Shown in pieces: positions 1 to 64,000 of a stretch of 64,000 nucleotides of DNA. The translations under genes and the position numbers were made by a program. The notes under the pieces were generated by a model. The model saw only the letters and a program-made list of their open reading frames with translations. It did not search any database and had not been told where the DNA came from. The first letter of the stretch is position 1, and every line of letters starts with the position of its first letter. This stretch comes from Solidesulfovibrio fructosivorans JJ] (GTDB taxonomy: Bacteria; Desulfobacterota; Desulfovibrionia; Desulfovibrionales; Desulfovibrionaceae): NCBI RefSeq assembly GCF_000179555.1, contig NZ_AECZ01000002.1, positions 186,001 through 250,000 on the forward strand. Direction: 5' to 3'.

Positions 1-470
1 GGCGACGTCGTCTTCTTGACGGCGACCTGGCGCGGGATCGGAGCCGGCCTGGCGGCGGGAGCGGCCTTCGCCGGCTCGGGCGCGGGGGGATCAAGGGCGG
101 CAAGGGTTACCAGCCGCAACCGGCGGCCGGGGCCGCCGAGGTGATGGTCTTCGTTGACGGCCACCGGACCGGACAGCGGATGGGTGGCTTCCTTGTCCAC
201 GGTCAGACGCACCTGGTAGGCCGCGACGGTTTCCCGCACGGCGTGCAGATCCGGTTTGGCGGCGGCTTGCGGGGCGTTGGGCGTAAGGTCGAGGGACGCC
301 ACCAGGGTGCGCAGGGAATCGTCGCCGGCCGGCCGTGGCGCTGGAACAGGGTCGCAGTACGGCGCGCTGGGCGCGCCGCAGAGCATGGCCACGAGTGCGG
401 CCAGAAAAAACAGGCTCTTGCCGATCCGGAAACGTGTCGGAAGCATGGCGTCTGTCGTGGCGTCTGGCAT
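1..470 (-). CDS. Exported hypothetical protein, 3' part missing
   Basis: The gene reads leftward off the window edge, so only about 156 N-terminal codons are visible and no stop is seen. The first ATG is at 470. A second in-frame ATG at 446 would start directly at a signal peptide (basic start MLPTRFRIGK, then LFFLAALVAML and a small-residue cleavage region), and may be the true start; neither has a convincing Shine-Dalgarno sequence. The rest is Ala/Pro rich, with a short ordered-looking stretch containing VAAYQVRLTVDKEATHPLSG, then a Pro/Ala/Lys-rich run. I do not recognise a family. It is divergent from the MBOAT gene. Confidence 0.6.
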   Translation of the reverse strand, partial: MPDATTDAMLPTRFRIGKSLFFLAALVAMLCGAPSAPYCDPVPAPRPAGDDSLRTLVASLDLTPNAPQAAAKPDLHAVRETVAAYQVRLTVDKEATHPLSGPVAVNEDHHLGGPGRRLRLVTLAALDPPAPEPAKAAPAARPAPIPRQVAVKKTTS

Positions 471-716
471 GGCGGTGAGGGTGGTTTGCCGCCGTCCGGA
501 TCGTCCGGCCGGGGCTTGGCCGGTGGAAATGCAAGGCTCGGGCCGAAACTGTCTTTTACTTACTATCTTGAATTATTGTATTTTGTCGAAGAGGCAGGGC
601 GTCACTTCGCTGACGCCGTTGTCCGAGGCCGGTAAAGCCGGTTGCCTTTTGGCGGCGGCGACGCTAGCGTGCGCCACACTTTGGGCCTATTTTCCGGAGA
701 TTAAGCAGACCCCGCG
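471..716. other. Divergent intergenic region
   Basis: 246 bases between the exported protein and the MBOAT gene. There is one AT-rich patch at about 548-592 in otherwise GC-rich DNA, the likeliest place for divergent promoters, but no hexamer pair is good enough to call. No RNA structure or repeat was seen. Confidence 0.3.
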
Positions 717-2174
717 ATGAACATCACCAGCTTTGAATTCGCCTTGTTTTTCGCGGCGATACTGCCGCTCAACTGGATCCTGCGCCGCTGGGCCGCCCCC
801 TACAGGGTGTTTTTGCTCCTGGCGTCCTACGTCTTTTACGCCTCGTTCAACGCCAAGTTTCTGCTGATCCTTCTGGTCTTCAGCTTCCTGACCTGGTTTT
901 TCGCCGTGGTCTTCGCCGAGACCTCCGACCTGCGGTTCCGACGATTCTGCATGATCCTCTACGTGGCGTTTTCCCTGGGCATGCTCATTTTCTTCAAGTA
1001 TTACGAGATGCTCTACATCTCCGCCGACTGGCTCTTCCGCAGCGTATCGGTCGAAAATCCCGTGCCCCTGCTCGACGTCATCATGCCCATCGGCATCTCC
1101 TTTTTCACGTTCCAGGGCATGTCCTACGCCATCGACGTCTACCGGGAGCCGGCCAAGGTGGAGCGCAGCCTGATCGAGGTCTTTTGCTTCATCTCCTTTT
1201 TCCCGACCATTCTGTCCGGGCCCATCCTGCGGGCCGGCAATTTTCTGCCCCAGCTCAAAAACAACAAAGTGGAGCCGGTGGATTTCACCCGGGCCTTTTA
1301 CCTGCTCACCCGGGGGCTCATCAAAAAGATCATCATCTCGAGCTACCTGTCCGAGCATATCGTGCGCGCGACCTTCGGCGCGCCCGAAGGGTTTTCCTCG
1401 GCCGCCGTGCTGGTCGGGGTGCTGTCCTACTCCGCCCAGATCTACTGCGACTTTTCGGGCTATTCCGATCTGGCCCAGGGCATCGCGTTGCTGATGGGCT
1501 TCAACGTGCCGGACAACTTCAACGCGCCCTACATCTCCCAGTCCCTGCGCGATTTCTGGCGGCGCTGGCACATCACCTTCTCCGTGTGGCTGCGCGATTA
1601 CCTCTATATTTCCCTTGGCGGCAACCGGAAGGGCCGCACGCGCAAATTCGTAAACCTGATCGCCACCATGGGCCTTGGCGGCCTGTGGCACGGCGCGGCC
1701 TACAATTTTCTGGTCTGGGGCTTCATCCATGGCTTCGGGCTGGTGGGCAACCACCTGATCATGGAATACCGCAAGGGCCGGGCGGCGGCCCGGGCGGCGG
1801 CGGGCATCCTGCCGCCGTCGGGTCCCACCGCTTCGGGCATGGCCTGGGCGACGCTTTGCTGGCTGACGACGTTTTCCTACGTCACGGTGGCCTGGGTCTT
1901 TTTCGGGGCCGAGGATGCGGGCAAGGCCGTGGACATCCTGAGACGCATCGCGGCCTGGGACCCCTCGGGCGCGGGATTCCGGCCCACCTGTCTGGTGCTG
2001 GTGGGGCTCGTCCTGGCCGTGCAGCTTCTCAATTGGTCGGGCCGGGACGTGTTTCGCCGGGGCTTCGAATGGCTGCCCATGCCGCTGCAGGGACTGGCCC
2101 TCGGCATCGCGGCGACGCTGATCCTCAAGCTCGGCCCGGACGGCGTTCTGCCGTTTATTTATTTCCAGTTTTAG
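717..2174 (+). CDS. MBOAT family membrane O-acyltransferase (AlgI/DltB-like)
   Basis: A 485-residue polytopic protein of the membrane-bound O-acyltransferase family, which moves acyl groups (often acetyl) onto extracytoplasmic polysaccharides. Seen: about ten hydrophobic segments, the AlgI-type block DFWRRWHITFSVWLRDYLYI with His285, and the invariant histidine block LGGLWHGAAYNFLVWG with His325, the presumed catalytic residue. Length matches AlgI-like proteins. It lies upstream of an exported SGNH hydrolase (2678-4828), the usual partner of AlgI-type enzymes, although about 500 bases and a repeat separate them, so co-transcription is uncertain. The start follows a weak ribosome site. The acyl acceptor (exopolysaccharide, peptidoglycan or other) cannot be read from the sequence. 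Confidence 0.93.
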   Translation: MNITSFEFALFFAAILPLNWILRRWAAPYRVFLLLASYVFYASFNAKFLLILLVFSFLTWFFAVVFAETSDLRFRRFCMILYVAFSLGMLIFFKYYEMLYISADWLFRSVSVENPVPLLDVIMPIGISFFTFQGMSYAIDVYREPAKVERSLIEVFCFISFFPTILSGPILRAGNFLPQLKNNKVEPVDFTRAFYLLTRGLIKKIIISSYLSEHIVRATFGAPEGFSSAAVLVGVLSYSAQIYCDFSGYSDLAQGIALLMGFNVPDNFNAPYISQSLRDFWRRWHITFSVWLRDYLYISLGGNRKGRTRKFVNLIATMGLGGLWHGAAYNFLVWGFIHGFGLVGNHLIMEYRKGRAAARAAAGILPPSGPTASGMAWATLCWLTTFSYVTVAWVFFGAEDAGKAVDILRRIAAWDPSGAGFRPTCLVLVGLVLAVQLLNWSGRDVFRRGFEWLPMPLQGLALGIAATLILKLGPDGVLPFIYFQF

Positions 2175-2187
2175 AGGCGAAGAAAAT

Positions 2188-2356
2188 GCGAGAGGGGAAA
2201 CCCTTTAAAAAGGGTTCTCCCCTCTCGCGCTCTTCCCTTCCTCAATTTTTCAACGAATACGGCTCGAGATTGGTAACACCTTGCCATTGCTAAAAATATT
2301 TTGAAGGGGAGCCTGGGGGGAGAACCTTTCCGCAAGAAAGTTTTTCCCCAAGACTC
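2188..2356 (+). repeat. Paired hairpin repeat (modules A and B, inward-facing), copy 1
   Basis: Module A is a hairpin at 2188-2228 (arms GCGAGAGGGG and CCCCTCTCGC around a CCCTTT/AAAGGG inner stem), followed by the tail GCGCTCTTCCCTTCC. Module B is inverted at about 2296-2356: an AAGGGGAGCCTGGGGG tail side, then arms GGGGGG..CCTTTC and GAAAG..CCCC. The same arrangement recurs at 9622-9780 and, reversed, at 52856-53020 and 59565-59730. It sits directly after the MBOAT stop and could act as a transcript end. However, on each strand the hairpin is followed by a C/T-rich tail, not a clean T run. Confidence 0.75.
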
Positions 2357-2677
2357 TTTTTTTTCCTGTTTTTCCGCCCCATTCCATAAATTTGGTATTT
2401 TTCTTGTAAGCAAGGCCCCGTTCTGGTAAGGTGACCCTTCAGGATGGGATACGGCCATGGCGGCTGTGCCAGATCGCAAGCGCCTCGAATCGTTGGGGAA
2501 AACGAAGTTCAGGAGGCTTTGGCGCTTGTCGGGGCGCAGCGTTAGGGACGCTGGCTGTTTGAGTTTCTTATACCATCCCGGGTCGCGTTTCTTACATTAT
2601 CATGCCGCTGCCAGGGCTTGCCGGACGCGATGGGGGTCGCGGAAGGAAGTCGTGGGAGAGGCGATGAGGTGTGTTTC
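2357..2677. other. Non-coding gap upstream of the SGNH-LysM gene
   Basis: About 320 bases. The first 80 are T-rich and AT-rich for this genome and are a plausible promoter area. No coding signal on either strand, no clear hexamer pair and no riboswitch-like fold was recognised. A ribosome site GAGGTG at 2665-2670 serves the next gene. Confidence 0.3.
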
Positions 2678-4828
2678 ATGCGAAACCCGAGTCAGGCCCT
2701 CCTCCTGGCCGTATTGATGGCGTCCCTGATCCTGCCTCCGGTGTTGCCGGCGGCCAAGGCGGCTGCGGCCGGCCCTGCCCATAACACGCGGACGCGCATC
2801 CTGCTTGTGGGCGACTCTCTTTCCATCGGTCTTGGCAAGCAGCTGGAAACCGTTTTCGCCGGCCAACCCGGCGTGCGTTTCGAGCATCTGGGCAAGGTCT
2901 CGAGCGGGCTGGCCAATCCGGCCTTTTTCGATTGGGACGCCCATCTGACCTCCCTGGTCGCGGCCAGCCATCCCGACATCGTGCTCGTCATGGTCGGGGC
3001 CAACGACGACAAGCCGTTGCCCGGCGCGAACGGCAAATCGCTTCCGTTTGGCACCAAGGCCTGGGACGCGGCCTATGCGGCGCGCCTGTCCAAGCTCCAT
3101 GCCATCGTCCGGGCGGCCAACCCCGGCGCTTCCGTCTATTTCATCGGCGTGCCGGTCATGGCCGATGCCGCCTTCGACAAAAAGATGATCCATATGAGCG
3201 GGGTTATCGCGGCCACGGCGCGCCGCCTGCCCGACAGCCATTATATCGACGTGCGCGACGTCCTTGCCGCCGCCGACGGCGCGTTCGCCCCGATGGCCAG
3301 GACCCCGGACGGCGGCCTGACCAAGTTGCGGGCCGACGACGGCGTGCATATTTCCGGGACCGGCTCCCGGCTTCTGGCCGGACGCTGCCTGGAAGCCGTG
3401 GCCGACCCGGCCGGACTGCCCAGGGCGCGGCTTTTGGCCTCCATAGAGGACAGGAACGCCCGGCCGGTGGCCGGCGCGGCGGCCAAGCCCGCCGTCGTGC
3501 CCGTCACGATGGTGGCCGCCGTGACGCCCGAGCCTGCCAAGCCGCGCACCGCAAAACCCCAGGCCGCCAAGCCGGCAGTCGCCAAAGCGCAGGCGCGGCC
3601 GGCCAAAACGCCCGAAGTGGCGGTCGCCGCGGCCAAGCCCGCTTCTCCGGCGACTGCCGCCGCCTACACCGTGGCCGACGGCGACACGCTTTGGTCCGTG
3701 GCCAAGCGCCTCGGCGTCTCGGCCGATGCCCTGACCCAGGCCAATCCGGGTGTGGACCCGCGCCGTATGTCCATCGGCCAGTCCCTGTCCGTGCCGGCCG
3801 GCGGCGCGATGGTGGCCGCGGCCGCGTCGGCGACCCAGTCCGCCCTTGCGGCCGGACATGGGCATATCGTGGCCGAGGGCGACAATTATTGGTCCGTGGC
3901 CCGGCGTTACGACGTGAGCGTGGCCGCCCTGACCGCCGCCAATCCGGGCGTGGACCCGACCAGGCTGCGCATCGGCCAGGAACTCGTCATTCCCGGCGCC
4001 GCTTCCGGCGCGCCGGTCCATGTCGCGGACGACGGCCGCTACGTGGTGGCCGACGGCGACAATTTCTGGTCCATCGCCCACCGCCTCGGCATCGACGTGG
4101 CCGCGCTCACCCAGGCCAATGCCGCCGTGAACCCGCAAAAGCTCCAGCCCGGCCAGGTGCTGTCCCTGCCCGGCGTGAGCAAGGCCGACAGCGGCGACCA
4201 CGCTCCGGCCCTCGAGTCCCGCACTGTCGGCGACGCCGCCCTGTATCCCGTGGCCAAGGGCGATACCCTGTGGGGGCTTTCCCGCCGCTTCGGCGTGGAC
4301 CTCGATACGTTGCTCACGGTCAACGGCGAGGTCGATCCGTCCCGGTTGCAGGTCGGCCAGCTCGTGACCATCCCCGGCGGCCAGCCCGTGGCTTCCGCCG
4401 AGACCCTGGCTTTTCCGGTGTCCGAGGGCGATACCTTGGCCAGCATCGCCAAGCGCTTCGACGTGAGCGTCGCGGAGCTTATGGCCGCCAATCCCGGCGT
4501 CGATCCGCTCCGCTTGCAGGTGGGGCAGGTGCTGCGGGTGCCGTCGTCGCTGGCCGCCGTGGCCGCTTCGGGCTCGGGCCGGCAGACCCCGGCCCAGGCT
4601 TCCGTTCCCGTGGCCAATCCCGCCGAGGCAACGCCCGCGCCCGGCCGGAGCCCGCGCCAGCACACCGTGTCGCTCGGCGATACGGTCTGGGACATCGCCC
4701 AGCGCTACGGCCTCAGCGTGGAGCGCATTCTTGCCGCCAACAGCGGTCTGGACCCCATGCATCTGCGCATCGGCCAGACCATGCGCCTGCCCGGCGATGC
4801 CGTTGTGACCATGGCGGCGGTCCGCTGA
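2678..4828 (+). CDS. Exported SGNH-family hydrolase with six C-terminal LysM domains
   Basis: 716 residues from the ATG at 2678, chosen because GAGGTG lies 7 bases upstream and the protein then opens with a signal peptide (MRNPSQALLLAVLMASLILP). Residues about 38-245 are an SGNH/GDSL hydrolase, DUF459-like: block I GDSLS with Ser47, block III GAND with Asn109, block V DGVH with Asp221 and His224. An Ala/Pro/Lys linker (about 255-325) leads to six LysM repeats from about 329 to the end, each with a GD(T/N)xWS-type start and a xxGQxLxxP end. LysM binds peptidoglycan or related glycans. With the upstream MBOAT protein, it probably acetylates or deacetylates a cell-wall or surface glycan in the periplasm. 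Substrate unknown. Confidence 0.92.
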   Translation: MRNPSQALLLAVLMASLILPPVLPAAKAAAAGPAHNTRTRILLVGDSLSIGLGKQLETVFAGQPGVRFEHLGKVSSGLANPAFFDWDAHLTSLVAASHPDIVLVMVGANDDKPLPGANGKSLPFGTKAWDAAYAARLSKLHAIVRAANPGASVYFIGVPVMADAAFDKKMIHMSGVIAATARRLPDSHYIDVRDVLAAADGAFAPMARTPDGGLTKLRADDGVHISGTGSRLLAGRCLEAVADPAGLPRARLLASIEDRNARPVAGAAAKPAVVPVTMVAAVTPEPAKPRTAKPQAAKPAVAKAQARPAKTPEVAVAAAKPASPATAAAYTVADGDTLWSVAKRLGVSADALTQANPGVDPRRMSIGQSLSVPAGGAMVAAAASATQSALAAGHGHIVAEGDNYWSVARRYDVSVAALTAANPGVDPTRLRIGQELVIPGAASGAPVHVADDGRYVVADGDNFWSIAHRLGIDVAALTQANAAVNPQKLQPGQVLSLPGVSKADSGDHAPALESRTVGDAALYPVAKGDTLWGLSRRFGVDLDTLLTVNGEVDPSRLQVGQLVTIPGGQPVASAETLAFPVSEGDTLASIAKRFDVSVAELMAANPGVDPLRLQVGQVLRVPSSLAAVAASGSGRQTPAQASVPVANPAEATPAPGRSPRQHTVSLGDTVWDIAQRYGLSVERILAANSGLDPMHLRIGQTMRLPGDAVVTMAAVR

Positions 4829-4989
4829 TTGTATTTTATGGTTTAGGGCCGTCCGAAGGACGGTGTGCCCCTTCGGCGGCCGGCGGGCTGTCGCGGGGTA
4901 TCGCGGCGGAACCGCCGGGTGGGCCTAGGCTATCGGCCTGAAGTCCGATTCCGGACGGGACGATCCGTTTTTTTTTGCGACCAAGCGGG

Positions 4990-5044
4990 AAGGGCCGCGA
5001 AGGTCCCGGCCATGGGGAGTATGGCCGGGACCTTCGCGGCCCTT
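4990..5044. repeat. Perfect 24-bp inverted repeat between convergent genes
   Basis: Arms 4990-5013 and 5021-5044 are perfect reverse complements (AAGGGCCGCGAAGGTCCCGG.. and its mirror) around the 7-base loop GGGGAGT. It lies between the SGNH-LysM gene (ending 4828, +) and nhaB (ending 5106, -), so it is a likely bidirectional transcript end, but without a following T run on either strand. It differs in sequence from the A/B hairpin family. Confidence 0.75.
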
Positions 5045-5105
5045 GGCGTTTGGGGAACGGTTCCTCTCCCGGCGGGCGGGCGCTTCGCCGGGGAGACGCG
5101 GTCCT

Positions 5106-6716
5106 TTAGAGCATCACCCAGACGGCGATGAGGCCGGTTGCGGTCATGGTGATGGTGTAGGGCAGGGCCAGACGCACCATCTGTCCATAAGACAGCCGGA
5201 TCAGCGGGGCCAATGCCGAGGTCAAAAGAAACAGGAACGCGGCCTGGCCGTTGGGTGTGGCCACGCTCGGGATGTTGGTGCCGGTGTTGATGGCCACGGC
5301 CAGCCGGTCGAACTGGTTTATGGCCGCCGTGACCTGGGGCAGCACTTCCTTGGGCAGCGTGGCCAGGACGTCGGCCCGTTGGATATGGGCGTCGGTCAGC
5401 TTGGCCAGCAAATCGGCCCCGCTCATGCCGAGGCCCTGCATTCCGGAAAAGAGCTGGATGAAATGGGCTTTGGTCTCGGTAATGTAGACCGTGGCCACGA
5501 ACACGTTGTCGCTGATCATGGAGAGCAGGCCGTTGGCCAGGTAATAGGCCGCGGTCTGGGTCTTGCCGGAAAGCGACAGCACGAACCCGATGACCGGCGC
5601 GAACAGGTGCTGGTCGTGGATGACGGCCACGATGGCGAAAAAGACCACGAGCAGGGCGGTAAACGGCAGGGCCTCGGTGAAGGCGTTGCCGATCTGGTGC
5701 TCCTCGGTGCGACCGCAGAAGGCGGTGAGCAGGATGATGATGGAAAGGCCGATCAACCCCACTTCGGCCAGATGCATGGCCAGGGCGATGACCAAGTATA
5801 TGGCGGCCGCCGCCTGGACGTACAGGATGGCCCGTGCCTTGTTGGTCATGCCGGCATCGCGCCGGGCGTCGTCTTCGGCCAGGACCCGGCGCACGGTGGC
5901 GGGCAGGGTATGGCCGTAGCCGAAGAGACGGAAACGCTCGACACCGACGCAGGTGAGAAGGCCCACGGCCAGAACCGGCATGGAGACCGGCGCCACCTTG
6001 ATGAAAAACTCCGCGAAGTGCCAACCCATTTCGTGGGCCACCAGCAGGTTCTGCGGTTCGCCCACCAGCGTGCACACGCCGCCAAGGGCCGTGCCCACCG
6101 CGCCGTGCATCATGAGGTTGCGCAGGAATCCCCGAAATCCCTTGAGCTCGCGCCGGCAGGCGTCGTCGAGGCCGGTTTCGTCGCCAAGTATGCATTTTCC
6201 GGCCGAGGCATGGCGGTGGTAGACCTCGTAAAAGCCCAGGGCCACGGCGATGATGACGGCGGTGACGGTCAGGGCGTCGAGGAAGGCCGACAGGAATGCC
6301 CCGGCGAAGCAGAAAAGAAGCGACAGCAGGATTTTCGAGCGCACCTTTATGAGCAGCTTGGTGAAGGTGTACTGGAGCATGTCCTTCATGAAATAGATGC
6401 CAGCCACCATGAAGATCAGCAGCAGGATGACGGGAAAGTTGTGCAGAGCCTCGTTATAGAGGGTCTCCGGCGAGGTCATGCCCAGGATAACGGCTTCCAG
6501 GGCGAGCAGGCCGCCGGCCGGCAGCGGATAGCAGGAAAGCGCCATGGCCAGGGTGAAGATGAACTCGGCGATAAGCACCCAGCCGGTGACGAACGGGCCG
6601 GCCAGCTGCAGCAGGATGGGGTTGGCGATGAGAAAGGCGGCGATCGTCAGTTTGTACCACTCGGGCGAAGCGCCGAGCAGGTTGGAGATAAAAGCCTGAG
6701 GCAACGTCTTGGTCAT
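5106..6716 (-). CDS. nhaB: Na+/H+ antiporter NhaB
   Basis: 536 residues, hydrophobic throughout with about 12 membrane segments, near the usual NhaB length of about 515-530. Diagnostic stretches are [37 protein letters not shown] and [19 protein letters not shown], all typical of the NhaB family (electrogenic exchange of cytoplasmic Na+ for external H+). The start at 6716 has AAGGAG 7 bases upstream. It is transcribed alone: downstream lies the 24-bp hairpin, upstream two adjacent dyads (6747-6786) in the promoter region. NhaB fits a cell that lives with sodium stress or uses a sodium gradient. Confidence 0.95.
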
Positions 6717-6746
6717 GCGGATGCTCCTTGGGCGCGCGTGATCGGG

Positions 6747-6786
6747 CGTATCGGCCGATACGATAATAGTATTACAATATCGTAAT
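6747..6786 (-). promoter_or_regulatory. Two adjacent palindromes in the nhaB promoter region
   Basis: 6747-6762 is a perfect 16-bp palindrome (CGTATCGGCCGATACG). Eight bases further, 6771-6786 is a near-perfect one (ATTACAATATCGTAAT, 7 of 8 pairs). Both lie 31-70 bases upstream of the nhaB start in an AT-rich pocket. On the nhaB strand, TTGGCC, 17 bases and TATTGT form a possible sigma70-type promoter overlapping the second palindrome. The layout suggests an operator for a dimeric regulator, which I cannot identify. Confidence 0.5.
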
Positions 6787-6839
6787 TCTCTCGTCGGGCC
6801 AAGGAGTTCCGGCGGCCGGGCGCGGGGGGTGGGGCCGGA

Positions 6840-7457
6840 TCAGGCGGCGGGCCAGACGATACGGATGCGGCCCGGAGCCATGTCCAGGCGCGCGCCCAGA
6901 CGCTCGGCCAGGGCGTGGCCTTCGCTTTCGTCCGGGGCGGGGGCCTTAGGATCGAGCCCCTCCAGGGCCAGGGCCGTGCCGTCGGTCTCGGCCCGGGAGG
7001 CGACGGTGAGGGCCCGATTCGGGCCGGGGCGCTCCAGGGCGATGTCCAGGCACCAGGCGACAAGGCGGCACAGCAGGAACGGATCGGCCGTGACCGTGGC
7101 CGGGTCGCCGGAAAGCGTCGAAAGTTCCACCTTGCGCATGTCGGCCTGCCGGCAGGCCAGGGCCACGGCCAGGGCGGCGGCCTCGGGCAGGGAGACGGCG
7201 CGCCGGGCCTCGTCCGGGGTGTGGGCGAAACGGTTGAAGTGGGTGAGCAGCGCGTCGCCCCTTCGCACCTGGCGCAGCAGGCAGGCGGCGGCCGCGGCCA
7301 GCCGTTCGGGTTCGAGGGGCATGCCCTTCCCGGCCATGCAAGCCAGGTCCTCGAGCAGGCCGGCCTGTTCGTGCATCACGGCCAGGACGTTTTTGAGTTC
7401 ATGGGAAACCGAAGCGCTGACGCGGCCGAAAAAAAGCAGGTCGTCGCGTTGCGGCAT
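6840..7457 (-). CDS. Histidine-kinase-like protein with degenerate ATPase half
   Basis: 205 residues. The N-terminus has a HisKA-type phosphoacceptor block (FGRVSASVSHELKNVLAVM, His19) followed by a second helix, so it can form a dimeric helical bundle. The remaining ~130 residues are shaped like a small HATPase fold but lack the usual N, G1 and G2 boxes, as in histidine phosphotransfer proteins or ChpT-like pseudo-kinases. It is the last gene of a leftward cluster after the receiver (7502-7864) and full kinase (7842-9587). A phosphotransfer or receiver-docking role is likely; autokinase activity is doubtful. Confidence 0.7.
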   Translation of the reverse strand: MPQRDDLLFFGRVSASVSHELKNVLAVMHEQAGLLEDLACMAGKGMPLEPERLAAAAACLLRQVRRGDALLTHFNRFAHTPDEARRAVSLPEAAALAVALACRQADMRKVELSTLSGDPATVTADPFLLCRLVAWCLDIALERPGPNRALTVASRAETDGTALALEGLDPKAPAPDESEGHALAERLGARLDMAPGRIRIVWPAA

Positions 7458-7501
7458 GGGCGTATCCTCCTCATGCGTCCCCGCGATCGGGGAAGTCTCC
7501 G

Positions 7502-7864
7502 TTAGCCCTGGCCGCCGGCCAAAGCCGTGTTGATGGCGGCGATGAGGTCGTCGATGCGCACGGGTTTGACCAGGTAGCCGGCGGCTTCGGCCGAGCCGGC
7601 CCGGAAATCCTCTTCCGAGCCATGCCCGGTCATGAAAATGAACCGCATGCCGGGACGCAGGCGCTGAAGTTTCTTTTTGAGGTCCAGGCCGCTTAAGCCC
7701 GGCATTTTCATGTCCAGCACGGCCAGGTCGTAGGCCCCGGCCCGGACCTTGTCCGAGGCCTCGTCGCCGTCCGTGGCGTACGCGGCCTCGATGCCCCGCA
7801 AATTGAGCCGTTCGGCCAGGGCCGAGACCAGCTCCTTCTCGTCATCCACGAGCAGTATGCGCAT
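7502..7864 (-). CDS. Single-domain response regulator receiver (CheY-like)
   Basis: 120 residues, receiver domain only. Acidic pair DD at 7-8, phosphoacceptor Asp51 in AVLDMKMPG, Thr79 in FMTGHG and Lys100 in YLVKP are all present, so it should be phosphorylatable. There is no output domain. The ATG at 7864 overlaps the 3' end of the kinase gene by 23 bases, arguing for translational coupling and a cognate pair. The output is probably protein-protein, perhaps through the downstream 205-residue kinase-like protein. Confidence 0.9.
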   Translation of the reverse strand: MRILLVDDEKELVSALAERLNLRGIEAAYATDGDEASDKVRAGAYDLAVLDMKMPGLSGLDLKKKLQRLRPGMRFIFMTGHGSEEDFRAGSAEAAGYLVKPVRIDDLIAAINTALAGGQG

Positions 7865-9587
7865 TGTCGGCGTCTCCTTTGGACAGCGGGAACGTCACGG
7901 TGAAGGTCGAGCCGTGGCCGAGTTCGCTTTCCACGGCCAGCGTGCCGCCAAGTTCCTGCACGAGCCCGTAGGTGATGGAGAGCCCGAGCCCCGTGCCGCC
8001 CTTCTTCTTTTTGGTGGAATAAAACGGTTCGAAGATGCGTTTGACGTCGGCGGCCGGGATGCCGCAGCCGTTGTCCGAGACGCTTACGGCCACGCTCTCC
8101 GGGTTGGGCGCGAAGACGCGCAGGCACAGATGGCCGCCGTCGTCCATGGCCTGGAAGGCGTTGTTGACGAGGTTCAAAAGGATCTGCTGCAGCTTGCCCT
8201 GGTCGGATTCGATGTCGGGCACGTCCGCGGCGGCCTCCACCTCCACCTTGATGCGGCGGTATTCGGCTTCCTTGGTCAGGAAGCTCAAGACCTCCTCGGC
8301 GGTCTTGCGCAGGCTGACGCCCGCGACGTGGACTTCCTGGTGCCGGGCAAAGGACAGCAGGCGCTTGGTGATGGTGCCGGCGCGCTCCACGGAGCCCAGG
8401 ATGGAGTCGATAAGCCCGGCCAGGCGTTCCGGGCTCGGCGGCTCCTTGGCGTAGCGCAGGAGGTCCTGCATGAGTCCGGCCTTTTCATTGATGATGGCCA
8501 GGGGGTTGTTGATCTCGTGGGCCACGCCGGCGGCCAGCCGGCCGATGGAGGCCATGCGGTTGGTGTGCTCCATCTGTTGCAGGGTTTTGGCCCGGGTCTG
8601 GTCGGCGGCGTGGATTTTTTCCACCATGTAGGTGGCCACGCCCACGATCACGACCAGGATGACGAGCATGCTCGCGGCCAGAAAGCCGAAGAGGTCCAGG
8701 CGCATGGCGTACCAGGACTTCATGAGTTCGGCCTGCCTTTTGACCACCATGAGGATCAGCGGCGTGCGGTCGATGTAGGCGTAGCCGACGATGAGGCCGC
8801 TTTCGGCGGTCTCGGTCTCGAAAACCTCGGTGCGCTCCGAGGGAGACGGCACCGGCAGGCGCAGATGCTCGAAGACCGCGCCGTGGGAGCGGGACATGGT
8901 CTGGAGCACGCCCTGGTGGTTGATGAGGAAGGCGTCGCCGCCGCCGGACAGGTCGAGGTTGGCGAGGATGTCGTTTATGCGCTGGGTGTCGACCGTGGCG
9001 CGCAGCACGAAAAAGCCCCCGTCGGGACGGGAGGCGCGCACGGCGATGACCATGTGGGGGACGTTGCGAAAGCCCAGGAAGATGTCGCTGATGTAATGCC
9101 CCGTGGCCGCGGTGGCGGTGAACCAGGGCTCCTTGGAGTAGTCGATGCCGAGCAGGTCGTAGGGGCCGACGTAGGCGATCTGCTTGCCGGTGTCGTCGAT
9201 GACGCCGAGGTCCATGAAGCCGCCGAAGGCGGCCTTCAAGTCCTTGAGCAGCTCGGCCAGGCGGCCGGGCATGGCCAGGGAGGCGTAGGCTTCCTCGCGG
9301 GCGGCGAAATTGAGCGCCGCCAGGCGTTCGTCCACGAAATAGGTCAGGGTGCGCCGGGTATTGGAGGTGGTGATGGTGGTGCGGTGCAGGTTTTCCTGGG
9401 TGACGGCCCGCTTGGTGACGCCAAAGTCGATGACCGTCATGATGCAAAGGGGCGTGAGCGAGACGGCGGTCAAGAGCGCTACCGACAGCCACCACAACCG
9501 GCGGTAGTTGAACAGGCTTCGGTACGGCCCCCCCGCGTCGGCGGCGCCGTCCCAGAATTGCGGGCGCAAACGGCGGAAAATCCCCAT
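7842..9587 (-). CDS. Membrane sensor histidine kinase with periplasmic Cache-type domain
   Basis: 581 residues. One membrane segment at about 32-53, a ~245-residue extracytoplasmic part with Cache features (GKQIAYVGPYDLLGIDYSKEPWF, then VVDTQRIN-type second half), a second membrane segment at about 301-321, and a cytoplasmic HisKA box MASIGRLAAGVAHEINNPLA with His357. The HATPase half has the N box NLVNNAFQAM, G1 DNGCGI, F box FEPFYSTKK and G2 GTGLGLS, so catalysis should be intact. It probably senses a small organic ligand and phosphorylates the overlapping receiver (7502-7864). The region upstream of its start (9588-9799) holds a paired hairpin repeat. Confidence 0.92.
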   Translation of the reverse strand: MGIFRRLRPQFWDGAADAGGPYRSLFNYRRLWWLSVALLTAVSLTPLCIMTVIDFGVTKRAVTQENLHRTTITTSNTRRTLTYFVDERLAALNFAAREEAYASLAMPGRLAELLKDLKAAFGGFMDLGVIDDTGKQIAYVGPYDLLGIDYSKEPWFTATAATGHYISDIFLGFRNVPHMVIAVRASRPDGGFFVLRATVDTQRINDILANLDLSGGGDAFLINHQGVLQTMSRSHGAVFEHLRLPVPSPSERTEVFETETAESGLIVGYAYIDRTPLILMVVKRQAELMKSWYAMRLDLFGFLAASMLVILVVIVGVATYMVEKIHAADQTRAKTLQQMEHTNRMASIGRLAAGVAHEINNPLAIINEKAGLMQDLLRYAKEPPSPERLAGLIDSILGSVERAGTITKRLLSFARHQEVHVAGVSLRKTAEEVLSFLTKEAEYRRIKVEVEAAADVPDIESDQGKLQQILLNLVNNAFQAMDDGGHLCLRVFAPNPESVAVSVSDNGCGIPAADVKRIFEPFYSTKKKKGGTGLGLSITYGLVQELGGTLAVESELGHGSTFTVTFPLSKGDADNAHTARG

Positions 9588-9621
9588 GACGGCCCATCCT
9601 TGTGAGCGGATTTTGCGGAAG

Positions 9622-9780
9622 GCGACCCTTTGAAACGGGTTTTCCCTCCCGCGCTCCCCTTCCTCAAATCACATCGCGCTGCACGTCGGTGTAGGATTGC
9701 ATAAATGCCAGGGAAGGCTTTGGAAAGGGGAGGTGGGGGAAAACCTTTCCAAAAACAAGGTTTCCCCCCGCGAAAGCCCT
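9622..9780 (+). repeat. Paired hairpin repeat, copy 2 (eroded module A)
   Basis: Same order as copy 1: a shortened module A at about 9624-9650 (ACCC..GGGT with the CCCGCGCTCCCCTTCCTCAAA tail region), about 70 variable bases, then inverted module B at 9721-9780 (GGGGGAAAACCTT / AAGGTTTCCCCC). Module A has lost its outer GCGAGAGG arm. The repeat fills the gap between the cytidylate-kinase-like gene (ending 9800) and the kinase gene (starting 9587), both leftward. Confidence 0.65.
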
Positions 9781-9799
9781 CGCACGCGGTGCGCGCGGG

Positions 9800-11026
9800 T
9801 CAACCGGCGGCCTTTTTCGAACGCACCTTCTCGTTGGCCTTTTTCAGGGTTTCGCTCAAAAGCTCGATGTCCACGGGCTTTTGCAGATAGGCGAACGCGC
9901 CCAGGCGCATGCATTCCTCGCGGTCGGTGTCGGAGCCGTGGCCGGTCAGGATGATGACCTCGACGTCGGGGCGCTCGGCCTTGGTGCGCTTTAAGACCTC
10001 CAGGCCGTCGACGCCGGGCATCTTGAGGTCGAGCACCATCACTTCCGGTTCGTCGTCGGCGATCATCTCCAGGGCGGATTCGCCGTCGAAGACCGCGTGG
10101 GCGCCGACTTCGCGCATGGACAGGCGTTCGGAGAGCGTCTGGACGAATTCCCGCTCGTCGTCGACGAGCAGGACCTTGGTCGGCATCTCGAAGTCGGCTC
10201 GGCGGTAGATGTCGGTCTGGTAAAAGCCCTTGCCCACCTTGGTGACCACGTCGGCGACGCCGTCGATCTTGCCGGCGATGCCGCGCAGTTCGTTTTCCAG
10301 GCGGTCGAGGAGCAGGACCTTCTTGTTGATGGTGAGGGTGACCACGCCGTCACGGGCGCAGACCCACACGTCGTGGCCTTTGCCGGTGACGGCCGTCTCG
10401 ACTTTCGCCGCGAGCAGGAAATCCTTGGCGCAGCGGCGGGAGGCGTCGGTGACGGCGACGGCCGGGTCGGCCAGATGCTTGATGACGAGCATGGCGGCCT
10501 CCTCCACGGACGTTTTGTCCATGGGGATGACCATGTCGTAGAGGGCCGGGGCCCAGGGGTCCTTGGCCTCGGCCACGAGTTTGGTCCAGGTGGCCCGGTC
10601 CTCGTCGCCGCGCTCGAGGACGCGCTGGGCGTCGCGGTCGGACAGGCCGGCCTCCTCGGCGGCGGCGGCCCGGCGGAAGGTGGCGTCGGCAATCAGGCAG
10701 GCGCGCAGCACGTGGGTGATCTCGCGGGGGGGGAGCAGGGCGCAATAGCCGGCGATGAGGAGTTTTTCCTCTTCGACCAGGCGGGTGGCCAGGGCCAGGC
10801 GCAGCCAGGCGGCGGCGCGCTGCTTTTCGTGGGTGAACTTGTTGAACACCGAGGTCTTGGCCGAGAAGGCTTTTTCGATCTTGTCCAGGCCCAGGCCGGA
10901 GAGCTTGGCGGCGAGGAGGGTGATGTCCTCGTCGTGAGCGACCGGCAGGCCCGTTTTCTCGGCCAGGGCCGCGACCACCGACTGTTCCTTGCAGTATACG
11001 CCGCTGAAAAGGGAGATGACGGACAT
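9800..11026 (-). CDS. Cytidylate-kinase-like / BON-like / receiver fusion protein
   Basis: 408 residues with three parts. About 1-187 resembles the cytidylate kinase-like family (PF13189 type): N-terminal strand and helix, helical lid, and the late block ALYDMVIPMDKTSVEEAAML. Its P-loop region reads SLFSGVYCKEQS, so the usual glycine-rich Lys loop is not obvious and nucleotide binding is uncertain. About 203-276 looks BON-like (DVWVCARDGVVTLTINKKV ... IDGVADVVTKVGKG). About 283-402 is a receiver with phosphoacceptor Asp333 in MVLDLKMPG and the TGHGSD and LQKP signatures. It follows the SulP gene by 25 bases, suggesting one operon and a regulatory link between anion transport and this receiver. 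Confidence 0.82.
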   Translation of the reverse strand: MSVISLFSGVYCKEQSVVAALAEKTGLPVAHDEDITLLAAKLSGLGLDKIEKAFSAKTSVFNKFTHEKQRAAAWLRLALATRLVEEEKLLIAGYCALLPPREITHVLRACLIADATFRRAAAAEEAGLSDRDAQRVLERGDEDRATWTKLVAEAKDPWAPALYDMVIPMDKTSVEEAAMLVIKHLADPAVAVTDASRRCAKDFLLAAKVETAVTGKGHDVWVCARDGVVTLTINKKVLLLDRLENELRGIAGKIDGVADVVTKVGKGFYQTDIYRRADFEMPTKVLLVDDEREFVQTLSERLSMREVGAHAVFDGESALEMIADDEPEVMVLDLKMPGVDGLEVLKRTKAERPDVEVIILTGHGSDTDREECMRLGAFAYLQKPVDIELLSETLKKANEKVRSKKAAG

Positions 11027-11051
11027 TGTGGCGACTCCTTGGTATTCGTGC

Positions 11052-13187
11052 TTAGGCGCCGGGCAGACGGCAAACGCTGGTCAGCGGACAACTCTCGCCG
11101 GGGGCGTGCCAGGAGTCCTTGTGCACGGAGCACAGGGCCTGATTGAGATCCGGATAGAGGTGATCCTCGCCGATATGTTCCAGGAGGTGGGTCCGTTTCA
11201 TGACGTCCATGACGGATTCCTTCACGCCGCAAAGGGAGATGTCAAGGCCGGCGCTGCGGATCCGGTCCACAAGCAGGGACAATGCTTCCTCGCCCGAGGC
11301 GTCCATGTCGTTGACGCCGTCCGTGGCCAGGATGATGTGCTTGAGGTTCTTGTTGGACTGCATGCGCTCGGTGATCTGGTCTTCCAGAAAGCTCGCGTTG
11401 GCGAAGAACAGCGTGCCGTCGAAGCGCACCACGGCCACATACGGGCATTCGGCCAGCTTGAACACCGAAGCGTCGCGGTAGGCGCTGTCCTCGGTCAGCG
11501 ACAGGGAGGCCACGCGCGGGCGCATGCTCTTGTAGAGGAAGACCAGAAGCGACAGCACCACGCCGATCATGATGCCCTTGTCCAGGTGCGGGGCGAAGAC
11601 CAGGGTGGCGAGGAAGGTGATGATGGAGATGGCGCCGTCATACCACTGGGCCTTCCAGGCGTGGATGAAGCCCGAGGCGTTTAGGAGCCCGATGACGGCC
11701 ATCATGATGACGGCGGCGAGCACGCTCTGGGGCAGGTTGTAGAGCAGGGGGGTGAAGAAAAAGAGCGTGATGACCACGGTGGCGCTGGTAAAGACCGAGG
11801 AGAATCCGGTCACCGCGCCGGCCTGCAGGTTGACGGCCGAGCGGGAGAACGAACCCGAGGCGGGGTAGCTCTGGGCCGCCGAGCCGAGCATGTTGGCCAG
11901 GCCCTGGCCGATGAGTTCCTGGTTGGGGTCGAGCCGCTGGCCGGTCTTGGCGGCCATGGCCTTGGCGATGGAGATGGCTTCCATGAAGCCGAGCAGGGCG
12001 ATGATGGCGGCGTAGGGGAAGAGCTTGAGCATGACCTTGAGGTCGAACTTGGGGATGCTGATGCCGGGCAGGCCCGAGGGCACCACGCCGACCACCTGGC
12101 CGCCGCCGATCATGGGCAGCGTATCCGTCTTGAGCGGGCTGTTGCCCACGCGCATGATCCAGGTCCGGCCGTCGGTCGCGGCTCCGGCCGGCGCCTCGCC
12201 CTGGAGGTAGAAGGCGAGCTTTCCGCCTTCGCCGGGCACGGCGGTGAGCAGGTACTGGCGCAGCTTGGTGCGGTAGAGGCTGCTGTCCTCCTTGGCCACG
12301 GTCTTTTGCAGATCGAGCAGGGCCAGCTCATGGGCGATGTTTATGGCTTCCGTGGCGTCGCCCGAGGCTTTGGCCGCATCCTCGCGCGGGGTCATGGCGG
12401 CGCGCTTGGCGGCTATGGCCGGCAGCTCGGCGGCGGCCTTGTTGAAGGCCTCGATGTCGGCCACGACCTGGGCCGACTTGATGGAAGCGATGTCCACCTT
12501 GGCGTTGTGCTCGAAGCCGATGCCCCAGGACACCAGCGTGGTGATGACCACGGCCACCAGCACGTTGGGGATGCGGGGATTGAGCTTTTTGAGCCCGAAC
12601 ATGATGGCGAAGGCGGCCGCCCCCATGATCAGCGTCGGCCAGTGGGTGTGGTGTACGGCCGCGGCCACCACCCGCATGATGGTTTCATAGTAGTGGTCGG
12701 CCGCGTCCACGGACACGCCGAACATCTTGGACAGCTGGGAGGTGGCGATGATGAGCGCGCCGGCGTTGGTGAAGCCGTTGACCACGGGGTGGGACAGGAA
12801 GTTGACCACCAGCCCCAGGCGCAACACGCCGAGCGCGAACTGGAAGATGCCGACGAGCAGGGCGAGCAGGATGGCGTAGGCGATGTAGCCTTCCGATCCG
12901 GCCGTGGCCAAAGGCGCCAGCGACGCCGAGGTCATCAGCGAAACCACGGCCACGGGGCCGGTGGCGAGCTGCCGGCTGGAGCCGAAAAGCGCGGCCACCA
13001 GCGGCGGCAGAAACGAGGCGTACAGGCCGTAGTAGGGCGGCATGCCGGCCAGCTGGGCGTAGGCCATGGATTGGGGGATGAGCACGAGGGCTACGGTGAG
13101 GCCGGCTATGGCGTCGGCCCGAAACGCCGCCATATTGTAGCCCTTGAACCAGCCGAGGAAGGGAAAGATTCGCAGCAGCATCAGCAA
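11052..13187 (-). CDS. SulP family anion permease with STAS domain and a large internal insertion
   Basis: 711 residues, longer than usual (about 550-600). The SulP signature region is intact (ALVLIPQSMAYAQLAGMPPY, GLYASFLPPLVAALFGSSRQ). A C-terminal STAS domain (about 575-690) contains DGVNDMDASGEEAL. Between residues about 232 and 362, in a loop between membrane segments, lies a ~130-residue soluble, Ala/Lys/Glu-rich insertion not found in typical SulP proteins. SulP members move sulfate, bicarbonate or other anions; in a sulfate reducer sulfate or bicarbonate is plausible. The start overlaps the TetR gene by 7 bases, and the kinase-like receiver fusion follows 25 bases downstream. Confidence 0.93.
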   Translation of the reverse strand: MLMLLRIFPFLGWFKGYNMAAFRADAIAGLTVALVLIPQSMAYAQLAGMPPYYGLYASFLPPLVAALFGSSRQLATGPVAVVSLMTSASLAPLATAGSEGYIAYAILLALLVGIFQFALGVLRLGLVVNFLSHPVVNGFTNAGALIIATSQLSKMFGVSVDAADHYYETIMRVVAAAVHHTHWPTLIMGAAAFAIMFGLKKLNPRIPNVLVAVVITTLVSWGIGFEHNAKVDIASIKSAQVVADIEAFNKAAAELPAIAAKRAAMTPREDAAKASGDATEAINIAHELALLDLQKTVAKEDSSLYRTKLRQYLLTAVPGEGGKLAFYLQGEAPAGAATDGRTWIMRVGNSPLKTDTLPMIGGGQVVGVVPSGLPGISIPKFDLKVMLKLFPYAAIIALLGFMEAISIAKAMAAKTGQRLDPNQELIGQGLANMLGSAAQSYPASGSFSRSAVNLQAGAVTGFSSVFTSATVVITLFFFTPLLYNLPQSVLAAVIMMAVIGLLNASGFIHAWKAQWYDGAISIITFLATLVFAPHLDKGIMIGVVLSLLVFLYKSMRPRVASLSLTEDSAYRDASVFKLAECPYVAVVRFDGTLFFANASFLEDQITERMQSNKNLKHIILATDGVNDMDASGEEALSLLVDRIRSAGLDISLCGVKESVMDVMKRTHLLEHIGEDHLYPDLNQALCSVHKDSWHAPGESCPLTSVCRLPGA

Positions 13188-13777
13188 CTCCCGTCACGTG
13201 GTTTGGCCAGCATCCTGCGGCAGGATGCGATCAGCTCGTCGAAAAGCGCCCCGGCGTCGTAGAGGTTGCAGGTCTTAAGCCGCAACAGCCCGTCGACCAT
13301 GGCGAAAAGGATCATGGCGGTTTCCCGGGGCGGAAAGTCTCCCATGGATCCGTCGCGCTGGCCGGCGCGCACCACACGCTCGAAGATATCGGTCAGGCAG
13401 CTGTAGATGGCCGCCAGATGGGCCCGGCATTCGTTGTTGTCCTCGGCCAGCTGGTGGGGAAACTGGCGCTGGAGCAGGGTGAATTCATGCTCCATGAGGC
13501 CCGAGAGATGGAAGTAGAAGGTCACGGCCTCTTCCATCATCTCCAGGCCCGAGGCGAACTCCCGGCCGGTGAAGGCGGCGTCGTACTCTTCCAGGATGCG
13601 GGTTTTGGCCTGCTCCAGAATGGCGATGAGAAGCCCTTCCTTGCTCTTGAAATGATAAAAGATCGTGCCCTCGGCGGTGCCGGTCACCTTGCAGATGTCC
13701 TGCATGGTGGTGTCCTGGAACCCCTTGTGGGCGAACAGCACGGTGGCTGCGTAGCGGATGGCTTCTTTTTTCGTCAT
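13181..13777 (-). CDS. TetR family transcriptional regulator
   Basis: 198 residues. The N-terminal helix-turn-helix is classical (AATVLFAHKGFQDTTMQDIC, then VTGTAEGTIFYHFKSKEGLL). The C-terminal ligand domain is helical, as in the FadR/AcrR-like group. It heads a leftward operon: its 3' end overlaps the SulP start by 7 bases. An 8-2-8 inverted repeat at 13796-13813, starting 18 bases above the ATG, is the probable self-operator. It therefore likely represses itself, SulP and the kinase-like receiver fusion until an unknown ligand binds. Confidence 0.95.
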   Translation of the reverse strand: MTKKEAIRYAATVLFAHKGFQDTTMQDICKVTGTAEGTIFYHFKSKEGLLIAILEQAKTRILEEYDAAFTGREFASGLEMMEEAVTFYFHLSGLMEHEFTLLQRQFPHQLAEDNNECRAHLAAIYSCLTDIFERVVRAGQRDGSMGDFPPRETAMILFAMVDGLLRLKTCNLYDAGALFDELIASCRRMLAKPRDGSC

Positions 13778-13795
13778 GTGAAGTCCGGCACAATT

Positions 13796-13813
13796 CGACT
13801 GAGTGCTCAGTCG
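13796..13813 (-). promoter_or_regulatory. TetR-type operator upstream of the TetR-SulP operon
   Basis: CGACTGAG-TG-CTCAGTCG, perfect 8-bp arms around a 2-base centre, 18-36 bases upstream of the TetR start. The (T)GACTGAGTGCTCAGTC-like form is widely seen for TetR repressors of the AcrR/FadR branch. Its position would overlap the promoter or leader of the operon, fitting autorepression. Confidence 0.8.
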
Positions 13814-14137
13814 GTTTTTTCTTATGCCGGGCCCCCAAGCGTGTCAAGAAAATAGGGCAATTTTGTTTCGATTTGAAACACATAAATTATTCTTGTTAAT
13901 CAATGGATTATAAAAAAATACTCAAAACCTACCTGGAAAAGGTTCTTCGCGTTTCAGTGGTGTTGCAAAGTGGAGGATTAGCCAAATTTACCATAAAATA
14001 ATAATTAATATAATATGTTATTCACAAAATCTGTCCGAGAGAACCAGCCCCTTGAGGCGTTTTGGGGGAGGGAGGGGGGCCGGGGGAGGGAACCCCTTTT
14101 TGCAAAAAGGGGTTCCCTCTCCCGGGATAACCCCGCG
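13814..14137. other. AT-rich divergent region with a solo B hairpin
   Basis: From about 13850 to 14035 the DNA is strikingly AT-rich (several A/T runs) against GC-rich surroundings, between the divergent TetR and Rrf2 genes. I see no coding frame of note. The solo B hairpin (14066-14127) lies at the Rrf2 side. The AT-rich tract may hold promoters or be a nucleoid-protein binding region. Confidence 0.35.
14060..14127 (-). repeat. Solo module B hairpin
   Basis: Arms 14080-14101 and 14104-14125 pair at 21 of 22 positions (CCGGGGGAGGGAACCCC.. and its complement) with a GC loop. A C-rich tail lies on the opposite strand (TTTTGGGGGAGGGAGGGGGG on the plus strand), the same inverted tail as the other B modules. 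It is unusual in lying upstream of a gene (Rrf2), not after one. Confidence 0.7.
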
Positions 14138-14176
14138 TTGACGCTCCCGATAAGTTTGTCTACCATATTCGTATGG
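14138..14176 (+). promoter_or_regulatory. Probable Rrf2 promoter with overlapping dyad
   Basis: TTGACG (14138-14143), exactly 17 bases, then TACCAT (14161-14166). Overlapping the -10 is CCATA-TTCG-TATGG (14163-14176), a 5-4-5 inverted repeat. It is a good candidate operator for autoregulation by the Rrf2 protein encoded about 57 bases downstream. Confidence 0.5.
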
Positions 14177-14232
14177 ATGGCTGCCCCAGGGGCGGCCTCC
14201 TCCCGCCCAATCCCCGCCAGGAGGCCGCGGCC

Positions 14233-14676
14233 ATGAAGCTCACCACTCGAAGCCGTTACGGAACCCGCATGATCCTGGACATGGCCCTCCATGCCGTCGA
14301 CGGCCCGGTGCGCATCAAGGACGTGGCCGCCCGCCAGGGCGTTTCCATCAAATATCTGGAAAAGCTCGTGCGCGAGCTCAAGCAGGCCGGATTCGTGCGC
14401 AGCCGTCGCGGGCCGCGCGGCGGGCACGAACTGGCCAAGCCCCTGTCCGAGATCACCGTCGGGGCCATCGTGCGGGCCCTGGAGGGGGATATTTCCCTGG
14501 TCGAGTGCGACGGGGAGGGCAGCGGGCAATCCTGCCCGCGCCTGGCCGACTGCCTGACCCGCGAGGTTTGGGCCGAGGCCGCCCGGGCCATGCACGAGCG
14601 CCTCGACGCCATCACTTTGGCCGATCTGGTGGCCAAGGCCGACGCCAAGGCGCGTCAGGATGCGGCCTGTCGGTGA
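14233..14676 (+). CDS. Rrf2 family Fe-S-type transcriptional regulator
   Basis: 147 residues from the ATG at 14233, preceded by AGGAGG. A longer reading from 14173 lacks family support. The winged-helix start MKLTTRSRYGTRMILDMALH and SIKYLEKLVRELKQAGFVRS are Rrf2-typical. Three cysteines, Cys92, Cys101 and Cys107, sit at the IscR/NsrR cluster position, with spacing 9 and 6 (IscR has 6 and 6), so an Fe-S cofactor is likely. Rrf2 proteins respond to Fe-S status, NO, iron or cysteine. No target is identifiable here beyond its own promoter; the next gene starts 81 bases downstream. Confidence 0.92.
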   Translation: MKLTTRSRYGTRMILDMALHAVDGPVRIKDVAARQGVSIKYLEKLVRELKQAGFVRSRRGPRGGHELAKPLSEITVGAIVRALEGDISLVECDGEGSGQSCPRLADCLTREVWAEAARAMHERLDAITLADLVAKADAKARQDAACR

Positions 14677-14757
14677 ATTCTACTTGAACGCACGCGCCCT
14701 TTTGCCCTATTGTGGATCAGTTTCCAGCAGAAACAGGCCTGGGGGGATGGGCGCGGC

Positions 14758-17157
14758 ATGGCTCAAGGGGAGAAAAGCGAAGGGCGCAAAAGCGTCCTGA
14801 TCGTCGAGAACGACCTTGCCTCGGCCGATCAGTTGCGCGCGCAGATCATGCGTTTGGGCTACCAGGCCCTGGGGCCGGCCACGGATGTGATGACGGCCAT
14901 GGACATGGTCGCCAGGCTCGTCCCGGACATCGCCATCATCGACCTGTCGCCGGCCGATGCCACCATCGGCCTGGACCTGGGGCGCACTGTGGCCGCCAGG
15001 AATATTCCCGTCATCTTCACCACTGCCAAGCATGATCTCGGCATCATGTTCCGGGCGGCCCAGGCCAAGCCCAGCGGGCTGCTGCTCAAGCCCCTGGAAC
15101 CGCATATGCTGGCCGTGGCCTTGGAGACGGCCCTGCGCCTTCGGGCCGAGGATATGCTCGCCCGCCGTTGCCAGGACCTTTCCGAAAGCGAGCGGCGTTT
15201 TCGGGCCGTTTTCGAGCAGGCCGGCGTGGGGGTCAATCGCCAGACGCCCGAAGGGCGTTTCATCGAGGTCAACGAACGTTTCGCCCGCCTGCTCGGCCGG
15301 CCGGTCATGGAAGTAATCGGCCACTCCTACCGCGAATTCACCCACCCCGACGACCTGGAAGGCCAGGAGGCGGCGTTTCGGGACCTGCTGGCCGGCCGCA
15401 AGGATTCCGTGGTCCGGGAAAAGCGGTACGTGCGCCCGGACGGGTCCATCGTCTGGTGCCGTATCAACCTCACGGCCGCCCGGGATAGACAGGGGCACCC
15501 CGAGTGCCTGCTGGCCGTCACCGAGGACATCACCGCCCGCAAGCGGGCCGAAACCGAACTCATCAACCAGCTCGCTTTCCAGCGCAGCCTCATGGACGCG
15601 GCCGTCAACCCCATTTTCGTCCAGGACCCCGCAGGCCATTACGTCAGCATCAACAAGGCCTGCGCGACCCTTTTGGGCATGACCATCGAAAGCGCCCAGG
15701 GGCTGACCGCCCGGGAGATTTTTTCCGACGACCTCTGGGAGGAACTGGCCGAGCGCGACCGGGAAATCCTGAGCCAGGGCGGCGTGCAGGAATTCGAGGT
15801 GGCGCTGGAGGATGCCTCGGGCCGGCTGCGTCACCTGGTGCTCAACCGCGCCCGGTTCGACGATGCCGAGGGCCATCCCCAGGGTATTGTCAGCGTGGGC
15901 ACCGACGTCACCGACAGCAAGCGGGTGGAAAAGGACCTGCGCGACGAGCAGGAGGTGCTGCAGCGCATCCTGGCCGGCATCCGGGCCGGGATCTTCATTA
16001 TCGACCCCAGGACCAAGCGCATCGAAGACGTCAACCCCGTGGCCGAGGAACTGTGCGGCCGGTCCCGCGAGGAGCTCGTGGGCGAGCCTTGCCGGGCGAT
16101 CTGCTGGCGGGGCATGGACGGGCGCGAAGTGACGGCCTGTCCCCTCATGGAACGCAACATCCTCAACGAGGAAATGCGGCTCATGCGTCCCGACGGGCGC
16201 ACCGTGCCGGTGATAAAGACCGTGATTTCGGCCAAGCGTCGGGGCGAGGTGCGGCTTTTCGAGATCGTCTTCGACGTCAGCGAGCGCAAGGCCCTGGAGC
16301 GCCAGCTGGCCGTGGCCCAGAAACTCGAATCCATCGGCGAACTGGCCGCCGGCATCGCCCACGAGATCAATACGCCGACCCAGTACATCGGCGACAACCT
16401 GCATTTTCTGTCCACGGCCTTTGCCGGGCTCGGCACGGCGCTGTCCAAGATACAGGCCGAGGCCGAACGGCTGGCCGACGCGGCCGGTGATGCCGCCGCG
16501 CGCGAAGCCATCGCGGCGGCGAGAAGCGAGGCGGATGTGGATTTTCTGCTGGAGGAGGCGCCGCGCGCCCTGGAGCAGTCGGTGGAGGGCGTGGCCCGGG
16601 TCACGGCCATCGTTTCGGCCATGAAGAAGTTTTCCCATCCCGGGGGTGAGGAAAAGACCGCCGTGGACATCAACGCGGCCGTGGAAAACACCGTCACCGT
16701 GGCCAAAAACGAATGGAAGTACGTGGCCGACGTGGTCCTCGAGCTGGACCGCGGCCTGCCGCCGGTGTTCTGCCTGCCTGGGGACTTCAACCAGGTCATC
16801 CTCAACATCCTCGTCAACGCCGCCCACGCCGTGGCGGAGAGGGTCAAGGGCACGGCCGAGAAGGGCGTCATCACCATCCGTACCGCCGCCGACGGCGACA
16901 ATCTCGTTTTGTCCGTGACCGATACGGGCATGGGCATTGCCGAGGAAAACCGCGGCAAGATTTTCGATCCGTTTTTCACCACCAAGGAAGTGGGCAAGGG
17001 CACGGGCCAAGGGCTCGCCATCACCCACAACATCGTGGTGAGCAAGCATGGCGGCGCCATCGATTTCGAGACCGAACCCGGCCGGGGCACCACGTTTTAC
17101 GTGCGGGTGCCTTTTGGCGGAAAGCCGGCCGGCGCGCCGTCCGGAGCCAGCGCGTGA
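14758..17157 (+). CDS. Cytoplasmic hybrid sensor kinase: REC, three PAS, HisKA, HATPase
   Basis: 799 residues from the ATG at 14758. An in-frame upstream ATG at 14710 gives 16 extra residues without support. The N-terminal receiver (about 12-130, IIDLSPADA and LLLKPLEP) is followed by three PAS domains (about 150-265, 275-395, 400-515); the first two end in TEDITARKRAE-like and GTDVTDSKR signatures. The third carries clustered cysteines (EPCRAICWRG, TACPLME). HisKA His535 lies in LAAGIAHEINTPTQY. The HATPase has NILVNAAHAV, DTGMGI, FDPFFTTKEVG and GTGQGLAI. No membrane segment is seen. The stop overlaps the next gene's GTG (GTGA), so it is coupled to the REC-HDOD protein. Confidence 0.92.
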   Translation: MAQGEKSEGRKSVLIVENDLASADQLRAQIMRLGYQALGPATDVMTAMDMVARLVPDIAIIDLSPADATIGLDLGRTVAARNIPVIFTTAKHDLGIMFRAAQAKPSGLLLKPLEPHMLAVALETALRLRAEDMLARRCQDLSESERRFRAVFEQAGVGVNRQTPEGRFIEVNERFARLLGRPVMEVIGHSYREFTHPDDLEGQEAAFRDLLAGRKDSVVREKRYVRPDGSIVWCRINLTAARDRQGHPECLLAVTEDITARKRAETELINQLAFQRSLMDAAVNPIFVQDPAGHYVSINKACATLLGMTIESAQGLTAREIFSDDLWEELAERDREILSQGGVQEFEVALEDASGRLRHLVLNRARFDDAEGHPQGIVSVGTDVTDSKRVEKDLRDEQEVLQRILAGIRAGIFIIDPRTKRIEDVNPVAEELCGRSREELVGEPCRAICWRGMDGREVTACPLMERNILNEEMRLMRPDGRTVPVIKTVISAKRRGEVRLFEIVFDVSERKALERQLAVAQKLESIGELAAGIAHEINTPTQYIGDNLHFLSTAFAGLGTALSKIQAEAERLADAAGDAAAREAIAAARSEADVDFLLEEAPRALEQSVEGVARVTAIVSAMKKFSHPGGEEKTAVDINAAVENTVTVAKNEWKYVADVVLELDRGLPPVFCLPGDFNQVILNILVNAAHAVAERVKGTAEKGVITIRTAADGDNLVLSVTDTGMGIAEENRGKIFDPFFTTKEVGKGTGQGLAITHNIVVSKHGGAIDFETEPGRGTTFYVRVPFGGKPAGAPSGASA

Positions 17158-18377
17158 AGACCCGAATCCTGTTCGTCGACGACGAACCCAATGTGCTGTC
17201 CGCCCTGCGCCGCATGTTCCACGACATGCGGGGCGAGTGGGACATGGCCTTTGCCGCCGACGGCCCCACGGGGTTGGCCATGATCGCCGAGCGGCCTTTC
17301 GACGTGGTGGTGGCCGACATGCGCATGCCGGGCATGGACGGGGCCATGTTTTTGCGCGAGGTCCAGATCCAGAACCCCGGCGCCATCCGCATCGTGCTTT
17401 CCGGCCATTCCGACCGCAACATGGTGCTCGAGACCGTGCGCCCGGCCCACCAGTTTCTGCCCAAGCCCTGCCAGCCGGCCGACCTCAAGGCCGTCATCGA
17501 CAGGAGCCTGTCCCTGCGCGAGGTCTTTCTCGACGAGCGCGTCAAGGACGTGGTGGCCCGTCTCGACCGGCTGCCCACCGTGCCCCGGCTCTACGCCGAC
17601 CTGCTCGGGCTGCTGGCCCAGGAGGAGCCGTCCATGCGCGAGGTGGCCGGGCTCATCGCCCAGGACGTGGGCATGTCCGCCGGCATCCTGAAACTCGTCA
17701 ATTCCGCCTTTTTCGGCCTGCGCACCCATGTTTCGAGTCCGGCCCATGCCGTCAACCTGCTCGGGCTCGACGTGGTCAAGGCGCTGGTTCTCGGGGTGGG
17801 GCTTTTCGACAGGTTCGACAAGGAGGCCTTTCGCGATTTCGACCTGGAAAAGCTCTGGGGGCACAGCTTTGGCACCGGCCGGCTGGCCCGGGAGATCGCC
17901 GAACAGGAAGAGGCCACCTCGGCCGTGAAGGAGTACGCCTATATCGCCGGGTTGCTCCACGACGTGGGCAAACTGGTCATGGCCACCAATTTTCCGGACG
18001 CCTACCGGGACGTCATCGCCGCCTGCCGCGAGGGTCAGGGCACCGTCCTCGACATGGAGCGGATGTATTTCGGCGCCTCCCATGCCGAGGTCGGCGCGTA
18101 TCTGCTCGGGCTTTGGGGCGTGGAGGATCCGGTGGTGCGGGCGGTGTACCTGCACCATGAGCCCGGACGCGACCAGCGGGCCGGGTTCTCGCCGCTTCTG
18201 GCGGTGCATGTGGCCAACCGCTTCGAGCACGAGCTGGTGGTGATCCACCAGGGCTATGCCTTAAATCCCCTGGACGAGCTGTACCTGGCCGCATCCGGGC
18301 TGTCGGACCGCCTGCCCGCGTGGCGCGAGGCCTGCGCGGCGGTGGTGGCCCGGGGACCGATTCCCGAAGATATCTGA
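17154..18377 (+). CDS. Receiver-HDOD response regulator
   Basis: 407 residues from a GTG at 17154 that overlaps the kinase stop by 4 bases; an earlier in-frame ATG lies deep inside the kinase gene and is not used. The receiver (1-125) has DD at 9-10, Asp55 in VVVADMRMPG, Ser/Gly at SGHSD and Lys in FLPKPC. HDOD (about 140-400) contains VNSAFFGL, the LLHDVGKLVMAT block and the LHHEP motif. HDOD domains are signalling relatives of HD phosphodiesterases, generally without proven catalysis. It is the direct partner of the upstream kinase and is followed by a STAS protein. Confidence 0.93.
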   Translation: MKTRILFVDDEPNVLSALRRMFHDMRGEWDMAFAADGPTGLAMIAERPFDVVVADMRMPGMDGAMFLREVQIQNPGAIRIVLSGHSDRNMVLETVRPAHQFLPKPCQPADLKAVIDRSLSLREVFLDERVKDVVARLDRLPTVPRLYADLLGLLAQEEPSMREVAGLIAQDVGMSAGILKLVNSAFFGLRTHVSSPAHAVNLLGLDVVKALVLGVGLFDRFDKEAFRDFDLEKLWGHSFGTGRLAREIAEQEEATSAVKEYAYIAGLLHDVGKLVMATNFPDAYRDVIAACREGQGTVLDMERMYFGASHAEVGAYLLGLWGVEDPVVRAVYLHHEPGRDQRAGFSPLLAVHVANRFEHELVVIHQGYALNPLDELYLAASGLSDRLPAWREACAAVVARGPIPEDI

Positions 18378-18423
18378 CGCCAACGCCGCCTGGGCTTGCG
18401 GGGCGCGTGCCGGGAGGGACGTT

Positions 18424-18768
18424 ATGGACCTGACGACGACGCTGCACGGAACCTGTCTGGTGGTGGAAATCCATTCCCCGGAAGTGGACCACACGGTCAG
18501 CGAGGACTTCAAGGAGGCGGTGCTCGCGCGCTTTGAGACGTCCGGCGCGCGCGAACTGCTGCTCGACCTCGGTCCGGTGTCGTTTCTCGACAGCAAGGCC
18601 ATCGGCGCCATGGTGTCGGTACGCAAGACCGTCACCGCCAAGGGAGGCAAGCTCGGGCTGTACGGGCTTCAGCCTAATGTGGCGAAGATCATCCGGGTGG
18701 TGACCCTCGGCACGCTGTTCGAGGTCTACCCGGACCTGCAGACGGCGCTGGAGCGGGCCTGCGGGTAA
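18424..18768 (+). CDS. STAS-domain anti-sigma factor antagonist
   Basis: 114 residues, a lone STAS domain. The phosphorylation loop reads VSFLDSKAIGAM, with Ser57 after Asp56, as in SpoIIAA/RsbV. Such proteins bind an anti-sigma kinase when unphosphorylated and are reset by a SpoIIE/RsbU-type PP2C phosphatase. One lies immediately opposite (18796-19920), convergent with 27 bases between stops. It follows the REC-HDOD gene by 46 bases. No RsbW-type kinase or sigma factor is in the window, so the partner is elsewhere. Confidence 0.9.
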   Translation: MDLTTTLHGTCLVVEIHSPEVDHTVSEDFKEAVLARFETSGARELLLDLGPVSFLDSKAIGAMVSVRKTVTAKGGKLGLYGLQPNVAKIIRVVTLGTLFEVYPDLQTALERACG

Positions 18769-18795
18769 CCGCGCGCGAAGCGGGGGCGTTGCCGC

Positions 18796-19920
18796 TTAAT
18801 CCGAAAGCCGGCGCAACGCGGCCATGGCCAGGTCGTCCTGGAGGATGCCCTTGCAAAAGGGCAGGGCCGCTTCGATGATTTCGCCGATCAGGTCCTTTGG
18901 CGCAACGTCCGGGCGCAACAGCTGCAGCAACCGCCTTTCGCCGAAGAACTCCCGTCCCGGCGAGCGCAGCTCCGTCAGTCCGTCCGTGTAGCAAAACAGG
19001 ATGTCGCCCGGGGTGAAGGCCACGGTCTGGTCCGTGAAGGCATGGTCCGCAATGATGCCGAGGGCCGGGTCCTGGGAGTCGATTTCCACAATTCCCTTCG
19101 AAGACAGGATAAACGTCGGCACATGCCCGGCCGAGACCACGGTCAGCATCGGTCTTGTCCGCTCGATGCGGCACAGGACCATGGTCACGAACATGTCCAG
19201 GTCGCCGCCGTCGAGCATGTCGCATAAGAGCGTGTTGCACCGGCCGACGATCGCGGCCGGGGTGAGCCGCTCGGCGCGAAGCGAGACGAGCAGGCCCTTG
19301 CACACGGCCATGAGCATGGCCGCCGAGGCCCCGTGCCCCGAGATGTCGGCCATCAGCAGGTACACGCCGTCGCCGTCGTCCCAGGCCTCGTAGAAGTCCC
19401 CGCCCACCTGTTCCTGGGCTTGGTACACGGCCGCTGAATCGAATCCCGGAAAATTGAGGTCCTTGGGAAGGAGCTGGCGCTGCACGCAGCCGGCCAGGTA
19501 GCGCTCGCGGGAAAATAGGGCGTTTTGGGCCCGCAGTTCCCGCCCCAGGCGCGAGAGTTTGAGGTGCAGCGACAGCCGGGCCGCCAGTTCCTGGCGGTGG
19601 TAGGGCTTGGAGATGAAGTCGTTGGCCCCGGCCGAGAGGGCCTCGGCCCAGACGCGGCGGTCGGTTTCGGCGGACAGAAAGACGATGGGCACTTCGGCGA
19701 GCCCCGGCAGGGCCCGGATGCGGCGGATGGCCTCGATGCCGTCCATGCCCGGCATGACGAGGTCGAGCAGGATCATGTCCGGCCGGGCGCGGCCGGACAG
19801 GTCCACGGCTTCGGCCCCGTCGCGGGCCTCGATGACGTCGCAGTCGAAAAGGCCGGTCACATGGCGCTTGATGACTTCCCGGAAGATCGGATTGTCGTCG
19901 GCGATGAGCACCCGCGCCAT
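18796..19920 (-). CDS. Receiver-SpoIIE/PP2C serine phosphatase (RsbU/RssB-like)
   Basis: 374 residues. The receiver (1-125) has Asp53 in MILLDLVMPG and Lys in FISKPYH. A short coiled linker leads to a SpoIIE-type PP2C domain (about 160-374) with VGGDFYEAW, MADISGHGASAAMLM, SAGHVP, FCYTDGLTE and DDLAMAAL, covering the metal-binding aspartates. Phosphorylation of the receiver probably controls dephosphorylation of a STAS antagonist, the obvious candidate being the convergent gene at 18424-18768. Its 3' end faces that gene; upstream, MltA (ending 19943) is 22 bases away in the same direction. Confidence 0.93.
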   Translation of the reverse strand: MARVLIADDNPIFREVIKRHVTGLFDCDVIEARDGAEAVDLSGRARPDMILLDLVMPGMDGIEAIRRIRALPGLAEVPIVFLSAETDRRVWAEALSAGANDFISKPYHRQELAARLSLHLKLSRLGRELRAQNALFSRERYLAGCVQRQLLPKDLNFPGFDSAAVYQAQEQVGGDFYEAWDDGDGVYLLMADISGHGASAAMLMAVCKGLLVSLRAERLTPAAIVGRCNTLLCDMLDGGDLDMFVTMVLCRIERTRPMLTVVSAGHVPTFILSSKGIVEIDSQDPALGIIADHAFTDQTVAFTPGDILFCYTDGLTELRSPGREFFGERRLLQLLRPDVAPKDLIGEIIEAALPFCKGILQDDLAMAALRRLSD

Positions 19921-19942
19921 AAAACCGCCCCTCCGCGCCGCC

Positions 19943-21076
19943 TCAGCGCGGCACGAGGATGTAGGCCTGTCCCGTGCCTTTCATGAGCCCCGCCTGATGG
20001 GCGGCCTTGTCGCCGGGACCGAGGTAGAGGTCGAAATGGTTGCCGCGCATGCAGCCCGTATCCTGGGCCATGACGAACCCGGTGAACCGCTCCGAGGCCG
20101 GGCCGGGATAGCCGGGCAGGTCGGCGTCCAGGACCATGAGCGCGCCGTAGGGCACGAAGCCCGGGTCCACGGCCACGCTGGCATGGGGCGTGACGGGCAC
20201 GCCCATTGCCCCGACCGGCGGCGTCTGGGACGGCTTGAAATAGATGTAGCTCGGGTTGGCCGTCAGATACTGTTTGATCTGGCTCGGGTGTTCTTCGAGG
20301 TAATGGCGGATGGCCTGCATGCTCATCTCCGCGTCGGTGAAGCAGCCGGCGTTGACCATGACCCGGCCCACGCCCACGTAGCGGCGGCCGTTGCTGCCGG
20401 CGTAAAGCACATAGCTGGTGGAGCCGTCCTCCACGAAGCGCAGCCGGCCCGAGCCCTGAACGTGCAGAAAAAAGACGGCAATGGGGTCCCTGGCCCAGCC
20501 GATCTCCAGCCCCTTGCCGCGAAGCGCCCCGAAAAAGTCGATGGCCTCGCGGTTGTATTTCTTGGCCATCCTGCCGCCGGGATTGCGGTAGATGGGCCAG
20601 GCGTAAGGGCCGTGCTCGGTGCGCGAAACCTCGATGGTGGGCGCGTAGTAGCCCGTGACCAGGGTTTGCGTGGGCAACGGGACCCAGGTGAAATACCGGG
20701 CGAGCACGGACGGGTCGCGGTCGAGTTCGGGCAGGATGCGGCGGAAGGTCACAAGCCCCTGGCGCAGGCGGCCCCAGGTGAGCGTTGCGCCGGGGACGTC
20801 CACAGCCACGGCCGAGGCGGGTTTTCTGGATGCGTAGGCGATGGAGCGGTCCACGGCCGGGGCCAGGGAGGAAAAGCTTGGAATCTGCTGGCTGGTCGGG
20901 GAGATGCGGGCATCCCAGGGGCCGAGGGGCCTGGGCGCTGCCGGGATTTTTTGGGTGGTCGCCGGCCTGGTCGGAGCCGGTTTCCGTACCCCGGCGCAAC
21001 CGGCCAGGGCGAGTACGGCGGCCAGGATGCAGCAGGCCGACAGGAGACGCGAGAAATTGGATATATGCCGTCGCAT
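19943..21076 (-). CDS. mltA: MltA membrane-bound lytic murein transglycosylase (lipoprotein)
   Basis: 377 residues. The N-terminus is a lipoprotein signal with lipobox LALAGC, so the protein should be lipid-anchored facing the periplasm. The MltA body (YAWPIYRNPGG, GWARDPIAVFFLHVQGSGRL) precedes the C-terminal 3D domain, with the Asp triad visible in MVLDADLPGYPG, VMAQDTG and GNHFDLYLG. It cleaves peptidoglycan strands to 1,6-anhydro ends. It lies 22 bases upstream of the REC-SpoIIE gene in the same direction, so they may share a transcript. It is divergent from the NmrA-like gene across 248 bases, in which no clear promoter was called. Confidence 0.95.
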   Translation of the reverse strand: MRRHISNFSRLLSACCILAAVLALAGCAGVRKPAPTRPATTQKIPAAPRPLGPWDARISPTSQQIPSFSSLAPAVDRSIAYASRKPASAVAVDVPGATLTWGRLRQGLVTFRRILPELDRDPSVLARYFTWVPLPTQTLVTGYYAPTIEVSRTEHGPYAWPIYRNPGGRMAKKYNREAIDFFGALRGKGLEIGWARDPIAVFFLHVQGSGRLRFVEDGSTSYVLYAGSNGRRYVGVGRVMVNAGCFTDAEMSMQAIRHYLEEHPSQIKQYLTANPSYIYFKPSQTPPVGAMGVPVTPHASVAVDPGFVPYGALMVLDADLPGYPGPASERFTGFVMAQDTGCMRGNHFDLYLGPGDKAAHQAGLMKGTGQAYILVPR

Positions 21077-21324
21077 ATCCGAGCTATAGCGCGGCGCTTG
21101 GGCGTTGGCAACGCGGTCGGCGAAAATGCCTGGACAAGGGGCCGGGCCGATGTGTTGCCGCCGTTTCGACCAGTGATAACAATATGCGGCAAGAGTGCTG
21201 AAAAGTCAATGTATTGCGTTGTTGTGAAAAAGCGCGGATAGCGTCCACAATCCCCGAGGAACGCATTGCCGCCGTCGGTGGCGTGTCCAGGGAAAATGAC
21301 AACGGACAAAGGGAACGTAACGCC

Positions 21325-22173
21325 ATGCATGATCGTATTCTTGTTCTTGGAGCGTCTGGTCTTGTCGGCGGCCGGGTTTTGCAATTGCTTTCACGGCACG
21401 GCTACGATGCGGTTGGCGCCTCGCGTCGGCAATGCGATGGAGCCTGGGCGCGCTTCGACCTGCTCGATCCGGCCACCCATGCCCCGGCCCTGGCCGGAGT
21501 CGGGGCGGTGATGCTCCTGTCGCGGCCGGGCGACACGCAGGCCCATGTCCATGCCGCGCCCTTCATCGAGGCCATGGTCGCCGCCGGCGTGCGGCGCGTG
21601 GTCGACCTCTCGGCCTTGGGGGCCGAGCGCCGCCCGGATTTTTCGACCCGCCTGGTCGAACGGCTTGTGGAGGATTCGGGCCTGGCATGGACGCATGTAC
21701 GGCCGAATTTCTTCGCCCAGATGCTGGCGCGGCCGCCCCTGTCCACGGAAATCGCGCGCCAACGCACGCTGCGCTTGCCCCTGGAGGCGGCCAAGGTGGC
21801 CTATGTCGACGCCTTTGACGTGGCCGCCGTGATCTTCCGGGCCCTGACCGACCCGGAGCTTGCCGGCCGGGCGGTCACGATAAGCGGCCCCGAAGCGCTC
21901 GACCACGAGGAGGTTGCCCGGCGTCTGTCCGCCGCCCTGGGCGAGACGGTCCGCTATGTCGCCATTTCCGAGGCGGTGGCCCGCGAACTGCTTGCTGCGC
22001 GCGGTTTTCCCGCGCCCCAGATCGAGCGGGTGCTGGAGTTTTACGCGCTTTGCCGGCAGGGGCTTTGCGCCACGCCCGACACCCGGACGGCGCGGCTTCT
22101 GGGCCGGCCCCTGGGCACGTTCGATGCGGTCATTGGCGCCAACCTGCCGGCTTGGCGGGGGGACGCGGCGTAA
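21325..22173 (+). CDS. NmrA-like NAD(P)-binding atypical SDR
   Basis: 282 residues from the ATG at 21325, chosen because the Rossmann motif then starts properly (ILVLGASGLVGGRVLQLL). Further family marks are VVDLSALGAE and WTHVRPNFFAQM, typical of NmrA/QorB-like proteins that bind NAD(P) and act as redox sensors or reductases. An in-frame upstream reading from 21214 lacks any conserved start. A weak ribosome site (AGGGAA) precedes it. Downstream is a small terminator hairpin (22186-22211). It is single on this strand; substrate unknown. Confidence 0.88.
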   Translation: MHDRILVLGASGLVGGRVLQLLSRHGYDAVGASRRQCDGAWARFDLLDPATHAPALAGVGAVMLLSRPGDTQAHVHAAPFIEAMVAAGVRRVVDLSALGAERRPDFSTRLVERLVEDSGLAWTHVRPNFFAQMLARPPLSTEIARQRTLRLPLEAAKVAYVDAFDVAAVIFRALTDPELAGRAVTISGPEALDHEEVARRLSAALGETVRYVAISEAVARELLAARGFPAPQIERVLEFYALCRQGLCATPDTRTARLLGRPLGTFDAVIGANLPAWRGDAA

Positions 22174-22185
22174 GGAGAGAACTTT

Positions 22186-22211
22186 CGGGCGTCCTGGAGG
22201 AGCCCGTTTTT
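22186..22211 (+). terminator. Rho-independent terminator after the NmrA-like gene
   Basis: CGGGC-GT-CCT-GG-AGG-A-GCCCG followed by TTTTT, 13 bases past the stop. Confidence 0.6.
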
Positions 22212-22263
22212 CCGGGGAGGGCCGTCGGAACCGCTTGCCGGCGGACCCCGACGACCCGTCTGG

Positions 22264-22635
22264 TCAGGGCAGCGGGTGGGTGCGGGCGTAGGCGAGCAGG
22301 TCCTCGTAGATTTCCTGGCAGGTGGCCACGGGCACGTCCGGGGCGAAAAGAACCGTGGGGCTGGTCGTGGTGAAAAGCTTGGCCCAGGGCTTGTTCTGCA
22401 ACTCTTCCCAGGCTCCCCAGCGTCCGTAGCTGATGACGCCCTGCACGCCTTGCAGGCGCAGCTCGAAGGACTCGTAGCCCATGGGGCCCTGCAGGGTCTG
22501 GGGACGGCTTTCATGAAACGGCCCGGCCTGGGCGGAAAAATAGAACCAGCCGCCGATCTGGATGTCCCCGAACCAGCGGTCCCCGTCGACCAGGCGATCC
22601 GTTTCCATAAGAAGCGTCCTGAAATCCTCGGCCAT
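22264..22635 (-). CDS. Conserved-looking hypothetical protein
   Basis: 123 residues from the ATG at 22635, chosen because AAGGAGG lies 6 bases upstream; an in-frame start 30 bases earlier lacks one. The protein is soluble and aromatic-rich in its middle (DRWFGDIQIGGWFYFSAQAG, then RWGAWEELQNKPWAKLF) with no signal peptide or membrane segment. I do not recognise the family. It is the last gene of the leftward cluster running from 30310, 57 bases after the phosphatase gene, so it may belong to that unit. Confidence 0.65.
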   Translation of the reverse strand: MAEDFRTLLMETDRLVDGDRWFGDIQIGGWFYFSAQAGPFHESRPQTLQGPMGYESFELRLQGVQGVISYGRWGAWEELQNKPWAKLFTTTSPTVLFAPDVPVATCQEIYEDLLAYARTHPLP

Positions 22636-22692
22636 GCCCGTCCTCCTTGGCGTATCGTGAGGCAAGCTTGTAGCCCGGGGAGCGGCTTCGGG

Positions 22693-23760
22693 TCAACGGC
22701 CGCCGTTTTGGGACAGGGCGAGCAGGTGCTTGAACACCGCCGACACGTAGCGTCCAGACACCACGTCGGGCAGGGGAAAGCGCGGCAGGTTTTCGCCGCC
22801 GAGTCCTCCGGCCAGGGCCAGGAACACCTGGCGCGACAGGGTGGCCAGTCCCGGCTCCAGCGCCTTTTCCCACAACCGCGTCGCCGCCTCGGCCTCGATG
22901 CCGTTCGTCAGGCAGGCCAGGGGACGGTTGGCGAAAATCAGGCACTTGTCCTGTCGCGACAGCGGGCACAAGCGGGCCCAGGCCGAAAGGCAGTGGGTGT
23001 TTCCCGCGCCGTAGCGGGCGGCAAGCTTTTCGATTTCCCGGGAGGCCCCGGCCGCGTCCTCGATGACGGCCAGGCGCGTTTCGCTGTCGAGGTCCACGTT
23101 GATGCGGTGGCTGACGTGCACCGCCTCGACAAGGGACAGGGACAGCGGCGTGCGGCAGCAGCGGGCGTGATCGCGCCCGCACCGGGGCAGCCCCTTGGCG
23201 GCGATGCGCGCGGCCGCGACCAGCCCGGCGTAATCGCCCAGGAACGGGGCCAGGTCGACCAGATGGCCGCTTTCCAGGCGCGGTTCGCGGATGGTGAGCC
23301 GGCCGGCCGCCCGGCCGTAGCGCCGGATGGTCCACCACTGGTCGAAGTTGGCCGGTTTGGCGCGAAGGGGCCGCAGCACCCGGGCGGCCATCTTGTGGCC
23401 GAGCCCCCGGCGCAGCAGGTAGGCGTTTAAGACCGTGCCGGTGCGGCCGATGCCGTGGCGGCAGTGGATGAGCACCTTCTTGCCGAGGTAGATGGCCTCG
23501 TCGAGCCAGGCCAGCGCTTTTTCCAGGGCCGGCAGGTCCGGGGCTTGCTCGTCGGGCACGGGCAGGTAATAGACTTCGAAGCCGGCGGCGGCCTCGATGT
23601 CGTGCAGGTCGCAAAATTCCGCGCACAGGTTGAGGATGGCCCCGATGCCCTGGTCCTTGAGCGACTTCAGTTGCTCGTTGGACATGGGCGCGCCGCCGAC
23701 GGCCAGATGTTCCGTGACCCAGGTCAGGGGGTAGGCGTGGTCGTCGGTCCCGGCGGTCAT
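22693..23760 (-). CDS. Dual-specificity phosphatase fused to a Cys-rich (YkgJ-like) domain
   Basis: 355 residues from the ATG at 23760. Residues about 12-170 are a dual-specificity/tyrosine phosphatase with the P-loop VLIHCRHGIGRTG (nucleophile Cys100, Arg106) and an acidic loop near LPVPDEQAPD that may supply the general acid. The C-terminal half has spaced cysteines (LPRCGRDHARCCRTP, NTHCLSAWARLCPLSRQDKC) followed by small helices, the pattern of YkgJ-type Fe-S or Zn-binding proteins. It begins 22 bases after the PEP/pyruvate-binding gene ends, in the same direction, so it is likely the phosphatase arm of that cluster. Confidence 0.87.
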   Translation of the reverse strand: MTAGTDDHAYPLTWVTEHLAVGGAPMSNEQLKSLKDQGIGAILNLCAEFCDLHDIEAAAGFEVYYLPVPDEQAPDLPALEKALAWLDEAIYLGKKVLIHCRHGIGRTGTVLNAYLLRRGLGHKMAARVLRPLRAKPANFDQWWTIRRYGRAAGRLTIREPRLESGHLVDLAPFLGDYAGLVAAARIAAKGLPRCGRDHARCCRTPLSLSLVEAVHVSHRINVDLDSETRLAVIEDAAGASREIEKLAARYGAGNTHCLSAWARLCPLSRQDKCLIFANRPLACLTNGIEAEAATRLWEKALEPGLATLSRQVFLALAGGLGGENLPRFPLPDVVSGRYVSAVFKHLLALSQNGGR

Positions 23761-23782
23761 GGCTGGCGGACGTTTTCCGGCG

Positions 23783-26246
23783 TTACCGGTCGGTTCTGGC
23801 CAAAAACGCCTCCACCCAGGCGTCGGCGTCGGCCTGGTCGGACAGGCGCATGTCGAGGAGCCGGGTCGCGGCGAGCAGGCAGCCGAGCATGGCCAGGCGT
23901 TTTTGCGCGATATGTTCGGGCACGCGGGCAAGGGTCGCGTCGAGCAGGTCGCCGGAGGCGCGCACGGTGAAGCCGAAGTGGGTCAGGATGCGGCGCACGC
24001 AGGCCAGGCGCAGGGCCCGGCTGGCGAAATCGGCTCCGCCGCCCTTGAAGCGGAAATTGACGAAGTTTTGCGCTTCCTTGGGGCCGCAGAGGGCGTCCAC
24101 CACGGTGAAGTGGTAGCCGAAGCGCAGCATGACGTGGGCGTAGAGGTCGGAGATGACGGCGTAGCTGGCCAGATGGCGGGCCTCGCCGGTAAAAAGGCCG
24201 GCGCTCGTGCGGTCGAGGGCCGCATCGTCGGTGATGGGCGGTCCCTCGGGCCAGGGAGCGTCCTCGGCGGCCAGTCCCGACCACAGGGCCCACATGGGCG
24301 CGCTCTTGATCTGGTCGGGTCGTAGCTCCTTGTCCGTTGCCGCGGATTCGAACACGCCCCCGCCGAGGTCGAGCACGTACATGCTCATGGGCAGGGCGCT
24401 TTTGACCTTGCGGGCCGAGGCCAGTCCCCGGCCGTCGTCGCCGACCAGGGAAAACATCTCGGTCACGGCCTTCTCGTGGGCGAAGCGCACGATGTCGTGA
24501 AAGGACCTGACCTTGGACGGCGTGAAATCCGGGGAGGCCGGGTCGGTCAGAGTGAGCCGGGCCAGAAGCGGCACCAGCCGCTCGAGCCGTTCGGCCACGG
24601 GCGAGCCGGCGGTGGGGGGCGCCTGGGCCGGGCGGCCCAGGAGTTCGGCCACCCGGCCGGGATAGACCGCCCCGGCGTCGGCGTCGACGGTCACTTCCTC
24701 TCCCTGGGGCAAAAGCGCGAAGGCGTCCGGCACCCCGGTCAGGACGGGCAGGCCGAATTCCCGGGCCACCGAAGCGAAATGCCCGGCCCGGCTGCCGGAA
24801 GCGGCGACCACGGCCGCGAGCCTGTCCACGGCCCGGGCCAGCGTGGTCGGCAGGGTGGGGGTGACGAGCACCGTGCCCGGGGTGATGGCCTCGATGTCGA
24901 GGATCGTCGGGGCATGGGCCACCACGCCGGCGGCCGCGCCGCCCGAGGCCCGCATGCCGCCGGCGGCGAGCGGCCGGGCGCCCCCGGCGACGGGGGGGCT
25001 CTTCCGGGGCGTTTCGGGCCTCGTCCTCCACGGCCATGGGCCGGGACTGGAGCACATGGAGCGCGCCGTCGGCGGTGGCCGCCCATTCCACGTCCTGGGG
25101 CGCGCCGAAGGCGTTTTCCAGGGCCAGCCCCAGTGCGGCGAGCGTGGCGGCGTCGTCGTCGGAAAGGACTTTCGTGTCGGGGGAAAGGCGCTCGAGCAGG
25201 GCATGCGGCGGCTCGTGGGAAAGCGCCAGCCGTTCGGGGCTGACGGCCCCTTCGACCAGGTCGCCTCCCAGGCCGGGCACGGCGTAGACGGCCATGGGCG
25301 CGCCCGGCGCGGCGCTGTCCCGCGTGTAGAGCACGCCCGAGGCGACGGCCGGCAGCATGGGCAGGTAGAGCACGGCCATGGGCGTTTCCGTATCGGCAAA
25401 TCCGGTCAGCGCCCGGTAGGTGATGGCCTTGGCCGTGTATTTGCCCGCGACCACCTTGCGGTAGGCGGCCACGGCGTCGGCGGCGTCGACGCCGAGCAGG
25501 CTCTCGTACTGGCCGGCGAAGGAGGCGCGCCCGTCCTCGGCCACGGCCGAGCTGCGGGCGGCCAGGGTAACCGTCGTCCCGTCCGGATTTCGGGCCAGGG
25601 CGGCGGCGGCTTCGGCCAGCGGCCCGGCCACTTCGTCCGGCACCGTGGCCGCCAGGACCAGCCGGCGGATTTCGGTCGCCGCCGTGGCCACGTCGTCGGG
25701 CTTGGACAGGTCCACCCGGCGCAGGGCGCGGTCGATTTTCGGGCGCAGTTCGCAGGCCTCCAGGAAATAGCGGAACGCGCCAGTGGTGACCACGAACCCG
25801 GGCGGCACGGGCACTCCGGCGTCGACCGCTGCCCGGGCCAGATTGGCGGCCTTGCCCCCGGCCCGTCCGGCGTCGCCGGCCACATCGGCGAGGGGCACGA
25901 CAAAGGGCTGGGCCATCTCGTCCCCCGGCACGTCCAGGGCCATCTGGACGTAAAAATCGACCTTCTTGGCGTATTCCGGCAGATCGAGATAACGGGTGGG
26001 GGACAGGCGCGAAAGCCGGGTCACCATCTCGTCCACGGCGGCGCGCAGCCGCTTGGTCAGGTGCACCACCCTGGCCCAGTCCGCCACGGTCGTTCCGTAG
26101 TGGATGTCCTCCACGGCGGCGATCAGCTCCAGGCAGACGTCGTCGAAGCGCAAAAGTTCCCGGAAGGCGTTGTACTTTTCCCGCAAGAGCACGCCCGGGG
26201 CAAAGACCTGGTAGGTCCAGCGTCTGAAAAGTTCCTTGGAAAACAC
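23783..26246 (-). pseudogene. PEP/pyruvate-binding (PPDK/PEP synthase-like) protein interrupted by a +1 frameshift
   Basis: Two reading frames together encode one ~820-residue protein. The upstream part (26246 to about 25000) has a ~120-residue helical start, then the PPDK N-terminal ATP-grasp marks GGKAANLARAAVDAGVPVPP, TLAARSSAVAEDGRASFAGQ and DVEWAATADGALHVLQSRP. The downstream part (about 25000 to 23783) continues in the +1 frame with the swivelling phosphohistidine domain (GHFASVAREFGLPVLTGV) and a ~330-residue tail that is not the PEP-synthase TIM barrel. The switch falls in a run of seven C on the coding strand (G7 at 24992-24998); six would restore one frame. It may be a real mutation, slippage or a sequence error. 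Without the barrel it is more likely a regulatory phosphotransfer protein than a true synthase. Confidence 0.85.
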
Positions 26247-26258
26247 GTCCCCTCCGGC

Positions 26259-26630
26259 CTATCCCGCGTCCAGACCGGCGAGCGCTTCCGCGACCTTGCG
26301 CTCCAGCTCTTCCTTGTCGATGGGTTTGACGCAGTATTCGCAGGCCCCCAGGCGCACGGATTCCCGGGCGGTCTCCAGGGTGGGATAGCCGGTCAGCATG
26401 ATGACGCGGGTTTCCGGGGAGAGCTTCTTGATTTCCTCAAGGACTTCCACGCCGCTCAATTTCTTGAGCTTCATGTCGAGGATGGCCAGCTGGGGCTTTT
26501 TCTTGGCCACATGGGCCAGGGCCTCCTCCTCCTCGGTGAAGACGCCGACGGTATGCCCTTTGCGTTCGAGAATGCGCTTGATGACGACGCCGGCGTCGAT
26601 GACGTCGTCGAGAACGATGATTGCGGCCAT
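26259..26630 (-). CDS. Single-domain response regulator receiver
   Basis: 123 residues, one receiver domain. The phosphoacceptor is Asp52 in LAILDMKLKK, with Thr in IMLTGYPTL and Lys in YCVKPIDK. The first acidic pair reads LDD, as usual. It lies 5 bases after the sensor kinase (26636-28693) and 12 bases before the PEP/pyruvate-binding gene, tightly packed in one operon. No output domain is present, so it probably acts by docking, with the neighbouring PEP/pyruvate-binding protein or phosphatase as candidate targets. Confidence 0.9.
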   Translation of the reverse strand: MAAIIVLDDVIDAGVVIKRILERKGHTVGVFTEEEEALAHVAKKKPQLAILDMKLKKLSGVEVLEEIKKLSPETRVIMLTGYPTLETARESVRLGACEYCVKPIDKEELERKVAEALAGLDAG

Positions 26631-26635
26631 GGGCG

Positions 26636-28693
26636 TTATCCCTCCATGGGGCCGGCGGGCAGCGGCCCGCCGATGGTTTCTTCATGCTCGAGGGGCAGAT
26701 CCACGATGAAGACGGCTCCCGGACCGGGAGCGCCTCCCGTGTCCACGTTGTCGAAAAAGCCCTGGGGTACGGGGCTTTGCACGCTGATGGAACCGCCGTG
26801 GTCCTGGATGATGCCGAAGGAGACGGAAAGCCCGAGGCCTGTTCCCTGGCCCACGGGCTTGGTGGTGAAAAACGGGTCGAAAATGCGCGAGCAGTTCTCG
26901 GGCGGGATGCCGGGCCCGGTGTCGGCGAACCAGGCCGTGACCTTCTGGTCGGCGACGAAAAGGCGCGAACGCACGAGCAGCGTGCCTCCCTGCCAGCCCA
27001 TGGCGTCCCGGGCGTTGGAAAGCAGGTTGATCCAGACCTGTTTGAGCTTTTCGGGGTCGCCGTAAATGATGGGCATGCGGTCGTCGAGGTCCGTGACGAT
27101 GGCCGCGTGTTCGAGGGAAAAGGCGTGGCGCACGAGGGTGATGGCTTCCATGAGCGAGTTGTTGAAGCACATTTCGATCTTGGCGCTTTCGGCCTGTCGG
27201 GAAAAGCCGAGCAGGTCGGCCACGATTTTGCGGCAGACCTTGGCCTGTTTCTCGATGGTTTGCAAATCGGCATGGATCTGGCTGTCGGTCGGCACGTCGT
27301 CCTGAAGGAGCTGGGCGTAGCCGAGGATGACGCCAAGCGGGGTGTTGATCTCGTGGGCCACGCCGCCGGCGAGCTTGCCCAGCGACTCCATCTTCTGGGA
27401 CTGGATGAGCTGTTCCTGGAACTGCTTGAGCTGGGTGACGTCGCGGGCGGTGCGCAGGAGGCCGATGGCCCTGCCCCGGGAATCGGTGATGGGCACGCGC
27501 ACCACGTGGAGCCAGACCGTGGTTCCGTTGCGGCGTAGCGACACTTCCCTGTCGCTCGGGCGCGAGCTTGCCAGCACCAGGGCGTTTTCATCGTGCATGG
27601 CCATGCCTTCGTCGGCCGGGAAGATGTCGCGGTCCGTGGTCCCGACGATGTCCTGGGGATCGAGGGCGACAAAGGCGGCAAAGGCGCGGTTGACGGCCAG
27701 ATAGGCGAGGTTTTCGTCGAGCAGGCAGACCAGGTCCGGGGTGGCGTCGAGGATGGTGCGCAGCAGCCGCTCCTGGCGCTTGAGCACCCGCTCGGTCCGG
27801 CGCAGCTCGTCGAGGTGGGTTTTCAAGGAAACGGCCATGACGTCGAAGGTTTCGGCCAGATCCTGGATCTCGTCGCCCTTCTGGGCGGCGTAGACCGGGC
27901 AGCCCCGGCACGATTCCGGCCCCTCGCCGCGCTGGTCGGGCGAGGCGGTCAGCCAGCAGCGGCGGTCGCGGTCGCCGTAGGCCGGACAGGCGGTCTTGTC
28001 GCAGGCGAGCATGGACGAGCAGGAGAAAAGGGCGCGCGGCCCGGCCCGCTGGTCCAGGTTGCCCTTGACCACTTCCTCGGCATGGGACTTGAGGCGGTTG
28101 ATGCGCTCGGTCACGCGCCGGGCGAAAAGCGTCGAGGGGGCCAGGGCCGCGATCATGGCCGTTGCCGAGTAGAAGACGATCATCAGCGCCAGCCTGTCGG
28201 CCCCGGCCTCGGCCTTGGTGCGCGAAAGCCCGATGCGGGTGGTGCCGAACGGCGTGCCGACAATGACCACCGGGGCGGCGAAGTCGTCGATGTATTCCCG
28301 GCCGTCGTCGAGGAGCTGGATGTGGGGCGCGCCGTTTTTCGGGGCATTGACCGTGCGCAGTTCCACCGGGAAGCCGCCCTTGAAGGTGTGGACCAGCACG
28401 TTGCCGTCGCGGTCGAGGATGAAGGCGTAGACGATGTCGTCGACCTTTTTGAGCTCGTCGACCATGTTTTTGAGCCGCAAAAGGTCCATGGACAGCATGG
28501 CGTCGGAGACCCGCATGGCCAGGTTCTCGGAGAGCACCATGCCGCGCTTTCTGGTCTCGGCCCTCAGCGATTCCGCCGCCGCCCGCCAGGTCAGGTAGGC
28601 CAGCGGAATGGTGATGAGTCCGACGATGAGCACGATGCCGCAGTTGATCTTGGTGCGGAAACTCAGGCGCGAGAGCTTGGGCCAGGCGATCAT
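26636..28693 (-). CDS. Membrane sensor histidine kinase with six-cysteine juxtamembrane module
   Basis: 685 residues from the ATG at 28693 (AGGAGG upstream, ATGA overlap with the PhnD-like gene). Two membrane segments at about 17-36 and 166-190 enclose a ~130-residue periplasmic domain. A HAMP-like stretch is followed by Cys225, 231, 236, 246, 262 and 265 in a CPAYG...RCW...CRGCPVY pattern, a recurrent cysteine module in deltaproteobacterial sensors that could bind metal or sense redox. Then a PAS (about 305-420), HisKA with His447 in LAGGVAHEINTPLG, and a HATPase with INLLSNARDA, DTGPGI, FDPFFTTKPVG and GTGLGLS. It should read the PhnD-like lipoprotein and signal to the 123-residue receiver. 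Confidence 0.93.
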   Translation of the reverse strand: MIAWPKLSRLSFRTKINCGIVLIVGLITIPLAYLTWRAAAESLRAETRKRGMVLSENLAMRVSDAMLSMDLLRLKNMVDELKKVDDIVYAFILDRDGNVLVHTFKGGFPVELRTVNAPKNGAPHIQLLDDGREYIDDFAAPVVIVGTPFGTTRIGLSRTKAEAGADRLALMIVFYSATAMIAALAPSTLFARRVTERINRLKSHAEEVVKGNLDQRAGPRALFSCSSMLACDKTACPAYGDRDRRCWLTASPDQRGEGPESCRGCPVYAAQKGDEIQDLAETFDVMAVSLKTHLDELRRTERVLKRQERLLRTILDATPDLVCLLDENLAYLAVNRAFAAFVALDPQDIVGTTDRDIFPADEGMAMHDENALVLASSRPSDREVSLRRNGTTVWLHVVRVPITDSRGRAIGLLRTARDVTQLKQFQEQLIQSQKMESLGKLAGGVAHEINTPLGVILGYAQLLQDDVPTDSQIHADLQTIEKQAKVCRKIVADLLGFSRQAESAKIEMCFNNSLMEAITLVRHAFSLEHAAIVTDLDDRMPIIYGDPEKLKQVWINLLSNARDAMGWQGGTLLVRSRLFVADQKVTAWFADTGPGIPPENCSRIFDPFFTTKPVGQGTGLGLSVSFGIIQDHGGSISVQSPVPQGFFDNVDTGGAPGPGAVFIVDLPLEHEETIGGPLPAGPMEG

Positions 28694-29628
28694 GCGTCCT
28701 CCTCGAGGGCGTCGAGGCCCAGCTTCTCGGCCAGCTGGCGCACGGAGCCGTAGTCGGCGTCCGTGGCCGGGATGATGCCGCGCATGCCGGCCGTGGTGAG
28801 GATCACGGCATCGTCGGGGCGGGCCATGGACAGGTGGAACATGGCCTTGGCGATGCGGTCCACGATCCGCGGCGAGAACCCGGCCCGGGCGGCGTAGACC
28901 CAGCCGGGATAGTCCTTGCTCTCGGCCAGCACGCGAATCTGGCCGATGTCGATCTTGCCGCGCAGGATGTCGAGAGTGCCGTCGCGAATGGAGCCCACGT
29001 CGTAGGTGCCGGCGAAAACGGCCAGCACCACCTTCTCCTGTTTGCCGCCAGGCCCCGGGGCGAAGCTTATCTCGGCGAAGTCCCGCCGCCTGATGCCGTG
29101 CTCGAAAAACTCGCCCAGGGCGTAGAGGTAGCCGCCGGCCGAGGACGGGTCCACGGCCATCCAGCGCTTGCCCCGGCAGTCCTCCAGGGTTTTTAGGGCC
29201 GCGTTGTCGCGGCGGCAGATGATCTGGCTCTTGAAATCCGGCTTGCCCGAGGGCTCGATGATGCGGGCAAAGGCCCGGGCCCCGGAGCGGGCCATGCGGA
29301 TGTAGGCAAAGGGGTTGGAAAAGGAAATGTCGATTTCGCCGCGCTCCACCATGCGCACGTGTTCCTCGAAAGTATCGGGGAATATCTGGCGCAGGTTGAG
29401 CCCCGTGGCCCGGCCGAGGTATTCGAGCAGCAGCCGGTGGCGCTCGTAGGAGACGGTGTGGGCGTACTGGGGCAGGTAGGCGTAGGTGATGGCCTTGGGC
29501 GGCAGGCGCAGGGTGGGTTCCTCGCGCTTGGACAGGTCCACGCGCACGGCGTCCTCGCCGTTGCCGCAGCCCCACAGCAGGGCGGCGGGCAAGGTAAAAA
29601 GGGCGCAAAGCGCCTCGCGTCGCCGCAT
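28690..29628 (-). CDS. PhnD-like periplasmic substrate-binding lipoprotein
   Basis: 312 residues from the ATG at 29628 (AGGAGG upstream). The N-terminus (MRRREALCALFTLPAALLWGC) is a lipoprotein-like signal, with Cys21 as likely lipid site. The body matches the PhnD/phosphate-phosphonate binding fold: AITYAYLPQYAHTVSYERHR, EIDISFSNPFAYIRM, KRWMAVDPSSAGGYLY and SIRDGTLDIL. No ABC permease or ATPase follows; instead the stop overlaps a sensor kinase (ATGA). So it is more likely a ligand-presenting sensor subunit than part of a transporter, as in TorT/TorS-like systems. Ligand unknown. Confidence 0.9.
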   Translation of the reverse strand: MRRREALCALFTLPAALLWGCGNGEDAVRVDLSKREEPTLRLPPKAITYAYLPQYAHTVSYERHRLLLEYLGRATGLNLRQIFPDTFEEHVRMVERGEIDISFSNPFAYIRMARSGARAFARIIEPSGKPDFKSQIICRRDNAALKTLEDCRGKRWMAVDPSSAGGYLYALGEFFEHGIRRRDFAEISFAPGPGGKQEKVVLAVFAGTYDVGSIRDGTLDILRGKIDIGQIRVLAESKDYPGWVYAARAGFSPRIVDRIAKAMFHLSMARPDDAVILTTAGMRGIIPATDADYGSVRQLAEKLGLDALEEDA

Positions 29629-29713
29629 GGTACGACCTCCTGGATGTTCTCCAGGATACGTGACTTTTGGCCGGCTGGGAAGGGCGGGACGTTTTTCCGT
29701 TTGTCCCGGGGCG

Positions 29714-30310
29714 TTAGGACTTGTCCGGCTGCGAATCGGCGGTTTGGGCTTCCTGTGGCTTGCCGAGTTCGGTCCAGGGACGCAGGCGCACGCGCTTGGC
29801 GGCCACCTCCCGGCGCAGCCGCTCCACGCGGCCAAAAAGCGGCAGGTAGCGCCAAAACGACCACATGACCAGGCGGAAAATGAGGTAGAGCCCGAGGAAG
29901 ACGGCGTTGTAGCGCACGAAGTAGCCGGGGAAAAGCGGGATGTCGATGTCGGTGAAGCGCATCGACAGCCAGGCCAGGACAAAGGGCAGGGGCCAGATGG
30001 AGACGGAAAAAAGGGCCGCTCCGGCGAAAAAGGATTTGCCGAAGGCCTCGTTGGCTTCCTTGTTGGCGGCTTTGTAGGCGACCTTGTCCCGGGCCTCGAT
30101 GGCGGCCACGGACAGGTTGTGCATGCGCACCATCTCGGCTTCTTCCTTGGTGTAGTGCTTGCGGTTGAAAAGCCAGACCAGGTCGAAGGTGATGCGGCCC
30201 ACAAGCAGGCAGGCCAGGGCCAGGACAGCGGTGCCCAGGTAGAAGGCGGCCGTGGAATTGGGCAGGAGCCGGTAGGGGGCGATGAGTATGGCGTCGAGGA
30301 TGTTGAACAC
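29714..30310 (-). CDS. Membrane protein of unknown function
   Basis: 198 residues from a GTG at 30310; no strong ribosome site. About three membrane segments: near 20-45, 92-112 and 130-150. Between the first and second lies a charged helix (NRKHYTKEEAEMVRMHNLSV) rich in Lys, Glu and Ala. The C-terminal tail is basic and soluble. The membrane-coiled helix-membrane layout faintly recalls EMC3/TMCO1-type (DUF106) proteins, but I cannot assert that. It precedes the PhnD-like gene by 85 bases in the same direction and may open that unit. Confidence 0.65.
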   Translation of the reverse strand: MFNILDAILIAPYRLLPNSTAAFYLGTAVLALACLLVGRITFDLVWLFNRKHYTKEEAEMVRMHNLSVAAIEARDKVAYKAANKEANEAFGKSFFAGAALFSVSIWPLPFVLAWLSMRFTDIDIPLFPGYFVRYNAVFLGLYLIFRLVMWSFWRYLPLFGRVERLRREVAAKRVRLRPWTELGKPQEAQTADSQPDKS

Positions 30311-30512
30311 GAGAGGTAATGGTTCCCGAAAGTTATGAAGTTTTGCGTTGGCTGGTTGGCCGGTGGGGGATGGTCACGCCGGCCATGTTCGGGGGCAATC
30401 CCCCGCAAGCTTGCCGTGTGACTTCAGCCCATCCTTGCAAAAAACACAAGGTATTCCTGTCGGCCTTCGGGCATATCCCCGCGGCTATTTCTGGACGGAT
30501 ACCTTTGGGGAA

Positions 30513-30570
30513 GTTTTTGGGGGAGGGGGTCCGGGGGAGGGACCTTTTTTCAAAAAGGTCCCTCCCCCGG
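30513..30570 (-). repeat. Solo module B hairpin downstream of the TauE gene
   Basis: Perfect 19-bp arms 30531-30549 and 30552-30570 (CCGGGGGAGGGACC.. and complement) with a two-base centre. The plus strand to its left (TTTTTGGGGGAGGGGGTCC) is the B tail in inverted orientation. It starts 25 bases past the TauE/SafE stop, a good position for transcript ending. The remaining bases from 30311 to 30512 show nothing else. Confidence 0.75.
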
Positions 30571-30594
30571 CAACACGCTATCAAGACTTCTAAA

Positions 30595-31740
30595 TTAGAT
30601 GCTGATGCCGAAGAAGCCACGCAGGACGTAGCGGCTGCCGACATACAGGGCGAGGATGATGAAAAGGCGCTTGAGCCAGATGTCGGGAATGTACTTGGAG
30701 GTGCGGGGCCCGATGACGGAGCCGAGCACGATGCCGAGCAGTTCGATGCCGATCAGGTGCCAGTGAATGGCCACGCCGCCGGACATGAAGGTGGTGATGG
30801 AGGTGATCATGCCGACCAGCACGGCCAGGGCGGAGGTGCCGGCGGCCAGGTACATGGGCAGCTGGGCCACGTTGGTCAGGAAGGGCACGAGCAGGAAGCC
30901 GCCGCCAACGCCGAGGAAGGCGGCCACGGCGGCGATGATGATGCCGCCGACGAAGGGGATCAGCGGGTTGAAGGAGAATTCCACGCCGTAGAAGGTGAAG
31001 GACACGCGGGTGAGGGCAATGCCGGTGACATGGACGCCGAGGGCCTTGGTGTCGATCTGCTCGCCGCTCTTCTGGCGCTTGACGGTTTCCTCGAAGGCCT
31101 TGGCGGCTTCCTTGGCCTTTTTCTTGCTGGCCTGGGCGGCGGCGGTGGTGCCCCAGAAGAGGTAGACGCCGAGCAGCAGGACGAACAGGCCGAAGTAGCC
31201 CTGGTAGGCGGAGAAGGACACCTTGCCCTGGGACAGGGTGACGGACAGCCAGCTGCCGGCGATGGAGCCGGCGCCCAGCGACACGGCCAGGGGCAGCACA
31301 AGGCGGCCCATCTTCCAGTAGTTGAACGAGGAGATCAGCGCCGACAGGCCGACCAGGCACTGGTTGGACACGCGGATGGAGTCGGTGATGAACTTGTTGA
31401 GCGAGGGCGCGGTGTTTTTAAACGACTTGGCGTAGTTGCCGAGGCCGTACACCGTGATGTGGCCGACGCCGGCCATGACGCCGCCGAAGGCGCCGACGGT
31501 GGAGAAGATCCAGCCGACCCACACGGCCCAGCAGAAGGCCAGGATGAGGTTGACCTGGGGCGCGCCGGGGATGCCGAGGAAGCCTTTGGGCGCGGCCGGG
31601 TCGATGTGGCCGGGGCCGGTGCCGGTGGGGGCCGAGGCGATGGCGTCGGCCAGCTTGTCGGCAAAGGCCGGATGGGTCCACATGGTCAGGACCACCAGGG
31701 CGACGAGGCCCAGGGGCAGGGTCAGTTTCCAGTTTTTCAC
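30595..31740 (-). CDS. TauE/SafE family anion exporter
   Basis: 381 residues from the GTG at 31740, chosen because AAGGAG lies 8 bases upstream and a hydrophobic N-terminal segment follows at once (LTLPLGLVALVVLTMWTHPA). About eight membrane segments are seen. TauE/SafE repeats appear twice (STVGAFGGVMAGVGH and AAFLGVGGGFLLVPFL), separated by a ~60-residue basic cytoplasmic loop (KKKAKEAAKAFEETVKRQKS). The family exports sulfite, sulfoacetate and related sulfur or organic anions; in a sulfate reducer, sulfite or another oxyanion is plausible. A strong promoter-like site and a CRP/HcpR-like dyad lie upstream. Confidence 0.92.
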   Translation of the reverse strand: MKNWKLTLPLGLVALVVLTMWTHPAFADKLADAIASAPTGTGPGHIDPAAPKGFLGIPGAPQVNLILAFCWAVWVGWIFSTVGAFGGVMAGVGHITVYGLGNYAKSFKNTAPSLNKFITDSIRVSNQCLVGLSALISSFNYWKMGRLVLPLAVSLGAGSIAGSWLSVTLSQGKVSFSAYQGYFGLFVLLLGVYLFWGTTAAAQASKKKAKEAAKAFEETVKRQKSGEQIDTKALGVHVTGIALTRVSFTFYGVEFSFNPLIPFVGGIIIAAVAAFLGVGGGFLLVPFLTNVAQLPMYLAAGTSALAVLVGMITSITTFMSGGVAIHWHLIGIELLGIVLGSVIGPRTSKYIPDIWLKRLFIILALYVGSRYVLRGFFGISI

Positions 31741-32006
31741 GATGCGTTCTCCTTGCTTTGGCGGCATCCGTAGAACCGTTGCGCAGTGGGCGCGCGGTCG
31801 GGTCGTGACCGCGGCCGCTCCTTGAGCCGGAAGCGGGGCGACACCATGCCTGCCGCCGCAATTGAAAGCCTTGTCGCGTGCAACCACTGTTTCATGCGAG
31901 ATGCGTCATGCGTTGCCAGCCTGCTTCGCATGTCGCGAAATGCGTGTTGCAGCAGTCGCCCAAGGCCGTCCGACCGTCCGTGACGGGCCGTAAAAGATTT
32001 TGTTGC

Positions 32007-32037
32007 AATATAGAGCAGTATCGCCCTTTCCTGTCAA
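32007..32037 (-). promoter_or_regulatory. Sigma70-like promoter for the TauE/SafE gene
   Basis: On the minus strand TTGACA (32037-32032) and TATATT (32012-32007) are separated by 19 bases; a 17-base alternative -10 (TCTATA) overlaps. It points to the TauE/SafE start about 260 bases downstream, leaving a long leader. Confidence 0.5.
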
Positions 32038-32115
32038 GACGACACTGCAATCGTTCCGTTTTTCGCAATGAAACGGACGCCGGGGCGAAAAATCCGGGGG
32101 AAACGGCGGGGCTGA

Positions 32116-32133
32116 TTGTGATCTATTTCACAA
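32116..32133. promoter_or_regulatory. CRP/FNR-family dyad (HcpR-like site)
   Basis: TTGTGA-TCTATT-TCACAA, perfect 6-bp arms with a 6-base centre. It matches the CRP consensus and the form described for HcpR sites of Desulfovibrio species. It lies about 80 bases upstream of the TTGACA on the TauE strand and about 480 bases before the next plus-strand gene, so TauE/SafE is the likelier target. Confidence 0.65.
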
Positions 32134-32614
32134 ATAAGAGCCCGAAGCCGAGGCGATATCCTTTTCCGCCGCGACGAGATGTTCGATGGCGATGAGGAGA
32201 ACGGCGTAGCTGAACGCCAGCCTGAAACTCAATTTCCCGAACAGATTTTTGTGTTGGCTTATGGGTTTCCCTTACTTGCATCGTGGTTGTAAACGCGCCG
32301 ATGTCCCCATTGTTCGTGGGAGGAGACGAGTACTCCAGGTCTTAGTCGTCGGATACGGGATCGTACCGCAAGACATGCTTGTATGCCGCACGGAAAGTAC
32401 AATCCGCATGATGGTCATCGTATGTCAGATGCGGGGAGATGAAAAGAAATGAATCCAATCGACTGTATTCTCGGGGAAATGGCGTGCCGAAAACCTGTCC
32501 CGTTACTGGACGGGTTCGCGCCGGTTTTCCTTTGACCGCACAGGGGACTCGGGATATACCCCGCTTGCCCCGGCCCCGGACCCCGGGTAGCCACTCCCGT
32601 GGAGGCCTTTGCCG
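32134..32614. other. Intergenic region before the 199-residue hypothetical protein
   Basis: About 480 bases with no credible coding frame: possible frames are short, lack ribosome sites and have no gene-like composition. No tRNA-like fold or known riboswitch was recognised. It is less GC-rich than the genes, so it may hold a promoter for the gene at 32615. The 31741-32006 stretch is the TauE leader, also without a recognisable gene. Confidence 0.3.
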
Positions 32615-33214
32615 ATGCTCCCGTTTTTCGGATCCAAAAGTGAAAAGGATATTGGCGAGCGGCTGCTTGGCAAGCCGCGCCGCTTCCGTCTGCCCCGCCA
32701 TGGCGCGGCCGTGACCGTCCACGGCCGGCTGGTCGCTTTCTTTCGTCGTGAGCACGAGCCCGACGGGCTCATGCCGCCGGCGCCTGGCCGGGTGGAGCTC
32801 ATCGCGCTTTTCGTCACCCGGGCAGGCCGCTACCTCGCCTACTATGTCGTGGCCTACCCCGAGACCGAAGACATCGCCGGCCGCCACGAATACATCCATG
32901 TCCTGGAGAACCTGACGTCCGTGCGGACTTTTCTGGCCGCCATGCACTACCCCAACCGGTTCGACTTCGCGGACAGGCTGGTGGGGCAGGCCCTGGCCAC
33001 CCTGGAAGGCGTTCAGGCCAAGGGGAAAAAGGTCGTCCGGGCCGACGACGGCATCGAAACGCTGGCTCCCGTTCCCACCCCGGCCCCGACCCCGGCGCCG
33101 ATCGATACGACCGCCGCCGTCGCTGACACTCCCGACACTCCCGGCACTCCCGCCCCGCTTGTCGCGGGAGGAGGGGGGAAGGATGCCTCCGGCGGCCAGG
33201 GGAAAACTTTTTAA
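32615..33214 (+). CDS. Hypothetical protein whose stop codon lies inside a hairpin repeat
   Basis: 199 residues from the ATG at 32615 (GGAGG 10 bases upstream). The first ~145 residues look folded and soluble (LIALFVTRAGRYLAYYVVAY, HEYIHVLENLTSVRTFLAAM), then a Pro/Thr/Ala-rich tail (APVPTPAPTPAPIDTTAAVA and more) of low complexity. The TAA stop at 33212-33214 is formed by the loop of the module B repeat at 33196-33231, so the last ~6 codons come from the repeat. The gene may once have ended elsewhere. No family recognised; isolated on this strand. Confidence 0.65.
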   Translation: MLPFFGSKSEKDIGERLLGKPRRFRLPRHGAAVTVHGRLVAFFRREHEPDGLMPPAPGRVELIALFVTRAGRYLAYYVVAYPETEDIAGRHEYIHVLENLTSVRTFLAAMHYPNRFDFADRLVGQALATLEGVQAKGKKVVRADDGIETLAPVPTPAPTPAPIDTTAAVADTPDTPGTPAPLVAGGGGKDASGGQGKTF

Positions 33215-33248
33215 AAAAAGTTTTCCCCTGGACCCCTTTCAAAAACTT
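33196..33248 (+). repeat. Solo module B hairpin overlapping a gene's 3' end
   Basis: Perfect 17-bp arms 33196-33212 and 33215-33231 (CCAGGGGAAAACTTTTT and complement), loop AA, followed by the B tail ACCCCTTTCAAAAACTTG. The left arm is read as the last codons and stop of the upstream gene. Confidence 0.75.
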
Positions 33249-33686
33249 GTAACGGGACGTCAGGAGAAGCCTTCCTCCGTTCCTCGGAGAGAAGGACGTT
33301 TCCGTTATGGGAAGAGGGGTTCCATTGCCCCTTGCGAGGGATCGTCAGCCAGCGGACAGGGACAGGCTGACCGCATATCCCGGTATTGGGCAACGTTTCG
33401 AAGGGTGGAATTTCGTCGCTCTGTGAGGCGGCGTTGCTGGGACGGGAATATTCCCGGGCACGGCGGTGTTTGCGAGCGAAAAGCGCCTGTCCGGGTCCGT
33501 CGGCGTGGGCGGGGCGGGCGCGAAGGCGTATTCTTCAAATATGCGCCGCGCGCGGCCGTCCCGCCCACCCCGACGGACAGCCGACAAATCCAAGCCTGCC
33601 GCAGACTCTATTGTTATGCGAGGGAAACGCTTCCCGGAAGCGCTTCCCCCGCAGCCAGTGATCCCCGTCGTTTTTCTTTCTCTTCC
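33249..33686. other. Intergenic region with nested dyads between convergent genes
   Basis: About 440 bases without a credible gene. It holds a perfect 14-bp palindrome (CGGGAATATTCCCG, 33443-33456), the large stem at 33495-33578, and a small hairpin near 33622-33652 (GGGAAACGCTTCCC, GGAAGCGCTTCC) that could end transcripts of the ferredoxin gene on the minus strand. No RNA family recognised. Confidence 0.35.
33495..33578. other. Large imperfect stem-loop
   Basis: Arms 33495-33513 and 33560-33578 pair over 19 positions with one mismatch (GTCCGTCGG-C-GTGGGCGGG with CCCGCCCAC-C-CCGACGGAC). The 46-base interior can pair further (GGCGTATT with AAATATGC/GCC). It lies between convergent genes. Not part of the A/B hairpin family by sequence. 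Confidence 0.5.
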
Positions 33687-34193
33687 CTACATCTGCCGCA
33701 GCAGGACGCGTTTGCCGTAGGCCTCGCGTTCGTCCGGCGCGGGCGCATCGGGGCGCACGAAACGCAGGGCGTGGGCGGTGCAGCCGGTGACGCAGGCCGG
33801 ATCCAGCCCCGCGTCGATGCGGTCGCGGCAGTAATCGCACTTGACCACCTTGCCCGTGGCTTCGTTCCACTGGGGAATGCGCCAGGGGCAGGCCTGGATG
33901 CAGGCCTTGCAGCCCACGCACAATTCTTCCCGCACGTAGACCACGCCGTCGTCCTCGCGCCGGGTCATGGCCCCGGTGGGGCAGGCCGGCACGCACCATG
34001 GCTTTTCGCAGTGGTAGCACGACATATAGAGGTTCAAAAGGCGCGGCTTGCCCTTGGCCATGTCCGGGCCGACGGACACCAGCTTGCCCGGTTTGGCCGA
34101 GGCCGGCACGCCGTTTTTGACCTGGCAGTGCACCTCGCAGGCATGGCAGGCGATGCAGCGCTTCTTGTCGAGTTGGATCATGTACTTGCTCAT
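33687..34193 (-). CDS. Four-cluster ferredoxin-like Fe-S subunit (PsrB/HycB/DmsB-like)
   Basis: 168 residues from the ATG at 34193 (AAGGAG upstream, ATGA overlap with the preceding gene). Sixteen cysteines in DmsB/PsrB-style groups: CIACHACEVHC, CYHCEKPWCVPACP, CVGCKACIQACP and CDYCRDRI...CVTGC, sufficient for four [4Fe-4S] clusters. It has no twin-arginine or Sec signal, so the complex should be cytoplasmic. Such proteins pass electrons to or from a molybdopterin catalytic subunit. The candidate is the divergent gene at 35020-37113, whose family normally pairs with exactly this type. Confidence 0.92.
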   Translation of the reverse strand: MSKYMIQLDKKRCIACHACEVHCQVKNGVPASAKPGKLVSVGPDMAKGKPRLLNLYMSCYHCEKPWCVPACPTGAMTRREDDGVVYVREELCVGCKACIQACPWRIPQWNEATGKVVKCDYCRDRIDAGLDPACVTGCTAHALRFVRPDAPAPDEREAYGKRVLLRQM

Positions 34194-34789
34194 GCGGGCT
34201 CCTTGGCGGCGGCGGGCTCGGGCGACGCTTCGAGGGCCTGCTTTCGCAGGCGGGTCAGCAGGTCGAGGCGGAAGTCTTCGCGCCGCGTGCCGATGAAATA
34301 GGCGTGGCGGGAAAAGCGCAGCGAAGCGACGGGGCAGATTCTCACGCACTGGCCGCACAGGCTGCACAGGGAATAGTCGTAAGTAAAAACGCCGGGGAAC
34401 TTGCAGCCCTTTTGCGGGGCCGGGGCCATCATCTCGATGCGGGGGATGAGCTCCCCGACCATCTCCTCGGCCTCGCGCCCCTTGGGGCCGGCGTCGCCCA
34501 CCGGGCAGGCCACCGATAGGCAGTTCGATGGACAGGCCCGCACGCAGGCCCCGCAGGCCACGCAGCGCGGGCTCCCCGGATCGTCCTCCTTGCCGACCAG
34601 CTCCACATGTCCCCGGTAGCTGTCGAGGTTTTTCACCTCGCCCATGGGGTAAAGCACCGTGACGTTCGGCTTGGTCAGGGCTTGGCCTGTGATGCCGAGG
34701 CCCACAAACAGACTTTTGATTCCCGTGGCCGCTTCGGCCAGGAGTTCGGTCAGGGTCACGCCCAACCTCCTGCGGCGTTCACCGCTCAC
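34190..34789 (-). CDS. NuoI-like 2[4Fe-4S] ferredoxin-type protein
   Basis: 199 residues. Two CxxCxxCxxxCP motifs, CVACGACVRACP and CSLCGQCVRICP, lie within a NuoI/EchF-like frame. Between them is an extra ~45-residue stretch with three more cysteines (NCLSVACPVG, KGCKFPG). No membrane segment or signal. NuoI-type proteins carry electrons between soluble modules and other clusters. Its stop overlaps the four-cluster protein's start, so the pair forms an operon, divergent from the molybdoenzyme. Together they may link it to ferredoxin, NADH or a hydrogenase; the donor is not shown. Confidence 0.88.
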   Translation of the reverse strand: MSGERRRRLGVTLTELLAEAATGIKSLFVGLGITGQALTKPNVTVLYPMGEVKNLDSYRGHVELVGKEDDPGSPRCVACGACVRACPSNCLSVACPVGDAGPKGREAEEMVGELIPRIEMMAPAPQKGCKFPGVFTYDYSLCSLCGQCVRICPVASLRFSRHAYFIGTRREDFRLDLLTRLRKQALEASPEPAAAKEPA

Positions 34790-34810
34790 GTCGAAAACAG
34801 TATTTTTCCC

Positions 34811-34841
34811 AGTATAAACGGTTTTTTCGGTCTCCTGTCAA
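34811..34841 (-). promoter_or_regulatory. Possible promoter for the ferredoxin pair
   Basis: On the minus strand TTGACA (34841-34836) and TATACT (34816-34811), 19 bases apart, 22 bases before the gene start. The spacing is longer than ideal. Confidence 0.4.
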
Positions 34842-35019
34842 CGATTGGGGCATAAGTTCCCGCCTTCACAAACATTGCCTGCGGATAGCGTGATTCAGTA
34901 TAGTACACGTTCCTCATTTCACAACACTTTTTTCTTGCCACGGGTCACGAATTTCAAGTAATGCGTGAAAGAATCAAATATTTCCGGCAAACGCAACGCC
35001 GCCTGGATTGGAGCGAATC

Positions 35020-37113
35020 ATGGAACGAAAACAAGTCTACAGCGTCTGCGGCATGTGCACGGTGCGCTGCCCGATGATGGCAACGGTCGCGGACAACACC
35101 GTGGTGCATCTGCAAGGCAACCCCCATGCCGCCGGCATCAAGGGGGCGCTTTGCGCCCGCGGGGCGGCCGGCGGGGCGCTTATCGCCGACGACGAACGGC
35201 CCCAGTTTCCGATGATCCGGGCCGGCGAGCGCGGCGAGGGCAAATGGCGCAAGGTGTCCTGGGACGAGGCCTTGGCCTACGTGGCCGGGAAGCTTTCCGG
35301 CATCAAGGATGCCCACGGCGCGCGCTCCATCCTGCTGTCCGATCGCGGCGGACCGTTTCGCGACATGCACCGGGCCTTTTTGAAGGCGGTCGGCTCCCCC
35401 AACTACTGCAACCACGACGCGGCCTGCGCCAGAAACGTGCAGCACGCGGCCCTGTCCCTTTTCGGCTTCGGCCGCAAGGACGTGGCCTACGACTACAAGA
35501 GCAGCAAGCATGTGGTGCTTCAGACCCGCAACATCTTCGAGGCCATAAACGTCAAGGAGGTCAACGACCTGCTCGACGCCAGGGAATCAGGGGCCAAGAT
35601 CACCTGCATCGACGTGCGCAGCACGGTCACGGCGGCCAAGGCCGACAACTTTTTCATGATCCGGCCCGGCACGGACTACGCCTTCAACCTGGCCGTCATC
35701 CATGTGCTTTTGGCCAAGGGGCTTTACGACCGGGAGTTCGCTTCGGCCTGGATCAAGGAGCGCGACCTGGAGGCGCTCAAGACCTTCGTCGAGCCGTACG
35801 GCCCCGAATTCGCGGCCGCCGAAACGGGCATCCCGGCCAAGCGCATCGAGGCCCTGGCTTCCCAGCTCGCCGCCGCCGCCCCGGCCGTCATCTGGCACCC
35901 CGGCTGGATGACCGCCCGTTACGGCGACTCCTTCAACGTCTGCCGCTCGGCCTACATCATCAACATCCTGCTCGGGGCCATCGGGGCCAAGGGCGGGCTG
36001 CCGCTCACCAACAAGGCGGCCCACGTGGGCAAGAAGGGGCTCAAGACCCTGGTGGGGCTTTTTCCCAAGCCCGAGGACAAGCGCGTGGACGGCGTGGGCT
36101 GGATGGAGGGCCGCACCCATTTCGACACCGGGCCGGGGCTGGTCAACCTGGCCTACGAGGCCATCGAGACGGGCGAGCCCTATCCGATCAAGGCCTACAT
36201 CGCCCATCGCCACGATCCGCTCATGGCCTTTCCGGATTCGGCCGACGTCAAGCGGCGCTGGAAGAACCTGGAGCTGCTTGTTTCCGTGACCTTCTCCTGG
36301 TCGGACACGGCCTGGTTTTCCGACGTGGTCCTGCCCATGTCGCCGTACCTGGAGCGCGAGTCCATGATCGCGACCAAAAGCGGCGTGTCGCCGTCGTTGT
36401 TCGTGCGCCGGCGGGCCCTCGAGCCCCGGTTCGACACCCGGGCCGACTGGGAGATCTACCGCGACCTGGCTCGGGTCATGGGCATAAAGGAGCTGGATTT
36501 CGCTTCCATCAAGGACATCTGGGCCTTCCAGCTGGCCGATACCGGCTACGCCATCGACGATTTCGAGGCCACGGGCATGGTCAAGCTCGGCGGGCCGCTC
36601 TACCGCCCGGTGGACGAAAAGACCTTCAAGACGGGCTCGGGCAAGATCGAATTCATAAATCCCAAGCTCGAGGCCGACGGCCTCGTGTCCCTGGCTCCTT
36701 ACGTTGCCCCGGCCAGCCCGCCGGAAGGGCGTTTCCGGGTCAGCTTCGGCCGGGTGGGGCTGCACACCCAGGGCCATACCGTCAACAACCCGCTGCTTTT
36801 TGCCCAGATGCCGGAGAACGTGCTGTGGATAAACAGCGACGAGGCGCAAAAGCGCGGCATCGCCGACGGGGCCGTGGTCGAGGTGCGAAACGGTTCCTAC
36901 GCCGGGCGGCTTAAGGCCAAGGTGACGGAGGGCATCCATCCTGAAACCGTCTTCATGGTGCACGGCTTCGGCCATACCCTGCCCGTGGAGAGCCGGGCCC
37001 GGGGCCGGGGCGTGGCCGACAACGAGCTTATGCCCCAGGGCATCGCCAACTGGGACAAGAGCGGCGGCGGCGTGTCCATGCAGGAGCACTTTGTCACTGT
37101 GACACCGGTCTAG
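35020..37113 (+). CDS. Cytoplasmic molybdopterin oxidoreductase (PhsA/PsrA-like)
   Basis: 697 residues from the ATG at 35020 (GGAG 7 bases upstream). The N-terminal [4Fe-4S] site is Cys10, Cys13, Cys17 and Cys45 (VCGMCTVRC ... LCARG). The Mo/W-ligand position is Cys136 in YCNHDAACARN. Further marks are WHPGWMTARYGDS, VSVTFSWSDTAWFSDVVLPM and the C-terminal VHGFGHTLPVESR molybdopterin-binding domain. By family it resembles thiosulfate/polysulfide reductase catalytic chains, but those carry a twin-arginine signal and this has none, so it should work in the cytoplasm. Substrate is therefore open. It is divergent from two ferredoxin-type genes and followed by MarR and FmdE-type genes. Confidence 0.9.
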   Translation: MERKQVYSVCGMCTVRCPMMATVADNTVVHLQGNPHAAGIKGALCARGAAGGALIADDERPQFPMIRAGERGEGKWRKVSWDEALAYVAGKLSGIKDAHGARSILLSDRGGPFRDMHRAFLKAVGSPNYCNHDAACARNVQHAALSLFGFGRKDVAYDYKSSKHVVLQTRNIFEAINVKEVNDLLDARESGAKITCIDVRSTVTAAKADNFFMIRPGTDYAFNLAVIHVLLAKGLYDREFASAWIKERDLEALKTFVEPYGPEFAAAETGIPAKRIEALASQLAAAAPAVIWHPGWMTARYGDSFNVCRSAYIINILLGAIGAKGGLPLTNKAAHVGKKGLKTLVGLFPKPEDKRVDGVGWMEGRTHFDTGPGLVNLAYEAIETGEPYPIKAYIAHRHDPLMAFPDSADVKRRWKNLELLVSVTFSWSDTAWFSDVVLPMSPYLERESMIATKSGVSPSLFVRRRALEPRFDTRADWEIYRDLARVMGIKELDFASIKDIWAFQLADTGYAIDDFEATGMVKLGGPLYRPVDEKTFKTGSGKIEFINPKLEADGLVSLAPYVAPASPPEGRFRVSFGRVGLHTQGHTVNNPLLFAQMPENVLWINSDEAQKRGIADGAVVEVRNGSYAGRLKAKVTEGIHPETVFMVHGFGHTLPVESRARGRGVADNELMPQGIANWDKSGGGVSMQEHFVTVTPV

Positions 37114-37132
37114 ATGGCTTGGGAATCCAGGT

Positions 37133-37167
37133 ACGGCGCGGGATTTTCGATTTTTTCCCCGCGCCGT
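37133..37167. other. Hairpin after the molybdoenzyme gene
   Basis: Ten-base arms ACGGCGCGGG and CCCGCGCCGT around a 15-base T-rich loop, 20 bases past the stop. It has no T run after it, so a processing or partial termination role is possible. Confidence 0.4.
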
Positions 37168-37208
37168 GCTATCGGCGTGGGAGTCACGAAAATTTTGAAA
37201 ACCCGTTG

Positions 37209-37238
37209 ACCAAATGTAGTTATGTTGGTAAAAACCAA
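37209..37238 (+). promoter_or_regulatory. Probable MarR operator and promoter
   Basis: ACCAA (37209-37213), TTGGT (37225-37229) and ACCAA (37234-37238) form two inverted repeats sharing the middle half-site, ending 6 bases before the MarR ATG. TTGACC, 17 bases and TAAAAA overlap it as a possible promoter. Fits autorepression. Confidence 0.5.
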
Positions 37239-37244
37239 ACGCAT

Positions 37245-37709
37245 ATGGATGCCACACCCCCGACCAGAGAAGAACTGTGTCCCTTCCCCCTGCGCCAGTC
37301 CATCGGGTTTCTTCTGGTGCGCACGGCGCTTCGGCTGCGCCTGCTCGGCAACACCATCCTGCAGGAGGCCGGGGAAGACCTCACGGTGGACCAATGGGGC
37401 ATCCTGAATCTGCTTTGGGAATCCGACGGCCAGACGCCGGTGGAACTGGCCCGTCGCGCCGACAAGGACAAGCCCAACGTCACCCGGTTGCTGCAAATCC
37501 TGGAAGACAAGGGATATGTCGCGCGCCAGCCCGATCCCAAAGACCGGCGCAGCCACAGAATCCTTTTGACCGAGGCCGGCCGGGCCATCAAGGACCGGCT
37601 GCTCGAACTGGGCTCCACCTGCCACGAGCGCGCCTGCGCGGGGCTCTCCGCGCAGGAAGTGGCCACGCTCAAGGATCTGCTCAACCGCGTCTATCGCAAC
37701 GTTTTCTGA
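37245..37709 (+). CDS. MarR family transcriptional regulator
   Basis: 154 residues from the ATG at 37245; the alternative in-frame start at 37119 adds unsupported residues. Winged-helix marks are LTVDQWGILNLLWESDGQTP, DKPNVTRLLQILEDKGYVAR and the DPKDRRSHRILLTEAG wing. MarR proteins typically repress oxidative-stress or aromatic-compound genes and respond to ligands or cysteine oxidation; this one has several Cys (two in STCHERACAGLS). It sits between the molybdoenzyme and the FmdE fusion in the same direction, with overlapping inverted repeats just upstream, so it probably controls this locus. Confidence 0.93.
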   Translation: MDATPPTREELCPFPLRQSIGFLLVRTALRLRLLGNTILQEAGEDLTVDQWGILNLLWESDGQTPVELARRADKDKPNVTRLLQILEDKGYVARQPDPKDRRSHRILLTEAGRAIKDRLLELGSTCHERACAGLSAQEVATLKDLLNRVYRNVF

Positions 37710-37748
37710 TTTTCTTCTTCCAGTGCCGCATCGCGGCCCGAGGTTACC

Positions 37749-39392
37749 ATGGCACAACTGCATGAAAAAGCGGTCGAGGACAGCTCGATCGGTCCGTATA
37801 GCTTTGAGCAATTTTTGGAAGTCGCCGCCGCCTTTCACGGCAATCCCGCGCCGGGACTCATTATAGGCGGCTTCATGGTGGACGCGGCCAGGGCCTTTCT
37901 GCCCGAGGGCATCCTTTTCGACGCCGTGGTCGAGACGAAAAAGTGCCTGCCCGACGCGGTCCAGATCCTCACGCCGCCAAGCTTCGGCAACGGCTGGATG
38001 CGGGTGCTGAACCTCGGCCGCTACGCTTTGTCCCTCTACGACAAGTTCACGGGCGAAGGCTATCGCGTCTGGCTCGATCCCGGGCATTTGCGGGCCTGGC
38101 CGGAAATTCATTCCTGGTACCTCAAGACCAAGCCGAAAAAGGAACAGGACCGGCAGCGTCTTTTCGCCGAGATCAAGGCCGGCGGCCGTTCGCTTTGCCG
38201 GGTGGCCAAGGTGCGGGTGCGGCCGAATTTCGTGGCCAAGCCCCACATGGGGGCCATCGGCGTGTGCCCGGTTTGCGGCGAGGGCTATCCCGCCGCCGAC
38301 GGGGCCATCTGCCGGGGCTGCGCCGGCGAGGCGCCCTATGTCCGGGAAAACGAGTCGCCGAGGCTTCGGGCCATGCCGGTCGGCGAGGCGGCCGGCCGCC
38401 GGGCGCTTCACGACATGACCCGCATCGTGCCCGGCCGCTCCAAGAGCGTGGAATTTTCCGCCGGGGCCGCCATCACCGCCGGCGACGTCTGCCGGCTTCA
38501 GACCATGGGCAAGAACCGGGTCTACGTGGAGGATCTCTCCGAGCCGGACGGCGAATTCATCCATGAAAACGAAGCCGCCCTGGCCTTTGCCGAGGCCATG
38601 GCCGGTCCGGGCATCGTGACTTCCGGGCCGCCGCGCGAGGGCAAGGTGGAACTGCTCGCCGAGGCCGACGGCCTGCTCACCCTGGACAAGGAGCGTCTGG
38701 TCGCCTTCAACCTCATCGAGGGCGTCATGTGCGCCAGCCGGCAGGCCAATCTGGTGGTGGAGGCGGACAAGGCCGTGGCCGGTTGCCGGGCCATTCCGCT
38801 GTACCTGCCGCGCCGGGTTTTTTCCGCCGCCATGCATGTGCTCGAGGCCGGGCCGCTTTTCGTGGTGCGGCCGATTCGAAAGGCCAAGGTGGGCGTGCTG
38901 GTCACGGGCACGGAGGTCTTTTCGGGGATTATCGAGGACAAGTTCGAGCCTGTGGTGCGGGCCAAGGTCGAGGCGCTCAAGGGGACGGTCGTGGCCGCCG
39001 AGAAGGTCCCGGACGACCGCGCGGCCGTGGCCGAGGGCGTGGGGAAGCTGCTTGCCGCCGGGGCCGACCTGATCGTCACCACGGCCGGGCTTTCCGTCGA
39101 TCCCGACGATGTGACGCGGCTCGGCCTCGACGACGCCGGGCTTGCCGACGCCGTGCACGGCATGCCGGTTTTGCCCGGGGCCATGGCGCTGGTGGGGCGC
39201 ATCGGCGACGCCGACGTCATCGGCGTGCCGGCCTGCGCGCTTTTTCACCGCACCACCAGCTTCGATCTGCTGCTGCCCCGGGTATTGGCCGGCCTGCGGC
39301 CGACCCGCCGCGATCTGGCCGTCATGGCCGAAGGGGCCATGTGCCTGTCCTGCCGGGCCTGCACCTATCCCAAGTGTCCGTTCGGCAAATAG
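37749..39392 (+). CDS. FmdE - molybdopterin-binding domain fusion protein
   Basis: 547 residues. About 15-195 is FmdE-like (FEQFLEVAAAFHGNPAPGLI ... IHSWYLKTK) with a zinc-type knuckle Cys173, Cys176, Cys188 and Cys191 (CPVCGEGYPA ... CRGC). About 370-505 is a MoaB/MoeA-type molybdopterin-binding domain (VLVTGTEVFSGIIEDKFEPV, TTAGLSVDPDDVT). The end has four more cysteines (MCLSCRACTYPKCPFGK), a possible metal or Fe-S site. FmdE was named for formylmethanofuran dehydrogenase operons, but fusions like this are met near bacterial Mo enzymes; a maturation or cofactor-insertion role for the 35020-37113 enzyme is the natural reading. Confidence 0.9.
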   Translation: MAQLHEKAVEDSSIGPYSFEQFLEVAAAFHGNPAPGLIIGGFMVDAARAFLPEGILFDAVVETKKCLPDAVQILTPPSFGNGWMRVLNLGRYALSLYDKFTGEGYRVWLDPGHLRAWPEIHSWYLKTKPKKEQDRQRLFAEIKAGGRSLCRVAKVRVRPNFVAKPHMGAIGVCPVCGEGYPAADGAICRGCAGEAPYVRENESPRLRAMPVGEAAGRRALHDMTRIVPGRSKSVEFSAGAAITAGDVCRLQTMGKNRVYVEDLSEPDGEFIHENEAALAFAEAMAGPGIVTSGPPREGKVELLAEADGLLTLDKERLVAFNLIEGVMCASRQANLVVEADKAVAGCRAIPLYLPRRVFSAAMHVLEAGPLFVVRPIRKAKVGVLVTGTEVFSGIIEDKFEPVVRAKVEALKGTVVAAEKVPDDRAAVAEGVGKLLAAGADLIVTTAGLSVDPDDVTRLGLDDAGLADAVHGMPVLPGAMALVGRIGDADVIGVPACALFHRTTSFDLLLPRVLAGLRPTRRDLAVMAEGAMCLSCRACTYPKCPFGK

Positions 39393-39454
39393 CCGCCTCT
39401 TGACCGTGCGGGTTCGCCGTCCTATGGGAGGATGGCGAATCCGCCGGAGGCGCG

Positions 39455-40231
39455 ATGTTACGATTCCTGCCGGCCTTCCTCGCCTGGGGGGCCTTCTTTT
39501 TTCTGCCCGCGGTCTCTTTCGCCTACACGCTGTACGGCTACGAGGACGAGTACGGCATCGTGCATTTGAGCGAGGAAAAGCGGGACGAGCATGCCGTGCT
39601 GCTCTACGAGGGTCCGAGCGACCCCAAGTGGGGCTTTCCGGCCATAAAAAAACGCATCCATGCCCTGAGCGCGGTGGCGCAAAACCGCAACGAGGCCTGG
39701 ATACGCGACGCCACCCGGGCCTATGTGCGCATGGGTACCGCGCCGCTCGGGCCTTCCGGCTACCCGGCGGTCATCGAATCCGGACCGCTTCTGGACCTCG
39801 TGCGCGCCAAAAGCCGGGCCTACGGCCTGGCCCCGGAGCTGCTCTACGCCGTCATCGAGCAGGAATCGCGCTTCACCGCCCGTGCCGTCTCGCCAAAGGG
39901 CGCGGCCGGGCTCATGCAGCTTATGCCCGAAACCCAGGCCACCTTCGGCGTGGCCGATCCCTTCGACCCGGAGCGCAACGTGACCATCGGCGCGAAGTTC
40001 CTGCGCGCGCTCATCGCCCGTTTCGGCACCCTGCCCCTGGCGCTCGCCGCCTACAATGCCGGCCCGGAAACCGTGGCCCGTTCGGGCGGCATCCCCAACA
40101 TACCGGAGACGCAAAACTACGTGGCCCGGATCATGGCCCGCTACGCCATGCTCCAGGAAAGCCATCCCGGCTTGGCCCCGAAAAAGCCCGTCCATGCGCC
40201 CGGCCGGCGCAAGGCGAAGACGAAACGGTAG
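39455..40231 (+). CDS. Exported SLT lytic transglycosylase
   Basis: 258 residues. A signal peptide (FLPAFLAWGAFFFLPAVSFA) is followed by a ~90-residue N-terminal part resembling the DUF4124-like start of such proteins (YEDEYGIVHLSEEK). The SLT/goose-lysozyme domain (about 108-235) has the catalytic Glu in IEQESRF (Glu137), AAGLMQLMPETQ and ALAAYNAGPE. The C-terminus is a short basic tail. It cleaves peptidoglycan in the periplasm. It stands 62 bases after the FmdE fusion, in the same direction, probably as an independent gene. Confidence 0.94.
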   Translation: MLRFLPAFLAWGAFFFLPAVSFAYTLYGYEDEYGIVHLSEEKRDEHAVLLYEGPSDPKWGFPAIKKRIHALSAVAQNRNEAWIRDATRAYVRMGTAPLGPSGYPAVIESGPLLDLVRAKSRAYGLAPELLYAVIEQESRFTARAVSPKGAAGLMQLMPETQATFGVADPFDPERNVTIGAKFLRALIARFGTLPLALAAYNAGPETVARSGGIPNIPETQNYVARIMARYAMLQESHPGLAPKKPVHAPGRRKAKTKR

Positions 40232-40439
40232 TGTCTCATCGGATATTTTTCTTGTGGGAACTGCGTGTTACGTGTGAAACGCACACGCAAGGAACAGGGC
40301 TGGCAGGCGGAAGGACATCCCGGTGGTCCCTTTTGCTGGCGTTTCTTTCCGTGTGTTGTTTGCTCAGAAGCGCAAACGTATTGTGAGCCGTCTTTCGGGA
40401 CCGGCACTGGTCCGTCGGCGGCCTTTTCGGGAGGTCCCC

Positions 40440-40850
40440 ATGCGCGTTTGGTTCGGCGCGGCGTTCTTTGCCGCCGTGTTGGCGTTTTTCACTGGCGGCG
40501 CACGCGCCCAGACCCAGATGGAAATGAACGTCGCGGCCTGCGATGCGGCCAAGAAGGCCGATGCGGAACTCAATGCCGCCTATGCCGCCGTCTTGGAAAA
40601 GAACAAGGACGATCCGGTTTTCATCAGGAAACTGAAGGTCGCCGAGCGGGCCTGGCTGGCCTTTCGCGACGCCGAACTCGCCGCCCGCTACCCGGCCGAG
40701 GACAAGGCCGCTGCCTACGGTTCGATGTATAATTTCTGCTATTGCAATGCGCTGGCCGAACTGACCCGCAAGCGCGCGGCGGCACTCGCGCCCTGGCGCG
40801 ACGGCGTTCCCGAGGGGGATGGCTGTACGGGAAGCTACCCGGTCAGATAA
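40440..40850 (+). CDS. LprI-like exported protein (DUF1311)
   Basis: 136 residues from the ATG at 40440 (GGGAGG upstream), opening with a signal peptide (MRVWFGAAFFAAVLAFFTGG). The mature part is the short helical LprI/DUF1311 domain: ACDAAKKADAELNAAYAAVL, KLKVAERAWLAFRDAELAAR, then MYNFCYCNALAELTRKRAAA, with paired cysteines. LprI proteins of mycobacteria inhibit lysozyme; in other bacteria the role is unknown. Its 3' end is followed by a strong terminator shared with rubrerythrin. Confidence 0.85.
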   Translation: MRVWFGAAFFAAVLAFFTGGARAQTQMEMNVAACDAAKKADAELNAAYAAVLEKNKDDPVFIRKLKVAERAWLAFRDAELAARYPAEDKAAAYGSMYNFCYCNALAELTRKRAAALAPWRDGVPEGDGCTGSYPVR

Positions 40851-40879
40851 GTCCCGGGCGCGCGGGAACGAGACAGGAT

Positions 40880-40914
40880 CGCCGGGGGGGGCTTTCGCCC
40901 CCCGGCGTTTTTGT
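40880..40914. terminator. Rho-independent terminator between LprI-like and rubrerythrin genes
   Basis: Arms CGCCGGGGGG (40880-40889) and CCCCCCGGCG (40898-40907), then TTTTTGTT. The T run overlaps the rubrerythrin stop on the other strand, so it primarily ends the plus-strand gene. Confidence 0.85.
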
Positions 40915-41489
40915 TACCAGTTCTCGGGAGCGATCTCGAAGTAGGCTTGCGGGTGTTCGCAGGCCGGGCACTTGTCCGGGGCGTGGTCGGACTCGATGGG
41001 GAAGCCGCAGTTGCGGCAGCGCCACACGACCTTTCCCTCGCGCTTGAACACCTTGCCGGCCTCGATGTTGTCGGCGAGCGCGCCGTAGCGGCGTTTGTGG
41101 AAACCCTCGGCCTTGGCGATGTTGTCGAAGGTGGCGGCCACTTCGGGGTAGCCTTCCTCGCGGGCGACGGCGGCGAAGGAGGGGTACATCTCGTTTTCCT
41201 CGTAGGACTCCCCGCCCTCTGCCTCGCGCAGGTTGGCCATGGTGTCGCCGATGACCCCGGCCGGGAAGACGCCCGTGATTTCGACCTCGCCGCCTTCCAG
41301 GTACTTGAACAGGCGCTTGGCGTGTTCCTTTTCCTGGTCGGCGGTTTCGGTGAAGATGGCGGCGATCTGTTCGTATCCTTCCTTTTTGGCTTTCGAGGCG
41401 AAGTAGGTGTAGCGGTTTCTGGCCTGGGACTCGCCGGAGAAGGCTGTCAGGATGTTCTTTTCGGTTTTGGAACCCTTAAGCGTTTTCAT
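40914..41489 (-). CDS. rbr: Rubrerythrin
   Basis: 191 residues from the ATG at 41489 (GGAGG upstream). The N-terminal diiron domain has paired helices with SGESQARNRYTYFASKAKKE, ETADQEKEHAKRLF and the second glutamate/histidine set in DNIAKAEGFHKRRY. The C-terminal rubredoxin domain has CRNCG and CPACEHP. It reduces hydrogen peroxide to water using electrons from rubredoxin or ferredoxin, typical of anaerobes. It is last in a leftward run with a CMD-family protein, a peroxiredoxin and a TlpA-like protein, which reads as a peroxide defence set. Confidence 0.97.
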   Translation of the reverse strand: MKTLKGSKTEKNILTAFSGESQARNRYTYFASKAKKEGYEQIAAIFTETADQEKEHAKRLFKYLEGGEVEITGVFPAGVIGDTMANLREAEGGESYEENEMYPSFAAVAREEGYPEVAATFDNIAKAEGFHKRRYGALADNIEAGKVFKREGKVVWRCRNCGFPIESDHAPDKCPACEHPQAYFEIAPENW

Positions 41490-41511
41490 GGAACCTCCAC
41501 ACACTGATTTG

Positions 41512-41829
41512 TCATTCGTCCAGGTACTTTTCCGCCCACTTGATCGCGGCGGCCGTGGCGGGAAAGCCGATGGTCGTGGCCAGGACCAGCAGGGCCTGGC
41601 AGATTTCCTCGGTTTTGGCGCCGGCCCGGACGGCGCGGCGGGCGTGACTGCTTACGGATGTTTCCGATCCCCGGGCCGCGGCCGCGGCCATCTGCACGAG
41701 CTGGATGGTTTTTTCGTCCAGGGGGCCGCACTGGCGCGCCGCTTTAGCCAGGTTGTCAAGGGCCGACATGAATGCGGGATAGTTGCGCGCAAGCATCTGG
41801 TAATGCCTGGACAGCGAGGCTTCCGCCAT
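41512..41829 (-). CDS. Carboxymuconolactone decarboxylase family protein without active-site cysteines
   Basis: 105 residues from the ATG at 41829 (AAGGAG upstream). The AhpD/CMD helical core is plain (LDEKTIQLVQMAAAAARGSE, HARRAVRAGAKTEEICQALL, TTIGFPATAAAIKWAE). The AhpD CxxC is not there: the position reads SVSSHARR, keeping the His. So a thiol-peroxidase or protein-disulfide role is unlikely as such. It lies 22 bases before rubrerythrin and 39 after the peroxiredoxin, in one transcript direction. Confidence 0.86.
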   Translation of the reverse strand: MAEASLSRHYQMLARNYPAFMSALDNLAKAARQCGPLDEKTIQLVQMAAAAARGSETSVSSHARRAVRAGAKTEEICQALLVLATTIGFPATAAAIKWAEKYLDE

Positions 41830-41868
41830 GACCTTGCTCCTTTCCGGCACGGCTTCGGACGTTGGCGG

Positions 41869-42474
41869 TCAATCGCCCGCCTGCGCGCGTTTCATGGCGT
41901 CGAGCAGCACGCCGAGGTCGGGACGGGTATTGATGTCGTGGACATCAATGAAGCGGATGACGCCTTTTTTGTCCACCAGAAAAAGGGCGCGTTCGGCCAC
42001 GCCGTCGGAGCGCAGGATGCCGAGTTTTTTCGCCAGGCCGCCATGGGGCCAGAAGTCCGAGGCCACGGGGAACCACAGGCCGCCCATCTCGCGGGTCCAG
42101 GCGAAAAGGGTGGGGATGTTGTCGACGCTTATGCCCACAAGGGCCGTATCGTTGGCCTCGAAAGCTTCCTTGGCGATGTTGTAGCCCGGCCACTGGCCCG
42201 AGCACACCGGCGTCCAGGCGGCGGGGACAAAGGAGATGACCAGGTTCTTCTTGCCCTTGTAGTCCGAAAGCCGCACCCGCGAACCGTCTATGCCCGGCAG
42301 GTCGAAGTCGGGCATGGGCTGGCCCACGGCCACGGCGAGGTGGCTGTCCGTGGGGGCGAGATGCCCCACCGGGTAGATGTGGTTGGCCGGCACGCCCGTG
42401 CCGCCGGTCGCGGCCATGGCGGGGAAGGCGGCGAGCAGGAGGGCCAGGACAAACGGCAGTGATGCGGTGCGCAT
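41869..42474 (-). CDS. Periplasmic peroxiredoxin (AhpC/TSA family)
   Basis: 201 residues with a signal peptide (MRTASLPFVLALLLAAFPAM). The thioredoxin-like fold starts near residue 50 (VGQPMPDFDLPGIDGSRVRL), with the peroxidatic motif AAWTPVCSGQ, Thr88 and Cys91. No second conserved cysteine is in the C-terminal region, so it looks like a 1-Cys or AhpE-type enzyme; periplasmic location is unusual for the family. The neighbouring TlpA-like protein (42505-43095) could be its reductant. Both sit in the operon that ends with rubrerythrin. Confidence 0.9.
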   Translation of the reverse strand: MRTASLPFVLALLLAAFPAMAATGGTGVPANHIYPVGHLAPTDSHLAVAVGQPMPDFDLPGIDGSRVRLSDYKGKKNLVISFVPAAWTPVCSGQWPGYNIAKEAFEANDTALVGISVDNIPTLFAWTREMGGLWFPVASDFWPHGGLAKKLGILRSDGVAERALFLVDKKGVIRFIDVHDINTRPDLGVLLDAMKRAQAGD

Positions 42475-42504
42475 GGATGGGTTCTCCTTGGGGTTCGTTA
42501 CGGC

Positions 42505-43095
42505 TTACAGGCCGGCCGCCCGGATAATGGCCCCGAGAAAGTCGGCTGGCGCGCCGAAAGCGCCGAGGCTTGCCTGGAGCACGACGAAACCGCCTTGGGG
42601 CTTTTTTTTCAGGATGTAGAAAAACGGCGTCCCCACCTGTCCGACCTGGTTGTGCACATCGAAGTCGGCGTCGGAAAAAAGCGGAAAGGGCACGGCGTAT
42701 TTCTGGCGGAAGAGGTTCACTTCCGCCTCGGAGTTGCCGGCCCCGATGCCGACGATCTTGATGCGGTTGCCAAGGCCCCGCTTGTCGATGAGGCTGTGGA
42801 GCGCGTTGACGTTGGGCGCTTCGCGTTGGCAAAACGGGCAGTACATGCTGAAGATCTCGACCACGAGCACTTCGGCTTTCACGGCGTTTATGGGCGTGGC
42901 GCGCTTGCCCGCTGTGACGCCGAGGTAGGCGGCTGCCTGCGGGCTGACCTCGCCTGTGAGCGACACGTCGGGAAAGGGCGTTCCCGGAGCCAGGGGATGG
43001 GCCCCCGGGGCCTCGGACGCTTCCACGGCCAGGGCCGGGGCGGCGGACAGGAAAAGGAGCAGCAGGGCGGCGGGCAGGGCGAAAAGGCGTCTCAT
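42505..43095 (-). CDS. TlpA-like exported thioredoxin-fold protein
   Basis: 196 residues from the ATG at 43095 (GGAGG upstream). A signal peptide (MRRLFALPAALLLLFLSAAP) leads to a TlpA/AhpC-like domain with active-site FSMYCPFCQREAP (Cys86, Cys89). Later parts are GTPFFYILKKKPQGGFVV with the cis-Pro region GQVGTPFF. It should be a periplasmic disulfide reductase. It directly precedes the exported peroxiredoxin by 30 bases, so it is a candidate electron donor to it. The donor to this protein (a DsbD/CcdA) is not in the window. Confidence 0.9.
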   Translation of the reverse strand: MRRLFALPAALLLLFLSAAPALAVEASEAPGAHPLAPGTPFPDVSLTGEVSPQAAAYLGVTAGKRATPINAVKAEVLVVEIFSMYCPFCQREAPNVNALHSLIDKRGLGNRIKIVGIGAGNSEAEVNLFRQKYAVPFPLFSDADFDVHNQVGQVGTPFFYILKKKPQGGFVVLQASLGAFGAPADFLGAIIRAAGL

Positions 43096-43185
43096 GCATC
43101 CTCCGAAAGGGCGTCTCGGCGGCCTTTGGCCACCGTTGCAACCATGCCCCAATCCGCCCCCTGTCGTCAAAGATCGGCCGCGATT

Positions 43186-44352
43186 TCAGGCAATGCCGGC
43201 CGCGTCCAGGGCTTGTCCCAGGTCGGCGATGATGTCCGCCGCGTCCTCGCAGCCCGCCGAAAAGCGCACCAGCGTGTCCGAAACGCCCATGGCGAGCCTG
43301 GCCTCGCGCGTCATTTTGGCGTGGGAGGTCACGGCCGGAAAGCAGGCCAACGTCTCCACCCCGCCGAGGCTCACCGCTTCCAGGGCCAGTTCGAGCCGGT
43401 CCATGAACGTCCGGGCGGCTTGCGGGGCGCAGTCGAGTTCGAAGGACAGCATGCCGCCGAAGCCGCGCATCTGGCGCTTGGCCGTCTCGTGCCCGGGATG
43501 CGTGGCCAGGCCCGGATAATGCACCACGGCGACGCCCTTTCTTCCGGCCAGAAACCGGGCCACGGCCATGGCGTTGTCGTTGTGCTTGGCCATGCGCAGG
43601 GCCAGCGTCTTCATGCCGCGCTCCAGCAGATAGCAGTCGTAGGTGTTGAGGGTTTGGCCGAAGTTGACGGCCCGCTCGCGCACGGCCGCCATGAGAGCGC
43701 GCGAGGTGGCCACGGCCCCGCAGTTGAGGTCGCTGTGGCCGTTTAGGTATTTCGTGCCGCTGTGCACGACGATGTCGAAGTCGAAGTCGAGCGGCCGCTG
43801 GTTGATGGGCGAGGCAAAGGTGTTGTCGATGATGGACACGAGCCCGCGCCGCCGGGCCATGGCGGCGACGGCCTCGAGGTCCACGATGCGCAACAGCGGA
43901 TTGCTCGGCGTTTCGATATAGACGGCCCTGGTCTTTTCGGTCACGGCCGCCTCCAGGCTGGCCGCGTCGGCGTCCGGAACGCAGGTGTAGCCGATGCCGA
44001 GGCGCGTCAGCTCGGCCAAAAGAAAGCGGTGGGTGCCGCCGTACAGGTCGGCTTGGAGCACGAGATGGTCGCCGGCGCCCAAGACTGCCAGCAGGGACGA
44101 GGAGATGGCGGCCATGCCCGAGGCCAGGACGATGGCCGCTTCGGCCCCTTCCAGGGCGGCCAGCTTTTCGGCCGGCGCGAGCTGGGTCGGAATGTTGTTG
44201 TAGCGCGGATACCGGTAGGCCCCGTCCACGTCCGGCGCGGCCATGTAGGCGGCCGCCGTATGGATGGGCGTGGTCACCCCGCCGACCGTTCTGTCCAGGC
44301 GTTCGCCGGCCCGCACGCAACGCGTATGCTCTCCCAATCGCGCGTACTCCAT
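43186..44352 (-). CDS. Cys/Met metabolism PLP-dependent enzyme (cystathionine gamma-synthase/lyase family)
   Basis: 388 residues, full length. Family marks: YNNIPTQLAPAEKLAALEGA (PLP phosphate and start), LASGMAAISSSLLAVLGAGD, IETPSNPLLRIVDLEAVA, and the PLP Lys201 in VVHSGTKYLNGHSD. The C-terminus has GFGGMLSFEL and SLGGVETLACFPA. It could be a cystathionine gamma-synthase, gamma-lyase or methionine gamma-lyase; the sequence alone does not separate these. It heads the leftward run that continues with TlpA-like, peroxiredoxin, CMD and rubrerythrin genes. The 90-base gap to TlpA may hide a promoter. Confidence 0.93.
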   Translation of the reverse strand: MEYARLGEHTRCVRAGERLDRTVGGVTTPIHTAAAYMAAPDVDGAYRYPRYNNIPTQLAPAEKLAALEGAEAAIVLASGMAAISSSLLAVLGAGDHLVLQADLYGGTHRFLLAELTRLGIGYTCVPDADAASLEAAVTEKTRAVYIETPSNPLLRIVDLEAVAAMARRRGLVSIIDNTFASPINQRPLDFDFDIVVHSGTKYLNGHSDLNCGAVATSRALMAAVRERAVNFGQTLNTYDCYLLERGMKTLALRMAKHNDNAMAVARFLAGRKGVAVVHYPGLATHPGHETAKRQMRGFGGMLSFELDCAPQAARTFMDRLELALEAVSLGGVETLACFPAVTSHAKMTREARLAMGVSDTLVRFSAGCEDAADIIADLGQALDAAGIA

Positions 44353-44384
44353 GATGCCGCTCCTTGTTCTTCCTTTGCTTCTCT

Positions 44385-44414
44385 AGTATATATTATAACG
44401 TTTATTTTGGTCAA
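44385..44414 (-). promoter_or_regulatory. Promoter of the PLP enzyme gene
   Basis: On the minus strand TTGACC (44414-44409), 18 bases, TATACT (44390-44385), inside an AT-rich pocket, about 33 bases before the ATG, with AAGGAG between. The region between 44415 and 44541 holds nothing else I can name. Confidence 0.55.
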
Positions 44415-44541
44415 CTATTCAGGATTGTTGTTCTTCCAACGAAAAACCGTTCCCTGCCGCAATCGCAACCCGGCCGGCACGCGGCCGTCACAAAACACGG
44501 GGTATGCCGCACTAGTCATTACTTAACGGAGGGTAACCGAG

Positions 44542-46116
44542 ATGCGCCGATATGTCCTGCCGCCGTTCGCGGCGGCTTCCATCAATCGCGTGGCCTGGAT
44601 CGTCCTGGCCCTGCTTTTCCTGTCCGCTGTCGCGGCGCGGGCCGATTCCGGCGCCGCGCCGAAGTACGTCTTCTATTTCATCGGCGACGGCATGGCCATG
44701 CCCCAGCGCAGCGCCGCCGAGTACTACCTGGCCGCCAAGGACGGCGACGGCAAGCCCGGCGTCGTCAAGCTGGCCATGGACAAGATGCCGGTCCAGGGCC
44801 TGACCAGCACCTATTCGCTCAACTCCATCATCACCGATTCCGGCGCGGCCGGCACGGCCCTGGCCACCGGGTTCAAGACCAACAATGGGGCCATCAGCGT
44901 CGACAAGGACAAGAAGCCCGTGGCCACCCTGGCCGAGATGGCCCGCGACAAGGGCATGAAGGTCGGCGTCGTCTCCAGCGTCTCCCTGGACCACGCCACC
45001 CCGGCCTGCTTCTATTCCCACCAGGCCAGCCGCAATAATTACTACGAGATCGCCCTGGACGTGGCCAAAAGCGGCTTCGACTACTTCGGCGGCGGCGGTT
45101 TCAAGGACCCCACCGGCAAGAAGTCCAAAAAGGAAGGCGACAAGCCCGATGCCCTGGAAGTCATGAAAAAGGCCGGCTACACCGTGGCCACCGACCGCAA
45201 GGACATCATGGCCGCCAAGCCCGGCACCAAGCTCGTGGCCATCAATCCCGAACTCGACCACAGCAAGGCTATGCCCTACGCCCTGGACGGCGACAAGAAA
45301 GGGCTGACCCTTGCCGAATTCACCACCAAGGGCATCAGCCAGCTCGACAACCCCAAGGGCTTTTTCCTGATGGTCGAAGGCGGCAAGATCGACTGGGCCT
45401 GCCACGCCAACGACGCGCTCGCCTCCATCGAGGACACCCTGGCCTTCGACGCCGCCGTGGCCGAGGCCGTCAAGTTCGCCCAGAAGCACCCGAACGAGAC
45501 CCTCATCGTCGTCACCGGCGACCATGAGTGCGGCGGCCTGACCCTCGGTTTCGCCGGCACCCGCTACGGCAACTACTACCAGTACCTCAAAGACCAGAAG
45601 GTCTCCTTCGAGGACTTCTCCAAGAAGCTCGCCGCGTACAAGAAGGCCCACAACGTTGCGGATGCCAAATTCGAGGACGTGGTGCCCATGATCAAGGAGA
45701 GCTTCGGGCTTATCGTGCCCACCGCCGCCGACCTGGAGGCCATGAAGCAAAATCCCGTCAAATACTCCTCGAGCCATACCTCTCCGGCCGACCCGCACGG
45801 CATGTACCTGCGCGACTACGAGCTCGACGCCGTCAAGGCCGCCTTCGCCCGCAGCATGAAGGGCGAAAAGGAAAAGTCCGAGGACGAGATGGATTACCGG
45901 GCCTACGGCGGCTACGAGCCCCTGGCCGTGACCCTGACCCACATCCTGGACAACAAGGCCGGCATCGGCTGGACCAGCTACTCCCACACCGGCGTGCCCG
46001 TCGTGACCTCGGCCATGGGCCCCGGTTCCCAGGCCTTCTCCGGCTACTACGACAACACCGACGTGGCCAAAAAGATCATGGCCGCCATGGGCCAGAAGGC
46101 CGTGGCCAGCAACTAG
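44542..46116 (+). CDS. Alkaline phosphatase (PhoA family)
   Basis: 524 residues with a signal peptide (about 1-34, RVAWIVLALLFLSAVAARA). Metal and active-site blocks: FYFIGDGMAMPQ, the nucleophile Ser100 in TDSGAAGTALATGFKT, SSVSLDHATPA, KIDWACHANDA, VTGDHECGGLTLG and SYSHTGVPV. So it has the two-zinc PhoA fold and hydrolyses phosphomonoesters outside the membrane. Length is somewhat above E. coli PhoA. The start has GGAGG about 9 bases upstream. A strong terminator follows; no Pho-box repeat was seen in the 189-base region before it. Confidence 0.95.
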   Translation: MRRYVLPPFAAASINRVAWIVLALLFLSAVAARADSGAAPKYVFYFIGDGMAMPQRSAAEYYLAAKDGDGKPGVVKLAMDKMPVQGLTSTYSLNSIITDSGAAGTALATGFKTNNGAISVDKDKKPVATLAEMARDKGMKVGVVSSVSLDHATPACFYSHQASRNNYYEIALDVAKSGFDYFGGGGFKDPTGKKSKKEGDKPDALEVMKKAGYTVATDRKDIMAAKPGTKLVAINPELDHSKAMPYALDGDKKGLTLAEFTTKGISQLDNPKGFFLMVEGGKIDWACHANDALASIEDTLAFDAAVAEAVKFAQKHPNETLIVVTGDHECGGLTLGFAGTRYGNYYQYLKDQKVSFEDFSKKLAAYKKAHNVADAKFEDVVPMIKESFGLIVPTAADLEAMKQNPVKYSSSHTSPADPHGMYLRDYELDAVKAAFARSMKGEKEKSEDEMDYRAYGGYEPLAVTLTHILDNKAGIGWTSYSHTGVPVVTSAMGPGSQAFSGYYDNTDVAKKIMAAMGQKAVASN

Positions 46117-46142
46117 CCCGTCGCCATACCCCGTCCCATCGC

Positions 46143-46182
46143 AACCGTGGGGTGGCCTTTGGGCCGCCTCACGGTTCTTTTT
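46143..46182 (+). terminator. Rho-independent terminator after alkaline phosphatase
   Basis: Outer arms AACCGTG (46143-46149) and CACGGTT (46170-46176), inner GGTGGCC/GGCCGCC, then CTTTTT. Confidence 0.8.
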
Positions 46183-46201
46183 CAAGCGCAAGGATTACCG
46201 C

Positions 46202-47395
46202 ATGGAAAAACTGTCTTCCCGGCCGGATGCGCCCAAGGACGTGGCCACGCCGGTCGCCCCGGTCAACCTCCTTCGGCGCATGCTCGCCCGGACCGACCGG
46301 CGCGACGTGCTGCTGGTCGCGCTTTTCACCGCCCTGACCGTGGCCCTGCTCTATTGGCCGACAGGCTTTGAAAACAGGCTCCCCAGCGACGCCGTGCAGG
46401 TCAAGGCCCGCATCCTCGACGTGGACAACGCCCACGTGCACCAGTACGGCATCGTGCGCGAAGGCGAACAGCGCGTCACCGCCGTGCCGCTGTCCGGGCC
46501 CTTTGCCGGGCAACGCATCACCGCCGACAACATCCTGCTCGGCAAGCTCGAACTCGATAAGATTTTCGCCCCGGGCGAGACGGCCCTGCTCGTGCTGTCG
46601 CTGCGTGACGGCAAGATCGTTTCGGCCGTGGCCAAGGACCACTGGCGGCTCGGGCTGCAAGGGCTGCTGCTCGGCGTCTTTGCCCTGTTTCTGGCCCTTT
46701 ACGCCGGCTGGACAGGCGTCAAGGCCGTGCTCTCCTTTCTCTTCGCGGCCCTGCTCCTGTGGAAGGTGCTGGTGCCGCTTTTCCTTCAGGGCTACGATCC
46801 GCTTATCGTCACCCTCTGCGTCCTGGCCGTGCTCATGGCCGCCATCATTTTCCTCGTCGGCGGCGTCGGCCGGCGATCGCTCGCCGCCTACCTCGGCGCG
46901 CTGGCGGGCATCGCCGTCACCTGCCTGCTCGCCCTGGCCACCGCTCCCGGCTTCGCCCTGCCCGGCGCGGTCAAACCCTACGCCGAAACGCTTCTCTACA
47001 CCGGCTACGCCCACCTCAACCTCGGCCGCATGTTTCTGGCCACCATCTGCCTCGGGGCCAGCGGCGCCATCATGGACGTGGCCATGGACGTGGCCGCCAG
47101 CCAGTCCGAAGTCGTCGCCCATAACCCGGGCATCGGCCCCGGCCGGCTGTGCCTCTCGGGATTTCGTGTCGGCCGCATCGTGGTCGGCACCATGGCCACC
47201 ACACTGCTTTTGGCCTACTGCGGCGGCAGTCTCGCGCTCCTTATGGTCTTCATGGCCCAGGGCGTGCCGCTCATAAACGTCGCCACCATGCCCCACGTCG
47301 CCGCCGAAATCGCCAACACCCTCGTCGGCAGCTTCGGCCTCGTCACCGCCGCGCCGCTCACCGCCATCGCCGGCGCGCTGCTGCTGCGACGGTAA
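46202..47395 (+). CDS. YibE/F family membrane protein
   Basis: 397 residues. A short cytoplasmic start and a first membrane segment (about 38-54) lead to a ~100-residue extracytoplasmic beta-rich domain (VQVKARILDVDNAHVHQYGI), then seven or so membrane segments. The YibE/F signature is clear in the last third: LGASGAIMDVAMDVAASQSE, AHNPGI and GRLCLSGFRVGRIVVGTMAT. The family is common in Firmicutes and other bacteria, function unsettled (some data point to transport or export). It follows alkaline phosphatase, but the terminator between them suggests separate transcription. Confidence 0.92.
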   Translation: MEKLSSRPDAPKDVATPVAPVNLLRRMLARTDRRDVLLVALFTALTVALLYWPTGFENRLPSDAVQVKARILDVDNAHVHQYGIVREGEQRVTAVPLSGPFAGQRITADNILLGKLELDKIFAPGETALLVLSLRDGKIVSAVAKDHWRLGLQGLLLGVFALFLALYAGWTGVKAVLSFLFAALLLWKVLVPLFLQGYDPLIVTLCVLAVLMAAIIFLVGGVGRRSLAAYLGALAGIAVTCLLALATAPGFALPGAVKPYAETLLYTGYAHLNLGRMFLATICLGASGAIMDVAMDVAASQSEVVAHNPGIGPGRLCLSGFRVGRIVVGTMATTLLLAYCGGSLALLMVFMAQGVPLINVATMPHVAAEIANTLVGSFGLVTAAPLTAIAGALLLRR

Positions 47396-47414
47396 GGCGC
47401 AGGAGGCTGGGGAG

Positions 47415-47875
47415 GAACCGGGGCGCTGCCCCGGACCCCGGCAGAGGCGCTGCCTCTGCACTCCGCCGGGGGGCGGGCGCGCCCCCCGGACCCCCCGTCC
47501 GGTGTGCTTTGGCTGGGCGGAGGGGGGATTGGCTACCGGGAATGCGGCAAGTGGAGAAGATGGCGGCGGAATTTGTCGGGACGCTGCCGTCGCTTCGCGG
47601 CAGGCTCGTCCCGACAAATTCCGCCGCCACCACGCCGTCGCCCCTACGGGGCGACATTCGGGAAAAATAGTTTCTTAAAATGCGGCGCTTCGCCGCTGGC
47701 GTGGTTGTCGCCGCAATCGTGTCCGGCGTCGAGGCGCGAAGCGCCTCGTGCCGCCGGGCCGATTGCGGCGACAAAGGCATCACCAACCACCTCTCCGCCC
47801 GCCATCCCAACCCGGTAAAGGGGGGACCGGGGGGCATCAAGCCCCCCGGCGGGGTCTGGGGCGGCGCCCCAGCTC
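47415..47875. repeat. Intergenic hairpin cluster flanked by inward-facing hairpin modules
   Basis: Left end: hairpins CCGGGGC-gct-GCCCCGG (47418-47434), GCAGAGGC-gct-GCCTCTGC (47441-47459) and CCGGGGGGC-GCCCCCCGG (47466-47489). Right end: the reverse complement of the same design, CCGGGGGGC-GCCCCCCGG (47827-47849) and CTGGGGC-GCCCCAG (47856-47872). Between them lie two large stems: a perfect 23-bp inverted repeat (47561-47583 / 47607-47629) with a small inner hairpin, and a perfect 15-bp one (47705-47719 / 47760-47774) with an inner GAGGCGC-GCGCCTC hairpin. No gene is seen in this gap. It may be nested repeats or a miniature element. Confidence 0.7.
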
Positions 47876-47887
47876 ATTCTTCATTCT

Positions 47888-48187
47888 TCATTCGTCAGCC
47901 TCAGCCTCCTCCTTCTCCCGTTGCTCCGCTTGCCAGGCCTGACGCCTGGCAGCGGCTTCCTGGCGGAGCCTGTCCAGAATCTCGTCGTAGCCTTCGGGGC
48001 GGTGGGGGCGCAGGCAGGGGGTGCAGTCCTTGACGCCCTGGCGCATTTCGCAGTCGCCGCCGCAGTTTTCCAGGAAGTAGAGCGGGCAGAAGCACAGCAG
48101 GCAGTTGAAGGTTTCGGGGTCGGCCCCTGGGTGGCAGGGGAAGTACTTACAGGCGGTATTTTGGAAGAAACGGTAGCTGTGTTGCAT
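47888..48187 (-). CDS. Cysteine-rich small domain protein
   Basis: 99 residues from the ATG at 48187 (GGAG upstream). It matches the Cys-rich small domain family: YRFFQNTACKYFPCHPGADP, FNCLLCFCPLYFLENCGGDC, KDCTPCLRPH, GYDEIL, then a charged C-terminal helix. Nine cysteines and a His suggest metal binding. The family often occurs in methanogens and other anaerobes; the role is unknown, though some members neighbour cobalamin genes. Nothing here links it to a pathway. It lies divergent from the lysozyme-like gene. Confidence 0.88.
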   Translation of the reverse strand: MQHSYRFFQNTACKYFPCHPGADPETFNCLLCFCPLYFLENCGGDCEMRQGVKDCTPCLRPHRPEGYDEILDRLRQEAAARRQAWQAEQREKEEAEADE

Positions 48188-48274
48188 GGGGGCTCCGGTG
48201 GGGCTGTGGGGAGGCACGGGGTTTGCAGCCGCTGGGTTGCGCTTTGAGTGAATCGAGAAAAACGGGATATCCGC

Positions 48275-49561
48275 ATGGCCATAGAGACCACCAATTCCGC
48301 CGCAGGGGAAATTTTCAAGAAAGCCGCCGCCCGGGTGCCGGGGACGGCCAGGATCGGCAAGGATCCCCGCGTGTTCGCGACCATGCTGCAAAGCGGGTAC
48401 GGAATCAACGGCGCGATTGGCAAGTCGGATAACCCTCTGATTTCAAAAGAAAACATGATTACCGGCCTGGAGATGCTTTCCGGCAAGGGATCCTCCGATG
48501 AGGACGCGGCGCTAGCCATGTTGGGCTATGATAGCGGTGCCAAGGGATTGACGGGATTGACGGGAGGGCAGGGCGGTCTGGATAAATTTCAGGGCAATGC
48601 GTTGGCCACGTTGTCCCGGTTGGCCATGCAGCAGGAGGTTGCCGAGGCCAAGGCCGCCGCGCCGCCGGCCGCGCCCCGGGGCGGCTCCAGCGTGCGTCGG
48701 GTCGTTGACAAATCTTCGGTGCGCATGGCGGTCAATCCCAGTTCCCGCCATCCCGACGATCTCGGCCATTTGGGCCGCACGGTGGCGCAATCCGAGGGCG
48801 GCGGGTTCACGCAGCGCGAGGAGGAACTGCTTCTGGCCGCGGCCGGGGCGGAGAACATCCTGGCCGAGACGTCCCGGGTGGAGGCGGCCAAGGACGAGGC
48901 CAAGGCCACACGCAAGGTGTTGCCGTCGACGCTCCAGTTCAAGGCCGGACGCTTGAGCGCCCAGTACGAGTCCAACTGCGAGATCGACTGCATCGGCTAC
49001 GACCGGCGCGGCGGCACGTCCTACGGCCAGTACCAGATTGCCTCCAAGACCGGCACCATGGATTATTTCATTAAATTCCTGGATGACAAGGCTCCGGATC
49101 TGGCCGCGCGCCTCAAGGCCGCCGGCCCGGCCGACACCGGGGGAAGGAGCGGGCGCATGCCCACGGTCTGGAAGCGGATCGCGGCTTCCGATCCCCGGCG
49201 TTTCGAGGCCTTGCAGCACGAATTCATCCGTTCGAGCAGCTATTCCCCGGCGGCCAAGAGCATTGTGCTGACCACGGGCGTGGATGTGACCAAGCGGTCC
49301 TATGCCTTGCGCGAGGTGCTGTGGAGCACGGCGGTGCAGCATGGCCCGGGCGGGGCGGAGCGGATTTTCTCCCAGGCCATCGAGAAGGCCGAGGGTTCGG
49401 CAGGACGTCAGGACTTTGACAAAGCCGTGATCGAGGAAGTCTACCGGATTCGGAGCCGGAAGTTCTTCCGCCACAACAAGCGGGTGCGCGAGGCGGTCCA
49501 GTCCCGGTTCCGCGACGAGAAGACCACGGCCATCGCCTTGCTCGACGGCGTTTCGGCCTGA
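48275..49561 (+). CDS. VgrG3-like lysozyme-domain protein
   Basis: 428 residues from the ATG at 48275; an in-frame GTG at 48248 is possible. The first ~200 residues are Ala/Gly-rich and soluble with no signal peptide. The C-terminal ~220 residues resemble the lysozyme-like domain of VgrG3-type effectors: SAQYESNCEIDCIGYDRRGG, GTSYGQYQIASKTGTMDYF, VLWSTAVQHGPGGAE. That domain cuts peptidoglycan. There are no type VI, phage or holin genes nearby, so export is unexplained; it could be a secreted cell-wall enzyme. A flagellar-rod-like peptidoglycan hydrolase is an alternative. Function inferred, moderate confidence. Confidence 0.7.
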   Translation: MAIETTNSAAGEIFKKAAARVPGTARIGKDPRVFATMLQSGYGINGAIGKSDNPLISKENMITGLEMLSGKGSSDEDAALAMLGYDSGAKGLTGLTGGQGGLDKFQGNALATLSRLAMQQEVAEAKAAAPPAAPRGGSSVRRVVDKSSVRMAVNPSSRHPDDLGHLGRTVAQSEGGGFTQREEELLLAAAGAENILAETSRVEAAKDEAKATRKVLPSTLQFKAGRLSAQYESNCEIDCIGYDRRGGTSYGQYQIASKTGTMDYFIKFLDDKAPDLAARLKAAGPADTGGRSGRMPTVWKRIAASDPRRFEALQHEFIRSSSYSPAAKSIVLTTGVDVTKRSYALREVLWSTAVQHGPGGAERIFSQAIEKAEGSAGRQDFDKAVIEEVYRIRSRKFFRHNKRVREAVQSRFRDEKTTAIALLDGVSA

Positions 49562-49662
49562 GGTTACGTTTTCTTCACACGCGTTTGAATTTCCCTTTTC
49601 CCCACTTTGCCCCGGCCTTGCTTTTCATGTAGAGGGGTGGCCATGCAGCCGAGGAACGCAGC

Positions 49663-51012
49663 ATGACCGAAGCGGCGTGCGAAGACGCCGGTCGGCTCTC
49701 CGACCGTTTGGGCGCTTTGAAGCGGTGTTTCGCCTTGTCGCGCCTGGTCACGGAGTCGCTGGACCTTTCCGAGGTGCTGGAACGGATCATGACCACCTCG
49801 CGCCAAGCGCTTTCGGCCGAGGCGGCCAGTTTGCTGCTGGTGGACGAGACGCCCGGCCCGGGCCAGGGCGAACTTGTTTTCACCGTGGCCCAGGGGCCGG
49901 CCTGCCGGGACCTGCGCGGCGGCTTTCGTCTGGCTCCGGGCGAGGGCGTGGCCGGCTGGGTGGCGGCGCGGGCCGAGCCGGTGCTGCTTGTCGACGCCTA
50001 TGACGATTCCCGTTTCAATCCCGATGTCGATCGCCTGACGGGCTACCGGACGCGGTCCATGGCCTGCGTGCCCTTGTTGTACAGGGGCCGGGTCATCGGC
50101 GTGGCCCAGTGCATCAACAAGGCTGGGGGCGGGGTTTTCACCCGCGACGAGGTGGAGACCTTTTCGCTGTTGGCGGCCCAGGCGGCGGTGGCCATTGTCA
50201 ATGCCAGGCTCCATGGCGAGGCGCTGGCCAAGCAGCGCATGGAGTTCGACATGGAGGTGGCGGCGGGGGTGCAGCAAAGCCTGCTGCCCCAGGGGGTGCC
50301 GTTGGTGCCGGGGTTCGACCTGGCCGGCGCGAGCCTGTCCTGCGACGCCACCAGCGGCGATTACTATGATTTCATGCGGCGGCCGGATGCGGCCGGCGGG
50401 CCGGAGCGCTTTTTCGTGGCTGTCGGCGACGTGACCGGCCACGGCATCCAGGCGGCGCTTTTCATGACGTCGGTGCGGGCTTTTTTGCGGGCCCGGCTGC
50501 TTGCGCCGGGGGGGCCGGCCGCCATCGTCGGCGACGTCAACCGACTGCTTTCCGGCGACATGGGCGATTCGGGGCGCTTCATGACGTTTTTCCTGCTGGA
50601 GATCGATCCGGCGGCGGGCGTCATGCGCTCGGTGCGGGCCGGGCATGACCCGGCCCTGCTCTACGATCCGGCCACGGGCACGTTTGTCGAGGTCGGCGGT
50701 CGTGGGATCCCCCTCGGCATCGACGCCGGCTGGGCCTATGAGGAAAATGTGTTGTGCCCCCTGCCCGAGGACGCGGTGCTGGTCCTCGGCACCGACGGTA
50801 TCTGGGAGGCCAGGGCCGCTTCGGGCGAGATGTACGGCAAGGCGAGGCTGCGCCAGGCCATCGCGCGCGGCGCGTCCGGGGATGCCCGGGCGGTGGTCGA
50901 CGCGGTGCTTGCGGACCTGGACGCGTTTCTCGCGGGGATGCCGCGTCATGACGACGTGACCCTTGTCGTGGTCAAGACGGCGCCTGGCGCCGGCAAAAAG
51001 GAGGTGTCATGA
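49663..51012 (+). CDS. GAF - SpoIIE/PP2C serine phosphatase
   Basis: 449 residues. A short helical start, a GAF domain (about 35-185: SLLLVDETPG, GEGVAGWVAARAEPVLLVDA, MACVPLLYRGRVIGVAQCIN), a helical linker, then a SpoIIE-type PP2C (about 225-440) with SGDYYDFM, VGDVTGHGIQAALFM, RAGHDPALLYD, LGTDGIWEA and DDVTLVVVKT. The GAF pocket probably binds a small ligand and controls dephosphorylation of a STAS partner. No receiver is fused. Its stop overlaps the following lipoprotein gene's start (ATGA), so the two are coupled. Confidence 0.93.
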   Translation: MTEAACEDAGRLSDRLGALKRCFALSRLVTESLDLSEVLERIMTTSRQALSAEAASLLLVDETPGPGQGELVFTVAQGPACRDLRGGFRLAPGEGVAGWVAARAEPVLLVDAYDDSRFNPDVDRLTGYRTRSMACVPLLYRGRVIGVAQCINKAGGGVFTRDEVETFSLLAAQAAVAIVNARLHGEALAKQRMEFDMEVAAGVQQSLLPQGVPLVPGFDLAGASLSCDATSGDYYDFMRRPDAAGGPERFFVAVGDVTGHGIQAALFMTSVRAFLRARLLAPGGPAAIVGDVNRLLSGDMGDSGRFMTFFLLEIDPAAGVMRSVRAGHDPALLYDPATGTFVEVGGRGIPLGIDAGWAYEENVLCPLPEDAVLVLGTDGIWEARAASGEMYGKARLRQAIARGASGDARAVVDAVLADLDAFLAGMPRHDDVTLVVVKTAPGAGKKEVS

Positions 51013-52121
51013 GATACGGTCGCGCGCTTACTGTGGCGATCCTTTTGGGACTTGTCGTCAGCGGGTGCAGCAAGGAAGACCCGCAGGCGTTTTCCAAGGT
51101 CGATTACAACAAGGACGGCAAGATCATTTTCGAGGAACTCATCGTGGCGTTCCCGGACATGACCGTCGAGGAGTTTCTGGCCGCCGACGCCGACCGCAAC
51201 GGCACCCTGGATGAGAAGGAATACCAGCGGCTGCGCGAGGCCCGGGCTTCCGGCAAGAAGCTCGACGCCTCCTCCGCCTCGGCCAAGCCGGCCGCACAGC
51301 CCGCCAAGCCCGCCGCCGAGCAAAAGCCGGCCGAAGCGGCCAAACCGGCTGACGCGGCCAAGCCGGCTGAGCAGCCAAAGGCCGAAACGACGCCCGCTCC
51401 GGCCGCGCCCGCGGCTGCTGCTCCGGAACCGGCCAAGCCGGCCGAGCAGCAAAAGGTCGAAGCCGCCGCTCCGGCCGCGCCCGCCCAGGCTCCGGCCCCG
51501 GCGAAAGAGTCCGCCACTCCCGCGCCAGCCGCCCCGGCCGCCGAGACCGTGACCGTGGAGGTCCAGTCGACCCCCGACATGACCTATACCGTGGGGCGCG
51601 GCGATACGCTCACGCGCATCGCCAAGAAGTTCGACGTCTCGGTCAAGGCGCTCATGGAGGCCAATGACCTCAAGAACGCGGACCACCTCGAGGCCGGGGC
51701 CACCCTGACCATTCCCTCCGCCAACGGCGGACAGGCCGCCGCCCAGCCCGTGCCGCCGGCCGTGGCCGACATCGTGACCGGCTACTTCACCAAGAGCGCC
51801 TCGGGCGACATCAACGGCCTGATCGACTATTACGCCGACAAGGTGGAGTATTATAAAAAGGGCAAGAGCGGAAAGGACATCGTGCGCCAGGACAAGGCGG
51901 CCTACTTCGCCCGCTGGCCCGAACGGACCTACGAGCCGGGCAAGGCCTCGGTGCGAAAGCTGAAAAACGGCGACCTGCGCGTGACCGTGCCCTCGGGATT
52001 CGCCGTCAAAAAGGGCGACAAGAGCGTGCGGGGCAAGGCGGTGTTTACCTTCCTGCTGCATCCCTCCGGCGACACCTACCGGATCGTGGGCGAGCAAAGC
52101 CGGGTGACGGAGAAGAAGTAG
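51009..52121 (+). CDS. Lipoprotein with EF-hand, LysM and SnoaL-like domains
   Basis: 370 residues. Lipobox LGLVVSGC with Cys20 gives a lipid anchor. Two EF-hand loops (DYNKDGKIIFEEL, DADRNGTLDEKEY) follow at about 30-75, then an Ala/Pro/Lys-rich spacer of ~100 residues, a LysM domain (about 195-240, YTVGRGDTLTRIAKKFDVSV) and a C-terminal SnoaL/NTF2-like domain (about 250-370, VADIVTGYFTKSASGDINGL, DTYRIVGEQSRVTE). It should sit in the outer membrane or periplasm, bind calcium and attach to peptidoglycan. It is translationally coupled to the GAF-SpoIIE gene, an odd pairing of a signal phosphatase with a wall protein. Confidence 0.88.
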   Translation: MRYGRALTVAILLGLVVSGCSKEDPQAFSKVDYNKDGKIIFEELIVAFPDMTVEEFLAADADRNGTLDEKEYQRLREARASGKKLDASSASAKPAAQPAKPAAEQKPAEAAKPADAAKPAEQPKAETTPAPAAPAAAAPEPAKPAEQQKVEAAAPAAPAQAPAPAKESATPAPAAPAAETVTVEVQSTPDMTYTVGRGDTLTRIAKKFDVSVKALMEANDLKNADHLEAGATLTIPSANGGQAAAQPVPPAVADIVTGYFTKSASGDINGLIDYYADKVEYYKKGKSGKDIVRQDKAAYFARWPERTYEPGKASVRKLKNGDLRVTVPSGFAVKKGDKSVRGKAVFTFLLHPSGDTYRIVGEQSRVTEKK

Positions 52122-52149
52122 CCCGGCGTCGCCAAAGCCAGGTTTATAA

Positions 52150-52179
52150 GCCGGGAGGGGATTCCCTCCCGGCTTTTTT
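52150..52179 (+). terminator. Rho-independent terminator after the LysM lipoprotein
   Basis: GCCGGGAGGG (52150-52159) and CCCTCCCGGC (52164-52173), then TTTTTT. Confidence 0.85.
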
Positions 52180-52251
52180 GTTTGGCCAGGAGACGGCAAT
52201 ATTTTCCAGGCATCCCTTTTGCATGAACCAGGGCGGCTCAAGGAGGACGCC

Positions 52252-52836
52252 ATGGACATCAGCACCAGCTACGACAGCCTGACCAGGCTGTTACAGATCA
52301 ATTCGAGCACGGGCAGCGGCGCGACGATCGATTCCGGCTCCGCCTCCTCCACCACCACGACCTGCGACAGCGGTGCGTCGGATACCGACACCGCCACATG
52401 GTCGGCCGTTGCCAAGGCGCTTTCCGGAAGCGAATCCGACTACATGAGCCCCATCCTCAAGCTCAAGTCGCAGAATAAGGCGCTCCAGCAGCAGCTCACC
52501 AACACCCTGGCCGCCAAGTTTACGGAACTGGGCGTGGATACCAGCCAGACCATCACCCTGTCCCGAGACGCCAACGGCAAGGTGGTCGTCACCAACGACC
52601 ACCCGGACAAGGAAGCCATCGAAAAACTGTTCGCCGATACGGACGTGCTGACCAAGGCCTTCGGCACCCTGGCCTCCAACACCACCACGCTCAACTCCAT
52701 GTCCGCGAGCCAGGCCAATTCGATGCTGCGCACCAACGGCTACGCCGCCTATCTGAACCAGCTGACCAGCAGCGGCGACTCCTCGGACTTCTACATGAGC
52801 ATGCTCGGCAATTCCTCCACCATCCATTCCAAGTAG
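52252..52836 (+). CDS. Ser/Thr-rich hypothetical protein
   Basis: 194 residues from the ATG at 52252 (AAGGAGG 7 bases upstream). No signal peptide or membrane segment. The first ~55 residues are Ser/Thr-rich and low in complexity (STGSGATIDSGSASSTTTTC), and the rest is helical with an alternating polar pattern. One mid segment reads ITLSRDANGKVVVTNDHPDK, a beta-hairpin-like stretch. Codon use matches the neighbours. I do not recognise the family. It is followed by the paired hairpin repeat. Confidence 0.65.
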   Translation: MDISTSYDSLTRLLQINSSTGSGATIDSGSASSTTTTCDSGASDTDTATWSAVAKALSGSESDYMSPILKLKSQNKALQQQLTNTLAAKFTELGVDTSQTITLSRDANGKVVVTNDHPDKEAIEKLFADTDVLTKAFGTLASNTTTLNSMSASQANSMLRTNGYAAYLNQLTSSGDSSDFYMSMLGNSSTIHSK

Positions 52837-52855
52837 AATCATTTTGAAAAAGCGA

Positions 52856-53020
52856 CCGGGGGGAAACTTTTCTGTAGAAAAGTTTCCCCCCGGACCCCCT
52901 TTCAAAAGACTTTCATAATGAAAATGGACGTCTCTTTATGACGTTCATCACCGTTAAAAAGTTTAGGAAGGGGAGAGCGCGAGAGGGGAGAACCCTTTGC
53001 AAAAGGGTTTCCCCTCTCGC
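52856..53020 (-). repeat. Paired hairpin repeat, copy 3 (modules B then A)
   Basis: Module B hairpin at 52856-52893 (CCGGGGGGAAACTTTTC and complement) plus tail ACCCCCTTTCAAAAGACTTT, about 60 variable bases, then module A inverted at 52979-53020 (GCGAGAGGGG / CCCCTCTCGC with AACCCTTT/AAAGGGTT inside). This is the reverse of copy 1. It lies between convergent genes. Confidence 0.8.
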
Positions 53021-53048
53021 ACACTCTTTCTTCATAAATCTTCGTTAG

Positions 53049-53777
53049 CTATCTCCCTGCTTCGTCGATCATCCAGACCAGTTCGCCATCCTGTGGGCGC
53101 GCGAGGGAGGCCGGGACGGCCGGGTCGGGCGTGTCGGTCAGGGCTTGCCGAAGCGCTTGTTCCTTGCCCTTGGCCGTGACCAGAAAGAGCACGCGTCTGG
53201 CGGCGTTTATAAGGGGGAAGGTGAAGGTCAGCCGGGGCACCTGGGGCTGGACGGTGCTCGGGGACGGCGCGTCGGCGACCAGTTTGTCCTGGACCGCGAC
53301 AATGGGGCCGCCCGGGAAGATGGAGGCCGTGTGCCCATCCGGGCCCATGCCGAGCAGGATCAGGTCGAAGCGCGGGATCGCCCCGAGGCCGGCTCCAAAC
53401 GCCTGACGGATTTCCTCCTCATAGGTCGCGGCCGCGGCGGCGGGCGGCGTGATCTCCACGGGCATGGGACGGATGTTGCCGACCGGAATGGGGGAGGGGG
53501 TGAAAAGGATGGGGGAAATCGCCCCGAAGTTGCTGCGCGGATCGCCCACGGGCACGAGGCGCTCGTCGCCGAAGAAAAAGAGCGTGTCCTGCGGCGGCGC
53601 GCCAAAGCCCCGGCGGGCCATGGCGGCGTAGAGCGGCAGCGGGGTCGAGCCGCCGGACAGGGCCAGGGCGAACCGGCCCCGGGCCGCCACCGACTCCCGC
53701 GCCGCCTCGGCCACATAGGCCAGGGCCGCTTCGGTCATGGCGGCCGGGCTCGGGAAGGCTTTCGCCCGGGCGCTCAT
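53049..53777 (-). CDS. pgl: 6-phosphogluconolactonase
   Basis: 242 residues, ATG at 53777 overlapping the zwf stop (ATGA). Family marks: ALALSGGSTPLPLYAAMA, FFFGDERLVPVGDPRSNF, LILLGMGPDGHTASIFPGG and VPRLTFTFPLINAAR. It hydrolyses 6-phosphogluconolactone in the oxidative pentose phosphate pathway. Directly coupled to zwf, with the decarboxylating dehydrogenase upstream of that, so the three steps lie in one leftward unit. Confidence 0.96.
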   Translation of the reverse strand: MSARAKAFPSPAAMTEAALAYVAEAARESVAARGRFALALSGGSTPLPLYAAMARRGFGAPPQDTLFFFGDERLVPVGDPRSNFGAISPILFTPSPIPVGNIRPMPVEITPPAAAAATYEEEIRQAFGAGLGAIPRFDLILLGMGPDGHTASIFPGGPIVAVQDKLVADAPSPSTVQPQVPRLTFTFPLINAARRVLFLVTAKGKEQALRQALTDTPDPAVPASLARPQDGELVWMIDEAGR

Positions 53778-55318
53778 GACGTCAGCCCATGGGCTTTGAG
53801 GAATTTTCCGGCCTCCTGCGGTCCCCAGGAACCGGCCTTGTAGAGGAACAGCCGGTCGGGATCGGTCTCGCCGAGCATGGGGGCCAGGAATTTCCAGCAC
53901 AGCTCCACCCCGTCCTGCCGCCAGAAAAGCGTCTGGTCGCCGAGCATGCAGTCGAGGAACACCTTGGCGTAGGCGGAAAGCGACGGGCCTTCGTAGCCCT
54001 GGTAATAGTTGAAGTTCATGGTCACCGAGCGCAGGCACATGGGGCCGGGGGCCTTGGCCTGGAAGGTCAGGCTCACCTGCTCGTCGGGCTGGATGCGCAG
54101 GGTCAGCCTGTTGGCCTTGATGTGGTCGCCGAAGATTTCCCGGAACATGGAGTAGGGCACGGGCTTGAACTGGACCGCGATTTCCGTGCGCTTGGCGGGA
54201 AGCCGCTTGCCCGAGACCATGTAGAACGGCACGCCCTGCCAGCGCCAGTTGTCCACGTAGACCTTCATGGCGGCGAAGGTGGGCGTGGTGGAATCGCCGG
54301 GCACGCCTTCCTCATCGAGATAGGCCGGGGCGCGTTCGCCGCCGGCCACGCCCGAGGCGTACTGGCCGAGGACGAGGTTTTCGCGCAGGTCGTGTTCGTT
54401 GAAGGGGCGCAACGCCCGGAAGACCTTGGTCTTTTCGTCGCGTACGAGTTCCGCCTCGAAAAGCGACGGCGGCTCGATGGCGCAAAGCGCGAGCAGCTGC
54501 ATCATGTGGTTCTGGAACATGTCGCGCAGCACGCCGAAGTGATCGTAGTAGGAGGCGCGGTGTTCGACGCCGATGGACTCGGCGGCCATGATGCTGACGT
54601 AATCCACGTAGCGCCGGTTCCAGACCGGTTCGAAGATGGCGTTGGCGAAGCGCAGCATCAGGATGTTCTGCACGGTTTCCTTGGCCAGATAATGGTCGAT
54701 GCGAAATATCTGGTGTTCGGAAAACCGGGTGTGCAGCGCCTGCTCCAGCACCTGTGCCGTGGCCAGGTCGCGGCCGAAGGGCTTTTCGATGACCAGCCGG
54801 GAATAGCCCTTGGTCTCCTCGGCCAGCCCGGCCTTGGCCAGGTTGACGGCGATGTCCTCGTAGGCCGTGGGCGGCACGGCCAGGTAGAAGACGCGGTTGC
54901 CGCCGAGGTTTCCGCTTTCGCACAGGCCGTCGAGGTACTCGGCCAGCATGGAAAACGAGGCCGGGTCGTCGTAGTGCACTTGGCGATAGGTCAGGCGCGG
55001 GGCCAGCTTTTCCCACAGCTCGGGGGACAGGGAACCGTGGGTTTCGATGGCCTGCTTCATGCGTTCGCGGAAGGAATCGTCGTTTAAGTCGGTGCGGCTG
55101 GCCCCGACCACGGCGAAGTTTTTCGGCAGGTTGCCGCCCGCGTACAGGGCGGCCAGGGCCGGCATGAGCATGCGGCCGGCCAGGTCGCCGGTGACGCCGA
55201 AGATGACGATGGTGACCGGGGCTTCCACTTCGTCGAAGCGACAGCTGGCCTCGGGAATGGGATTTCTGGGGTGGCCGAGGACCACCTCGGCCACGCCCGG
55301 CGTGGGAGCGTCCGCCAT
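53774..55318 (-). CDS. zwf: Glucose-6-phosphate 1-dehydrogenase
   Basis: 514 residues. NADP site FGVTGDLAGRMLMPALAAL, substrate block RIDHYLAKETVQNIL (with the conserved RIDHYLGK-like Lys), and the C-terminal MVSGKRLPAKRTEIAVQFK. First enzyme of the oxidative pentose pathway, producing NADPH. It starts 3 bases after the 6-phosphogluconate dehydrogenase stop, so its ribosome site lies within that gene. Confidence 0.97.
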   Translation of the reverse strand: MADAPTPGVAEVVLGHPRNPIPEASCRFDEVEAPVTIVIFGVTGDLAGRMLMPALAALYAGGNLPKNFAVVGASRTDLNDDSFRERMKQAIETHGSLSPELWEKLAPRLTYRQVHYDDPASFSMLAEYLDGLCESGNLGGNRVFYLAVPPTAYEDIAVNLAKAGLAEETKGYSRLVIEKPFGRDLATAQVLEQALHTRFSEHQIFRIDHYLAKETVQNILMLRFANAIFEPVWNRRYVDYVSIMAAESIGVEHRASYYDHFGVLRDMFQNHMMQLLALCAIEPPSLFEAELVRDEKTKVFRALRPFNEHDLRENLVLGQYASGVAGGERAPAYLDEEGVPGDSTTPTFAAMKVYVDNWRWQGVPFYMVSGKRLPAKRTEIAVQFKPVPYSMFREIFGDHIKANRLTLRIQPDEQVSLTFQAKAPGPMCLRSVTMNFNYYQGYEGPSLSAYAKVFLDCMLGDQTLFWRQDGVELCWKFLAPMLGETDPDRLFLYKAGSWGPQEAGKFLKAHGLTS

Positions 55319-55321
55319 CTC

Positions 55322-56239
55322 TCATTCCCCCCGCTTCTTGACGGCATGGCCGCCGAACTGGTTGCGCAGCGCCGCCAGGACCCGGTCCTGGAAGGAGTTG
55401 TCCTGGCGCGAACGGAACCTTTCGAAAAGGGCCATGGTGATGACCGGGGCGGACACCGCCGTCTCCACGGCGGCGTTGACCGTCCAGCGCCCCTCGCCCG
55501 AGTCGTCCACGTAGGGCTTGAGCGATTCCAGCCGGCGGTCTTCGGTGAAGGCCCGCTGGGCCAGCTCCAGAAGCCAGGAGCGCACCACCGACCCATGGTT
55601 CCACAGATCGCAGATGGCCGGGAAATCGAGGTCCTCGCCGAACTGCGAGGCGGCCAGGATCTCGAAGCCTTCGGCATAGGCCTGCATCATGCCGTATTCG
55701 ATGCCGTTGTGGACCATCTTGACGAAGTGGCCGGAGCCGATGGGGCCGGTGTGCAGGTTGCCGCCGGGGCCGGTCAGCACGTCCAGGGCGGGTTTTAAGG
55801 GACCGACCACTTCGGGCTCGCCGCCGACCATGATGCAGTAGCCCTCGGCCAGGCCCCAGATGCCGCCGCTGACGCCGGCGTCGCAGTAGCGGATGCCTTT
55901 GTCCCCGGCGGCTTTGTGGCGGCGCAGGTCGTCGCGGTACATGGTGTTGCCGCCGTCGACGATGGTGTCGCCCGGGGAGAGCAGCGGCAGCAGTTCGTCC
56001 ACGTGCTCGTCGGTGGGGCCGCCGGCCGGGAGCATGAGCCAGATGATGCGCGGGGCGGGGAGCATGCTGACCAGTTCGGCCATGGTCTGGGCCGCCGCGG
56101 CGTTCTTGCCTTCCTCGGCCGCGAAATCCTCGGCTTTTTGGACGGTGCGGTTGTAGGCCACGACTTCGATGCCGCCGCGAACCAGCCGCCTGGCCATATT
56201 GAGTCCCATGCGTCCAAGGCCGATCATTCCGATTTTCAT
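55322..56239 (-). CDS. gnd: 6-phosphogluconate dehydrogenase, decarboxylating (short GndA/YqeC-type)
   Basis: 305 residues, the short class (about 300) as opposed to the 470-residue Gnd of E. coli. Rossmann start MKIGMIGLGRMGLNMARRLV, VDGGNTMYRDDLRRHKAAGD, GHFVKMVHNGIEYGMMQAYA with the catalytic Lys. The short type often prefers NAD+. It oxidatively decarboxylates 6-phosphogluconate to ribulose 5-phosphate. It starts the zwf/pgl block; its start overlaps the preceding gene's stop (ATGA-like, 56236-56239). Confidence 0.93.
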   Translation of the reverse strand: MKIGMIGLGRMGLNMARRLVRGGIEVVAYNRTVQKAEDFAAEEGKNAAAAQTMAELVSMLPAPRIIWLMLPAGGPTDEHVDELLPLLSPGDTIVDGGNTMYRDDLRRHKAAGDKGIRYCDAGVSGGIWGLAEGYCIMVGGEPEVVGPLKPALDVLTGPGGNLHTGPIGSGHFVKMVHNGIEYGMMQAYAEGFEILAASQFGEDLDFPAICDLWNHGSVVRSWLLELAQRAFTEDRRLESLKPYVDDSGEGRWTVNAAVETAVSAPVITMALFERFRSRQDNSFQDRVLAALRNQFGGHAVKKRGE

Positions 56240-56967
56240 GGTGTTTCTCCGGGAGTGGTTGCGCCCTTGCGGGCCGTTTGCGCCCGCCGGGCGCGGGCAA
56301 AGGCGACGGCCTTTCGGGCCGCCAGGGGAAAGATGCCGAGCAGGGCAAAGGAAACCAGGAGCGTCGGCGAGAGAATGCCGGAAAGCGACGTGAGCTTGCC
56401 GAGCTGGGTGCCGGCGTTGACGTAAACCGCCGTGCCCGGAAGCATGCCGAGCTGGGACACGACGTAGAAGGTGCGCAGCGGCAGGGCGGTGAGCCCCATG
56501 GCCGCGTTGATGACGAAAAAGGGGAACAGGGGAATCAGGCGCAAGGTGAACAGGTAAAACGCGCCTTCCTTGGCGATGCCGGCGTCGATGGCGGCGAGCC
56601 GGCCGCCGATGCGCCGCGTGATGGCGTCGCGAAAAAGGAACCGGGCCAGGGCGCAGGCGATGGTCGCCCCGATGGTGCTGGCAAAGGAGACCACGATCAG
56701 GGTGGTCCAGAAGCCGAACAGCGCCCCGCCGGCCAGGGTCAGCACCGTGGCCCCGGGCAGGCTTAAGGCCGCGACCAGGACGTATATCCCGAAATAGGCG
56801 GCCAGAAACCGGGCCGGGGCGGCGGCGTAGGCCGTTTCCAGGGCCTCCCGGGAGGCTTTCAGGTGGTCCAGGGTCAGATACCGCTCGAGGCCCAGGCCGA
56901 AAAAGACGGCGACGGCGGCGGCGACCAGGATCAGGACAAGGATTTTGCCGGCTGTTTTGGCGCTCAT
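56236..56967 (-). CDS. TVP38/TMEM64 family (DedA-like) membrane protein
   Basis: 243 residues from the ATG at 56967, overlapping the photolyase stop. About six membrane segments. The SNARE-associated (VTT) domain is marked by LPGATVLTLAGGALFGFWTT and FTLRLIPLFPFFVINAAMG, with the conserved arginine and F..G. Members are thought to scramble or flip lipids, and bacterial ones are poorly characterised. It lies between photolyase and gnd in a tightly overlapping leftward unit, a surprising mix. Confidence 0.9.
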   Translation of the reverse strand: MSAKTAGKILVLILVAAAVAVFFGLGLERYLTLDHLKASREALETAYAAAPARFLAAYFGIYVLVAALSLPGATVLTLAGGALFGFWTTLIVVSFASTIGATIACALARFLFRDAITRRIGGRLAAIDAGIAKEGAFYLFTLRLIPLFPFFVINAAMGLTALPLRTFYVVSQLGMLPGTAVYVNAGTQLGKLTSLSGILSPTLLVSFALLGIFPLAARKAVAFARARRAQTARKGATTPGETP

Positions 56968-58325
56968 GCGGCCTGCTCCGGATAGCGGGCGACGTAGGCG
57001 TCCACGTCGAATTTGCGGCGGCAGCCGCGTTCGTTCATGTAGCGCACCTGGCCGTAGACGGGGCGGTTCGCCCAGGGCCGGTCGTGCAGGCCGCCGACGG
57101 ACCACAGCACTCCGACCACGCCGTTGGGGTCGCGTCCGTCCAGGGCGAAGCGGTCGTTTAAAAAAAGCGCCGTTTCCAGGGCCTCCCGGGGTGATCCCGA
57201 CCATTCCAGGATCTTTTTGGCCCAGTACATGCGCATATAGCCGTGGATGCGGCCCTCGCGCGAAAGCTGCCGCTGGGCCGCGTTCCAAAGCGCGCTGTGC
57301 GTTGTGGCGGCTGCGAAGGTCTCGCGGTCGTAGAGGTACGGCCGGGAATCGGCGGCATGGGCGGCCAGGGTTTTTCGGGCCCACTCGGGCAGGGCCTCGA
57401 AGCTGTCGTATTCGGGTTCGTACAAGCAGAAGTTGTCGGCCAGTTCCCGGCGCACGACAAGTTCCTCCAAAAACGCGTCAGCGCCTTCCTTGGCGCGCGA
57501 ACGGGCCTCCAGCGTGGCCAGGGCCGCCCGCTGGGGCGCGAGCTGGCCGAAGTGGAAATACGGCGACAGGCCGGAGGTGGCCCCGGCATTGGGGTCGTTG
57601 CGGCGCGCGGCGTAGCCCTCCAGGCGGTCGCGGAGGAAATCGTCCAGGACCTGTGTCGCGGCCGCGCTCCCGGGGACGATGCCCGTAACCGGCGGCACGG
57701 ACGGGTCGGCCTGGACAAAATCGGCGGCCGCCCGCCAGTCGACGGGCGCGAAGCCATCCAGGTTGGCGGCCGGGAATGTCGGCAGATCGGGGAACGGTTT
57801 CAAAAATTCGGGCAACAGGCGATGGATTTTCGGGCGCAGGGTGGCGGCGGCGTATTCGCGTTTTTGCGAGGCGAGGAAGCAGGGCGCCACGTTGTGGGCG
57901 TCGACCTCGACGAGGGCGCCGGGAGAGGCGACGGCGACGGCCGCTTTCCACACGCGTTTGACGCGAAGCGGATCGAAATCCGTCACGCAAACGCCGGCAT
58001 CCACGCTGTGCAAAAAGGCCGGCACCGTAAAGCCGGGCTCACCCGTGAGCACGGCCAGCGGGATGCTATGGGCGCGCAGCGCCGCCTCGGTTTCGGCCAG
58101 CCCCGCCAGCATAAAGGCGTACTGGCGGCGGGTCGCGCCGGGATAGGCGGGTGCCAGGGCGAAAACCACGACAAGCGGCGCGCCGGATTCCCCGGCCAGG
58201 GACGCGGCGTGGAGCAGGGCCCAGTTGTCGGCGGCGCGCTGGTCGCGGCTCATCCAATAGACCACTGACCCGGAACGCGGAGGTGGGCCTGCCAGGGAAC
58301 GGATGCGGGCGGGATGGACCTGCAT
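56964..58325 (-). CDS. phr: Class II deoxyribodipyrimidine photolyase
   Basis: 453 residues from the ATG at 58325 (AAGAGGAA upstream). Class II marks: RSGSVVYWMSRDQRAADNWA at the antenna domain, ELADNFCLYEPEYDSFEALP, THSALWNAAQRQLSREGRIH, GYMRMYWAKKILEWSGSP, LNDRFALDGRDPNGVVGVLW, the FAD-binding core with the Trp and His positions. Repairs cyclobutane pyrimidine dimers using light. Class II enzymes occur in plants, animals and some bacteria and archaea. Upstream lies the divergent choloylglycine-type hydrolase gene across about 165 bases. Confidence 0.96.
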   Translation of the reverse strand: MQVHPARIRSLAGPPPRSGSVVYWMSRDQRAADNWALLHAASLAGESGAPLVVVFALAPAYPGATRRQYAFMLAGLAETEAALRAHSIPLAVLTGEPGFTVPAFLHSVDAGVCVTDFDPLRVKRVWKAAVAVASPGALVEVDAHNVAPCFLASQKREYAAATLRPKIHRLLPEFLKPFPDLPTFPAANLDGFAPVDWRAAADFVQADPSVPPVTGIVPGSAAATQVLDDFLRDRLEGYAARRNDPNAGATSGLSPYFHFGQLAPQRAALATLEARSRAKEGADAFLEELVVRRELADNFCLYEPEYDSFEALPEWARKTLAAHAADSRPYLYDRETFAAATTHSALWNAAQRQLSREGRIHGYMRMYWAKKILEWSGSPREALETALFLNDRFALDGRDPNGVVGVLWSVGGLHDRPWANRPVYGQVRYMNERGCRRKFDVDAYVARYPEQAA

Positions 58326-58489
58326 ATTCCTCTTGTAGGCCGTCGGACGGATCAAGGCAAGCCGGCGGGCGAAAGTCGATCGGACCTTGCTCCGTGACCG
58401 GTTTTTGCCATAGGATCGAAAATCCACGTCCGTCCGTCGCCCAGGGAGTGCCGACGGGCGGCCTCATCGCAACCGGAGGTCATTTCACC

Positions 58490-59551
58490 ATGGATAACGG
58501 CATGCTGCATGTGGCCGTGGCCGCTTTGGTCATGGCGCTGATCCTTCTCGTCCCCGCCGGCGCGCGGGCCTGCACCCGGGCCGTGTTCCTCGGCAAGGAC
58601 GGCATGGTCATCACCGGCCGGTCCATGGACTGGTCGGAGGATATCAAATCCAATCTCTGGGTCTTTCCCCGGGGCATGGCCCGGGACGGCGCGGCCGGAC
58701 CGGACTCCGTGACCTGGACCTCGAAGTACGGCAGCGTCGTGGCCTCGGGCTACGATGTCGGCACGGCCGACGGCCTGAACGAAAAGGGGCTGGCGGCCAA
58801 TCTGCTCTATCTGGCCGAGTCGGAGTACGGCACGCCCGCCCAGGGGAAAAAGCTCCTCAACATCGGGGTCTGGGCCCAGTACGTGCTGGATAATTTCGCC
58901 ACCGTGGCCGAGGCGGTAAAAGCGCTGGCTCCGGAGCCTTTCGTCATCGTGGCTCCGGCGCTGCCGAACGGCAAGGCGTCCACCCTGCACCTGTCGCTCT
59001 CGGACGCGAGCGGCGATTCGGCCGTCTTCGAATACGTCGGCGGCAAGCTCGTCATTCATCACGGCCGGCAGTATCAGGTGATGACCAATTCCCCGACCTT
59101 CGACCAGCAACTGGCGCTCAATGCCTACTGGAACACCGTGGGCGGCCGGGCCTTCCTGCCGGGCACGGCGCGGGCGGCGGACCGTTTCGTGCGCGCGTCC
59201 TATTTTCTTGGGCTTTTGCCCCAGACCGCCGATGCCCGGGAGGCCCTGGCCGGGATCGTCGGCGTCTTGCGCACCGTGTCCGTGCCGCTCGGCGTCTCGG
59301 AGCCGGGACAGCCCAACATCTCCCCCACCCGCTGGCGCACCTTCAGCGACCAGAAGGACCTGATCTACTTCTTCGACAGCGCCACCAGCCCCTCGCTTTT
59401 CTGGGTCAAGCTGACGGATCTCGATTTCACCAAGGGCGCGCCGGTCAGGAAGCTGACCCTGACGGGCGGGGAAATCTACTCCGGGAACGCGGCGGACAAG
59501 TTCGCCGCCTCCGCCCCCTTCGTCTTTCTGCCGTACACGCCCGGGCAATAG
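58490..59551 (+). CDS. Exported choloylglycine hydrolase (linear amide C-N hydrolase) family protein
   Basis: 353 residues from the ATG at 58490 (GGAGGT 10 bases upstream). A signal peptide (MLHVAVAALVMALILLVPAG) ends at ARA, exposing Cys28 as the new N-terminus: the N-terminal-nucleophile cysteine of the penicillin V acylase/bile salt hydrolase superfamily. Further marks are GRSMDWSEDI (Arg, Asp), DGLNEKGLAANLLYL, MTNSPTFDQQ, and the late Arg in SPTRWRTFSDQ. It hydrolyses an amide, perhaps an acyl-homoserine lactone, acylated amino acid or bile-type substrate; unknown here. It is followed by a paired repeat. Confidence 0.92.
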   Translation: MDNGMLHVAVAALVMALILLVPAGARACTRAVFLGKDGMVITGRSMDWSEDIKSNLWVFPRGMARDGAAGPDSVTWTSKYGSVVASGYDVGTADGLNEKGLAANLLYLAESEYGTPAQGKKLLNIGVWAQYVLDNFATVAEAVKALAPEPFVIVAPALPNGKASTLHLSLSDASGDSAVFEYVGGKLVIHHGRQYQVMTNSPTFDQQLALNAYWNTVGGRAFLPGTARAADRFVRASYFLGLLPQTADAREALAGIVGVLRTVSVPLGVSEPGQPNISPTRWRTFSDQKDLIYFFDSATSPSLFWVKLTDLDFTKGAPVRKLTLTGGEIYSGNAADKFAASAPFVFLPYTPGQ

Positions 59552-59564
59552 CTTGGAAAAGGAA

Positions 59565-59730
59565 CCGGGGGGAAACCTTTCTGCGGAAAGGTTCTCCCCC
59601 CGGACCCCCTTTCCAAAGACTCCCAGTAGTTACAGGGTAGTGTCGTCACACAACCCGTAACCGTCAGAAGTTTTGGGGAGGGGAGAGCGCGAGAGGGGAA
59701 CCCTTTTTTCAAAAAGGGTTCCCCTCTCGC
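59565..59730 (-). repeat. Paired hairpin repeat, copy 4 (modules B then A, best preserved)
   Basis: Module B at 59565-59603 (CCGGGGGGAAACCTTTC / GGAAAGGTTCTCCCCCCGG) with tail ACCCCCTTTCCAAAGACTCC. Module A inverted at 59689-59730: a perfect 20-bp stem (GCGAGAGGGGAACCCTTTTT and complement). Lies between convergent genes and reads the same way as copy 3. Confidence 0.85.
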
Positions 59731-59754
59731 ACTTTTTTCCTATTCTTTCCCTTC

Positions 59755-60540
59755 CTACCCTTTCTTGACTTCATCCCACAGGGCGTTTTTGGCGGTCATG
59801 TCCAGGCTGTCGAGGTCGAGGCCACGCGTTTTGGCCAGGGCTTCCATGGCGTTGTAGCGCGCGAGGAACTTGTTGTTGGCCACGTCCAGGCAGCTGTTGG
59901 CCTTGAGTCCCAGCCGGCGGCCGTATTCGGCCAGGGAGAAGAGGTAGTCGCCAAATTCCTCGGCCATGGCCTCGGCGTCGCCCGAGGCCACGGCGGCGTC
60001 GAGTTCGGCTTTTTCCGCGTCCAGGCTTTGGCGCATGGCCGCGTCGGATTCCCAGGTGAACCCGGCCCGGGCGGCCTTGGAGTGGATGCGGTAGGCTTTG
60101 AGCAGCGGCGGCAGGCCCTTGGGCAGGGTGGCGAAAAGGCCTTGGTGGTCCTTGTCTTTTTCGGCGCGCTTGATGCGTTCCCAGTTTTTGAGCAGTTCGT
60201 CGCGGGTTTCCACCTTCACGTCGCCGAAGACGTGGGGATGGCGGCGCACCATCTTGTCCGAGGCCACGGTCAGGGCGTCGGCCAGGGTGAAGTCGCCGTG
60301 CTTGGCGGCCAGGGTGGCGATGAAAAGGAGCAGGAACATGACGTCGCCGAGTTCCTCGGCCATGCCGGCCGGGTCGTCGGAGCGGATGCAGTCCACCAGT
60401 TCGAACGCTTCCTCGATGACGTAATCGCACAGGCTGCGGGGGGTCTGGGTCTTGTCCCAGGGGCAGCCGTCAGGAGCGAGCAGGGCGTCGAGCACGCCTT
60501 GCAAGCGGGCCAGGGCATCGGCCGGGGTGTTTGCACTCAT
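59755..60540 (-). CDS. mazG: Nucleoside triphosphate pyrophosphohydrolase MazG
   Basis: 261 residues, full length with two MazG repeats. First metal site CPWDKTQTPRSLCDYVIEEA, EELGDVMFLLLF; second region GFTWESDAAMRQSLDAEKAE, MAEEFGDYLFSLAEYGRR. It hydrolyses NTPs and dNTPs to monophosphates, limiting aberrant nucleotides and, in E. coli, ppGpp. It overlaps the stop of the CvpA-like gene (60537-60540), so the two are translationally coupled. Confidence 0.96.
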   Translation of the reverse strand: MSANTPADALARLQGVLDALLAPDGCPWDKTQTPRSLCDYVIEEAFELVDCIRSDDPAGMAEELGDVMFLLLFIATLAAKHGDFTLADALTVASDKMVRRHPHVFGDVKVETRDELLKNWERIKRAEKDKDHQGLFATLPKGLPPLLKAYRIHSKAARAGFTWESDAAMRQSLDAEKAELDAAVASGDAEAMAEEFGDYLFSLAEYGRRLGLKANSCLDVANNKFLARYNAMEALAKTRGLDLDSLDMTAKNALWDEVKKG

Positions 60541-61316
60541 GATTTCTTCTCTGTTGCTGCGGCGTGCTGGGCCGCTTTGGCATGGGATGGCGTCTTGGCC
60601 GCCGCTTCCCGCGACGGCGTGTCGGCCTTTTTATGCCGCGACGTTTTCTTTTCCGTGTCGGCGGCTTTCTTCTCGGGCTTGGGTTTTTCCTCCCGCTTTT
60701 TCTCGGGAGGCGCTTTCGGCTTTTCGGCGGGCTTTTTTTCGGGTTCGGCTTGTTTTTTCGCGGTCGGGGCCTTGTCCGATTCGGCCGCCTTTTTCACGAC
60801 GGCGGCGGCCGGCTCCTTTTTGCCGAGCTTGCGCAACTTGTCGTTGAGGTCCGGCGGGATGTAGCGGGCGAGCTTGACGCTGACCCGTTCCAAGAGAGGC
60901 ACAAGGATCGAGCCCTTGAGAAAATCCGGGTGCGGCGTGGCCAGGTGGATGAGGAAAAGCAGCACCGCGGTCAGCACCACGCCCTTGGCCAGGCCGAAGG
61001 CGCCGCCGAAAAGCCTGTCCGCCCACTGGGTGGTGGTCACCTTGACCATGCCGGAGACGGCCAACGCCAGGAACCAGACGCCGAGCAGGGTGGCGGTGAA
61101 AAGGATGATGTAGGCGGCGGTGCCGGCGTAATTGCCGGAGATGAAACCGGTCAGGTGCGGGGCCAGTTCCTTGTGGTAGGCGCCGGCGCAGTAAAAGCCC
61201 AGCACGATGGCGGCCAGCGACCCGGCCTCCTTGACCAGCCCACGCATATAGCCCCGGATACTGAAAAAGAGCCAGATGATGGCCAAAAGCAGGTCGGCGA
61301 TATTGAGCGTCGGCAT
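60537..61316 (-). CDS. CvpA family protein with long charged tail
   Basis: 259 residues from the ATG at 61316. The first ~160 residues form the CvpA domain with four membrane segments (LNIADLLLAIIWLFFSIRGY, KGVVLTAVLLFLIHLA). The last ~90 are nearly all Lys, Glu, Ala and Pro (e.g. KKQAEPEKKPAEKPKAPP), a disordered cytoplasmic tail that usual CvpA proteins lack. CvpA is linked to colicin V production and envelope stress tolerance. Coupled to mazG. Confidence 0.9.
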   Translation of the reverse strand: MPTLNIADLLLAIIWLFFSIRGYMRGLVKEAGSLAAIVLGFYCAGAYHKELAPHLTGFISGNYAGTAAYIILFTATLLGVWFLALAVSGMVKVTTTQWADRLFGGAFGLAKGVVLTAVLLFLIHLATPHPDFLKGSILVPLLERVSVKLARYIPPDLNDKLRKLGKKEPAAAVVKKAAESDKAPTAKKQAEPEKKPAEKPKAPPEKKREEKPKPEKKAADTEKKTSRHKKADTPSREAAAKTPSHAKAAQHAAATEKKS

Positions 61317-61473
61317 GAAATTCCGGGAGGTTGGCTGTTGCCGCGCCACCTTGCGCTCCCGCCTCTTAGCAAATGCCCCCCTAAAAACCAAGCGCGCCGG
61401 CAAGGGGCGTCCCGTGCGCTTGTCCGGGCAGCCCGAAGCGGGTAGAAAGGGAAAAACCAGAAAGGATGCGTGC

Positions 61474-62592
61474 ATGGAAGAGTCTCTGCTCCCGGTTGCC
61501 ATAGACGCTTTTTTGGGCCAGCGGGTGCTCGGCCAGAAAGACCTGCTTACGCGCATCAGCGTATCGCTTTACAAGCACATCCATGGCCTGCCCGCGCCGA
61601 ACGTCCTTTTGATCGGCAACTCCGGCACGGGCAAAACCACGCTCATGCAGGCCATCACCGCGTTCTACGACGCTCACGAGTCCCTTTCCAGGCTGCGGGT
61701 CATGATCGTCATAAATGCCAACACCCTGGCCGCCGAGGTGGTGGGCGAGGACCGCACGACGCGGCTTTTCAACAAGCTCGAGGCCCGGGCCAAGGTGCTT
61801 TTCGGCGCGGATGTCACCGCGGCCGAACTCAAGGATTATCTGGAAAACGCCACGGTGTGCGTGGACGAGGTGGACAAGATTTCCGGGCGCATCTCGGGCA
61901 AGCCCAATGTCTCTGGCATCGCCACTCAGTATGCGCTTTTGACCATGCTCGAGGGCGAGCAGTTCCTCTACCGGGCCACGGTGCGGGAGGACGGGCGCGA
62001 GGTGGAGGTCGACCTGCCCCTGGATACGGGCCGGCTGCTTTTCATCTGCGGCGGCGCGTTCGAGGAGCTTTACGACCAGGTTTACGGCTGTCTGGTCAAC
62101 CGGCGCGACGACAGGCGGCTGAAGGAAGTCTCGGAGGTGGAGCGCCGGGCCGACGGAACGGTCTCGGTGCGCACGGTGGCCCGGTTCAAGCTGTGCGACT
62201 ACCTGCGCCTGGCCGATCTTTTCACCTACGGCATGATGCCGCAGTTCATCTCGCGCTTCGGCTCCATCGCCGTGCTCGACGACCTGGGCAGGGAGGAATT
62301 GCGCCGGATATTCCTCGAAGCCGCCAACTCGCCGTTGCGCCTGACCATGGAATATTTTCGGCACATGGGCATCCGGCTGGCGGTGACGGAGGGGGCCGTG
62401 AACGCCATTGCCGACGCCGCGGCCAAAAACAGCCGCATCGGCGCCCGGGCCCTGCGCGAGATCTTCAACGGCCTGATCGCGCCCCACGAGTTCGATCCGT
62501 TCCACTCGCCGCGCCTTGCGCAAACCGAGTCCGGGCCGACGCTCACCATCGACCAGGAAACGGTCACGCAGTACTTGTGCCGGATGGACTAG
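61474..62592 (+). CDS. ClpX-like AAA+ ATPase without zinc domain or ClpP-docking loop
   Basis: 372 residues from the ATG at 61474 (AAAGGA upstream). It aligns with ClpX: Walker A GNSGTGKTTLM (Lys54), Walker B VCVDEVDKI, the LLFICGGAFEELYD block, ISRFGSIAVLDDL with arginine finger, and GARALREIF. Differences: the N-terminal zinc-binding domain is missing, the pore loop GYVG is EVVG (VVGED here), and the IGFG loop that docks ClpP is replaced by a run of charged residues. So it probably does not work with ClpP in the normal way; an unfoldase or remodeller role is more likely. Single gene, divergent from CvpA. Confidence 0.9.
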   Translation: MEESLLPVAIDAFLGQRVLGQKDLLTRISVSLYKHIHGLPAPNVLLIGNSGTGKTTLMQAITAFYDAHESLSRLRVMIVINANTLAAEVVGEDRTTRLFNKLEARAKVLFGADVTAAELKDYLENATVCVDEVDKISGRISGKPNVSGIATQYALLTMLEGEQFLYRATVREDGREVEVDLPLDTGRLLFICGGAFEELYDQVYGCLVNRRDDRRLKEVSEVERRADGTVSVRTVARFKLCDYLRLADLFTYGMMPQFISRFGSIAVLDDLGREELRRIFLEAANSPLRLTMEYFRHMGIRLAVTEGAVNAIADAAAKNSRIGARALREIFNGLIAPHEFDPFHSPRLAQTESGPTLTIDQETVTQYLCRMD

Positions 62593-62607
62593 GGAACGGG
62601 ATCGGGA

Positions 62608-63750
62608 CTATTCGGGCCGCTGCGCCGGGCGCAGCCGGACCATGACGTCCGTGCCCACACTTTCCATACTGGTAAAGCGCAGTTGCGCCGCATCCGCCAT
62701 GCGGGGAACGGTGAGTCCTGAAAAACCGGGCACGGCCGCCGCGTCGCCAAGCACTTTGGGCGCGTAGAAAATCACCAGCTCGTCGGCAAGCCCCTGGCCC
62801 AGCAGGCTGGCGGCCAGTTCCCCGCCGCCTTCGCACAGCAGCGCGAAAACGCGCGCCTCCTGGCGCAGTCGGGCCAACCCCGCCGCCAGATCGAGCCCTT
62901 CGCCGTTCGCCGCCCTGGGCAGTCCCCACACCCGTACCCCGGCCTTTTCCAGCTGTGTGGCGACAGGCGACGCGGCGGCCTTGGCGTCGGTCAGGATAAC
63001 GAGCCGGGTTGGCCGGTCTTTAAGCAGGGCTAGTTGCGCGTCCGCATCCGGCAACCGGCGCGTGACCACCACGCCGAGAGGCTGGGGATTGTGGGCCAGC
63101 GGGTGATTTTCCGGCAGGCGGTGGCTCAGCCGGGGATTGTCGGCGCGCAGCGTGCCGCCGCCGACCAGCACGGCCGAGGACGCGGCGCGCATGGCGTGGA
63201 CCCGCTCCCGGGAAGCCTCGCAGCTCACCCAGGCGGCGTCGCCCGTGCGGGTGGCGATGCGCCCGTCCAGGGTCATGGCCAGCTTCACCGTCACGTACGG
63301 CCGGCCCATGGTCTGCCAGGTGATGAAATCGGCCACGGCCTCACGGCATTGGGATTCGAGCACGCCGACCGTGACCTCCACCCCTTCCTGGCGCAGCAGC
63401 GCGGCTCCGCCGCCGGCCACGGGATTGGGGTCCAGACAGCCGACGACCACGCGGGCAATGCCCGCGTCCAGCAGGGTACGCGAGCACGGCGGGGTCTTGC
63501 CGAAATGGTTGCACGGCTCGAGGGTCACGTACATGGTGCCGCCGGCCGGCGAGACGCCCTTGCGCTCGGCGTCGTGCAAACATTCCACCTCGGCGTGGGG
63601 CCCGCCGAACACCTTGTGCCAGCCTTCGGCCACGATGCCCCCGTCGCGCACCAGCACCGCGCCGACCCGGGGATTGGGCATGACGAAACCCCGGCCGCGT
63701 TCGGCCAGCTCCAGGGCCCGGGCCATGAAATCCGCGTCAACAGGGGCCAT
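62608..63750 (-). CDS. ribD: Bifunctional riboflavin biosynthesis protein RibD
   Basis: 380 residues. The N-terminal deaminase has the zinc site [11 protein letters not shown] (His52, Glu54) and [11 protein letters not shown] (Cys80, Cys89). The C-terminal reductase has the dihydrofolate-reductase-like fold: [55 protein letters not shown]. It makes 5-amino-6-ribitylamino-uracil phosphate in two steps. Its ATG at 63750 overlaps the dCMP deaminase gene by 14 bases, so they share a transcript. No FMN riboswitch is visible within the window, but the unit's start lies beyond it. Confidence 0.96.
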
Positions 63751-64000
63751 AGTCGCCCTCCAGCACCGTAAAGCCGATGCCGGCCTCGGCGATCATCTTG
63801 GCCGAGAGCGGATCGGGATACCCCTGGCTGAAATAGATGTTGTTGATCTGGCAGTTGATGAGCATCTTGGTGCAGATCAGGCACGGCTGGGTGGTGCAGT
63901 AGATGTCCGCGCCGGCGATGGGCACGCCGTGCAGGGCGCATTGGATGATGACGTTTTGCTCGGCGTGCAGGCCCCGGCACAGCTCGTGGCGTTCGCCCGA
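63737..64000 (-). CDS. Deoxycytidylate deaminase, 5' part outside the window
   Basis: 88 codons visible, entering from the right edge. The zinc site is complete here: LHAEQNVI with His and Glu, and [11 protein letters not shown] with the two cysteines (PCxxC). The rest ([34 protein letters not shown]) fits ComEB/dCMP deaminase. It converts dCMP to dUMP. Its end overlaps the ribD start. The N-terminus and start are outside the window. Confidence 0.9.

Follow-up and report, generated by a model that had tools for sequence, protein, structure and literature searches.

A gene cluster conserved in sulfate-reducing bacteria and known from nitrate-resistant mutants is a candidate signalling unit for sulfur-oxyanion uptake

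The window analyzed in this work, a stretch of 64,000 nucleotides from Solidesulfovibrio fructosivorans JJ (contig NZ_AECZ01000002.1, positions 186,001 to 250,000), contains a gene cluster that is widely conserved in sulfate-reducing bacteria, in which a PhnD-family binding protein, a membrane histidine kinase (HK), a response regulator (RR), a PEP-like protein (PEP) and a dual-specificity-type phosphatase (DSP) are joined by two membrane proteins. The gene set is already known from nitrate-resistant mutants. With a confidence slightly short of even, we propose that the cluster constitutes a signalling unit, running from sensor to phosphatase, that controls the uptake of sulfur oxyanions through a TauE/SafE-family transporter and its small membrane partner. 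In oil fields, nitrate is injected to stop souring, and sulfate reducers that lose this cluster become resistant to nitrate.

All genes of the cluster are encoded on the minus strand, beginning with the TauE/SafE-family membrane transporter (30595..31887; PF01925, E 2.7e-24), followed by its companion, a membrane protein of 198 amino acids with two hydrophobic stretches (29714..30310) and no match in the Pfam and NCBIfam searches, the PhnD/PtxB-family substrate-binding protein (phnD; 28690..29628; PF12974, E 4.2e-57), the histidine kinase (26636..28693), a receiver-only response regulator of 123 amino acids (26259..26630), the PEP-like protein in two pieces (24998..26246 and 23783..24982), and the phosphatase (22693..23760). 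The interval given for TauE is the extent of its open reading frame, and the real start is probably more internal. The tight spacing noted in the preliminary description was borne out by the measured gaps, namely -4 (phnD-HK), 5 (HK-RR), 12 (RR-PEP) and 22 (PEP-DSP) bases. The limits then given to the unit (22264-30310) failed at both ends: TauE, which had been omitted, and the 198-residue membrane protein are members, so that the unit exceeds the earlier five genes, and the gene of 123 amino acids at 22264 is extraneous. The latter was found in 10/10 loci of the same genus and in 1/60 of the others; being genus-limited, it lies outside the module and was ruled out as a sixth member. Rfam and tRNA searches gave zero matches, and a simple promoter and terminator scan yielded no signal exceeding shuffled sequences.

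Conservation of gene order, set beforehand as a test, was assessed on 115 loci (35 found via PEP and 80 via DSP), 104 of them distinct and 103 with DSP; from these, the 70 distinct, phosphatase-anchored loci whose flanks spanned no less than 7 kb upstream and 4 kb downstream were retained, loci without DSP being excluded. The order phnD-HK-RR-PEP-DSP was kept in 44/70, a complete but rearranged set of parts was present in 5 further loci, and PEP stood immediately ahead of DSP in 68 of the 70; a receiver above threshold was absent from the flanks of 11/70. The condition named in advance as refuting the unit, a gene order that is not conserved, therefore did not hold. TauE was found near the module in 34/70 loci, accompanied by the 198-residue membrane protein in 33 and alone in 1, and the membrane protein never occurred alone (0). 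The flanking mltA and HDOD genes were present in 10/10 same-genus loci and 0/60 others. Furthermore, among 199 genomes of the class, orthologues of both phnD and DSP were found in 113, DSP only in 1, phnD only in 7 and neither in 78, counts which include related genomes and hence are not independent. One genus has four genomes with the module divided between two unlinked loci, both of them retained, and the gene association persists through inversion, relocation and splitting. The five closely packed genes are thus genuine, and their conservation exceeds chance.

The phnD product carries an N-terminal signal and a cysteine, with [GAS]C within the first 40 residues in 70/71 sequences, and its relatives in the PDB include PtxB, HtxB, AioX and ArrX, PtxB (E 1.5e-16) being closer than AioX (1.8e-10) and ArrX (2.7e-10). 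It also matches weakly the TtrS model NF040750 (E 3.2e-6; 25.9 bits, far under the cut-off of 750). As previously described, this binding protein lacks ABC partners, none being present among the eight genes examined, and is paired with a histidine kinase. The latter comprises a periplasmic sensor domain sCache_3_2 (E 5.1e-7), HAMP, PAS, HisKA and HATPase_c domains (Pfam), and the Cys-rich character attributed to it was recovered as an insert after HAMP (27899..28021; C-x5-C-x4-C-x-CW-x-CxxC), present in 65/66 sequences of its relatives, as is the H-box; motif counts in the kinase and phosphatase sequence sets include 11 duplicate records. The response regulator is a lone Response_reg domain (PF00072) carrying the residues of an active receiver (DD, D, T and K), and in 89 sequences DD..D was found in 88, TGYPT in 87 and KP in 89. 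Having no DNA-binding domain, this receiver would have to act on a protein.

The PEP-like protein is not encoded in a single frame in the window: its N-terminal half (24998..26246; GTG start at 26246), with a helical N-terminal domain and an ATP-grasp domain (PPDK_N; PF01326, E 2.5e-64), and its C-terminal half (23783..24982; stop at 23783), with a phospho-His swivelling domain (PF00391) and a C-terminal domain of about 275 residues, lie in different frames, broken in the assembly at a C7 run (24992..24998, minus strand) inside the linker that joins the ATP-grasp and His domains. In 35/35 relatives the gene is a single frame, encoding 797-865 amino acids and, in one, 1075. The ATP-grasp residues K132, R230, E236, D237, E386, Q399 and R401, the swivelling-domain H489, and the polar residues D584, R587, H590, E591 and H712 of the C-terminal domain are invariant in 53/53 aligned relatives. 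The early observation that this protein combines ATP-grasp and phosphohistidine parts without the PEP TIM barrel is supported by both Pfam and structure comparison: PF02896, the PEP/pyruvate TIM barrel, was not matched by the C-terminal half at E 0.01, and among solved structures those of rifampin phosphotransferase, PEP synthase and PPDK come closest, with VIA Z scores for model residues 112-556 of 37.2 to 5hv3, 33.3 to 2ols and 27.1 to 1kbl. NCBIfam PEP synthase models cover just its first two domains, with scores far under cut-off. A plain PEP synthase was ruled out by the absence of the barrel, whose position is occupied by the C-terminal domain. For this domain, the best Foldseek match to solved structures had E 0.015, the best profile match E 0.59 and the best VIA Z was 6.7, a background level, although the domain may still have a known fold; a plasmid search gave zero matches.

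These structural relatives, together with the invariant polar residues of the C-terminal domain, which resemble those of an active site, would also suit a metabolic dikinase acting through that domain on a small molecule, from which the phosphatase would remove the phosphate, the two-component genes regulating the operon indirectly. We regard this as unlikely, given that the receiver lacks a DNA-binding domain and that the family repeatedly adjoins receivers. Indeed, elsewhere in the phylum a receiver domain was found within 500 bp of 19/40 members of the PEP family outside the cluster, against 1/20 control positions, the other 21/40 members having none within that distance; in a denser control on the same 20 stretches, and hence not independent, the figure was 2/60 pseudo-genes. 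The 40 family loci were hand-picked among the matches listed, one per genome, taking the best listed match outside the cluster, and the 20 control stretches were placed at arbitrarily chosen coordinates within large contigs from these genomes; matches at contig edges in G302, G219 and G330 were omitted, as were G242 and G389, because DSP adjoins them. The receiver model was built on the cluster receivers and iterated over all loci, including controls.

This proximity, the adjacency of receiver and PEP in the cluster, and a paralogue in the S. fructosivorans genome that follows a HisKA-REC-REC-Hpt hybrid are also what would be expected of a phosphorelay in which the swivelling histidine of PEP swaps phosphate directly with the receiver, PEP being a histidine-phosphotransfer protein or phosphate sink with its C-terminal domain as effector. 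The invariant ATP-grasp residues would, however, be superfluous in a pure phosphotransfer protein, and we consider this arrangement improbable. A broader possibility, which we advance tentatively and hold to be on the doubtful side, is that PPDK-type dikinases in which this C-terminal domain is present and the TIM barrel absent serve receiver-only regulators in Desulfobacterota as a general output: a phospho-His machine driven by ATP and switched by phosphorylated receivers would mark a target such as a membrane transporter, and the phosphatase of the nitrate cluster would remove the mark. If true, a post-translational two-component branch would set oxyanion uptake in sulfate reducers.

The phosphatase (PF00782, DSPc; PF22785) carries the P-loop HCRHGIGRTG, of this type in 110/111 sequences and identical in 102, and the metal-type tail predicted for it corresponds to a Cys-rich C-terminal tail with a C..CC motif in 104/111 and an RP..C motif in 111/111. 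Reversible glycan phosphorylation likewise pairs an ATP-grasp/phospho-His dikinase and a dual-specificity phosphatase, and the cluster might be viewed as the bacterial equivalent of glucan water dikinase and glucan phosphatase. Glucan phosphatases (SEX4/laforin) have the P-loop CxAGxGR, and we dropped this idea as highly improbable because the P-loop differs; in addition, no carbohydrate domain was detected by Pfam at E 0.01, and the setting is that of an anion sensor and a transporter.

The preliminary description knew of no system with this exact set, a statement that does not stand: compared by type and order alone, 7/7 gene types occur in the same order in the published nitrate cluster DVU0251-DVU0245 of Desulfovibrio vulgaris and Dde_0598-Dde_0605 of D. 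alaskensis, namely TauE, a hypothetical gene of 588 bp, PtxB/PhnD, a kinase, a lone receiver of 360 bp, a PEP/pyruvate-binding protein and a dual-specificity phosphatase (Korte et al., 2014; PMC4001038). TauE of the window is the positional homologue of DVU0251/Dde_0598, and the 198-residue membrane protein sits at the position of DVU0250. DVU0246 is annotated with 744 codons, against about 820 for PEP here, and in D. vulgaris the kinase gene DVU0248 bears a pseudogene annotation; the window, by contrast, has an intact kinase gene and a PEP gene with a broken frame. Losing most cluster members led to nitrate resistance, for which a leaky thiosulfate transporter was proposed and no signalling mechanism was given; on thiosulfate, mutants of the cluster are reported to be mildly sick (PMC4001038). 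Single insertion mutants of DVU0251, DVU0250, DVU0247 and DVU0246 were fully resistant, and pooled D. alaskensis mutants in all seven homologues had fitness >2 in nitrate (PMC4001038). The anticipated sharing of phenotypes thus holds for most of the cluster and breaks down at the phosphatase of D. vulgaris: DVU0245 mutants remained nitrate-sensitive, and values conflict between strains (DVU0245, -6.04; Dde_0605, +2.08). Furthermore, a single mutation in DVU0248 conferred little if any advantage, and DVU0250 gave -5.82 in the pool and resistance as a single mutant (PMC4001038). In the literature found, PMC4001038 alone discusses these genes and the action of the signalling genes is unexplained; PMC3431258 lists DVU0251 once, PMC10102598 mentions neither the locus tags of the cluster nor TauE, and the 'nitrate cluster' of PMC4092371 and PMC6190851 is an accidental wording unrelated to these genes.

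The deviating kinase and phosphatase phenotypes of D. vulgaris, and the absence of TauE near half of the loci, would fit a co-regulated neighbourhood, in which a common need, and no direct phosphoryl link, unites the genes for sensing anions, transporting them and handling phosphate. An association that outlasts inversion, relocation and splitting, and the agreement of the pooled D. alaskensis mutants across all homologues, render this decidedly unlikely. In the signalling reading that we prefer, the PhnD-family lipoprotein would bind a sulfur oxyanion, most likely thiosulfate, in the periplasm and present it to the sCache histidine kinase, which would phosphorylate the receiver-only regulator. 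The partner of the receiver would be PEP, gated by it; the ATP-grasp domain would charge the swivelling histidine, with the C-terminal domain acting as phosphate acceptor or target-binding domain, and the outcome may turn on the TauE route, TauE being the likely target of the unit. The phosphatase would oppose or reset this outcome. Nitrate would enter or act via the same route, so that mutants without most members would be nitrate-resistant. If the receiver does gate the dikinase-like protein, a large class of lone receivers and of 'PEP/pyruvate-binding' proteins with no known job would gain a common role, and in sulfate reducers anion uptake of the TauE type would become a regulated step.

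In support of this reading we counted the conserved order, the PEP-DSP adjacency, the co-occurrence, the split loci, the match to the nitrate cluster and its mutant phenotypes, the kinship with AioX and ArrX, the invariant residues, the receiver proximity and the REC-PPDK fusions described elsewhere; counted against it were the strain-conflicting phenotypes, the DVU0248 pseudogene, the loci without receiver or TauE, the family members without a nearby receiver, and the frame-broken PEP of the window. Upstream of TauE, the palindrome TTGTGA-N6-TCACAA (32116..32133, no strand) is a candidate operator, exact in 11/12 same-genus upstream regions. It fits the Rex-type and CRP-type consensuses equally well, and rex loss could act via sat; we therefore make no claim of a Rex regulator. 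As a PhsA thiosulfate reductase, the neighbouring Mo-enzyme scored 497 bits in the window and 552.7 in L139, under the NCBIfam cut-off of 694.

With respect to known systems, AioX/AioS-AioR and ArrX/ArrS-ArrR are sensor systems made of a PhnD-family binding protein and a histidine kinase, and in them, as in the cluster, this binding protein accompanies a membrane kinase that has a periplasmic domain, and ABC genes are absent; the cluster differs in its lone-receiver regulator, its ATP-grasp/phospho-His partner and its phosphatase. The tetrathionate sensor TtrS also has a PhnD-like domain, fused there to the kinase, whereas phnD of the cluster is a separate gene with a weak match to NF040750. 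PEP has in common with PEP synthase, PPDK and rifampin phosphotransferase the ATP-grasp and swivelling phospho-His domains, and is distinguished from them by the lack of a TIM barrel, an uncharacterised C-terminal domain and an extra helical N-terminal domain. The domain order also differs from that of rifampin phosphotransferase (ATP-grasp, substrate domain and a C-terminal His domain), since in PEP the His domain (model residues 421-535) follows ATP-grasp and precedes the remaining 275 or so residues. Finally, among response regulators with a PPDK output, REC-PPDK fusions are reported in Bacteroides and Heimdallarchaeota (PMC5847659), which likewise couple a receiver to a PPDK-type protein; the two are fused there, whereas in this cluster they are encoded by separate genes.

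The module is real and ancient among sulfate reducers. It lies on the minus strand of the window, where it is transcribed from a TauE/SafE protein (30595-31887; Pfam) and a 198-aa membrane protein (29714-30310) into genes assigned by Pfam to a PhnD-family binding protein (phnD, 28690-29628), a histidine kinase (26636-28693), a lone receiver (26259-26630), a PEP-like protein with ATP-grasp and phospho-His parts (PEP, 26246-23783) and a dual-specificity-type phosphatase (22693-23760). Intergenic gaps from phnD to the phosphatase are -4, 5, 12 and 22 bases, and those farther upstream are 85 and 284 bases. The last gene in transcription order, after the phosphatase, encodes 123 aa of no recognised family (22264-22635, minus strand), strongly conserved in the genus (10/10 loci) and nearly missing elsewhere (1/60). 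Adjoining the module, an HDOD receiver protein, a STAS protein and a receiver-SpoIIE phosphatase (16713-19920), seen at 9-10 of the 10 loci from the genus and at 0/60 others, possibly form a separate partner-switching set.

For synteny, 115 loci were gathered (104 distinct), and the 70 with enough flank were used for order counts. The five-gene order of the preliminary description, phnD-kinase-receiver-PEP-phosphatase, was kept in 44/70 loci (10/10 in the genus, 34/60 elsewhere); PEP immediately preceded the phosphatase in 68, a receiver of the module type lay within the flanks of 59, and all parts were present but rearranged in five, either convergent and downstream (L149, L155), downstream on the same strand (L137, L138) or divergent (L067). 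The control genes flanking the module, mltA and HDOD, occurred in 10/10 same-genus loci and 0/60 others. Carriers include Desulfovibrionaceae, Desulfomicrobium, Desulfonatronum, Desulfobulbaceae and Desulfosarcina, and among 199 genomes of the class, which are related and not independent, 113 held orthologues of both phnD and the phosphatase, 78 neither, 7 only phnD and 1 only the phosphatase. In one genus, four genomes (G020, G101, G111, G136) carry TauE, the membrane protein, phnD and the kinase with a diverged second PEP at one site and PEP-phosphatase at another, with no receiver match at the former site in three of them. At loci L230, L231, L232 and L234, the kinase (or receiver) is immediately followed by a second, diverged PEP (28-37% identity), with PEP-phosphatase elsewhere in the genome. 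Locus L056 (5158-12852) represents a variant with a longer regulator, in which PEP-phosphatase is preceded by a PhnD protein, a kinase of 524 aa and a regulator of 448 aa, each only ~30% alike to those of the module.

The gene set is co-inherited, and its catalytic residues are intact. The ATP-grasp residues, the swivel histidine and, within the C-terminal domain, five polar residues (D584, R587, H590, E591, H712) are invariant across 53 aligned PEP proteins; in sets that include duplicates, 87-89 of 89 receiver sequences keep their phosphorylation residues, 65/66 kinase sequences the H-box, and 110/111 phosphatase sequences a P-loop of HC..G.GRTG type. A full PEP model built from locus L086 (mean pLDDT 86.3) resembles rifampin phosphotransferase (5hv3, Z 37.2), PEP synthase (2ols, Z 33.3) and PPDK (1kbl, Z 27.1), the matches being confined to residues 112-556. 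For the C-terminal domain, modelled alone (pLDDT 84), nothing rose above background in Foldseek (best E 0.015), VIA (best Z 6.7) or sequence-profile searches (best E 0.59), and Pfam at E 0.01 found no family. In the window, the ATP-grasp and His halves of PEP are in different frames, the shift falling at a C7 run (24992-24998) where the closest relative is one base shorter in the alignment; the gene is a single frame in 35/35 fetched relatives. Either a sequencing error or a true mutation may lie behind the shift.

The family marked by the C-terminal domain reaches at least 73 of 197 phylum genomes among the matches listed, with six members in S. fructosivorans itself; there, locus L084 (contig 37, 8716-16601) reads PEP-receiver (138 aa)-PEP-PEP, then a DUF202 protein, and another member comes after a HisKA-REC-REC-Hpt hybrid. 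REC-PPDK fusions are mentioned for Bacteroides and Heimdallarchaeota in PMC5847659. Neighbours of 40 hand-picked members outside the nitrate cluster described below, one per genome, were compared with the mid-positions of 20 control stretches: a receiver domain lay within 500 bp of 19/40 members versus 1/20 controls (one-sided Fisher 6.6e-4); when either a receiver or a kinase inside 1.5 kb was counted, the figures were 24/40 versus 2/20 (one-sided Fisher 1.8e-4). Of the 19 neighbouring receivers, 14 sit in open frames of at most 152 aa, so these 14 are probably receiver-only. Against this pattern, however, 21/40 members have no receiver inside 500 bp. One family protein of 1075 aa (L068, 6865-10089) has a long C-terminal extension and no adjoining phosphatase.

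Upstream, 336 bases ahead of the start of TauE homology, lies the palindrome TTGTGA-N6-TCACAA (32116-32133). It is exact in 11/12 same-genus upstream regions and recurs with at most one mismatch in 7/28 other distinct loci, versus 1/800 control stretches; the loci compared are related. It fits Rex-type and CRP-type sites equally.

A PhsA-like molybdopterin enzyme is found near 22/70 distinct module loci; in the window (35008-37113, plus strand; 497 of 694 bits, under the PhsA cut-off) it is divergent from two ferredoxin-type genes on the minus strand, one DmsB-like (33687-34367) and a second at 34190-34789. In Desulfopila (L139), TauE-PEP-phosphatase-membrane protein is flanked by a receiver, a molybdopterin enzyme, a ferredoxin and a GAF-type kinase. 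In the PDB, phnD is related to PtxB, HtxB, AioX and ArrX, oxyanion binders by name. This sulfur context and these relatives agree with an oxyanion ligand, without naming which. Elsewhere in the window (37749-39392), one protein joins an FmdE domain with a treble-clef finger to a MoCF_biosynth domain, and on contig 3 of the same genome a PEP-family paralogue (L082, 6856-11577) lies near a sodium:sulfate symporter gene on the opposite strand.

From TauE through the phosphatase, the window matches the nitrate cluster DVU0251-DVU0245/Dde_0597-0605 of Korte et al. (2014; PMC4001038) in all seven gene types and in how they are ordered; that paper calls the genes poorly annotated. Mutant phenotypes are published for homologues in D. 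vulgaris and D. alaskensis. In D. alaskensis, pooled mutants in every homologue scored fitness values of 2.08 to 3.51 in nitrate. In D. vulgaris, 100 mM nitrate made no difference to the growth of single mutants in 0251, 0250, 0247 and 0246 (pooled fitness of 0250, -5.82), the single mutant in 0248, an annotated pseudogene, had little or no advantage, and the 0245 phosphatase mutant was still inhibited (pooled fitness -6.04). The opposite behaviour of this phosphatase mutant fits an opposing or reset role, although D. alaskensis disagrees. Those authors proposed that nitrate enters non-specifically via a leaky thiosulfate transporter. The locus is known genetically; in the literature searched, its signalling output is not explained and no signalling model for the cluster was found.

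The ligand, the receiver-PEP contact, the phosphoryl acceptor and the phosphatase substrate are putative elements of the mechanism. Compared with known systems, the front end of the module is of a kind already known; the back end differs because it holds a dikinase-like protein whose C-terminal domain is of no recognised family, and because this protein is coupled to a phosphatase and to a receiver encoded by its own gene.
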